A stretch of DNA of 34,809 nt from Candidatus Omnitrophota bacterium (GTDB lineage Bacteria > Omnitrophota > Gorgyraeia > Zapsychrales > Fredricksoniimonadaceae). Below, in pieces: positions 1-34,809 of this stretch. How positions within the stretch are numbered: position 1 is the stretch's first letter; each line of letters starts with the position of its first letter. The stretch is from the NCBI GenBank assembly GCA_015232565.1, contig JADFZK010000034.1, forward strand, positions 1-34,809. Direction: 5' to 3'. The position numbers were made by a program, and so were the translations under genes. Under the pieces are notes generated by a model. The model was not told where the DNA came from, searched no databases, and saw only the letters and a program-made list of their open reading frames with translations.

Positions 1-1498
1 TTCTCATGCGATTGCTTGCACCCAGCGCTGTTCTCTCATTATCAAAACTTGCATGAATCTGTTCCAATTCAATGAACAAACGCTCGATCGTCTCCCGTCT
101 AACACCAGCAGTCATTTCCTCTTTGCCGGACGGATCATTTGCCGCAAGGTCGGGATGGGCGCTTGCGGGATCTGCCGCCTGACCCTGGACCAGCCGGACC
201 ACCGCGGCCATATCGCCGGGTACAGCCATAACCGCGGAACGCCGGGCCGGCGTCAGCACGGAGAGTTCCTTAACCTGCCCCGGATCCACGCCCTGTAAAC
301 CGCCGGAGAAATACCTGCGGGGCACCGTATCGCCGGTAAGCGGATCTTTATCCTCCCGGATCAAGTTATACGCTCCAGCGGTAAAAGCCTTCAGGTACGC
401 GTTGTACGTGCGCTCTTTGGCTTGTTGATCTAAAGACTGAACGCCGTTAACACCACTCCGGTCGATAAAGTCCTCGCCCAGGATCGTGCGCCGCAGGTTT
501 TTCTTATACCACGCGGCCAGGATCATGGCATTGTAGATCTGGCGCAGGGCGGCGAATTGTGCTCCGGTGTTGACTTCGTGCTCGATGATGGGGATTATCT
601 TGTCGCGAAGGATTTTTGTCGCTATGGCTTGTGTGGGGTATGGCGGGGGGTTGGTGACCTGGGTCGCTTTCGGATTCGTTGGTTGATGGGTTGGCAGCCG
701 GCTGGGGGACACGAAGCCCCGCTCATTGTTATCCGCTGGCGGGGCATCATGTCCCCCGGTATACATAGCAGAGCTCGACTTCGCTCCATGATCTTCTGCG
801 GTTAAGACTTTTAGCTTTTGTTCTAGCACGTAGACTGCGTTGCCTTGACGGAACACCTCCGCTTTTTCGGGTACTATCCAGACTTTGTTCATCAGGTCCA
901 CCGGGACATCGGTGGTGCCAAATTGCATTTGCACGGCACTGTATACTTTGTCCCAGAAGGCACGACCTGTTGCGGTGTCGGGATTCGTCAGCGATGCGGT
1001 CAGCTGTTTTAATAGATAATCCTCGGCCAGCATGTCCTGGCCCAAGAGCGTTGAGCCCAGAGCCGGCGGGACAATGCGCTCTTTCTCGAATGCGGAGAGA
1101 TTAACCCAGGTATCCTGCTCGGGAACTGCCAGTGACGCGAGGAAATACCCGGCCAGACGGCGCGCCCCCTCGTTCAACCGGGCACTGTTGCGCTCTGACC
1201 GAACGGGCTGACGCGAAAGACCCGCCGAACCTTCATCAGCAGGATGGAGCAGGAACGCCAGCTGGAACGGATCCTGGCGATCCAGCACCAGCCCTTTTAG
1301 AATTGGAAGATCGTCGGGAGGACTGACCTGGGAAGAAGCGGGCGAAACAATCAACGAGCCTTCGCTGATCACAGTAACGGGCGCCGCGGGCACCAGCCCC
1401 TGCGCCCGCGCTGGTGTCGGGAATGATTGCCCAACCAGCGCCATTGCCAGGATACCGGCCAGAGCGCGACGGATATAAAGGCTGCCTGAATGAGCCAT
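1..1498 (-). CDS. Large secreted paralog of the giant-protein family, N-terminal part only (runs off left edge)
   Basis: An open frame of 499 codons starts at the ATG at 1498 and is still open at base 1, so the C-terminus is missing. The start follows a GGAG about 12 bases upstream and lies 18 bp after the stop of the neighbouring paralog, so the two are probably one operon. Residues 1-33 form a signal peptide (RR, hydrophobic stretch, cleavage after A-R-A). Residues ~100-220 and ~295-410 match the neighbouring 1173-residue protein closely: F-L-A-S-L, Q-L-T-A-S-L, then I-I-P-I-I-E-H-E-V, F-A-A-L-R-Q, and R-K-Y-F-S-G-G. The linker between the two parts (~235-290) holds the palindrome-encoded insert. 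No catalytic motif is visible in the part present. By comparison with its paralogs the missing part would carry a different central domain and possibly a terminal G-G-I module. Function unknown; secretion and family membership are well supported. Confidence 0.85.
   Translation of the reverse strand, partial: MAHSGSLYIRRALAGILAMALVGQSFPTPARAQGLVPAAPVTVISEGSLIVSPASSQVSPPDDLPILKGLVLDRQDPFQLAFLLHPADEGSAGLSRQPVRSERNSARLNEGARRLAGYFLASLAVPEQDTWVNLSAFEKERIVPPALGSTLLGQDMLAEDYLLKQLTASLTNPDTATGRAFWDKVYSAVQMQFGTTDVPVDLMNKVWIVPEKAEVFRQGNAVYVLEQKLKVLTAEDHGAKSSSAMYTGGHDAPPADNNERGFVSPSRLPTHQPTNPKATQVTNPPPYPTQAIATKILRDKIIPIIEHEVNTGAQFAALRQIYNAMILAAWYKKNLRRTILGEDFIDRSGVNGVQSLDQQAKERTYNAYLKAFTAGAYNLIREDKDPLTGDTVPRRYFSGGLQGVDPGQVKELSVLTPARRSAVMAVPGDMAAVVRLVQGQAADPASAHPDLAANDPSGKEEMTAGVRRETIERLFIELEQIHASFDNERTALGASNRMR
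704..757. repeat. Palindromic element copy A, inside a coding linker
   Basis: A long interrupted palindrome: outer arms GGGGGACA (704-711) and TGTCCCCC (750-757), inner arms GCCCCGC (716-722) and GCGGGGC (739-745), with CGAA and ATCA between the arms and a 16-nt loop. It is read in frame on the minus strand as part of the linker. The core differs from copy B at 4308-4359 at only two positions. Confidence 0.85.
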
Positions 1499-1516
1499 AA
1501 GCGGCGTGTGCTCCGA

Positions 1517-4500
1517 TTATTTCTGGGCCGGCAAAAGGCTGGGCATTGGCACTATGCCGATTATCAAGCCCTCCACCCCGGTAAAGTTACCCCGGCGAAA
1601 TTCGGCTACCATGGCCGGATCAAAAGACATACTGATGCCGGAACCAGCAGCCTTATCCACCGCCAGCTCCATTTTACGAGCATCCAGCGCAATACCGCCG
1701 GGAGTTACCCCCGCAGCGGGATCATTGGCCGCGGCATCGCCAAAGCTCAGTCTAAAAGACCCGTCTCCTTGATCGGTGAACTTGATCCATACAAACATAT
1801 TATTCACGTTATCGACTCGCGCATCCCCGTCCAGATCTAATTTAGCCTTTGACCAGGCCAGCAATTCTCGCGTCAATAATGCCCGGGCTTCGGCCATTGA
1901 TCGAGCGTAAACCAGGTCATTTGGCTCCCGCTTGTTTAAGAAATCAATTGCTTTGGCCTGAATATCATCATTATCACTTATTGAATTCAGCTTTCCAAGG
2001 TCATACCTAGCCACCCACATACTCACAAAACCAGACACCGCTAATCCACCAACTATTGCGTGAAAAAACTGTGTCAAAAGACCATCACCAAACGAAGCCA
2101 GAAACCCTGCAAAACAAACCATAAAGAGCAGGCCATTATTTAAAATAGTCGTCCGGTATGCCACCGCCTGCGGGCTAGTACTGATCGCTCGCCGCCGTTC
2201 TTCCTCTTCCACGATCTTGTTAATTTCTATAACCGCACGATTAACCGCGATCAATTGGGATTCTGCAGCCATCGGCTTCAGCGTTACACTTCTCAGCGCA
2301 GATTCCGCCAGTTGAGGGTTGGTTCTTAAATCCAACATATTGCTAATAAAACTATCCCTCTCGCCTTCCGGAAGCAACTCCGCGTGTTCGTAAACAGTTG
2401 TTGTCCATTTTTCCACAGGAGTTCTTTGTATAACCTTAAGCCACTTGTCTGCCTCCAACGACATCGAGAAATCGCCTTCCTTCGTAATAACACCTGTTGG
2501 CCGAGCCTTTTTTACCAGCGCCGCTACAATCGCGGCAACCCGCGCTTGATTCTGACCAGACAGACCGCCTAATGTATTAAGAAGCCACCTGACAGCCTCA
2601 GCCTCCTTAAGTATCGCGTCATCTGACGCACCGGATGACGCCGCGGCTTGCCCCGGCACAGTTACTTCGAAAACGCGCGCGCGCGGGGAAGGAAACGGCA
2701 CACCCTTGGGATTAATGATCAGGAACATACGCTCAAAACCCGGGGGTTCACTCTTATAAACCACCGACATAACGTCATAAGCGGAGGCCTCCTGTCCAGT
2801 CACTACATCCGATCTGCTCAAACTCCAACCGGGCGAGTTTGTCACCTGCATAAAACCGGCATTGTTCTCCCTTATCTTGATATCCAGACGCTCAGGAGCC
2901 GCCGGCGTGCCTGGCAGGTCAATACTTAAAGATATTTGTTGGGAAACACGTTTGCTCAAAAAGATCTGGGCGCCGTTAGCCGCAGGAATAGCCATTCTAC
3001 TAACCCGCTCCTCACCTGCAGGAAGATCTTGAGGCGCTTTATATATCTGATTCAAAACCAATACCGCGCACATCAAACTAAAAAACCTTTTGCGCCCGGA
3101 AATGGTCATTGACGCGTCAGGACCGCCGATTAAGAACCTGACTGCGGCCTTTAAACGTCCTGCCAAACCCAAAGAACCCATAAACACTCGCGCAGAGGCC
3201 TGTTCCCCATACAATCCGGAAAAGATCTGCTCAACACATTTTCTGAAGCTGTCCCGAACTTGTTCCTGTGCCGTTTGACGGAATTGAATACGAGTTAATA
3301 CCGTAAAAGCCTCAAACAAAGGCCCAGTCAGAAAACTGGCCGTCAAATCAATTAACTCAGCATTGCCTTTGACAGAATATCCCCCATTAGATACCACCGC
3401 CAACCGGCTTTTTAATAATGCCAGCCCGAAAGGCTCTGACTCATCCAAATAAGCTTTTAAGAATTTGAGAGTCATATCAAGGATTGCGATCCTCTGCTTT
3501 AGCGTATAGTTTGTAAAGAGATTAACCTCTGCCGCTTGAAAAACCCTGGCCAGATCATCCCCCGCTTTGCGTGCATGCAAAGAATTATAATATCCCTCCC
3601 AACTCATTTCCGGAACATTATAGCCCTGTTGCCTGGCATCCTTATTGTATCTTTCCTGATCGTAGGCATACAACGACATCCCCGTTTCCTGAAGCAATAA
3701 ATACTTGTTAAAACGTTCCGCCGACATCGTGCCATTCCCCAGCGTGAACAACCGCACCAGCAATCTAACTGCATTACCCTGCGCCTCACTGGAATCGCCG
3801 GGCGCTTTGCTCTGCGAATGAGCCAGCACATCGGGTATCCCCAGGCAATTAACCAAACCGCCCGAGAAATACTTGCGGGCTATTGATCCCGACTCACCTA
3901 AGCCCGCACTCTCTACCGCGCTGTCGGGGTCGGCCTCTTCTTTGATGTAATTGAACACGCCCCTTTTATAAGCCTGCAAGTACTGTTCATAGATCTTTTC
4001 CTTGATCGCCGGATCGTCCGCCAGCACCCCGGCCGTTTTGTCCTGGTTGCTGTAAACCTGGTTAAGTAACGAGTTCTTTAACGTGGTCTTGTACCAGGTC
4101 GCCAGGATCATGGAATAGAACATCTGGCGCAAAGGGGCAAAGTTACTGCCTTCATTAACTTCTTGCTCGATCATTGGGATCACGATCTCGCGCAGGACGT
4201 TTTTGGCTATGTTGTTCGGGGCGTTTGTTTCGTTTGTGGCGTTTGGCGTTTGGGTTGAGACCTGGGTTGCTTTCACATTCGTTGGTTGGGGGGTTGGCAG
4301 ACGGCGTGGGGACACGAAGCCCCGCTCATTGGTATCCGCTAGCGGGGCATCATGTCCCCTGGTTGGCATTGCGTTGTTAGTCGTTGCTAAATAATCTGTT
4401 TCCAGCATCACTTTTAGATGCGCGCCTACTACATAGGCGGCGTTGCCTTGCTCGAGCACCCGGGCCTTGTCGGCCGAGATCCACACTTTGTTGAAAGTGT

Positions 4501-5038
4501 CTACCGGGATCTCTGCTCCGGCGGCGCCGTACTGCTCGCGCACACGGGCATAAACCCGGGTCCAGAATTCCCGGCCGAGGTCTTTTTCCGGATAAATTAA
4601 CGAGGCAGTCAACTGCTTAAGAATATAATCCTGGGCCAGCATATCGCGCCCCAGTTCGGTTTTGCCCAACTCCTGGGGGATCATCCGGTCGTGCTCAAAA
4701 GGTGAAAGGTTCACCCATTGGTCGTTCTCTTTAACAGTAAGCGAAGCCAGAAAATATTTGATCAATTTCTGCGACTCAGCCCTGAACTCCGCCCCCTCAA
4801 GGCTATAGCCGGACTTGCCGGAATCGATAATGAAATCAAACAGCAAAGGATTGTCCGGATGGATCTCCATGCCTCTCATCAATACCGGCACCTGGGCCGC
4901 ACTCATAGATACCATGGTCCCCGGAGCCGGTAAATTCAGCACACTCTGCGCAAAAGAAGCCGTTGGCCACAACGCTTGCGCGAGCAAAGTAACGATCATA
5001 AAAACTGAAATGATCCGAAAAGAAGAATGACGCTTCAT
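1517..5038 (-). CDS. Large secreted protein of the giant-protein family (1173 aa)
   Basis: Residues 1-30 are a signal peptide ending A-S-F-A before Q31. It is followed by L-P-A-P-G-T-M-V and by I-H-P-D-N-P-L-L-F-D-F, a pattern I associate with large Omnitrophota proteins. The N-terminal module continues to ~400: A-Y-V-V-G-A-H-L-K-V (~200), a linker with the palindrome-encoded insert (~226-254), R-E-I-V-I-P-M-I-E-Q-E-V, L-R-Q-M, and R-K-Y-F-S-G-G. The centre (400-950) is helical and unrecognised, with a hydrophobic stretch near 650. Residues ~960-1010 look like two membrane spans. The last 60 residues (from ~1114, G-G-I-A-L-D, then F-D-P-A-M) match the C-terminus of the giant protein at 26271-34736. 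The ATG at 5038 follows AAGGACTTGGAAT. The second paralog follows 18 bp downstream. The payload-coding part (about 2000-3600) looks more A+T-rich than the N-terminal module. Function unknown; an envelope location is inferred. Confidence 0.9.
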   Translation of the reverse strand: MKRHSSFRIISVFMIVTLLAQALWPTASFAQSVLNLPAPGTMVSMSAAQVPVLMRGMEIHPDNPLLFDFIIDSGKSGYSLEGAEFRAESQKLIKYFLASLTVKENDQWVNLSPFEHDRMIPQELGKTELGRDMLAQDYILKQLTASLIYPEKDLGREFWTRVYARVREQYGAAGAEIPVDTFNKVWISADKARVLEQGNAAYVVGAHLKVMLETDYLATTNNAMPTRGHDAPLADTNERGFVSPRRLPTPQPTNVKATQVSTQTPNATNETNAPNNIAKNVLREIVIPMIEQEVNEGSNFAPLRQMFYSMILATWYKTTLKNSLLNQVYSNQDKTAGVLADDPAIKEKIYEQYLQAYKRGVFNYIKEEADPDSAVESAGLGESGSIARKYFSGGLVNCLGIPDVLAHSQSKAPGDSSEAQGNAVRLLVRLFTLGNGTMSAERFNKYLLLQETGMSLYAYDQERYNKDARQQGYNVPEMSWEGYYNSLHARKAGDDLARVFQAAEVNLFTNYTLKQRIAILDMTLKFLKAYLDESEPFGLALLKSRLAVVSNGGYSVKGNAELIDLTASFLTGPLFEAFTVLTRIQFRQTAQEQVRDSFRKCVEQIFSGLYGEQASARVFMGSLGLAGRLKAAVRFLIGGPDASMTISGRKRFFSLMCAVLVLNQIYKAPQDLPAGEERVSRMAIPAANGAQIFLSKRVSQQISLSIDLPGTPAAPERLDIKIRENNAGFMQVTNSPGWSLSRSDVVTGQEASAYDVMSVVYKSEPPGFERMFLIINPKGVPFPSPRARVFEVTVPGQAAASSGASDDAILKEAEAVRWLLNTLGGLSGQNQARVAAIVAALVKKARPTGVITKEGDFSMSLEADKWLKVIQRTPVEKWTTTVYEHAELLPEGERDSFISNMLDLRTNPQLAESALRSVTLKPMAAESQLIAVNRAVIEINKIVEEEERRRAISTSPQAVAYRTTILNNGLLFMVCFAGFLASFGDGLLTQFFHAIVGGLAVSGFVSMWVARYDLGKLNSISDNDDIQAKAIDFLNKREPNDLVYARSMAEARALLTRELLAWSKAKLDLDGDARVDNVNNMFVWIKFTDQGDGSFRLSFGDAAANDPAAGVTPGGIALDARKMELAVDKAAGSGISMSFDPAMVAEFRRGNFTGVEGLIIGIVPMPSLLPAQK
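4308..4359. repeat. Palindromic element copy B, inside a coding linker
   Basis: Same interrupted palindrome as at 704-757: outer arms GGGGACA (4308-4314) and TGTCCCC (4353-4359), inner arms GCCCCGC (4319-4325) and GCGGGGC (4342-4348), same CGAA/ATCA spacers and a 16-nt loop. It is read in frame and encodes G-H-D-A-P through G-F-V-S-P. The giant paralog at 26271-34736 has no such insert at the matching place. Confidence 0.85.
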
Positions 5039-5110
5039 ATTCCAAGTCCTTTAAAATTATTGGTTTTCCGCTCTAAATGCAGACAAATGCAATCCATCAG
5101 CGCATAACGG

Positions 5111-5138
5111 ATAGTAAAAAATACCACAAAATCGGCAA
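5111..5138 (-). promoter_or_regulatory. Candidate sigma70-type promoter for the two-paralog operon
   Basis: On the minus strand TTGCCG (5133-5138) and TACTAT (5111-5116) are 16 bp apart, about 75-100 bp upstream of the ATG at 5038, in the gap after mnmG. Confidence 0.4.
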
Positions 5139-5176
5139 GAATGCCAGTTTGTTTATAAAATAAATCGCCTGGGAAG

Positions 5177-5195
5177 CCAGAAAGTTTTTCTCTGG
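5177..5195 (-). terminator. Weak hairpin just after mnmG
   Basis: CCAGA and TCTGG (5177-5181 and 5191-5195) can pair about 10 bp after the mnmG stop. There is no clean T-run afterwards on the minus strand, so it is at best a weak terminator. Confidence 0.2.
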
Positions 5196-5205
5196 ATGTA
5201 AAACA

Positions 5206-7083
5206 CTATACATCAGTCATTTGGGCGAAGTGCTTGCGCAGGGCGATCATCAGCAGGGAGATCGCGGCGGGAGTTACACCGGAAATGCGATTAGCCTGGC
5301 CAAGCGTAGCGGGCTTAAAGATAGCCAACTTTTGCCTAACCTCATGGGACAGGCCATTCACGCCGTCATAGCTAAAACCTTCCGGGATCCTGATATTTTC
5401 CAGGTGGCGGAACTTTTCCACCTCTTTACGCTGACGGTCCATAAAACCTTCGTACTTGAGCTCGTATTCCAGCTGTTCGCAAACCGCCGGGGCCAGGCTC
5501 AAAAGAAAAGGATCGAACTGCGCAATATCCTGAAAACTCACCTCCGGACGACGCAGGATCTGGGCCAGGCGCTGGTTGTGCGCCAGCAAAGACGTCCCCA
5601 GCCGTTCCAGGGCCGGATTGATATCCCCCGGGCGTACCGAGACCGTTTCCAGTACGGTTTTACCACGGCGGATATTCTCCGCCTTACGCTCCACCAAAGC
5701 GAGCCCGGCCGCATCCAGCAACCCTAGGCGGTGCGCATGATGCGCCAAACGCAGGTCGGCATTGTCCTCCCGCACCAACAGCCGGTACTCCACCCGGGAA
5801 GTGAACATCCGGTAAGGCTCATTGGTTCCTTTGGTGACCAGATCGTCGATCAGCACCCCGATATAAGCCTCGTCGCGCCCCAGGATGAACGGAGCTTCCC
5901 CGCGGGCAGTCAGCGCCGCGTTAATACCCGCCAGCAAGCCCTGGGCCGCCGCCTCCTCATAACCGGTAGTGCCATTCAACTGTCCGGCAAAGAACAGCCC
6001 GGGTATCCGCCGGCTCTCCAGGGTGGCTTTCAGTTCCTCGGCATAAATAACGGCATGCTCAATGGAATACCCGTACTGCAGGAATTCCACCCGCTCCAGC
6101 CCGGCGATACTGCGCACAAAAGCCGTCTGCACCTCTTCCGGCAGGCCGGTAGAAATGCCGTTCGGGTACACCACCGGCGTATGTAACCCGTCGGGCTCCA
6201 GAAAAACATGGTGGCCTTCCTTGTCGCCGAATTTCTTCAGCTTGTCCTCGATAGACGGGCAATAACGCACGCCCGTGGCATCGATCTGACCGGAATACAT
6301 GGGTGACAGATGGAAATTGGCGCGGATTATGTCGTGGGTACGCGCATTGGTATGGGTGATCCAGCAAGGCAGTAACTTTTGCTCCTGCGGGATAAAAGGC
6401 GTACGGAAAGAAAACGGCACCGGCGGGATATCGGAATCCTGCCGGCGCATTTGCGAATAATCGATAGTGCGGCCGTCCAGCCGGGGCGGCGTGCCGGTCT
6501 TGAAATTACGCAGAATAAACCCCAGGCCCAGCAGGTTCTGCGCCAACGCCAAAGACGGCTGTTCGTCAATACGTCCGCCGGGAGTTATCCTGGGCCCGCA
6601 ATGCAGGCGGCCATTCAGGAAAGTGCCGGCCGTGATAACCACACAAGGCGCCGCGAATTCCTGCCCGTCGGCCGTGCGCGCGCCGCACACCCGGCCGCCC
6701 CGCACCAGCACTGCGGTAACCTCGCCGGTATAAAAATCCAGCCCCGCCTGGCCGCGCACCACGCCCTGCATATATTCCCGGTAAAGCGTGCGGTCGGCCT
6801 GACAGCGCGAAGACCGCACCGCGGCGCCCTTGGAGGAATTAAGCCGGCGGAACTGCACCCCCGTGCGGTCGGCCGCCAGGCCCATCTCGCCGCCCAGCGC
6901 ATCGATCTCTTTTACCAGCTGGCCCTTGCCCACCCCGCCGATAGCCGGATTACAGCTCATCAGCCCTACGGTATGAAAAGCATAATTTATCATGAGCACA
7001 GCCCGGCCCATACGCGCCGGAGCCAGCGCCGCCTCAATGCCGGCATGCCCGGCGCCAACCACAATTACGTCATAGTTCTTCAT
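5206..7083 (-). CDS. mnmG: tRNA uridine-5-carboxymethylaminomethyl modification enzyme MnmG (GidA)
   Basis: MnmG is the FAD-dependent partner of MnmE in making the cmnm5U34 wobble modification of tRNA in the cytoplasm. The N-terminus has the dinucleotide-binding motif V-I-V-V-G-A-G-H-A-G-I-E-A-A, followed by the family signatures C-N-P-A-I-G-G-V-G-K-G (~44-54) and N-S-S-K-G-A-A-V-R-S-S-R (~82-93). The C-terminal helical domain ends with R-I-S-G-V-T-P-A-A-I, as usual. At 625 residues it has normal family length. I chose the ATG at 7083 because it places M-K-N-Y-D-V directly before the FAD motif; a TTG nine codons upstream (7110) is also open. Neither has a clear Shine-Dalgarno sequence (the upstream bases read CCTCC on the coding strand). 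It lies 87 bp downstream of the LacI gene and is probably cotranscribed with it. One small oddity: P replaces the usual A in A-L-A-P-A-R-M-G. Confidence 0.97.
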   Translation of the reverse strand: MKNYDVIVVGAGHAGIEAALAPARMGRAVLMINYAFHTVGLMSCNPAIGGVGKGQLVKEIDALGGEMGLAADRTGVQFRRLNSSKGAAVRSSRCQADRTLYREYMQGVVRGQAGLDFYTGEVTAVLVRGGRVCGARTADGQEFAAPCVVITAGTFLNGRLHCGPRITPGGRIDEQPSLALAQNLLGLGFILRNFKTGTPPRLDGRTIDYSQMRRQDSDIPPVPFSFRTPFIPQEQKLLPCWITHTNARTHDIIRANFHLSPMYSGQIDATGVRYCPSIEDKLKKFGDKEGHHVFLEPDGLHTPVVYPNGISTGLPEEVQTAFVRSIAGLERVEFLQYGYSIEHAVIYAEELKATLESRRIPGLFFAGQLNGTTGYEEAAAQGLLAGINAALTARGEAPFILGRDEAYIGVLIDDLVTKGTNEPYRMFTSRVEYRLLVREDNADLRLAHHAHRLGLLDAAGLALVERKAENIRRGKTVLETVSVRPGDINPALERLGTSLLAHNQRLAQILRRPEVSFQDIAQFDPFLLSLAPAVCEQLEYELKYEGFMDRQRKEVEKFRHLENIRIPEGFSYDGVNGLSHEVRQKLAIFKPATLGQANRISGVTPAAISLLMIALRKHFAQMTDV

Positions 7084-7170
7084 AAGGAGGTCAAGTGTAA
7101 CGCAACCCAAAGCGATTCGTCAATAACAAATCGCCTAAAGGATCGTCAAGCAATCTAATTAACAGGGAAC

Positions 7171-8175
7171 CTAACTGGAAGGAACAGCGCAGGATTCGCG
7201 GACGATCAGCTCGGGGTCCATCGCCAGGCGCAGGCGAGTGTCCCGGGTGCCATTGATCATTTCGTGCAGGATACCCACCGCCTTCTCGGCCATCTCGAAG
7301 ATCGGCTGGCGCACGGTGGTCAGCCCGATAGGGCCGTACATCGCCAGCGGGCTGTCGTCAAAACCGATTATGGAAACATCCTCGGGCACCCGGATACCCA
7401 TCTCGAAAGCGACCGCAATGATCTCCATGGCCATATCATCGCTTTGCGCAAAGATGGCCGTCGGGCGCTCTTTCATGGAAAACAGGAACTCGGCCGCCTG
7501 CCGGGCACTGCGGCGGGAATAATCCCCCCGGTAAACATATTCTTTGGGGATCTCGATACCGGCTTCATCCATAGCCTTCATAAAACCGTCAAAGCGGTCA
7601 AAGCCGGCCTGGGTCTTTAAATTCCCGGTCACCGTAGCGATGCGTTTATGCCCAAAAGACAACAAATACTTCGCAGCAATGTCCCCGCCCTTGATATTGT
7701 TGATGGCAATATAACTCACATCCACATCCTGCACCACATTGTTAATGACCAGGCAGGGAATATGACGGGAAAGCGAATCTTCCAGTTGGGCCCGGTTCTC
7801 AATGATATCGGCAAAAATGATCCCGCCCATATAACTGGAATTAAGCGGAGTGACACCGTCGGAAATATGGAACACCATGTCCTGCTTGAACACTTCGCAG
7901 GCATGGCCCACACCACGGATTATTTCGATAGCAAAGAAGGAATGGAAGATCCCCGGATAACCCGGCATCACCAGGCCCACGGCGTTATTGGAACCGCTGG
8001 CCAGACGCTGGGCGCTGATATTGGGGCGATATTTGAGTTCGGCGACCGCGGCTTCCACCCGCGCGATATTGCGTTTGGTGACTGAGGGCAACTTGTTGAT
8101 AACGCGCGAAACGGTCGTGATCGAGACCTTGGCCAGCCGCGCGACATCTTTTATATTAACGCGTTTGTTTTCCAC
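7171..8175 (-). CDS. LacI-family transcriptional regulator
   Basis: A standard-length (334 aa) LacI/PurR-type repressor. Residues 6-30 form the helix-turn-helix (V-N-I-K-D-V-A-R-L-A-K-V-S, then T-T-V-S-R-V-I-N), followed by the hinge helix (R-P-N-I-S-A-Q-R-L-A) and a periplasmic-binding-protein-like sensor domain from ~60 (A-V-G-L-V-M-P to the C-terminus), with I-G-F-D-D-S-P near 270. The effector is probably a sugar, by family precedent. The start is a GTG at 8175, two bases after the stop of the upstream coiled-coil gene, which suggests translational coupling. The glycan genes upstream (9.8-17 kb) are the obvious candidate regulon, and operator-like palindromes occur at 14091 and 17045. Identity of the ligand unknown. 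Confidence 0.95.
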   Translation of the reverse strand: MENKRVNIKDVARLAKVSITTVSRVINKLPSVTKRNIARVEAAVAELKYRPNISAQRLASGSNNAVGLVMPGYPGIFHSFFAIEIIRGVGHACEVFKQDMVFHISDGVTPLNSSYMGGIIFADIIENRAQLEDSLSRHIPCLVINNVVQDVDVSYIAINNIKGGDIAAKYLLSFGHKRIATVTGNLKTQAGFDRFDGFMKAMDEAGIEIPKEYVYRGDYSRRSARQAAEFLFSMKERPTAIFAQSDDMAMEIIAVAFEMGIRVPEDVSIIGFDDSPLAMYGPIGLTTVRQPIFEMAEKAVGILHEMINGTRDTRLRLAMDPELIVRESCAVPSS

Positions 8176-8177
8176 TG

Positions 8178-9539
8178 TCAGCGAACCTGATCCCCGGCCT
8201 TGAAAGCCGAGACTTTCTGTTTGATATCGGCGGCCGAAATATCCTTGCGCACCTGGATCACCGCTACGGAACCGATCTGGTCCTTGCCGCGATAGATCTT
8301 GAAAGTATCGCCGGTATGGATATTGTCGGCTTCACCCATGTCGATGACTACGAAATTATTCTCTTCATTGACGCTTACCACATTGCCCGTGCGGCGCGGC
8401 GCGTTGGCCGGAGCCGTCTTGACCGGAGCCGCCGCGGCATTGACCACGATGGGCGCCAGCTCAACCTCACCGGCATTACTGCGGGTCATGTCGAAACGGG
8501 TATCCACATCTTTCTTGATCTTCCAGATCTCGTCTATACGGCCCTGGATGATGTTCTCGGTCTCGGCCAGCTTACGCTCCACCGCCGTCTTGTCGTCGGA
8601 CAGACGGGCGATGCTTTTTTCCAGCGCCACTTTGGTAGCCGACAACTGCTTGATATCGGTGCGCAAACCCTGGTTCTCGGTGCTTACCCGGTCGGCACGA
8701 TCGGAAATTATTTTGCCTTCGTTGCGGGCCCGGGCCAGCTCGATGGACAGGCTGTCGGCCAGGTCGTCGCCGTACTTGATCTTGCGCACGATCTCTTCGC
8801 GTTCGTTCTTCAGGCGGCCGATCTCGATCTCGAGGTCGGAATTGGTTTTCTTCAACTCTTCGGTCTTGATATCTTTCTCGCTAAGCTTTCTTTTAACATC
8901 CACCAGCTCAAGTTCCAGCGCGGCTTTCTGGCGCATTATACCGGCCCAATACTCTTCGTTGGCGGTGTTCTCAATGACCACATTGGTCTGAGCCTGCTGT
9001 TGAACCGGCGCCTGGGGCTGAGCGGCATAAGCGGGCGGGACAACCGGTGCCGGAGGCGCGTTCAGGTCGACGGGATTGCCATTGGCATCCACCAACCGGT
9101 CGCGGTAAACGATCTTTTCTTTCTCAACGATCTTTTCCTCGACGGGCCGCACCTTGAGCTTGGCAATAAGGTCATCGCGTTCACTGCGCAAAGTATTCAT
9201 GCGCGACTCGATATCAGTACGGTCGCGCTGGGCGCGGGTGAGGTCTTCGGTAACCCGGTCACTGGCCCGGCGGGCTTCATCAAACTTTTTGTTGGCGGCA
9301 TCGATATCGCGGATCTTTTGCTCGATATCCTTGCGCAGGCCCTGCGACTCGTCGGAAAGTTTTTTGATCTGTTGTTCCAGGCCGCGGGCTTTATCGGTGC
9401 TCTCGCCGAGCTGGGTCTGCAAAGCCTGGTTCTGGGTTTCGACCTGGGCTTTCTGCATCCAGGTCCAGCCGAACATGCCGAGGCTGAGGACGAACAGAAG
9501 TGCAAGTACGATAAGGCTCTGCGTTATTATCTTGGACAT
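8178..9539 (-). CDS. Membrane-anchored coiled-coil protein with C-terminal beta domain
   Basis: A 453-residue protein. The start at 9539 (M-S-K-I-I-T-Q) is supported by GGGAGAG about 6 bases upstream; the frame stays open upstream to 9605 but without a site. Residues ~7-25 are one membrane span. Two long coiled coils follow (~28-140 and ~195-355), separated by a charged and proline/alanine-rich linker (V-E-K-E-K-I-V-Y-R-D, then P-P-A-P-V-V-P-P). The C-terminal ~75 residues (G-N-V-V-S-V-N through G-D-Q-V-R) include V-V-I-D-M-G and G-D-T-F-K-I-Y-R and resemble the small C-terminal beta domain of FlgT-like envelope proteins. Topology suggests an inner-membrane anchor reaching into the periplasm; the role is probably structural. 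The LacI gene follows after two bases. Identification of the C-terminal fold is by eye. Confidence 0.88.
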   Translation of the reverse strand: MSKIITQSLIVLALLFVLSLGMFGWTWMQKAQVETQNQALQTQLGESTDKARGLEQQIKKLSDESQGLRKDIEQKIRDIDAANKKFDEARRASDRVTEDLTRAQRDRTDIESRMNTLRSERDDLIAKLKVRPVEEKIVEKEKIVYRDRLVDANGNPVDLNAPPAPVVPPAYAAQPQAPVQQQAQTNVVIENTANEEYWAGIMRQKAALELELVDVKRKLSEKDIKTEELKKTNSDLEIEIGRLKNEREEIVRKIKYGDDLADSLSIELARARNEGKIISDRADRVSTENQGLRTDIKQLSATKVALEKSIARLSDDKTAVERKLAETENIIQGRIDEIWKIKKDVDTRFDMTRSNAGEVELAPIVVNAAAAPVKTAPANAPRRTGNVVSVNEENNFVVIDMGEADNIHTGDTFKIYRGKDQIGSVAVIQVRKDISAADIKQKVSAFKAGDQVR

Positions 9540-9576
9540 GCGGTCTCTCCCTTTTTTTATTTTTGGAAACATTAAG

Positions 9577-9605
9577 AATATAACAAAGGAAAGAGGGCGA
9601 CTCAA
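9577..9605 (-). promoter_or_regulatory. Candidate promoter for the coiled-coil/lacI/mnmG operon
   Basis: TTGAGT (9600-9605) and TATATT (9577-9582) on the minus strand are 17 bp apart, about 40-65 bp upstream of the ATG at 9539. Confidence 0.5.
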
Positions 9606-9686
9606 TGAAAAAACGAATTATTATTGGGCATGGATTATTGTCCAATGGCCCCGGCTCGCTATCAGCTCGCCAGGCGGCACATTGGA

Positions 9687-9713
9687 TGAATTGAAAAGAT
9701 CTTTTTCAATTCA
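9687..9713. repeat. Perfect 11-bp-arm inverted repeat in the intergenic gap
   Basis: TGAATTGAAAA (9687-9697) and TTTTCAATTCA (9703-9713) are exact reverse complements around a 5-nt loop, 96-122 bp after the stop of the lipoprotein gene. It is A+T-rich and has no following T-run, so it may be a transcript-end stabilising hairpin or a protein site. Confidence 0.5.
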
Positions 9714-9736
9714 CCAAATAACTCCGGAGGCTACCT

Positions 9737-9755
9737 GATGGCCTATCAGGCCATC
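9737..9755. repeat. Second inverted repeat in the same gap
   Basis: GATGGCC (9737-9743) and GGCCATC (9749-9755) pair perfectly around TATCA. Together with the A+T-rich hairpin 24 bp away it probably marks the 3' end of the transcript that ends with the lipoprotein gene at 9809. Confidence 0.45.
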
Positions 9756-9808
9756 GGGCCGACGGGGTTACATCAAAAAATGAATTAAAAATATCTTTTG
9801 CTATACGC

Positions 9809-10489
9809 TTATTCGTAGCGGATATCGTCGAGATAGAACGTGCAGTGATGCGGATTGGCTTCCACGTTGGCCACCCAGGCAAACCCGCCGCTGATATGCG
9901 TAAGGTCTTTGCCGCGCAGGTCGATGGAATATTGTTTCCACTGATTGGTGAGGATCACCGGGCCGATAGTGGCGGAATCAGTATCAGGGTACAAACTGTT
10001 CGCGCCAATACCACCCACGCGAAACTCCTCAATGCGCTCGCCGCCCAGTTCGCCTTTAGCCCAAAAAGAAAGGCGGGCCGCGCCGGAAAGATTGTAACCG
10101 CCCTTGCGGTCGCCCCAGTTATCCGCGGGGTTCTGCCAGTACACGCCGACCCATTTGCGGTTTTGTTTGGAACAGGCCACATCATAGACCACGCGCACCG
10201 AGGTCTTCCCCTCTTTGGTGTCGTACTGCCAGCCGTCGTCAAGAGCGATACACTCGCCGGTGGGCATATAGCCGGACGGAGTAAATCGGTTTTTCGAAGC
10301 TTTATCCTGATAAACAATGAAAGGAGTGAACGGCTGTTGAAAGGTCTGCGGCGCTTCCACCGGGGCCTGCTTTACCGCGCCAAATTCTTTCTGAATGCTC
10401 TTGGACACAACTTCCACCGAAGCCTTATCGGAACAAGACCAGACCGCAGTTAAGAGCAAACAAAAAGTTAATAGTTTAAAAGTGTGCAT
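9809..10489 (-). CDS. Small lipoprotein with carbohydrate-binding-like domain
   Basis: A 226-residue protein with a lipoprotein signal peptide: K5, hydrophobic residues 6-17, and C19 preceded by V-W-S (the W is unusual for a lipobox). The body (~65-226) has the look of a jelly-roll carbohydrate-binding module: Y-D-V-A-C-S, W-V-G-V-Y-W-Q-N-P-A-D-N-W-G-D, G-A-A-R-L-S-F-W-A-K-G-E, W-K-Q-Y-S-I-D-L, and a C-terminal T-F-Y-L-D-D-I-R-Y-E, the terminal strand pattern seen in CBM-type modules. It starts in a TAATG overlap (one base shared) with the stop of the preceding repeat protein, so the two are coupled. Likely a glycan-binding envelope lipoprotein acting with the neighbouring glycosidase; the ligand is unknown. 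Confidence 0.85.
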   Translation of the reverse strand: MHTFKLLTFCLLLTAVWSCSDKASVEVVSKSIQKEFGAVKQAPVEAPQTFQQPFTPFIVYQDKASKNRFTPSGYMPTGECIALDDGWQYDTKEGKTSVRVVYDVACSKQNRKWVGVYWQNPADNWGDRKGGYNLSGAARLSFWAKGELGGERIEEFRVGGIGANSLYPDTDSATIGPVILTNQWKQYSIDLRGKDLTHISGGFAWVANVEANPHHCTFYLDDIRYE

Positions 10490-11403
10490 TACTTCACAGC
10501 TTCCAGTTCAATGATCTGCTGTTCCGCCGCTTCGGCAGGTTTCCAGAACCAACCCTGGGTATCCCAACACTGGGAGTAACCGTATTCTTTGGCCAACTGT
10601 TTAAAAATAGTCAATGCTTCCACATTCTTCCCGGCATTGCGATAAGCCTGTCCCAGGATGAACAAGGAAGTGCCCACATCGTTCAAAGCCCAGAAAGAGT
10701 AGATCTTCTCCTGGGACTCCCAGGGGAACTCTTTCAGGGACGCCTGCATTTCACGGGCGCGCGCTCCGTAGAGCTCGATGTTCTTGTTAACATAAGCCTG
10801 CACACCATCCAGGTCCTTCTTGGCCAAAGCCTCCCAGGCCTTGGTGGAAATTGCGCTGGAAGACATATCGCCAAAATCGAGGTTCAAACCCTTCTTGATC
10901 ATATCAAGTTTTTCTTTAGCCGCATCCGCCGGTTTCCAGAAAGCCTTGTTAGCCGGATCATAGGCCTGGCCAAAAGAGAAATCGGAAACCACCCGGTTAA
11001 AAGCCTGCTTGGCATCTTCCATCTTGCCAGCCTGGCGGTACGCTTCGCCCTGGATGAAAACACATGTTGCCACATCATTTAGCGCCCAGAAAGAAAATAC
11101 TTTCTGTTCATCACCAGCCGGATATTCCTTAAGGCCAGCCTGCATAACCCGGGCTTTCTCGGCATAAAGCTCGAGGCACTTGTTGGTGTAAACCAGGACC
11201 GCGTCCAGATTCTTGTCCGCCAGGGCCTTCCAGGCCTTGGTAGTTAAAGTAGTAGAACGGAAATCGCCAAAATTATACGCCGAAGGCTTGGCTACCGCTA
11301 CCGGAGCCGACACCGAAGCCGTAGTTGCGGCCTGTTCCTGGGCCTGGGAAAGACCAGCCAACGAAAGCACAAACACCATTGATAACAGTACCAACTTCTT
11401 CAT
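10489..11403 (-). CDS. Secreted protein made of two tandem copies of a TPR-like helical domain
   Basis: A 304-residue protein starting at the ATG at 11403, with AAGGAGG seven bases upstream (an open extension to 11460 lacks such a site). The signal peptide is residues 1-21 (cleavage S-Q-A before Q). Two copies of one ~120-residue domain follow (about 45-165 and 175-300). Both contain F-G-D, T-K-A-W-x-A-L-A, E-L-Y, F-S-F-W-A-L-N-D-V (Y-S-F-W in copy 2), A-Y-R-x-A-G-K and F-W-K-P-A. The same domain is present once at the N-terminus of the adjacent GH2-like glycosidase. The pattern of helices with a G-K and alternating A/F/Y is TPR-like. It probably serves as a periplasmic protein-protein scaffold. 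Its own function is not recognisable. Confidence 0.9.
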   Translation of the reverse strand: MKKLVLLSMVFVLSLAGLSQAQEQAATTASVSAPVAVAKPSAYNFGDFRSTTLTTKAWKALADKNLDAVLVYTNKCLELYAEKARVMQAGLKEYPAGDEQKVFSFWALNDVATCVFIQGEAYRQAGKMEDAKQAFNRVVSDFSFGQAYDPANKAFWKPADAAKEKLDMIKKGLNLDFGDMSSSAISTKAWEALAKKDLDGVQAYVNKNIELYGARAREMQASLKEFPWESQEKIYSFWALNDVGTSLFILGQAYRNAGKNVEALTIFKQLAKEYGYSQCWDTQGWFWKPAEAAEQQIIELEAVK

Positions 11404-11454
11404 TACACCCTCCTTGTTTTTAATAAGACCAGGTTCACAAAAAAGAACCGCTTC

Positions 11455-11472
11455 GTCCATGAATGCATGGAC
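11455..11472. repeat. Short inverted repeat in the leader of the repeat-protein operon
   Basis: GTCCATG (11455-11461) and CATGGAC (11466-11472) pair around a 4-nt loop, 52-69 bp before the ATG at 11403. It would form a hairpin in the 5' leader; function unknown. Confidence 0.35.
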
Positions 11473-11518
11473 ACACGAGCAATTGCCCGAGGATTTTCCC
11501 CAAATAACGTTGCGCTAA

Positions 11519-11548
11519 AGTATGCCACATCTTTCGCAAAATTGCCAA
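11519..11548 (-). promoter_or_regulatory. Candidate promoter of the repeat-protein/lipoprotein operon, flanked by an inverted repeat
   Basis: TTGGCA (11543-11548) and CATACT (11519-11524) on the minus strand are 18 bp apart. The pair TTGCGCT (11510-11516) and AGCGCAA (11553-11559) flanks the promoter exactly symmetrically and could be half sites for a regulator. Confidence 0.4.
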
Positions 11549-11562
11549 CTCCAGCGCAATAT

Positions 11563-13863
11563 TTAGCGAATATTTTTATTCCAAAGGTCTTTGTACATAT
11601 AATACGCTTTTCTGGGCTGACGCAGGAACGGGCTTGATTTGCCATCCCCCTGCCCTATGAAGCCAAACCATTCCTCAAAGTAATATCCGCCCACGAACGG
11701 ACCGACCACGCTGGCCTTGGTATCGTGCCGGGAAGGCTCATAATTTTTCCACCATTCATCCATCCACTCAAAAGCTACCCCACCCAGGGAGTTGCCTTCG
11801 CCTTCCGCTGATCCGGCGGCATTGGCCATAATATCCAGCCAGGCGCCGCGATGATACGAGGCCTGCTCTTCTTCCGCCTCATCCAGGCTCACTTGCCTGG
11901 AATAAGCCGGCGCACCATACTCGGTAATAAACGCCGGTTTGTCCGCAACGTGGCGCACCTCTTCCCAGAAAGAAGCAAAGCCGTAATCACCGCGATAAAC
12001 ATTAGCTCCAAAAATATCCACGTCCGGGGAATACTTTGCAAACTTGTCGAGGAACAATATATCCCCGTTGCAAATAGCCACCGGGCGGCTTGGATCGAGC
12101 TCCTTGATGCGTTTGGCCACAATATTCACAAACTTGTAGTATGCTTCCGGTTTCTTGTCGGCGTTGGAAGCCACTCCGTAGTTATTCTCATTTCCCAGGA
12201 GCCATAAAAGGATATACGGCTCATCCTTGAATTCCTTCACCATCCGCTCCACTTCGGCCAGCATATTCTTTAGATGGACAGGATTCTCGTAGTCGGTACC
12301 GGTGGCCCAGTCCGCGCCGGAGCCAATGGCGTATTTACCCAGGAAATCTTCCAGGATCACCCGGATACCATACTGCTCATACATTTCGCGTAAAACTTTT
12401 TTCTCGATCGTATTGGGCAGATTAAAAACACGGATCGTGTTAACCCCCATCTCTTTCATCAACCGGAAATCACCCACCACAGGCTCGTCGGCATCCTGCA
12501 CATTATTGCGATTCGCATCCACCCATGATTCGTAAGGACTGTCGAGCTTGCCGTTGCCGTTGGTATCCTGCTTCATCCAGTTCTCCAGCGTCCCTTTATC
12601 CGGGCTCTGGCCAACCTTGGTAGGCGCGTATGTGATGGCCTTGATCACGAACGGCTTGCCATCCACGAACAGGCGCCAGTCACCGCTTTCGTACTGCACC
12701 ACACTGGTTTTCTTTCCACCCAAAGCGCGGCGTTTTTTGCCGAGATCGCGCCGGGCCTGCGCGCCGGCAGCCTTACGCACTTCACCGGGCCAAACAACAT
12801 ACACATCATTGGCCACCTCATTATCAGAACCGTTTACTACCTGCACCTTACCGCCAATGTACTCCAGCCCCAGCTCGGGGTGCTGACGCATGATATTCTT
12901 TATCTTTCCCACCGCGGCCTGCGCGGGATACCAGGGCGTCTGCCAATAGGTCATGCCGATCGCACGGGGGAAATTAACTACTAAAGAGTGATACGCCTTG
13001 ATCGCCTCAAGTAACATCCCGGCTTTCTCAAAAGTAAGCGCAGTGTAATAAAGTTTCACGCCCGGCTCTTCCGGAGCGGTAGACCACTTGAAATACGCGG
13101 CCTCCAGATCACGGGTATTCACAAAATCCCAGTGGGTGCCTTTAAGCCGGTCACTGTTAAAGGCTTCCTTATAATAGTGGTTCTTGCGAATAGCGCTGGT
13201 ATTGGGATATATCCCTTCACCTACCGCAACTGCCAGAATATTGGGATTAGTTATGGTATATTTATAATCCGCGGTGCCCACCCCGGAAAATTCTCCATAT
13301 TGGGTGTAATCGATCACGGCATCGGTACCCGGAGTAGTCAGTTGCGGCTTGGTCGCCGGCGCTTCCTGGCGCACCTCGCTGCTTTCCACGCCCTTCATGA
13401 TATTTATACTTTCCTGGCTTTTCTCGGCGATCCCCCAATACCCGCCGCGGCTGGGATCCCAGGTCTGGGCATAAGGGAAATCCTTGATCAGCTTTTCGAA
13501 AGCCGCAATAGACTCGTCGTTACGGCCCTGATGCATAAGGCCTTCGGCTCTGGCGAAGAACACTGTAGCCACATCATTCATGATCTTGAATTCATCCACC
13601 CTGTTACGCGGTGGAAAGTCTTTCAAAGCATTTTCCTGGGCCATGGCCTCCGCCCCAAACCGCTCCGACACCGCCTGGACTATTTTTTCCAGCTCCGCGT
13701 AATCTCCCCGGTTAGACGCCGCCCAGGCCATCGGCAATAACTCTTCCAGGCTTTGAGTATACGCTGCCGCTTCCTCAGCAGCATGGGCCATAAGGCCAAA
13801 CCCAGCTAATTGGGAAAGGATGACCACAACAGCCATCGAGAGTTTATAAAACATTTTTGGCAT
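11563..13863 (-). CDS. Secreted GH2-like TIM-barrel glycosidase with N-terminal TPR-like domain
   Basis: Numbering is from the upstream ATG at 13881 (772 aa); I favour the ATG at 13863 (766 aa) because the upstream one sits right on a TAAAAT and no start has a good Shine-Dalgarno. A signal peptide (~12-34) is followed by the same helical domain as in the neighbouring repeat protein (~43-168: I-M-N-D-V-A-T, D-P-S-R-G-G-Y-W) and a further TPR-like stretch (~265-335). The catalytic domain begins at ~400 (W-R-L-F-V-D-G-K-P-F). It has the clan GH-A acid/base motif L-G-N-E-N (E565) and nucleophile motif I-T-E-Y-G (E654). A loop at 439-466 contains two EF-hand-like Asp/Asn clusters, so calcium binding is likely. 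The fold matches GH2 catalytic domains best, but the GH2 beta-sandwich domains are absent. Predicted retaining beta-glycosidase or transglycosidase outside the cytoplasm; substrate unknown. Confidence 0.88.
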   Translation of the reverse strand: MPKMFYKLSMAVVVILSQLAGFGLMAHAAEEAAAYTQSLEELLPMAWAASNRGDYAELEKIVQAVSERFGAEAMAQENALKDFPPRNRVDEFKIMNDVATVFFARAEGLMHQGRNDESIAAFEKLIKDFPYAQTWDPSRGGYWGIAEKSQESINIMKGVESSEVRQEAPATKPQLTTPGTDAVIDYTQYGEFSGVGTADYKYTITNPNILAVAVGEGIYPNTSAIRKNHYYKEAFNSDRLKGTHWDFVNTRDLEAAYFKWSTAPEEPGVKLYYTALTFEKAGMLLEAIKAYHSLVVNFPRAIGMTYWQTPWYPAQAAVGKIKNIMRQHPELGLEYIGGKVQVVNGSDNEVANDVYVVWPGEVRKAAGAQARRDLGKKRRALGGKKTSVVQYESGDWRLFVDGKPFVIKAITYAPTKVGQSPDKGTLENWMKQDTNGNGKLDSPYESWVDANRNNVQDADEPVVGDFRLMKEMGVNTIRVFNLPNTIEKKVLREMYEQYGIRVILEDFLGKYAIGSGADWATGTDYENPVHLKNMLAEVERMVKEFKDEPYILLWLLGNENNYGVASNADKKPEAYYKFVNIVAKRIKELDPSRPVAICNGDILFLDKFAKYSPDVDIFGANVYRGDYGFASFWEEVRHVADKPAFITEYGAPAYSRQVSLDEAEEEQASYHRGAWLDIMANAAGSAEGEGNSLGGVAFEWMDEWWKNYEPSRHDTKASVVGPFVGGYYFEEWFGFIGQGDGKSSPFLRQPRKAYYMYKDLWNKNIR

Positions 13864-14281
13864 AAGGTAACCCGGTTCCATAGCTTTATTTTAACCGCCC
13901 GCAACTCCGACAAAAAGCACCAAAACATGAAAAGAAAGACAAAAGATACCAGACAATGGGTATATATGGAAATACTGGAGAATCGTTCTTGGAGGTGAAA
14001 TCTGAAGGGGGAAATTAGCACTATCGAGAGGTTGTGTTGCTAACGCTCGCGTATCCACGAAAGACATGCCGCCAGGTTGTTATTGTTCAATGAACGTTCA
14101 ACTTTTTTTTCACGAACCTTGACTTTCAACACATTCGCTTGTGATCAACCGCTGTATTACGATCCAAAAAGATATCAGCAAAGAATGTTATCAACCGTAA
14201 AGGACAGTATGATAACCAAAAAGAGAAGAACACTCTAACACCAACTATTTTATTTGTCAAAAAATTAAATCAAGCTTCATA
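13864..14281. other. Gap between glycosidase and phosphorylase genes
   Basis: About 420 bp without a convincing gene. It holds the likely terminator of the phosphorylase gene (14253-14289), operator-like palindromes at ~14037-14055 and 14085-14100, and presumably the promoter of the glycosidase. The short open frames here show no signal or family motif. Confidence 0.6.
14085..14100. promoter_or_regulatory. Operator-like palindromes upstream of the glycosidase gene
   Basis: TGAACGTTCA (14091-14100) is a perfect 10-bp palindrome centred on CG, the usual centre of LacI-family operators. It overlaps a second palindrome, GTTCAATGAAC (14085-14095). It lies about 220 bp before the glycosidase start. 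Confidence 0.4.
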
Positions 14282-14289
14282 TTATGAAG
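14253..14289 (-). terminator. Likely terminator of the GH94 gene
   Basis: On the minus strand CTTCAT-AAT-ATGAAG forms a small hairpin overlapping the stop codon, followed by a T-rich stretch (GATTTAATTTTTTG). The stem is short (6 bp). Confidence 0.4.
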
Positions 14290-16999
14290 AACAACGCTGA
14301 CGGGATAATTCGACCCGCAGTTCAACAGCCGACGTGCCCTGGCGGAATAAAGCGCGCTCAAGCCGGGCAGTACCGTCGGAGTTTATGGGATCCGGAACCA
14401 CCACACCATTAAAGAATATCTGCTCCACACGATAAGCCCCGGCGTCGAGCCGGGCGGGATTACTGTACACCACGGCCACCGGCCGGCCGGCGAATTGAAA
14501 ATCAACCCGCGCCTCGCCCTGGGCATTGAATTCTTCCAACACCAATTGCGGCGCCAGCACCAGGTCGCCCATACAACCGCGCACGCCGTAAGCCTGGGTA
14601 AGTAAAGTAAGGACATACCAACTCGCCGAGCCCGTAAGAAAATGATACATACCGCGGCCGGAAGCGTCGAAATATTCCGGGACACCGGGATAAATACGTG
14701 CCCGGTACGGATGCCGGCTCATATCGTATAACGAACGCAAAGCCCGGTACCCTTCGCGGCTCAAACCCTGGGCATAAAGCGCATAAGCGTACATCACCAC
14801 CATGTGGCTGAAGACCGCCCCGTTCTCTTTGGTGCCGAAAGCAAAACCAAATGCCCGTCCGAAAGAAAGATAAGTCCGTAAACCGAAATCCGTATTGAGG
14901 CGATACCCGCCGAGCTGGGGATCTTTCAGGAAATGTTCCACTGCCTTTACCACTTCCCGGGCTTCTTCCCGAGTGGCCAATCCGCTCATTAAAGGAAAAA
15001 CCTGGCCGGTAAGGGTCATCCACACCCGGCCGTTCTTATGGCCCTCGACGCGCGCACCGTCATTATCGTAATAACCGTTGAACCAACGATCCGCGCCGAA
15101 AGACACCATCTCGTGCGCGCGGATATGTCCGAACGCCCACTGGCCTTTGTGGCGCAAGTCGGCGGCCACCGCGGCTACGGCCAGCTCGACCGTTTCCCCG
15201 CTTACCGCCGGATGCACTGCCTTAAAATACTCGTCGAACAAACGGGCGCGCTTGGCCGCGGCGTCGTTATAATCCACAGCCAGCGACAAAGTGTCCAGCA
15301 GTAACCGCAATTCTGCCGCCACCCGGATAGTGCGCCGGCCGCAAGCCTGGCCCGCCGCTTCCAGCAGATCGGCGATCTTGAACAGATTGCCGGCGTAAAA
15401 AGACATGAACGCCACGCTTTCACCATGTTTGAAAGCCATGTCGAGGCCGTCGTTCCAGTCGGCGCTTTCCAGGCGGGTAATATTGTGGCCGCCCACGTTA
15501 AAGAACTGGACCAGATGCTGGACCAGAATATGCTCCAGCACCGTGCCCTGATAAACTTCACCGGTAGCCGCTTTCAACTGGTTACCATGCGACGAAACCC
15601 AGTGCTCGTTCTTCCCGAAAGAACGGCTCTGCTGGGGATCGCAAAAATAGGGCACCAATTCAAAAAGAAAAGCCGCATCGCCGGATTGATCGATATAAAG
15701 TTGCGTGGTAGTGAACGGCCACACGCCATGATCCATCCAGACCCGGGTGATCGCATTGCGGTCGGCAATAAACTCGCCGGGTTGTTGGCCGATGATAGTG
15801 GCATTGGTGCCGTCGATCCGCACCCCCGCGAAATTATTAAGCAATTGGCCGCGCACCTCGCCCGGTTCAATAAGAATGAGCGACAGCAGGTCCTGCCAGA
15901 TATCGCGCCAGCCCTTGCCGCCCTTGCCGTAATCGTGATCCGGCAGGAAAGAACAACCGTAGATCCGGCGCAGAACGGGCTGTAAAGCCACCCAGCGCAT
16001 CCAGGAAGTGAACGCCGGGTCAGCGGAATGAAACTGCACCGCGGCAGTCTTGCCCGCCCAGAACACGCTGTTGGCCGCCCAGGCCGCCGCAAAAAGATCC
16101 GGCGTAGCGAAGCGGGCAAAATCGACCAGAGCCGCGGCCTTGGTTTCGGCAGTGCCAATAGCTACAATGAAAGAACTTTCCTGGCCCGGCGCCAGAACAG
16201 CCGCGGAGAAACGCAGGGAGCCCACCGCCTCCTGCCCTTCGCGTTCGGCCTCGGACAAAAGGCGCGGCAAGGCATTATTTATTAACGCCGACGGACACTC
16301 AAAAGTGCCGCCCTCGCCAAAGAAACTTTCAAAAGTGGGGAAAGAACCCTCCGGCAACTGTCCGGCATTGGAACAACCAAATACATAATAGACGGCGCGC
16401 GCAAGCTTGTGGCCCTCCTCATTAAAGGCCATGGTCGGCCCGGCCACCACCCCCTCGGGGCACTGGTCGATGCGGTTAAGCAAGGCGGTCACATGCTCAT
16501 GGTCGTGTTTGTTGGCCAGCGCGCGGCCGAACAACACAAAAGCTGTGGTCGCAGTGAACTTGACCGGCGCGGATGACACATTTCGCACCGTAAAACGGGT
16601 AAGTTCCAGTTTCTCGCCGGATACCGGCACAAAACTGAGCGCGGAAAGTTCCAACCCCAGGGCCGGCGCCTGGCGCACCACCCGGTGCCACAGCTGGCCG
16701 GCCTCCACCTGGTCGCCCGCCAGCGGCAGTTCGGCAAAAGAGAACAGGCCTTTGCCCTCCACCGCCACGAACAAATTGCGCGACGATGAACGCAGATCCT
16801 CGCGCGAGGCGGGCTTATTCACATAAGAAAACTTGTCGACCTTGATATCGCCGCCCAGGAAAGGCGTGATAGACGACTTTATTCCAGCGCCATCGATGCC
16901 GCATAACGGGGCATAAATAAGGCGCGACCCCATGGCCGCAGAGGAACTGAAGGTTATCCCGTCGGGAAAAAAAGAATAGAAACTGTCGGCTGAAGGCAT
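14282..16999 (-). CDS. GH94-family (GT36) glycoside phosphorylase
   Basis: A 905-residue cytoplasmic protein without a signal peptide. GH94 enzymes split beta-glucosidic bonds with phosphate, giving alpha-sugar-1-phosphate. An N-terminal beta-sandwich (to ~300) precedes the (alpha/alpha)6 barrel. Visible motifs are W-R-D-I-W-Q-D (364-370), D-G-T-N-A-T-I-I-G (396-404), W-M-D-H-G-V-W-P-F (421-429), and S-A-D-W-N-D-G-L-D (512-520), which holds the family's general-acid aspartate (D517 by precedent). F-G-F-A-F-G-T-K-E-N-G-A-V-F-S-H lies near 715-730. The W-Q-D and D-G-T-N-A-T motifs remind me more of beta-1,2-oligoglucan phosphorylases than of cellobiose phosphorylases, but I cannot fix the substrate. 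The start follows no strong ribosome site. A promoter with an overlapping palindrome lies 43-71 bp upstream. It fits with the LacI gene and the extracellular glycosidase as the intracellular step of a glucan pathway. Confidence 0.92.
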   Translation of the reverse strand: MPSADSFYSFFPDGITFSSSAAMGSRLIYAPLCGIDGAGIKSSITPFLGGDIKVDKFSYVNKPASREDLRSSSRNLFVAVEGKGLFSFAELPLAGDQVEAGQLWHRVVRQAPALGLELSALSFVPVSGEKLELTRFTVRNVSSAPVKFTATTAFVLFGRALANKHDHEHVTALLNRIDQCPEGVVAGPTMAFNEEGHKLARAVYYVFGCSNAGQLPEGSFPTFESFFGEGGTFECPSALINNALPRLLSEAEREGQEAVGSLRFSAAVLAPGQESSFIVAIGTAETKAAALVDFARFATPDLFAAAWAANSVFWAGKTAAVQFHSADPAFTSWMRWVALQPVLRRIYGCSFLPDHDYGKGGKGWRDIWQDLLSLILIEPGEVRGQLLNNFAGVRIDGTNATIIGQQPGEFIADRNAITRVWMDHGVWPFTTTQLYIDQSGDAAFLFELVPYFCDPQQSRSFGKNEHWVSSHGNQLKAATGEVYQGTVLEHILVQHLVQFFNVGGHNITRLESADWNDGLDMAFKHGESVAFMSFYAGNLFKIADLLEAAGQACGRRTIRVAAELRLLLDTLSLAVDYNDAAAKRARLFDEYFKAVHPAVSGETVELAVAAVAADLRHKGQWAFGHIRAHEMVSFGADRWFNGYYDNDGARVEGHKNGRVWMTLTGQVFPLMSGLATREEAREVVKAVEHFLKDPQLGGYRLNTDFGLRTYLSFGRAFGFAFGTKENGAVFSHMVVMYAYALYAQGLSREGYRALRSLYDMSRHPYRARIYPGVPEYFDASGRGMYHFLTGSASWYVLTLLTQAYGVRGCMGDLVLAPQLVLEEFNAQGEARVDFQFAGRPVAVVYSNPARLDAGAYRVEQIFFNGVVVPDPINSDGTARLERALFRQGTSAVELRVELSRQRCSS

Positions 17000-17041
17000 A
17001 AATTTATCTTATCAAGGGATTATTAAAGAAACGAACGCGCC

Positions 17042-17070
17042 ATTCTAGCGTGCGCGCTAATGGGGAACAA
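17042..17070 (-). promoter_or_regulatory. Promoter with overlapping operator palindrome, upstream of the GH94 gene
   Basis: On the minus strand TTGTTC (17065-17070) and TAGAAT (17042-17047) are 17 bp apart. Between and overlapping them is the palindrome TAGCG-TGCG-CGCTA (plus-strand 17045-17058, written in plus orientation), ideally placed for repression. A related sequence, C-T-A-A-C-G-C-T-C-G-C-G, is found at about 14040 upstream of the glycosidase gene. Confidence 0.5.
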
Positions 17071-17115
17071 GGATTTTCTTACCCGTTTATACAGCCGAAG
17101 ACGTACCACCGCTCT

Positions 17116-17535
17116 TTAACGGAAAGCGCTCAGAACGATGTTATAGATCAGAAAAACTAAAAGAATAACACCCGCCGATACCGACAGGATCTGGACCGGG
17201 CGACTCAAAAAGAAGCGCTCTCTTTTCAATCCTTTTTGCAGAGCCGCCTCATCACATTCAACTTTTACGTGCAATTGACGTAAAACTGCTGTCAAATCAC
17301 CAAACGAGCCGACTCTTAACTCAAAGGCCCGCCGACTGGCGTCTTTTAGTTTAAACCTCACCTTGGCCCCCAGAGCAACCGGAAATATTTGCACTCCGGA
17401 AATATCCGCCAGCGCTTCATCAAAAATAACCAGGCCGAACAAAACCGACACACTAATTCTTTCTTCCGTCACCACCAGGTTCCATAACCACAAACCATTG
17501 TCCAGATATCGTCGGTGAAAAAGCGCACGCGGCAT
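17116..17535 (-). CDS. Small C-terminally membrane-anchored protein, partner of the RHS protein
   Basis: A 139-residue protein. The ATG at 17535 follows AGGAG at about 9 bases. Another ATG at 17577 overlaps the RHS stop (ATGA) and is in frame, so translation may also be coupled. Residues ~10-95 look like a small beta-rich domain (L-W-L-W-N-L-V-V-T-E-E-R-I-S-V-S-V-L-F-G), with alternating hydrophobics as in PH-like or GRAM-like folds; this is a guess from pattern only. Residues ~112-135 are a single membrane span (V-S-A-G-V-I-L-L-V-F-L-I-Y) with almost nothing after it, a tail-anchored layout. The position directly after an RHS gene is where immunity proteins or dedicated partners usually sit. 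No family recognised. Confidence 0.8.
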   Translation of the reverse strand: MPRALFHRRYLDNGLWLWNLVVTEERISVSVLFGLVIFDEALADISGVQIFPVALGAKVRFKLKDASRRAFELRVGSFGDLTAVLRQLHVKVECDEAALQKGLKRERFFLSRPVQILSVSAGVILLVFLIYNIVLSAFR

Positions 17536-17573
17536 CTGTTTTTCTCCTGTTGAATTTGGAGCCGAAATACAGC

Positions 17574-20500
17574 TCATCGGCCCTGTGAAATATATGTACC
17601 CTGATTCCCGGGAACTGTCCCTGTTGTTGCCTGCGCTCCGCTGGTAGTATAGGTGACCGGCAATGCCACACCCAGACCCAAACCAACTTGCACCGAATCC
17701 GGGATCCAGGTACCGGGATTATTCCAGCTGATATCATTCCGCATAGTCACCTGCACACCGCCATATTTACCCATCCAGGGAAAATTAACTCCGATTGTGT
17801 CGCCGGCCTTCTCACCGCAGGATCCGCTTATGTCGCTTAAACCTGCCGAACCGCCAATATCAAAGATCTCGCCATAGACGATCTCCGGCGAAAAACCATT
17901 ACCCTTCAGCCGGGCATCAGGACTTAGCGGATTTCTTAATTCCGAACCCCAGTTACCCCCCACCGCGACACCAGCGGTTACCGGGGCATGCGCGCCTGCA
18001 TTATAAGCGATGCTTAACAACCCCAAAGGGTCGAGGAAATTTACCGGATCATTATGCAGATATAAATATTTGTTGAATCCGTCGGCCATACCGAGCGGGT
18101 CGGGCGTAAGCCAGCGGCCGGTCTCGGGCTCGTAATAACGCGCCCCGAAATAATATAACCCGGCGTAACCTTCCCATTCTTTGGTGGAGAACTTGTAAAC
18201 ATTGCTGCCCGCGATCCCGCTGTGTTTATTATCGCGGCCGAAAGCATCGTAACCATAGTCACCGGTATCATTGCCATTCACATCGGTGATGTCCTGCACG
18301 CCGCCCTGGCAGTCGTAATGAAAATAATAGACTCGCCCTGGATCAGTGGTTTGCGGTTCCGGCGCGGCCGCTACGCCCGCCTGCTCACCACCCGCCGGAG
18401 CCGGAGGGACCGCAGTATTGATCATATTCCTGAAATAAATTATCCCGCCAACACCTCCCGGATAATCCTGACCGCGCACGTAACTGCGGGTCGTGCGCAG
18501 GCTGGCGTTCTTTTCCAGCACCACATTCTGCCCGTCATACAGGAAAGTGGTTTCCTGGCCGTCACGCACGGCTTTGGTACGCCGCCCATCACCTGAATAC
18601 TGGAACGCGGCCGTAATACCGTTGGCCGTCAAGGCGACAAGACGACTTTCCAGATCGTAACCATAAGTACTCACATTGTTGACCGCCGCGCCCACCGTCA
18701 TCACCGTTCTCTGAATACGATTGCCGCGGTCATCGTAATCGTACGCTGTCGTATCCGTAGTGAAAGCATTTCCCTGAACTTCCAGAATGCGGGAATACTG
18801 CAAAAGCTTATTCTCCGCGTCGTAAGTATAGGCCTTCTTTAATACCAACGGCAAGTCAACAGACAGGGCCGGGCCATAACCAGCACTTCTTAACTGAGCT
18901 TGTACCACCGGACTTAATATCCCGGAGTCCTGGCCCCACAACACGTTAACTGTGGTATTCTTTTTAAAACTCACCCGATTACCCGCCGGATCATAGGCAT
19001 ACTCATAATCGTATTTACCGGTATTGGTTTCGCGTACCAACTGGCCTTTGGCATCATAGGTATAGTTTACCGTCTGGGCATTTATTCCCAGCCGGGCTTT
19101 CTTACTGATAAACCCGCCGAGATCATAGGTATACATCTCCTGGTCGATCACCTTGCCGTTCTTCGCATTCACGTTCACCACCGCCAGCACCCGGTTGAGC
19201 AGGTCATAAGTCCGCAAATTACGGATCCGGTTCGGATAATCGATTGACATTACATTCGAATTAAAATCATAGGCATATGTGGTAATTCCGGCCGGGGCCT
19301 TCAGCGAGGTAACCCGGTTCAAGGCATCGTAAACATACGTTGTCCGGTTGCCGTCCTGGTCGGTCGTGCTCAGGCGATTACCTGCCAGGTCATAAGTATA
19401 ACTGATCTTGTAACCGGCCAACGGCCCGGTTTCACCAAGCAACCGACCCAGCGCATCGTACTCATACGTTGTTACTCCCTGGCTGTCGGTCATACTGGTC
19501 TTGCGGCCTAAAGCGTCATATTCATACGCCACCACCTTGCTATCCGGATACGCCACCCTGGTCAGGCGATTCAAAGCGTCGTAAGTATGCACAATAGGCG
19601 CGGCATTGCCAAAAGTCCGGGAAATAATATTGCCTGCCGGATCATAAGTAAAACCCCGGGTACTCCCTAAGGGGGTAGTCTCAACCTGCAAGCGGCCAAC
19701 CGGATCGACCGTACGATAAGTAATCTGGCCTTTCTCATCAGTTAAACTGATGATCCGCCCGGCAGTGTCGTATTCAGTCTGCACCATCCCGCCCAGCGGA
19801 TCGATGGTCTTAACCAAACGCTCATATCCGTCGTAGACATTCGTCGTAACACGCAGTTTCGGGTCGGTTAACCGGATACGGTTCCCCAGGGAGTCGTAGG
19901 CATAGCTCGTAGCCGCGCCATTGGGCGCGGTCATCCTTACCAGCCGGCCAGCGATGTCATAAGAAAACAGGGTCTGTGCGCCCCGGGGATCGATAGCGGC
20001 AAGGACCTTCCCTAATTTATCGTAAGTGAAGCGCCGGGTGCCGCCCAAAGCATTGGCGCTTTGGATCATCTGCCCGTACGAATTATACGTCATAGTGGTT
20101 TTGCGCAATAAGGCATCGGTTATCGACACCAGGTTGCCTTTGCTGTCGTAGGCCAGGCTGGTCCGGGCATTCAGAGGATCGATCACACTGGTTAGATTAC
20201 CCCGGGCATCATAATCGTTGGTCGTAACACCACCTAAAGCATTGGTAGTTGTTTTAAGCAGATTATAATCGCTCGTATATGTGTAACGGGTCACCCGGCC
20301 CAAAGCATCCGTGATCTTCAACAAATTGCCTTTGGCATCGTACTCAAAAGCCGTCCGATTACCATTGGCGTCGATCACCGCGGTCTTGTTCATCTTGCTA
20401 TCCCATTCAGTCCGGGAAGTGTGCCCCAGCGCATCGGTGCGGGAAGTTTCCAGGCCCATGGAGTTGAAGACATACGTAGTCTTGTTCCCCAAAGAATCGG

Positions 20501-21761
20501 TCACTTCGGTAGTGTTGTTATCCTTGAAATCAAGCGTCGCCTTGTTAACATCGCCATCCTGCCAGTTTTGATACGCCCTACCCTGCAGGTCATAGGCATA
20601 ATAGGTTTTGTGCCCGTTGGCATTAGTGATCTGAATGATGTTGTGATCATTATCGTATACATACCGCACAACCCTGCCATCGGGGTAAGTGACAGTGGCC
20701 AGGTTGCAGGAATTCTCATACGTGTAACGGGTCGTACGCCCCAAAGGGTCTATGATCGCCGAAACAAGCTCATCATCATTGAACAGCACCTTGATCCGCT
20801 GGCCGCCCGGATCTTCCAGATACGCGCTTTCGGGCCGGGCAGGATCGTAAATATACCGGAGAGCATTTCCGTTACGATCTTTCATCAAAACCATATCGCC
20901 TTCGGCGTCGTAAACAAAAACATTACCGTTCTTGTCCGTACGGGTAAAAGAGCCGTCCCCATTCTCCACCAGCGTAGAATAATTACCGACCATACTGACA
21001 AAAGAACCGTCGTTATTCCGAAGAAAATGCAAATTAGCACCATTCTCGTCGTTCACCACCGCTCCGCCGTCATCATCAAAATTCAACCACTGATCGTAAG
21101 GCGTCCTCCAGCCATGGCCAAAAAGGCCGTCGTTCCGGCCGGTAGCATAAGTGCGGGTAAGATTAAACAACCCCCCGCCCGGTAAAGGATAAAAAAGATC
21201 GGTAGCCTTGGTGTACATTACACCCGTGGCAATATCGATAGGATCCTGTGTCATGGTCTTCAGACGGTCGGGCACCATCTTGCCTGTTTTAAGGAAAGCC
21301 CCCGCTTCAACAGAATTCGTAGTGCGGCCATCCAAATAAGTAGTGACCGTCAACACATCTCCGGTGGCCAGGGAATAAAACCTGACCCGCACGAATAACT
21401 GCGGAAAACGATCCACCACCTCCTGATGCCATTGCGCCAACCCCACCCGGACAGAAGTGTGGCTGGTTTTTTCTCCAAACGAGATCGGATCACCCGGTTT
21501 GACACCTGATCTTGGATGCGGATTCATATCCAGCGCCACAAAAGTAATACTACTGCTATCCCAATGCCAGTCCACTTGCGGCGGTACTGTTATCGCCCAG
21601 GAATAAGCATATGTGCCCCGATAAACATACTGCCCAACGCTCGGATTCTCCTCATGCTCATCCGAGATCAGCTGAACAGAAAGCGCCGGCAATTCACTTT
21701 GCTGGGCAAAAGCCACCAGCGGCATAATTAGAAACAAGATGAAAATAAGCAGTTTTTTCAC
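17574..21761 (-). CDS. Secreted RHS/YD-repeat protein with unrecognised C-terminal tail
   Basis: A 1395-residue protein with a GTG start at 21761 (GAGG 6 bases upstream) and a signal peptide (1-19, A-F-A before Q). Residues ~20-160 form a unique N-terminal domain; P-I-D-I-A-T-G and D-L-F-Y-P-L-P-G-G-G-L mark the start of the RHS region (~170-200). Dozens of YD repeats follow (Y-D-x-x-G-R/N-x-x-x-x-T-D). The RHS core ends with R-Y-Y-E-P-E-T-G-R-W-L-T-P-D-P-L-G and N-F-L-D-P-L-G-L (~1205-1248), the usual boundary before a variable C-terminal domain. The last ~147 residues are glycine-rich (A-G-V-A-V-G-G-N-W-G, V-G-L-G-L-G-V-A-L-P) with no nuclease or deaminase motif I recognise. RHS proteins form a shell that encloses such tails. 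A Sec signal rather than a PAAR or VgrG domain suggests envelope or surface display. Confidence 0.95.
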   Translation of the reverse strand: MKKLLIFILFLIMPLVAFAQQSELPALSVQLISDEHEENPSVGQYVYRGTYAYSWAITVPPQVDWHWDSSSITFVALDMNPHPRSGVKPGDPISFGEKTSHTSVRVGLAQWHQEVVDRFPQLFVRVRFYSLATGDVLTVTTYLDGRTTNSVEAGAFLKTGKMVPDRLKTMTQDPIDIATGVMYTKATDLFYPLPGGGLFNLTRTYATGRNDGLFGHGWRTPYDQWLNFDDDGGAVVNDENGANLHFLRNNDGSFVSMVGNYSTLVENGDGSFTRTDKNGNVFVYDAEGDMVLMKDRNGNALRYIYDPARPESAYLEDPGGQRIKVLFNDDELVSAIIDPLGRTTRYTYENSCNLATVTYPDGRVVRYVYDNDHNIIQITNANGHKTYYAYDLQGRAYQNWQDGDVNKATLDFKDNNTTEVTDSLGNKTTYVFNSMGLETSRTDALGHTSRTEWDSKMNKTAVIDANGNRTAFEYDAKGNLLKITDALGRVTRYTYTSDYNLLKTTTNALGGVTTNDYDARGNLTSVIDPLNARTSLAYDSKGNLVSITDALLRKTTMTYNSYGQMIQSANALGGTRRFTYDKLGKVLAAIDPRGAQTLFSYDIAGRLVRMTAPNGAATSYAYDSLGNRIRLTDPKLRVTTNVYDGYERLVKTIDPLGGMVQTEYDTAGRIISLTDEKGQITYRTVDPVGRLQVETTPLGSTRGFTYDPAGNIISRTFGNAAPIVHTYDALNRLTRVAYPDSKVVAYEYDALGRKTSMTDSQGVTTYEYDALGRLLGETGPLAGYKISYTYDLAGNRLSTTDQDGNRTTYVYDALNRVTSLKAPAGITTYAYDFNSNVMSIDYPNRIRNLRTYDLLNRVLAVVNVNAKNGKVIDQEMYTYDLGGFISKKARLGINAQTVNYTYDAKGQLVRETNTGKYDYEYAYDPAGNRVSFKKNTTVNVLWGQDSGILSPVVQAQLRSAGYGPALSVDLPLVLKKAYTYDAENKLLQYSRILEVQGNAFTTDTTAYDYDDRGNRIQRTVMTVGAAVNNVSTYGYDLESRLVALTANGITAAFQYSGDGRRTKAVRDGQETTFLYDGQNVVLEKNASLRTTRSYVRGQDYPGGVGGIIYFRNMINTAVPPAPAGGEQAGVAAAPEPQTTDPGRVYYFHYDCQGGVQDITDVNGNDTGDYGYDAFGRDNKHSGIAGSNVYKFSTKEWEGYAGLYYFGARYYEPETGRWLTPDPLGMADGFNKYLYLHNDPVNFLDPLGLLSIAYNAGAHAPVTAGVAVGGNWGSELRNPLSPDARLKGNGFSPEIVYGEIFDIGGSAGLSDISGSCGEKAGDTIGVNFPWMGKYGGVQVTMRNDISWNNPGTWIPDSVQVGLGLGVALPVTYTTSGAQATTGTVPGNQGTYISQGR

Positions 21762-21809
21762 AAGGAACCTCGTTAATTTTAAAGGTTAATGTTAAGGGAA
21801 GGTAACATA

Positions 21810-21815
21810 TGTCAA
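21810..21815 (-). promoter_or_regulatory. Possible -35 element of the RHS gene
   Basis: A perfect TTGACA on the minus strand lies 49-54 bp before the GTG start of the RHS gene. The -10 region 17-18 bp downstream is poor (C-A-T-T-A-A). Confidence 0.3.
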
Positions 21816-21889
21816 TGGTTTCGACAACAAATAAATTCCACTTTATTGTGTTACTGCCAGATTATTGTTTTTATCCACAACCCGCACAC

Positions 21890-21917
21890 TTGACGAACGG
21901 CTTCGGCGTGTTATACT
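21890..21917 (+). promoter_or_regulatory. Promoter of the vapBC pair
   Basis: TTGACG (21890-21895) and TATACT (21912-21917) are 16 bp apart, about 40 bp before the ATG at 21957: close to the sigma70 consensus. The bases between -10 and start include ATAATTAT, a small palindrome that could be part of an antitoxin-binding site. Confidence 0.65.
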
Positions 21918-21956
21918 TGGCTTGTAGGATGGAATAATTATCGATAGGAGAAACGT

Positions 21957-22163
21957 ATGACAACCGTTACCGTGTCCCCGAAGTTCCAGATCGTTATCCC
22001 CGCCCGGTTCCGCAAAGACCTGGGCATCGATCCGGGAGAAAAAATGCAGGTGATCTCATTCAAGAACCGGCTGGAGCTGTTGCCTGTTGTGCCAATGAAG
22101 TCCCGGCGCGGCTTCCTGAAAGGCCTGAAGGCGCCTTTTGAGAGGGAGCGCGACCGCGTATGA
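21957..22163 (+). CDS. vapB: AbrB/SpoVT-fold antitoxin (VapB-type)
   Basis: A 68-residue protein with the swapped-hairpin AbrB DNA-binding fold: T-V-T-V-S-P-K-F-Q-I-V-I-P, then R-K-D-L-G-I-D-P-G-E-K-M-Q-V. The C-terminal ~20 residues (P-M-K-S-R-R-G-F-L-K-G-L-K-A-P-F) match the usual toxin-wrapping tail with a basic stretch. AGGAG lies six bases before the ATG. The last codons overlap the toxin start by four bases (ATGA). Such antitoxins neutralise the toxin and repress their own promoter. Confidence 0.93.
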   Translation: MTTVTVSPKFQIVIPARFRKDLGIDPGEKMQVISFKNRLELLPVVPMKSRRGFLKGLKAPFERERDRV

Positions 22164-22534
22164 ATATCGTCGACACTTCCGCCTGGCTGGAATACTTCAC
22201 CGACCACGCCAACGCCAAACATTTCGCCCAGGCCATAGAAGACACCGCCCACCTCGTGGTACCGGTGATCTGCCTTTACGAAGTCTTCAAGAAGATCCTG
22301 CAGGAAAGCGGCGAGCACAACGCTCTGGAAGCGGTCGGCCTTATGAACCAGGGGCTGGTGATACCTTTGGATGCGCCGCTGGCGCTGTCTGCCGCCCAGA
22401 TCAGCGCCGAACTAAAACTGCCCATGGCCGACAGTATAGTACTGGCCACCGCCCGCTCGGTAAACGGCACGGTCTGGACCCAGGATGCGGATTTCAAAGG
22501 CCTGCCCGGCGTAAGATTCTTCCCAAAGCATTAA
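22160..22534 (+). CDS. vapC: PIN-domain ribonuclease toxin (VapC-type)
   Basis: A 124-residue PIN-domain protein. The metal-binding acidic residues are in place: D5 (I-V-D-T-S-A-W-L-E-Y), E41 (L-Y-E-V), D91 (M-A-D-S-I-V-L-A-T-A) and D109/D111 (T-Q-D-A-D-F). VapC toxins cut tRNA or rRNA in a Mg2+-dependent way; the target here is not readable. It overlaps the antitoxin gene by four bases. It ends 61 bp before the convergent PilZ gene. Confidence 0.94.
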   Translation: MNIVDTSAWLEYFTDHANAKHFAQAIEDTAHLVVPVICLYEVFKKILQESGEHNALEAVGLMNQGLVIPLDAPLALSAAQISAELKLPMADSIVLATARSVNGTVWTQDADFKGLPGVRFFPKH

Positions 22535-22595
22535 AGACCCGCCCCCCAAGATCGGAGAACGAGCCGAAATCGCAACAATAATTTTTAGTAAGGAA

Positions 22596-22934
22596 TTAAT
22601 TATTCTGGCTGGCCAGGGCGTAGCGCACCAGGCGGTGCATACGCATAAAATCTACTTTGTGGAACTCCACGCCCACTTCCCAGGAGCCGGACTGCATGGG
22701 ATGCACCCAGCGCACCCGGCCATTAAGGACCACCGGGTCCAGGCCGTCGGGCATCTTGACTTCGAGGGAAATGATATCGTCGATGAACATCCGCTGGCGG
22801 GTGGTGATATGCAGGCCCGAACCGGAAACATCCTGCAGGAACACATCGGTACCGTAATCTATGGAAGACTCGCGCAGGCGCGCGGGAAAACGGGCTTCGA
22901 AACGGTCGAATAGGCGGCGTTCAGAACTGTCCAT
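22596..22934 (-). CDS. PilZ-domain protein (c-di-GMP binding), copy 2
   Basis: A 112-residue single-domain PilZ protein. The c-di-GMP-binding motifs are present: R-L-F-D-R (RxxxR, ~6-10) and D-V-S-G-S-G (DxSxxG, ~36-41). It also has W-E-V-G-V-E-F near the end. I chose the ATG at 22934 (M-D-S-S-E-R-R), ten bases after the stop of the preceding PilZ gene; an upstream ATG at 22988 would overlap that gene. It probably relays c-di-GMP level to an envelope or motility target. Confidence 0.9.
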   Translation of the reverse strand: MDSSERRLFDRFEARFPARLRESSIDYGTDVFLQDVSGSGLHITTRQRMFIDDIISLEVKMPDGLDPVVLNGRVRWVHPMQSGSWEVGVEFHKVDFMRMHRLVRYALASQNN

Positions 22935-22944
22935 AATAGCGCCT

Positions 22945-23295
22945 TTAATCTTTAACCCGCTTTGCGAAACGATTGGATAATGATTCATCTAACAGGTCCC
23001 GGGAACCTTCTATTATATCGGAGAACGTTAATCCTATCCGATACTGGTCGGAATCGGAAACCTTGCGCACCCACTTGACTTCGCCTATAACCAGCACCGG
23101 CTCGGAATCGGGCTTAAGAGCCAGTTCAATGGCCACCCGCTCATTAATTGCTACCGGATGACTGGAAAGAAAACCAATGCCCTCGCGGCTGATATCTACT
23201 GTTTTAGTACTGGCAAAAGCCGAGCCCTGCTTGCCGTCAACCGGAACATAGCAATCAAAACGCGGAGATTTTCTTTTATTGGCTAACTCATTCAT
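22945..23295 (-). CDS. PilZ-domain protein (c-di-GMP binding), copy 1
   Basis: A 116-residue PilZ protein with R-K-S-P-R (RxxxR, ~8-12) and D-I-S-R-E-G (DxSxxG, ~35-40), then G-E-V-K-W-V-R and Y-R-I-G-L-T-F. It is the first gene of a two-gene PilZ operon with the 112-residue copy. A weak AGGAT lies upstream of the ATG. The two copies share only the motif framework, so the duplication is old. Confidence 0.9.
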   Translation of the reverse strand: MNELANKRKSPRFDCYVPVDGKQGSAFASTKTVDISREGIGFLSSHPVAINERVAIELALKPDSEPVLVIGEVKWVRKVSDSDQYRIGLTFSDIIEGSRDLLDESLSNRFAKRVKD

Positions 23296-23621
23296 ATGCT
23301 TATATCCTACGCTCCTGATAATGACCCATCAAGAACTTTCTGAACAATTTTAATAAGAGTTTTTTCGCAAACCTTCTAAAAAGAGCCGTCCTTCGGCAGT
23401 TCTTTTAGACCCTGAAACCTTTCTATGACAGCACTTTAGAGCAAGAAAACGTTTCCTGACCCAAGACAAGTATACCATGTAAACGGCCAGATGCAAATTT
23501 AGCAGGCAACTTTTTTCCGAAATTTTCTTTTAATCATATTTATCGATGTATAATCGAGTTATAAGCGAGCATTAAGAGCATCTTGTTCATTACAGACCTT
23601 GAGCGAAACACAGGGATAATT
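23296..23621. other. Divergent intergenic region between the PilZ pair and the CvpA-like operon
   Basis: About 325 bp without a gene. It contains a bulged hairpin (GCCG/CGGC core, 23375-23408, with paired CTAAAA/TTTTAG ends) and, at 23549-23554, TATAAT as the -10 of a plus-strand promoter whose -35 is weak. No further gene or RNA was recognised. Confidence 0.5.
23549..23554 (+). promoter_or_regulatory. -10 element for the small membrane protein/CvpA-like operon
   Basis: A perfect TATAAT about 68 bp before the ATG at 23622. The region 17 bp upstream (T-C-T-T-T-T) is a poor -35. Confidence 0.4.
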
Positions 23622-23813
23622 ATGGCTGAGAAAAGAAAGAATGAGAAATTATCGATCGAAGAATACCAGGCCCGCAAAGCCCTGCTGAGCAAAAAGCGCT
23701 TTAGGATCGAAGCCTACCCCTGGCCAGTGCTTTTGGCGCTGGGACTACCCTTTGCCACTTTCATCTTTCTTATCATTGTTTACTTCCTGCACATCAGAGG
23801 CGTGGCGGCTTGA
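23622..23813 (+). CDS. Small one-span membrane protein (63 aa)
   Basis: A 63-residue protein starting at the ATG at 23622, with AGGGAT eight bases upstream; an ATG at 23583 is open but lacks such a site. A charged N-terminal half (M-A-E-K-R-K-N-E-K-L-S-I-E-E-Y) precedes one membrane span (~36-57, W-P-V-L-L-A-L-G through I-V-Y-F-L). Its stop is one base before the CvpA-like start, so the two are coupled and may form a complex. No family recognised. Confidence 0.75.
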   Translation: MAEKRKNEKLSIEEYQARKALLSKKRFRIEAYPWPVLLALGLPFATFIFLIIVYFLHIRGVAA

Positions 23814-23814
23814 T

Positions 23815-24567
23815 ATGGCTATAACCGACCTCGCGATATTTATCTTTCTGGCGATCCTGGTCTTTAGCGGCGCCCGTCAGGGTTTTGCCCGCTCGGTGGT
23901 CCAACCGGTAGCGCTGATAATATCCTTCACTTCCTGCTGGACCATTTACCTGCAAACACATAATTTCAACGCGGCGCTGATGATCGGGATACTGGGGCCG
24001 TTCATCCTTTCCTGGCTGATGGACCTGGGGCTGAACTACTTGAAAAAGATCAACCCGGAGCAACAGCTCTCGACTATCAGCCGGTTGGGTGGAATATCTG
24101 TGGGGTTAATATGGGGCGGCGCCATGGTCTTCATTGCCGTGGCATTAATGAGCCTGCTGCCGTTCAAAGACCTGGAACTGGAGAACGTCGGTAAGGACTT
24201 TAACCGCTCAGTTTCCCGGGCCCTGATCCGGCCCGTACTGGTCAAACAGGGATTACTGCCCTCGTCTAAAGCCCAGGCACCCTGCCCGAGCGACCTGTGC
24301 AGTATGGACGCGTCTGCGGCGACCGCGCTGGCCGCCAGCCCCGACATCCAGGAGCTGACCAACGACCCCCTGGTCCAGAAACTGCTCAAAGACCCAGAAG
24401 CCATGGCCGCAATGAAGTCGCAGAATATCGGCAAGATATTGACCAACCCGGTGATCAATGAAATGAAATCCAACCCGCAGTTCATCCTTAAAATGATGCG
24501 CCTTTACCCCAAGGTCCAGGAGCAGATCAACGCATCGCGGGAACGCCAGAGCATTACGGCGGAGTAA
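23815..24567 (+). CDS. CvpA-like membrane protein with helical C-terminal extension
   Basis: A 250-residue protein. Residues 1-125 match the CvpA (colicin V production) layout: D-L-A-I-F-I-F-L-A-I-L-V-F-S-G-A-R-Q-G-F near the N-terminus and three to four membrane spans. The C-terminal half (~155-240) is soluble and helical with D-P/N-P motifs (T-N-D-P-L-V-Q-K-L-L-K-D-P-E-A-M, L-T-N-P-V-I-N-E-M), reminiscent of the STI1/DP domain of co-chaperones. The start (ATG at 23815) is one base after the stop of the small membrane protein; the open extension to 23752 would overlap it. CvpA proteins are tied to envelope integrity and biofilm, but no biochemical role is settled. Confidence 0.82.
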   Translation: MAITDLAIFIFLAILVFSGARQGFARSVVQPVALIISFTSCWTIYLQTHNFNAALMIGILGPFILSWLMDLGLNYLKKINPEQQLSTISRLGGISVGLIWGGAMVFIAVALMSLLPFKDLELENVGKDFNRSVSRALIRPVLVKQGLLPSSKAQAPCPSDLCSMDASAATALAASPDIQELTNDPLVQKLLKDPEAMAAMKSQNIGKILTNPVINEMKSNPQFILKMMRLYPKVQEQINASRERQSITAE

Positions 24568-24632
24568 CGATCCGCCCGCCCTTCCGGCTTAGTGCCAGCT
24601 TAGTGCTATTCAGGGCGCGTCCCATTTTCAGC

Positions 24633-26123
24633 TCATGCCCCAAGGCTTTGACGTCCCTTATCGGTCGTCAGGTATCTCTGCCGGGGACTCTTGGGCTTTT
24701 CCGGAATCGTCAGCGCAATCAATCCTTCATCCACAAGGGGAGATACATAATCTTTGAAAACATAAACGCGATTTCTCAAACCCAAATGCTCCATAATTTC
24801 TTTAAACGAGCGTGGTTCAACACAAAACTTGACTACAGCAGACTTGTGTGGTGCTTGTGTGGTGCTTGTGTGATACTTGTGTGGTTCTTGTGCAGTTGAC
24901 GATTTCCCGGGCTTGGTAAGGGGAAATATCACCTCGAACATATTAACCGGCTTGTCATCCTGAAATACTGGCTTGCCGTACCCCATGCTCATCCAGCCCT
25001 TGGTAATTTTCTCAATACCAGAACCCGAGCGGTCTGCCCAACCCAGCAAACGAAAGACCTTAGCGATAACCGGATTTCGCGGCTCGGTCAAATGCTGTTC
25101 AATACGATCAATCGAGAATCTCAAACACCCGGCATTGCGAAAAAGGATTCGGTCGTCATAACATTTCACCACCGCGCCCTTCGCGTCAAAAAAATCCATA
25201 TGCATCAAAAGATTAACCAAAGCCTCGCGCGCGGCCTGTACTGACGGCGGATCATCATTGCGAGTGTATCCGTCTGCTTTCAAAGCAAACGGCACGGGGA
25301 TGCGCTTTCTTAACCTGTCGTAAATTTGCACATACGTCTGAATAATGCCCTGCTCCGAACTGTACCGTTCGACCCAACGCGTCTGGACATCCTCACCATG
25401 CTTGGCCGGTATAACCAAGAAATCAATAAAATAAGACGGGAACTGGTTCAATATCCTGAGCTCCTTGCCAAACAGCAAAAGCCCAGCCGCAGTCAGGCAA
25501 TGCTTTTTCTTCTTGGTCCCATCAATCGCCTGCAGTCCAAGAAGCATTTCAATTTTTCCACAACGGGTAAACGGATGGTCCGGGTGTTCCAATTTCAGAA
25601 TATTCCTGAACATCTCAATGGCTTCGTTGTCCAGGTCTTCGATATCAAAATCCTCCAGCCGCATGCTGTCGCTGGTTTTCTCGCTGGCCTCACGCAACAT
25701 ACGCTCAACTTCGGATCTGGACGCCTTCTGCGTGCTGGCCGCCAAGCGCACGAATGTATTCCGAATGTCCCCGCCAAAGTAAACCGGCTTGGCCTGGCGC
25801 GGCATTTCTTCAATGCGGAACACCAAAACCACCTTGCCGTCAATGCGATGAATGTCTCCTTTGGAGGACAGCGGAATATTAAACTTCTCGCCGCGCAGAA
25901 GCGAAATAAAGTCATTCTGAATCTTATCGGGATTCTCGACACCGCCAATGACAAACTTTCCACTGGTTTCTTTTACACCAAACACAACATAACCACCGAT
26001 GGTGTTGGCAAACGCCGAGATCGTCTTGGCAATGTCGTCAGGAAGCGCCACACGGGCTTCCTTGGCTTCAAAATCATCCCATTCAATTCCGGATAAGCGC
26101 TTTAACAACTGATCTTTGTTCAT
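24633..26123 (-). CDS. AlbA_2 (Schlafen-like) domain plus GHKL-type ATPase and winged-helix protein
   Basis: A 496-residue protein of the group often annotated as ATP-binding protein or transcriptional regulator. Residues ~13-130 are an AlbA_2 domain (F-E-A-K-E-A-R, I-S-A-F-A-N-T-I-G-G-Y-V-V-F-G-V). Residues ~290-390 resemble HATPase_c_4 (R-E-A-L-V-N-L-L-M-H-M-D-F-F; the usual H-R-D-Y reads H-M-D-F here; later N-P-V-I-A-K-V-F and G-W-A-D-R-S-G-S-G-I). The last ~65 residues look like a winged helix (P-R-S-F-K-E-I-M-E-H-L-G). The linker at ~408-427 (T-Q-A-P-H-K and similar) comes from an 11-bp tandem repeat. GAGGG lies about 9 bases before the ATG. Related proteins occur in defence islands and as stress regulators; its role here is open. 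Confidence 0.87.
   Translation of the reverse strand: MNKDQLLKRLSGIEWDDFEAKEARVALPDDIAKTISAFANTIGGYVVFGVKETSGKFVIGGVENPDKIQNDFISLLRGEKFNIPLSSKGDIHRIDGKVVLVFRIEEMPRQAKPVYFGGDIRNTFVRLAASTQKASRSEVERMLREASEKTSDSMRLEDFDIEDLDNEAIEMFRNILKLEHPDHPFTRCGKIEMLLGLQAIDGTKKKKHCLTAAGLLLFGKELRILNQFPSYFIDFLVIPAKHGEDVQTRWVERYSSEQGIIQTYVQIYDRLRKRIPVPFALKADGYTRNDDPPSVQAAREALVNLLMHMDFFDAKGAVVKCYDDRILFRNAGCLRFSIDRIEQHLTEPRNPVIAKVFRLLGWADRSGSGIEKITKGWMSMGYGKPVFQDDKPVNMFEVIFPLTKPGKSSTAQEPHKYHTSTTQAPHKSAVVKFCVEPRSFKEIMEHLGLRNRVYVFKDYVSPLVDEGLIALTIPEKPKSPRQRYLTTDKGRQSLGA
24843..24897. repeat. 11-bp tandem repeat, five units, inside a coding region
   Basis: Five consecutive 11-bp units starting CTTGTG: two identical (CTTGTGTGGTG), then three with 2-4 changes. 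The period is not a multiple of three, so the units are read in rotating frames on the minus strand, and gain or loss of one unit would shift the frame of the downstream winged-helix part. Confidence 0.9.
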
Positions 26124-26155
26124 TAAGATATCCCTCTATTAAGCTCAACACCAAG

Positions 26156-26172
26156 AGCCCCGCTGCCGGGCT
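26156..26172. repeat. Short GC-rich inverted repeat in the leader of the AlbA_2 gene
   Basis: AGCCC (26156-26160) and GGGCT (26168-26172) can pair around a 7-nt loop, about 33-49 bp before the ATG at 26123. A TATAAT (minus strand, 26197-26202) just upstream could be the promoter -10, which would put this hairpin in the 5' leader. Confidence 0.3.
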
Positions 26173-26231
26173 TAGAAACTCATCAAAATATTAGTAATTA
26201 TAATAGCATAACCTGCGCCCGGCTATAAATA

Positions 26232-26246
26232 CTTCGCCGAACGAAG
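26232..26246 (-). terminator. Hairpin after the giant gene
   Basis: CTTCG (26232-26236) and CGAAG (26242-26246) pair around a 5-nt loop about 25 bp after the giant gene's stop; the minus strand continues T-A-T-T-T-A-T. A weak terminator, or an attenuator before the AlbA_2 gene. Confidence 0.35.
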
Positions 26247-26270
26247 GCTCAAATAATTTCTTTTCTCAAC

Positions 26271-29200
26271 CTAGCGAGCGACAGCCACTTTATCCGCGCT
26301 GTCGTTCAGTCCTAAGAACTTCTGCACGCTACTTACTGAATGTATATCAATGATGACTGGCGTGAAACCCCGGGCATTTCGTATCTGCTCCAGCAATGCC
26401 GGATCGATATTAAAGCGCATACCCTGTCCGTCACCGAGACCGCCCTGGACCATCATTTCCATATTTTCAGGATTAAAGTCAATACCACCCGGGTTCTGCG
26501 CACTATCTGTGCCAGAGGATTGCCCATTGATTATAAAACGGCCAACGCGAACCTCTACCCCTTCCAAACGCCCTGTCTTCAGAAAGTCCGAGTATTGCTT
26601 TTCGGTCATAACAGCAGAAACACGATCCCCGGTTCCTGATCTTAATATCTCAAACTTAAATCGTCCGCGGTCCCCAAACCCGGTCTTCTTAACCTCACCT
26701 TTACAGCCAGATTCTGATGAAGTCACATTGCTTTTGCCAATAACAAGTTCAGTCCCCAAAGATTTCCAGTATTTATAAAACACCTGCGGCTCAAAATCCC
26801 ATGGTATCCTCTGCTCAACTGTCTCGACATAACTGGCGCGAATATCCTCCAACATCGGTCTGGCATGTACCGGCGCATCGATGTCTTTTCGCTTGGAGAA
26901 TTTTTGAGGAAGCCCCTCGTAATTCATCATTTTCGTCGGATCCCTAAGCGCTTCCCTCTCCTCGTCCGTCAGCGTCGCTAAGAAATGATCCGTCATATTA
27001 ACAGCAAAGGCTCTAACTCTGGAATCAGAAATACTCAAATAATCCGCATAAGGGCGCTGGCCGAGCAACTCTTGCTGCATAACCCTGCGCGTTAATTCAG
27101 TAATAATTAGATCCCGTTGGATTATCTGACGATAATTTACGAAAACGTACTCATCTTTACTATGCAATAACCCAAGGACATAATCATCCTGCTTAGTGTG
27201 AGAAACAGGCGGCAAATGGAAGTATTCCATGGCAAGCTTGATGTGAAGAAATGTATTAAGAGCTTTTTGAAAATCCTGCCTATTCTCTTCATTCCAATTA
27301 TTATCACGAGACAGGCTTTCCATAATTTCTTCTGGCAAGATAGCCGAGAATTCGGAAATAACACCTTCCTTGGCATTGTCTCCCTGACGTGCGTAAATCG
27401 TCTGTTTTGGGATATCTATTTCGGCTGGCAGCGACTTGGCTGGCACATCAGTTTGTACTTCTTTCGGCGGTGCCAACATTTCATTAACAGCGTCCATATT
27501 ACGAAGAAGTTCTTCGCTCATTGCTTTAGCCGACCGATTTTTCTGAAGCCAGGCACCCGGCTTTTTCGCAAAGTCCATCAGTTTTTCGGCCGTTCGTCTT
27601 GCCATATCTTGTGCTTCTTGCTGATATGCTTTTAAAAGAACCTGTGATTGACTGCGAAAGACTTGCCAATATTGTTCCTTGCTCAAGCCAAGCTCTCCCT
27701 CAAAAACCTCCAAAGTCTTCAGCCCCTGCCACACCGTGGTCGGAAAAAGCCAGCTTGAAGTAGTTAAAGTCTTAACAACCGTCGTGAAAAGAGCCGCTTG
27801 GCCAATACGAACCTGTCCGATAACCCGCGAAATCGCCAAGAGTGTTTGCTGGATATCAAGCTTCTTATCGAAGATCGCTCTTATGGCTGTAACCTTATCA
27901 TCACGTAAATCGGCCAATAACTGTGCTGAACCATCCTGTGCGCTGGCCCCCTCTCCCAAAAGTATCCCTTCTACACCACGCCAAACCTCATCCGCATCCT
28001 CAAGAATCGCACCTTTAAGAAATTGTTTTACTCCCTCACGCTCTTGAGCAGACTTCAGTTCAAAAATCAAACCGAAATCAATAGGGAAAATTTTATCCCC
28101 AATAAGAACATTGCGTTTATGGAAATCCGCATGCCCCTTACCATCGACAAAAAGCATATAGAGGAGCATCCGTCTCAAACGCTCTATAATATCGCCATCC
28201 ACCCCGAGCAAACGAGAAAACTTATCAGCCGCCCGACCGGGTGCCAACTCCTGAATGATAACGTCAGTCTTATCACCGACATAGATCTTTGGAACATGCA
28301 GAGATAATTTTGAATTAGCAGGAGGGAAATTCTGTTCGAAGCGAGCAACAACCTCTTCGATGATCGCACCATTCCTGGCTTCATTGCGAAGATCTGCTTC
28401 TGTGTCGATCCAATCCCTGGCGTCAGTTTCAATATAACTGTATTCCACACCGCACTCCTGGAGAGCCTTATGCAAAGCCTGTAAATCTTGCGCAAGCAAG
28501 CGCTTAATATTAGGGCGGATGACCTTAAATACAACTTTTTTCCACTCACCATTGATTCTCAATTCTCCCTCGAAAACAACCCCTATAGACGCCGCGCCTT
28601 TCATGTCACCAATGCGAACGTCACCCAGACTAATGCCAGACCTGGCCAGAATATCGACCAAGACCATCTTGTCGATGCCGCCAGCTTCGGATTTAAGTGA
28701 GCCAAGGTCATTGCGAACCTCTGAACTGCTGATCAATGTGTAATTTTCCGAGAGGACTTGTCCAATTTTGATACCGATCGGCCCCATCGCCTTCAACATC
28801 TCACCAAGTCGCTGGCCTTCTCTCATATTCTTGACATAGCGAAATTCCGTGAGAAGACTCAGCACAATTTCGGTTCGGCGGGCAGGCGGATATTCTTTAA
28901 GTGCCACTATAAATATCTGCTTGATCTTATCATATTCCTTTTGTGTGAAACTTTGCCGTCCGCTCGCCAGTTCACTCTCACTTCTAGGCGGAAAGAACTG
29001 TTCAAAGAGCCGTAAATACAGCTGGTCTGACACCACGGTTCCCCCGGTTTCCCGCGTTGAGAAAATCCCGTTCTCACCTAAAAAGAGCCGCTCGAGAAGT
29101 TTTCGCCTTAATGTCACCGGTAGAATCTGCACATGTTCTGGCATATGCTCAAAGAGAAATCCCTTCAAATTATGAATCGCTTGTAAACTGGCTGGCTGAG

Positions 29201-32200
29201 GATAAGTGTCTGGATCAAGCAGCCATAATAAGAAATCAACGCGACTTTCCCGACCAATTGCCGTCGCTACAGACATAATAAGATCTTCAAATGCATTGAC
29301 CTTGGTCATTTCCGGGTGATATCGCATTCCCTCTTGATCGCTCAGCAAACGGCGAACCTGCTCCACTTTCTCAAATGACACGAAACCTTCGCCCAACCTG
29401 TGATGATTAAGGATCGCCTGCAATTCACTATCGCGTTCTGATGAAGCCAACGGGAAGAATTCCTGCACAGCCTTGAGTTCATTCTCAAAAGAAGCTTCGG
29501 GATTAAGTTCTCGATAGATCTTTATCGCTGTAGCACCCATTCGCAACTGCTTCTGAGGTTCCCAGACAAGATTGATCGCTCGGCGATAAAAACGCAATGC
29601 TTCCCTGGCCCTTCGCTCACTCAATCCCAATGGTATCGAATTACCATTTACATCCTTTGCTGTTAGTTTCTCCCACTGCAAAGGTGTCAATATAGCCGCA
29701 ATGCGGAACGAGCGATAATCACCAAGCGGAATACCCTCCTTCATTAGCCACGCCTTGTAAGCAATCGGGAAATCCATTGGTGGAACCAAATCACGCTCCC
29801 ATGTGTCCAGAAACCCATCGCGGAACAATGACCCCTCAGAAAGAAACCCTAAAAGAGCATTAAGCCTGTCCTCGATAGGGCGAGATGACCGCAAAAGTGT
29901 CTTCCCATCCTTGTCATATTCCATAAGAAGCTGCCCGCGTGGGCCCGAAATATCAAAATTTCTGACGAGCGCCTCTAAATAATCCCGTTCTTTCCTGGAA
30001 TCCTTATCTTCTTTAGTCTCTATCTTGATCTCATTCATCCAACTCACATACATTCCAAAAAGTTGTCTCCCATAACGAGATGCCTGAAAAATATTCTTTG
30101 CTACTTTATCCGTAAAATCTGAATGGCCAATAAGCCCACAACGATTAACCGTCTCGAGAAAAGCGATCAGACGACCCTTTCCTAGCACATTCCATGAGAA
30201 AAAACTTTCCAGCATCCTGGCTACGGTTTCTTCATAATCCAGGCTAATCTCTTCGGTAGTATCAACACTCCCGTCCTCTCTTCGCGCAACTTCAATACAT
30301 GCCTTTACAAGTCCAGCTTTCATATCCGAGGAGACTTTGTCCCTGTTACTCTGCACAGTTTCAAGAGACCGGACCAAGATCAAACTATCAATCAGGTTTT
30401 GTCCCTGCTTGGCTGCGCCGCGCACAGAAACACGCCCAGACGGAAATTTGTCTGACTCATTATTATCACGCTGAACTTGAGATAGACTATGAAGTTGATC
30501 AAGGTTAAAATCAAAAAGACGCCGAAACACAGCCGTATCCAACTGCCCAATCTCTGCTAGCATAACTTTATTGCCTAAGACTCCCCCATGCAGTACGGTA
30601 TCCGGCAACTTCAAAGTTTCAACCTTTCCGGTCGTCCTCACACGGTTAACCGCCGCAACGACCGATCCCTTTTCTTCGACAAGCCCCTCTGCTGTCTCAA
30701 GAGATACTGATTCTCTATGTTGAACGACAAAGTCCATTTGCCAATGAGGAGCGATTCGGGAAAGGATTTCAAAGGCCGTGTCCGTATTTACACTCCGCTT
30801 AGCCAGATCCTCTAGCTGTTGACGGCTAGCCCCTTCAAGAGCAACACCCGACTCAACCTGCATCTGGTCCCTTATCTCTGCAAGACGTAACCCAACATAT
30901 CCTTTAATTATATTCTCCGGCAGATACCACCCATGCCCGGGCTTATTGTCCATCACCCATTCGCAAAGCTCTTTTAGCCTTCTCCTGGAATCCCGGTCCA
31001 TCGAGTAAAGTAACGCCGGCTGATCCCCGGCCTGAAACCACTGCCCGTCACCATCATGATCAAAAAACTGATTCAGATATCTCATAAATATTTCATGAAC
31101 ATCCACTGGATGCGAAAAGATCCGATTCAGCATCTCAAACATACGCTGTGGATCAATGCGCTTAACGAGAAAATTCTTCCGGTACTCGTCGCCCTCTCCC
31201 ACACCAGGCTCAACATGAACATTCGACAGCGCATCGTTAAGAATTTCTTTCCGAAATAGGAGAGTGTAAGACCGCAGCTCATTTTCAATAGATGAAAGAC
31301 AGGCCGGCCAGTCATCACTGCTCGTCAGCACCCCCTGAAGAACGTCAAACATCTTTTTTGTTTGTTCGATATCTTCTCGACGGCTCTTCGGCATGAGAGT
31401 CCCATAGTTTTCTTCCAATAAAAGCCTGTTCAGCCAAGCCACATCATCGGCATCAACATCTTTGCCTTCTTCCAAACGGGAAATAACACCAGCCATTTCC
31501 GGTGTTCGCTTCTGCATAGTCTTTTCCCTGAACAAATCCCTATTCCTTAAAAGTTTATAAAGATTTTGTTCCGGGACCTGGATCCCGTCACGCTCTAGTA
31601 CAGACACCAGGTCTTCCCACCGCAGGGAAGCTTCCCGAAATTGAACCCAAAGAGAAACAGTATGGTTAACAAGACTACCTCTTGCCGGGAGATCAATCGA
31701 AAATCTGCTAACGTTGCCATTTAGCGCTCTAAATTTCTCCAGGATGCGACCGTGACGGTCGATGTAACCCTTGGCAATCAACTCCCTTAACGGATCTTTA
31801 ACAAATAGTCCTGCCTTATTAAACATCTCGAATGTTGCGACCCGGTCGATCATCTTCTCGAGTCTATTGATCGCTGGCTTTGTTTTACCGGCAAGCTCTT
31901 CTGCAACGCGATCTTCAGGTATCCCTTGAAACTGAGCCCCTATTTGAGGTGAACCATACTCCCTCATAAAGATCGAGTTAAAGAATGATCCTCCCCTAGC
32001 CCTAAGCAGCCTCAGGAAACGAGGATCGACTCCATCATAAAGCTTGGAATTCCTACTATCATTGTATCTATTTTCTGCGTTCTCAATCAACACGCTCTCA
32101 GAAAATATGATTTTGAACACTGCTCTCGACAGCCACTTGAATCCATTGTTCAGAACATCCGCCGGAATTTCCTGTCCTGTTGAATCTTGCATAATGGGGT

Positions 32201-34736
32201 TTTGCTCTCTCACCCGATTCAAGCCATCACGCAAGGCCTTAACAATTTCTCTTTTCAACTTACCCTGATCATTCCGGTACTGGCCATTCACGTTCCCGAC
32301 TCTCGATAAAACCAAAGCCTCCAAAAGACGCCTCCGTCCTTCTTCGTCATCTAATGACCATAAACGGATATCCTGCTCATAGAAATTGGAGTCAGACCTT
32401 TCCAACCGTGCAGTCCCAATCTCGCCTGATACATCACCAAACACATCATGAAGAAACGATAAATGCCCGAACTCGGCCATAGCCTCCTGGTCAATAGTTT
32501 TCCTGCCGAAACGCTTAAACACAGAATAGGGCACGGCCACAAGAGAGTTGTAAATGTCATCATAGCTATTATTCTGAGGTTCCCTCTCCCGAGCAGACTG
32601 CAATAAGTTAGTCCACTCTGAAAGACGCTCAAGGCCGGGTTGCGCCAAGACCAAAATAGAATCCCCACTGAACGTATGTTCTACAACAAATTTCTCCGCA
32701 TCTCTTAAAAAAATACGCAGTTTCCGAAGGAGTTGGGTCTTTTCCTCAAGCGACAGTCGGAGTCCTCCAATACGGCTCATCACCGTCTCCCACAAGGTTT
32801 TAAATGCTTTGCTCCGGTCCCATTCTTCAGCTTTAAGCATCTCCTGAAACACTTTATCACTAGACTGCACTTCAATCTCATCAAGATGTTGATCACGCCA
32901 TAAACGCTGACTTAATAAATGCGGTGATGAATTCGCAGTATAGAGATCAGCTGCTAATTTCTCATTTGAAACTTTAACCTTGCTAAACTCATCCAACCAA
33001 TCATTCACAAAATCTCGCACATTGGCCATATAAACATCACGTCCGAATGCCTGTCGAACTGGCGCCTGGCGGGCAGTAACAACGCGCCCTAATACCTGGG
33101 AATCTTTCATATATTTCAATAACCGAAATCCCTCCATCCACTTATCCATACTCGATGCATTTCTGATCAACTTCAATACATCCGGTAAAGAATGTACCTG
33201 AGTAACCTCTTCACCTGAATGGCGGTATGTCCAATTTACAAATGAATCCACATTCTTAATAATGCCGGGATCAGCACCATGACCACGCAAGTCGAATGGG
33301 CGACCATAGTAAATCTCAAGATACGTCTCTCTATCTTTAGGATGTGGATGATCATTCAAACTGGTCTCTGAAGTAGATGTAGGATCAAACCGCTTTAGAA
33401 AACGGATCCCTGTCAACATTGCTTCGGGAGGATAGCCAGCTAACCCTAAGCCGATCATGCCGTGAATGTCCGCATCTCGCTCGGCCTTGCGTTTTAACTC
33501 TGTCACTTCCTGACGGAAGGCGCCCTGCAGATTCGGCCAGTCGATCCCTTCAAAAGATGTTTCGACCATGATATGGCGCATCTCATGGAATATAATGCCT
33601 CCAATTGCGGCCTCCGAAAAAACCTCGCCGTTTTCTTTCTGACAATACAGTGCCAATGCCCGCAGTAAACCAAGAGTAATGTAAACGTCATGATAGCCAG
33701 GCAAGACAAAGGCATTGACCTCGGGACTATCAATGATAAACAGCTTTCCTTTAAAAGCAGGCTTGCCGCGTTCCTGCGCCAACCTGTCGTAAGCGCCTTT
33801 CATACGGTTAAAAACCTTGTACACAAGATTTGCCTGTTCACTTGAATTTTCGGGCACAAAACCATCATTGATCAAATGCTGATAATGAATCTTCTGGAAG
33901 ACCTGATCCCGTTCCTTCCATATCTCTTCAAGTGTCTTATCCTTCTGATGTTTAAGAAGAAGCTGGAGTGCCAGATTACCTTCTTTGTCTGTCCGGGGTG
34001 TCATAGCACCCGGGCCATCAATGCGGAAGGCATTGCCTCCAATATCCATTGGTGATGAGGTCGGCATTTTCAGCCGCGCAGGATCGCTTGAACTTTGATC
34101 AAGTTCATTTCCAGCTGGTATATCGTCAACCGGCACAGGCGTCTCATTCATCCCCAGGACATTCAATGTCTGATCACTGGCTCCAATATTCAAGATTATC
34201 TTCGAGCCATCATTTGTAACTGCATCCAAAGAAGAACGAATGACCGCAACATTCCCACCGCCCATTCCCACAGGAAAACTTTGTGTTACAGTCATGACCT
34301 TCGCGGCCTTCTGGGCAAAATCCATTCCACCAGAGAAATACTTCCGCGGGATAATCTCGCCGGTCAAAGCGTCAGGCTCCTCTTTGATGTAGTTATACGC
34401 GCCCTTTTTGAATGCTGCAACGTACTGCGCCCAGATCTGTTCTGCTTCTTTTGGATCTTGAATATTGATACCCGAGACTTTATTGTGATCAACGTAAACC
34501 TGGCTCAAAATACTTTGCTTGATATTCTTCTTGAACCACGTCGACAATATTAGCGACTGATAAACCTGCCTTAATGCGGTGAAATTTTTCCCTTCGTTGA
34601 CTTCCTTCTGTATCTCAGGAATAACAATTTCACGTATCACGCTCCTGGCGAGTTCTTGCGATTCATTGCTTGTCGTTTCTGAAGATACTGTATTCTGCTG
34701 CAGTGCCATATAATCGCTTTCCAACATGACCTTCAA
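26271..34736 (-). CDS. Giant protein (>2,800 aa) with M48-like metallopeptidase and UbiB/ABC1 kinase domains, 5' end cut by an IS
   Basis: The 2821 codons given here start at a TTG that is not a natural start: paralogs carry ~200 more residues with a signal peptide, and homology (Y-I-I-E-S-R-L-K-V) runs upstream to ~34754, where IS sequence begins. Residues ~31-137 are the family N-terminal module, ending R-K-Y-F-S-G-G. At 341-470 is an M48-like gluzincin: N-A-F-V-L-P-G, H-E-M-R-H (384-388, zinc-binding HExxH), E-R-D-A-D (419-423, third ligand region) and D-H-P-H-P-K-D-R. About 1,400 helical residues follow without recognised motifs. At ~1975-2225 is a UbiB/ABC1 atypical kinase: I-K-I-G-Q, V-V-F-K-V-I-R-P, E-A-D-L-R-N-E, H-A-D-F-H-K-R-N and D-F-G. 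The last ~70 residues are the G-G-I C-terminal module shared with the 1173-aa protein. Normally secreted, by paralog; in this form it may be non-functional or cytoplasmic. Confidence 0.88.
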   Translation of the reverse strand: MKVMLESDYMALQQNTVSSETTSNESQELARSVIREIVIPEIQKEVNEGKNFTALRQVYQSLILSTWFKKNIKQSILSQVYVDHNKVSGINIQDPKEAEQIWAQYVAAFKKGAYNYIKEEPDALTGEIIPRKYFSGGMDFAQKAAKVMTVTQSFPVGMGGGNVAVIRSSLDAVTNDGSKIILNIGASDQTLNVLGMNETPVPVDDIPAGNELDQSSSDPARLKMPTSSPMDIGGNAFRIDGPGAMTPRTDKEGNLALQLLLKHQKDKTLEEIWKERDQVFQKIHYQHLINDGFVPENSSEQANLVYKVFNRMKGAYDRLAQERGKPAFKGKLFIIDSPEVNAFVLPGYHDVYITLGLLRALALYCQKENGEVFSEAAIGGIIFHEMRHIMVETSFEGIDWPNLQGAFRQEVTELKRKAERDADIHGMIGLGLAGYPPEAMLTGIRFLKRFDPTSTSETSLNDHPHPKDRETYLEIYYGRPFDLRGHGADPGIIKNVDSFVNWTYRHSGEEVTQVHSLPDVLKLIRNASSMDKWMEGFRLLKYMKDSQVLGRVVTARQAPVRQAFGRDVYMANVRDFVNDWLDEFSKVKVSNEKLAADLYTANSSPHLLSQRLWRDQHLDEIEVQSSDKVFQEMLKAEEWDRSKAFKTLWETVMSRIGGLRLSLEEKTQLLRKLRIFLRDAEKFVVEHTFSGDSILVLAQPGLERLSEWTNLLQSAREREPQNNSYDDIYNSLVAVPYSVFKRFGRKTIDQEAMAEFGHLSFLHDVFGDVSGEIGTARLERSDSNFYEQDIRLWSLDDEEGRRRLLEALVLSRVGNVNGQYRNDQGKLKREIVKALRDGLNRVREQNPIMQDSTGQEIPADVLNNGFKWLSRAVFKIIFSESVLIENAENRYNDSRNSKLYDGVDPRFLRLLRARGGSFFNSIFMREYGSPQIGAQFQGIPEDRVAEELAGKTKPAINRLEKMIDRVATFEMFNKAGLFVKDPLRELIAKGYIDRHGRILEKFRALNGNVSRFSIDLPARGSLVNHTVSLWVQFREASLRWEDLVSVLERDGIQVPEQNLYKLLRNRDLFREKTMQKRTPEMAGVISRLEEGKDVDADDVAWLNRLLLEENYGTLMPKSRREDIEQTKKMFDVLQGVLTSSDDWPACLSSIENELRSYTLLFRKEILNDALSNVHVEPGVGEGDEYRKNFLVKRIDPQRMFEMLNRIFSHPVDVHEIFMRYLNQFFDHDGDGQWFQAGDQPALLYSMDRDSRRRLKELCEWVMDNKPGHGWYLPENIIKGYVGLRLAEIRDQMQVESGVALEGASRQQLEDLAKRSVNTDTAFEILSRIAPHWQMDFVVQHRESVSLETAEGLVEEKGSVVAAVNRVRTTGKVETLKLPDTVLHGGVLGNKVMLAEIGQLDTAVFRRLFDFNLDQLHSLSQVQRDNNESDKFPSGRVSVRGAAKQGQNLIDSLILVRSLETVQSNRDKVSSDMKAGLVKACIEVARREDGSVDTTEEISLDYEETVARMLESFFSWNVLGKGRLIAFLETVNRCGLIGHSDFTDKVAKNIFQASRYGRQLFGMYVSWMNEIKIETKEDKDSRKERDYLEALVRNFDISGPRGQLLMEYDKDGKTLLRSSRPIEDRLNALLGFLSEGSLFRDGFLDTWERDLVPPMDFPIAYKAWLMKEGIPLGDYRSFRIAAILTPLQWEKLTAKDVNGNSIPLGLSERRAREALRFYRRAINLVWEPQKQLRMGATAIKIYRELNPEASFENELKAVQEFFPLASSERDSELQAILNHHRLGEGFVSFEKVEQVRRLLSDQEGMRYHPEMTKVNAFEDLIMSVATAIGRESRVDFLLWLLDPDTYPQPASLQAIHNLKGFLFEHMPEHVQILPVTLRRKLLERLFLGENGIFSTRETGGTVVSDQLYLRLFEQFFPPRSESELASGRQSFTQKEYDKIKQIFIVALKEYPPARRTEIVLSLLTEFRYVKNMREGQRLGEMLKAMGPIGIKIGQVLSENYTLISSSEVRNDLGSLKSEAGGIDKMVLVDILARSGISLGDVRIGDMKGAASIGVVFEGELRINGEWKKVVFKVIRPNIKRLLAQDLQALHKALQECGVEYSYIETDARDWIDTEADLRNEARNGAIIEEVVARFEQNFPPANSKLSLHVPKIYVGDKTDVIIQELAPGRAADKFSRLLGVDGDIIERLRRMLLYMLFVDGKGHADFHKRNVLIGDKIFPIDFGLIFELKSAQEREGVKQFLKGAILEDADEVWRGVEGILLGEGASAQDGSAQLLADLRDDKVTAIRAIFDKKLDIQQTLLAISRVIGQVRIGQAALFTTVVKTLTTSSWLFPTTVWQGLKTLEVFEGELGLSKEQYWQVFRSQSQVLLKAYQQEAQDMARRTAEKLMDFAKKPGAWLQKNRSAKAMSEELLRNMDAVNEMLAPPKEVQTDVPAKSLPAEIDIPKQTIYARQGDNAKEGVISEFSAILPEEIMESLSRDNNWNEENRQDFQKALNTFLHIKLAMEYFHLPPVSHTKQDDYVLGLLHSKDEYVFVNYRQIIQRDLIITELTRRVMQQELLGQRPYADYLSISDSRVRAFAVNMTDHFLATLTDEEREALRDPTKMMNYEGLPQKFSKRKDIDAPVHARPMLEDIRASYVETVEQRIPWDFEPQVFYKYWKSLGTELVIGKSNVTSSESGCKGEVKKTGFGDRGRFKFEILRSGTGDRVSAVMTEKQYSDFLKTGRLEGVEVRVGRFIINGQSSGTDSAQNPGGIDFNPENMEMMVQGGLGDGQGMRFNIDPALLEQIRNARGFTPVIIDIHSVSSVQKFLGLNDSADKVAVAR

Positions 34737-34754
34737 ACGACTTTCAATGATATA

Positions 34755-34809
34755 TGCGTATTCCGGTCAACTTCGCTCACCCATTCCGATGAACCTCGCT
34801 CACCCATTC
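34755..34809. mobile_element. Terminus of an IS21-like insertion sequence (partial, runs off right edge)
   Basis: From 34755 the plus strand reads TGCGTATTCCGGTCAAC, the kind of terminus (TG... with T-T-C-C-G-G motifs) I know from IS21-family elements. It is followed by 23-bp tandem repeats at 34761-34783 and 34784-34806, which differ at few positions (T-T-C-C-G, then C-G-C-T-C-A-C-C-C-A), and the start of a third. Such repeated terminal sites bind the IstA transposase in IS21 elements. The element interrupts the giant gene; an in-frame stop lies at 34767-34769. No transposase gene is inside the window. Confidence 0.65.
34761..34806. repeat. Two 23-bp tandem repeats at the IS end
   Basis: Units 34761-34783 and 34784-34806 share T-T-C-C-G at the start, A-A-C in the middle and C-G-C-T-C-A-C-C-C-A at the end; the third unit is cut by the window edge. 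Confidence 0.8.

What the first reader, a model, noticed from the sequence alone, without database searches (positions are those of the whole stretch)
26271..34736. M48-like metallopeptidase and UbiB/ABC1 kinase fused in one giant protein
HExxH with N-A-F-x-L-P-G and a downstream E/D ligand region marks an M48-like peptidase; I-K-I-G-Q, an invariant-Lys strand, H-A-D-F-H-x-x-N and D-F-G mark an ABC1-type kinase. Both catalytic sets look complete. M48 and UbiB enzymes are normally separate membrane-associated proteins. Their fusion in a protein whose paralogs are secreted is unusual, since a kinase outside the cytoplasm would need an ATP source.
Basis: partly seen in the sequence, partly recalled or inferred. 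Interest (0 to 1): 0.75.

Follow-up and report, generated by a model that had tools for sequence, protein, structure and literature searches.

The report
Exported giant protease–UbiB kinase fusion protein
In uncultured Omnitrophota bacteria a protein-cutting M48 enzyme and a UbiB-type kinase are joined in one giant, apparently exported protein; the same pair, without an export signal, occurs in Patescibacteria, so this is an ancient two-enzyme machine that I found no published description of.

Summary
ORF 26271-34736(-) (2,821 aa, Omnitrophota MAG) carries an M48 peptidase domain (aa 271-494) and an ABC1/UbiB kinase domain (aa 1969-2258), both with complete catalytic sets. M48 is too divergent for Pfam in this protein, but homologues hit PF01435 and PF03109 in the same ORF, and profile and fold searches find BepA/3c37 and COQ8A.

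The fusion is conserved: 22 further ORFs in 21 Omnitrophota genomes (12 families) and 4 Patescibacteria proteins have M48, then ~1,000-1,500 aa, then kinase, always in that order; elsewhere the two are adjacent ORFs. M48 and kinase trees agree (r=0.91).

Two corrections. The TTG start is not real: the gene is cut at the contig end by a mobile-element-like repeat; homologues have a Sec-type signal peptide and ~200 more residues. And export is not inherent: Patescibacteria versions (~1,800-1,965 aa, essentially the core alone) lack signal peptides.

Most likely reading: a two-enzyme machine (M48, predicted helical linker, UbiB-type ATPase) acting on proteins or lipids at a membrane, secondarily exported as part of the giant surface or effector proteins of Omnitrophota. 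Domain identity is near certain; function is inferred (~0.35). I found no description in the open papers searched.

The parts
26271..34736 (-). Open reading frame of the giant fusion protein, 2,821 aa as listed (frame open to 34766; true 5' end missing)
34755..34809 (-). Mobile-element-like repeat end (23-bp tandem units, terminus ...GACCGGAATACGCA) at which the contig stops and the gene is cut
   Evidence: same 28-mer at 11 places, all at contig ends; the 8 copies read are identical up to ...ACGCA and then diverge
34317..34736 (-). C-terminal part of the exported-protein N-module (aa 1-140), shared with ~58 paralogues; signal peptide and first ~200 aa missing
33255..33926 (-). M48-type metallopeptidase domain, aa 271-494
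33573..33587 (-). HEMRH zinc motif (H384, E385, H388)
   Evidence: conserved in 29-30 of 31 sequences
33459..33485 (-). AERDADIHG: third zinc ligand E419 and D423
   Evidence: 28/28 each
33330..33356 (-). NDHPHPKDR: M48 'HP....R' motif (H463, P464, R469)
   Evidence: 24/27 and 28/29
29550..33254 (-). Linker, aa 495-1729; M48-to-kinase distance 1,019-1,521 aa in all fused Omnitrophota relatives
   Evidence: its fold was not predicted as a whole
28848..29549 (-). Conserved helical pre-kinase domain, aa 1730-1963
27963..28832 (-). ABC1/UbiB kinase domain, aa 1969-2258 (KIGQ 1990-1993, ATP Lys2071, E2113/E2119, D2204, N2209, D2220)
26277..26603 (-). C-terminal domain, aa 2712-2820, shared with ~25 paralogues and several fused orthologues

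Best explanation
The protein is an exported giant enzyme built on a conserved core: a soluble M48 zinc peptidase at the N side, a ~1,000-1,500 aa linker that is helical where modelled, and a catalytically complete ABC1/UbiB-type kinase/ATPase at the C side. The core is an ancient two-enzyme machine, cytoplasmic by its lack of a signal peptide in Patescibacteria. In Omnitrophota it was joined to a Sec signal peptide, a lineage-wide N-module and C-terminal sorting-type domain, and in some lineages further variable domains. Most likely (inferred) the UbiB-type domain binds ATP and works on lipids or membrane-bound clients, as COQ8 is proposed to do, while the M48 domain cuts membrane-associated proteins brought to it by the linker. 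In Omnitrophota this would act at the cell surface or in a partner cell. Shown: domains, catalytic residues, order, conservation, co-inheritance, signal peptides by rule. Inferred: ATP use, substrates, coupling, site of action.
For: Both domains in one ORF by Pfam in relatives. 22 fused Omnitrophota ORFs, fixed order, gap 1,019-1,521 aa. Overlapping adjacent ORFs in L132 and L215. Invariant catalytic residues. M48 and kinase trees congruent, r=0.91, 0 of 2,000 permutations. M48 profile hits periplasmic-type M48 3c37 (2e-13) and BepA (2.6e-7), and fold search gives the same. Kinase profile hits 5yjz and COQ8A/ADCK3; fold search gives COQ8A first, target-normalised TM 0.69. Signal peptides. In plants an M48 protease (PGM48) and ABC1 kinases share the plastoglobule lipid surface (PMC3635846, PMC9725166), a precedent for the pairing.
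Against: No biochemical data. No ATP is expected outside the cytoplasm, and an ATP/ADP translocase (PF03219) is absent from the window's genus and not clearly enriched among fusion carriers (6 of 26 against 44 of 384, P=0.06). The linker has no recognised domain. The rule-based signal-peptide scan is not SignalP. Tree congruence shows joint inheritance, not joint function.
Confidence: 0.4

Rival explanations
1. Self-processing giant: the M48 domain cuts the polyprotein after export and releases the kinase as a separate effector that works in the ATP-rich cytoplasm of a prey or host cell.
For: Giant Omnitrophota ORFs are linked to predation or symbiosis (PMC10066038), and release by a metallopeptidase has been proposed for other predator toxins (PMC12419801). 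Split adjacent ORFs show that the halves can be separate polypeptides. Sister giants also carry cofactor-dependent domains such as PPDK_N, methyltransferase and GNAT.
Against: Patescibacteria versions have no signal peptide and consist of little beyond the core. The M48-kinase distance is held at ~1-1.5 kaa with a conserved pre-kinase domain, which suggests a working unit rather than a cleavable string. No delivery system was tested.
Confidence: 0.25
2. Envelope quality-control protein: a BepA-like peptidase whose kinase domain is a nucleotide-free lipid sensor.
For: The nearest solved M48 relatives are 3c37 and BepA; BepA works in the periplasm (established knowledge). No ATP is expected there.
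Against: The ATP lysine, catalytic aspartate, asparagine and DFG aspartate are kept in 30-34 of 33-34 sequences, which a pseudokinase would not need.
Confidence: 0.15
3. Cytoplasmic UbiB-like enzyme; the apparent signal peptides do not lead to export.
For: Patescibacteria versions lack signal peptides; UbiB proteins normally face an ATP-containing compartment.
Against: 14 Omnitrophota ORFs show positive n-region, hydrophobic core and A-x-A-type site. The window's two complete N-module paralogues that reach their start also begin with such a sequence.
Confidence: 0.12
4. The gene in this particular genome is a decaying copy, cut by a mobile element; only the relatives are functional. (Compatible with any of the functional readings above.)
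For: The contig ends in a repeat found at 11 contig ends, inside the N-module. A second M48-ABC1 copy on C39 is already interrupted by a transposase-like ORF.
Against: 2,821 codons remain open with intact catalytic residues; metagenome assemblies break at repeats whether or not every cell carries the insertion.
Confidence: 0.35

Closest known systems
UbiB/ABC1 (COQ8A/ADCK3, Rv3197) atypical kinases, PF03109
   Same: Kinase fold, KxGQ-type N motif, A-rich loop, Lys/Glu/HxDxHxxN/DFG set
   Different: C-terminal part of a giant, mostly exported protein; TIGR01982 score 83 against a cut-off of 488, so not a UbiB orthologue; fused to M48
M48 peptidases of the BepA/3c37 type, PF01435
   Same: NAF strand, HExxH, ExxAD ligand region, HP-x4-R; soluble type without membrane helices
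   Different: Fused to a kinase through ~1.1 kaa; no TPR domain found as in BepA
Giant ORFs of Omnitrophota (PMC10066038)
   Same: Phylum, unusually large size, predicted extracytoplasmic
   Different: Those (over 20 kb) are described as having few annotated domains; this defines a recurring enzymatic core, some of it inside such giants (up to 12,257 aa)
Plastoglobule PGM48 plus ABC1K pair (PMC3635846, PMC9725166)
   Same: An M48 protease and ABC1 kinases on one lipid surface
   Different: Separate proteins, in plastids; resemblance of pairing only, homology of the pairing not tested

Membership tests
M48 peptidase (PF01435) | HExxH zinc motif with downstream Glu ligand | tested here: met
   H384, E385, H388, E419 conserved in 28-30 of the sequences
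M48 peptidase (PF01435) | Family profile match | tested here: met
   Not in the window protein alone, but in co-linear homologues and by profile against 3c37 and BepA
M48 peptidase (PF01435) | M48 fold | tested here: met
   Model core pLDDT mostly 75-92; top fold hits 3c37 and BepA, prob 1.00, though target-normalised TM only 0.51 and 0.31
M48 peptidase (PF01435) | Zinc-dependent peptidase activity | not testable with these tools
   needs protein
ABC1/UbiB kinase (PF03109) | Family profile over cut-off | tested here: met
   76.6 bits against 22.9
ABC1/UbiB kinase (PF03109) | KxGQ motif, ATP Lys, Glu, catalytic Asp, DFG | tested here: met
   some relatives have K-x-A/S-Q or Q in place of the K
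UbiB equivalog (TIGR01982) | Curated cut-off 487.55 bits | tested here: not met
   83.1 bits
ABC1/UbiB kinase (PF03109) | ATP binding or hydrolysis | not testable with these tools
   needs protein
Sec-exported protein | N-terminal signal peptide | tested here: inconclusive
   Missing from the window copy (contig end); present by rule in 14 M48-bearing Omnitrophota relatives

The most novel reading that the evidence does not exclude
An ancient M48 peptidase-helical linker-UbiB kinase machine, shared by Omnitrophota and Patescibacteria, that was turned in Omnitrophota into an exported, ATP-using enzyme acting at or inside partner cells.
Probability: 0.3. Interest if true: 0.8.

Novelty: new variant of a known kind. 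Interest (0 to 1): 0.62.

Why it matters
UbiB-family kinases are ancient and widespread, yet their substrate is still debated. A physical link to a protease, kept across two phyla of uncultured bacteria and co-inherited as a unit, points to shared clients and gives a small testable construct (~1,800 aa Patescibacteria versions). It also gives an enzymatic core to giant Omnitrophota proteins whose functions are described as unclear, and raises the question of how kinase-type enzymes work outside the cytoplasm.

Tried and rejected
Pfam M48 on the window protein alone: no hit; solved by using relatives. A first 9-sequence alignment was too variable for the collection scan. phmmer of the kinase region alone against PDB found nothing useful; the profile did. 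ATP/ADP translocase as a general ATP-related trait: absent from the genus, not clearly enriched among carriers. Defence-system library: only a marginal hit, E=0.004, to one candidate family in the N-module. No recurring neighbour gene was evident by eye in the Patescibacteria loci. Pfam of 12 paralogues found mostly nothing, apart from PPDK_N in two. Chance fusion or misassembly rejected: 26 further fused ORFs in many genomes. Literature searches found no description of the fusion; bioRxiv is not held, so the giant-gene preprint 10.1101/2023.11.21.568195 could not be read.

Full report
What is there. The frame 26271-34736(-) is open for 2,821 codons. Pfam finds ABC1 (PF03109, E=2.1e-21, aa 2047-2251) and nothing significant for M48. 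The UbiB equivalog model TIGR01982 matches at 83 bits, far under its cut-off of 487.55, so this is an ABC1-family kinase but not a UbiB orthologue.

M48. Homologues found in whole genomes of the same phylum that align with the window protein over the HExxH region hit PF01435 in their own right, in the same ORF as PF03109: 4,092 aa (2.6e-9 and 1.9e-24), 2,963 aa, 2,753 aa, 2,178 aa and 3,272 aa. A profile of the M48 region from 6 sequences finds solved M48 peptidases: 3c37 at 2e-13 and BepA at 2.6e-7. The AlphaFold model of aa 250-700 is confident only in the core (pLDDT mostly 75-92; mean 59.8), and its first four fold hits are 3c37 and three BepA chains. H384, E385, H388, E419, D423 and the HP-x4-R motif are conserved in the aligned family.

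Kinase. The model of aa 1700-2420 has mean pLDDT 81.8. The best fold matches are COQ8A chains (target-normalised TM 0.62-0.69), then Rv3197 and its mycobacterial relative MSMEG_1954; the profile gives 5yjz 2.6e-45 and ADCK3/COQ8A 1.4e-26. The KxGQ-type motif, A-rich loop, ATP lysine (K2071), Glu (E2113/E2119), catalytic D2204, N2209 and D2220 are kept. The domain before the kinase is predicted all-helical; the rest of the linker was not modelled.

Conservation of the fusion. Named homologues are Candidatus Omnitrophota MAGs. In 384 genomes of the phylum, 42 match the pre-kinase profile; about 26 of these have it in large ORFs and the rest are ordinary 555-597-aa UbiB-like proteins. With family profiles, 22 ORFs besides the window's hold M48 and then the kinase, in 21 genomes of 12 families, with 1,019-1,521 aa between them. 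In L193, L195 and L197 the two are in adjacent overlapping ORFs. The window sequences were part of these profiles, so their own E-values are by construction; the Pfam and BLAST evidence is independent. Trees of the two domains agree (27 shared tips, Pearson r=0.91, none of 2,000 permutations as high).

Second phylum. L132, from a MAG titled Patescibacteria, has the M48 protein (PF01435 7e-11) in an ORF whose end overlaps the start of the kinase ORF (PF03109 4e-22). A search of 380 genomes of that genome's phylum gave four fused proteins of ~1,800-1,965 aa and another split pair (L215); Pfam confirms both domains in L214, L216 and L217 and in the two L215 ORFs, while L218 rests on weaker profile matches. 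None begins with a signal-peptide-like sequence by eye. These proteins are essentially the core alone.

Export. Full-length Omnitrophota relatives begin with a signal-peptide-like N-terminus; those closest to the window protein then carry a ~350-aa N-module. A rule-based scan M48-bearing ORFs positive and 6 of 63 background ORFs; three more look positive by eye but lack a Met or run off the end. The window's genome has about 58 paralogues of the N-module, with varied middles; among 12 scanned, two carry a PPDK_N ATP-binding domain. Giant relatives also carry methyltransferase and GNAT domains. Cofactor-dependent enzymes in exported giants are thus a recurring pattern, not a peculiarity of this kinase.

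The 5' end. Codons upstream of the listed TTG continue to match paralogues (AYIIESRLKVMLE against AYVVESRLKVMLE) up to window ~34754. There a 23-bp tandem repeat starts; its 28-mer occurs 11 times in the genome, always at contig ends, and the 8 copies read are identical to ...GACCGGAATACGCA and then diverge. This is how the end of a mobile element looks. The gene is therefore cut by an element or by the assembly at it; the missing 5' part was not found.

Mechanism. I favour a membrane-surface machine: the UbiB-type domain handles lipid or membrane-bound clients with ATP, the M48 domain cuts proteins. The plant plastoglobule, where PGM48 and ABC1 kinases share a lipid surface, is a precedent for the pairing, not a test. 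The self-processing effector reading is the main rival. The ATP source in Omnitrophota is unexplained; a translocase of the PF03219 type is absent from the genus (positive control within the phylum).

Verdict. A real and, as far as the open literature searched shows, undescribed domain architecture made of known families; hence a new variant of a known kind. Domain identity ~0.95, function ~0.35.

Noticed in passing
whole genome G000; window 2-1498 and 1517-5038: About 58 paralogues share an N-module (with a signal peptide where the 5' end is readable, as in the two in the window) and have varied middles; ~25 also share a C-terminal ~75-aa domain. Two carry PPDK_N ATP-binding domains (L088, L111).
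   Followed up: partly
window 34755-34809: Mobile-element-like terminus with 23-bp tandem repeats, present at 11 contig ends of this genome.
   Followed up: partly
L054 33-3125 (contig C39): A second M48-ABC1 gene of another subgroup (71-82% identical to G001) whose middle is replaced by a transposase-like ORF.
   Followed up: partly
L183, L186, L188, L191, L199: Giants of other Omnitrophota families share a different domain after the signal peptide ('IQDAHxxxxAQ...lEG'), with no Pfam match at E 0.01 in the three scanned (L183, L191, L199).
   Followed up: no
window 24633-26123: AlbA_2/HATPase_c_4/Fic-like_C regulator-type gene with an 11-bp tandem repeat (24843-24892) inside its coding region.
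   Followed up: no
window 17574-21761: RHS/YD-repeat protein of 1,395 aa with an RHS-associated core near its C terminus.
   Followed up: no
contig ends of G000 (e.g. C9, C12, C31, C34, C39, C60, C63): Many contigs begin or end at the same codon (~110) of the N-module, so near-identical DNA there probably breaks the assembly.
   Followed up: no
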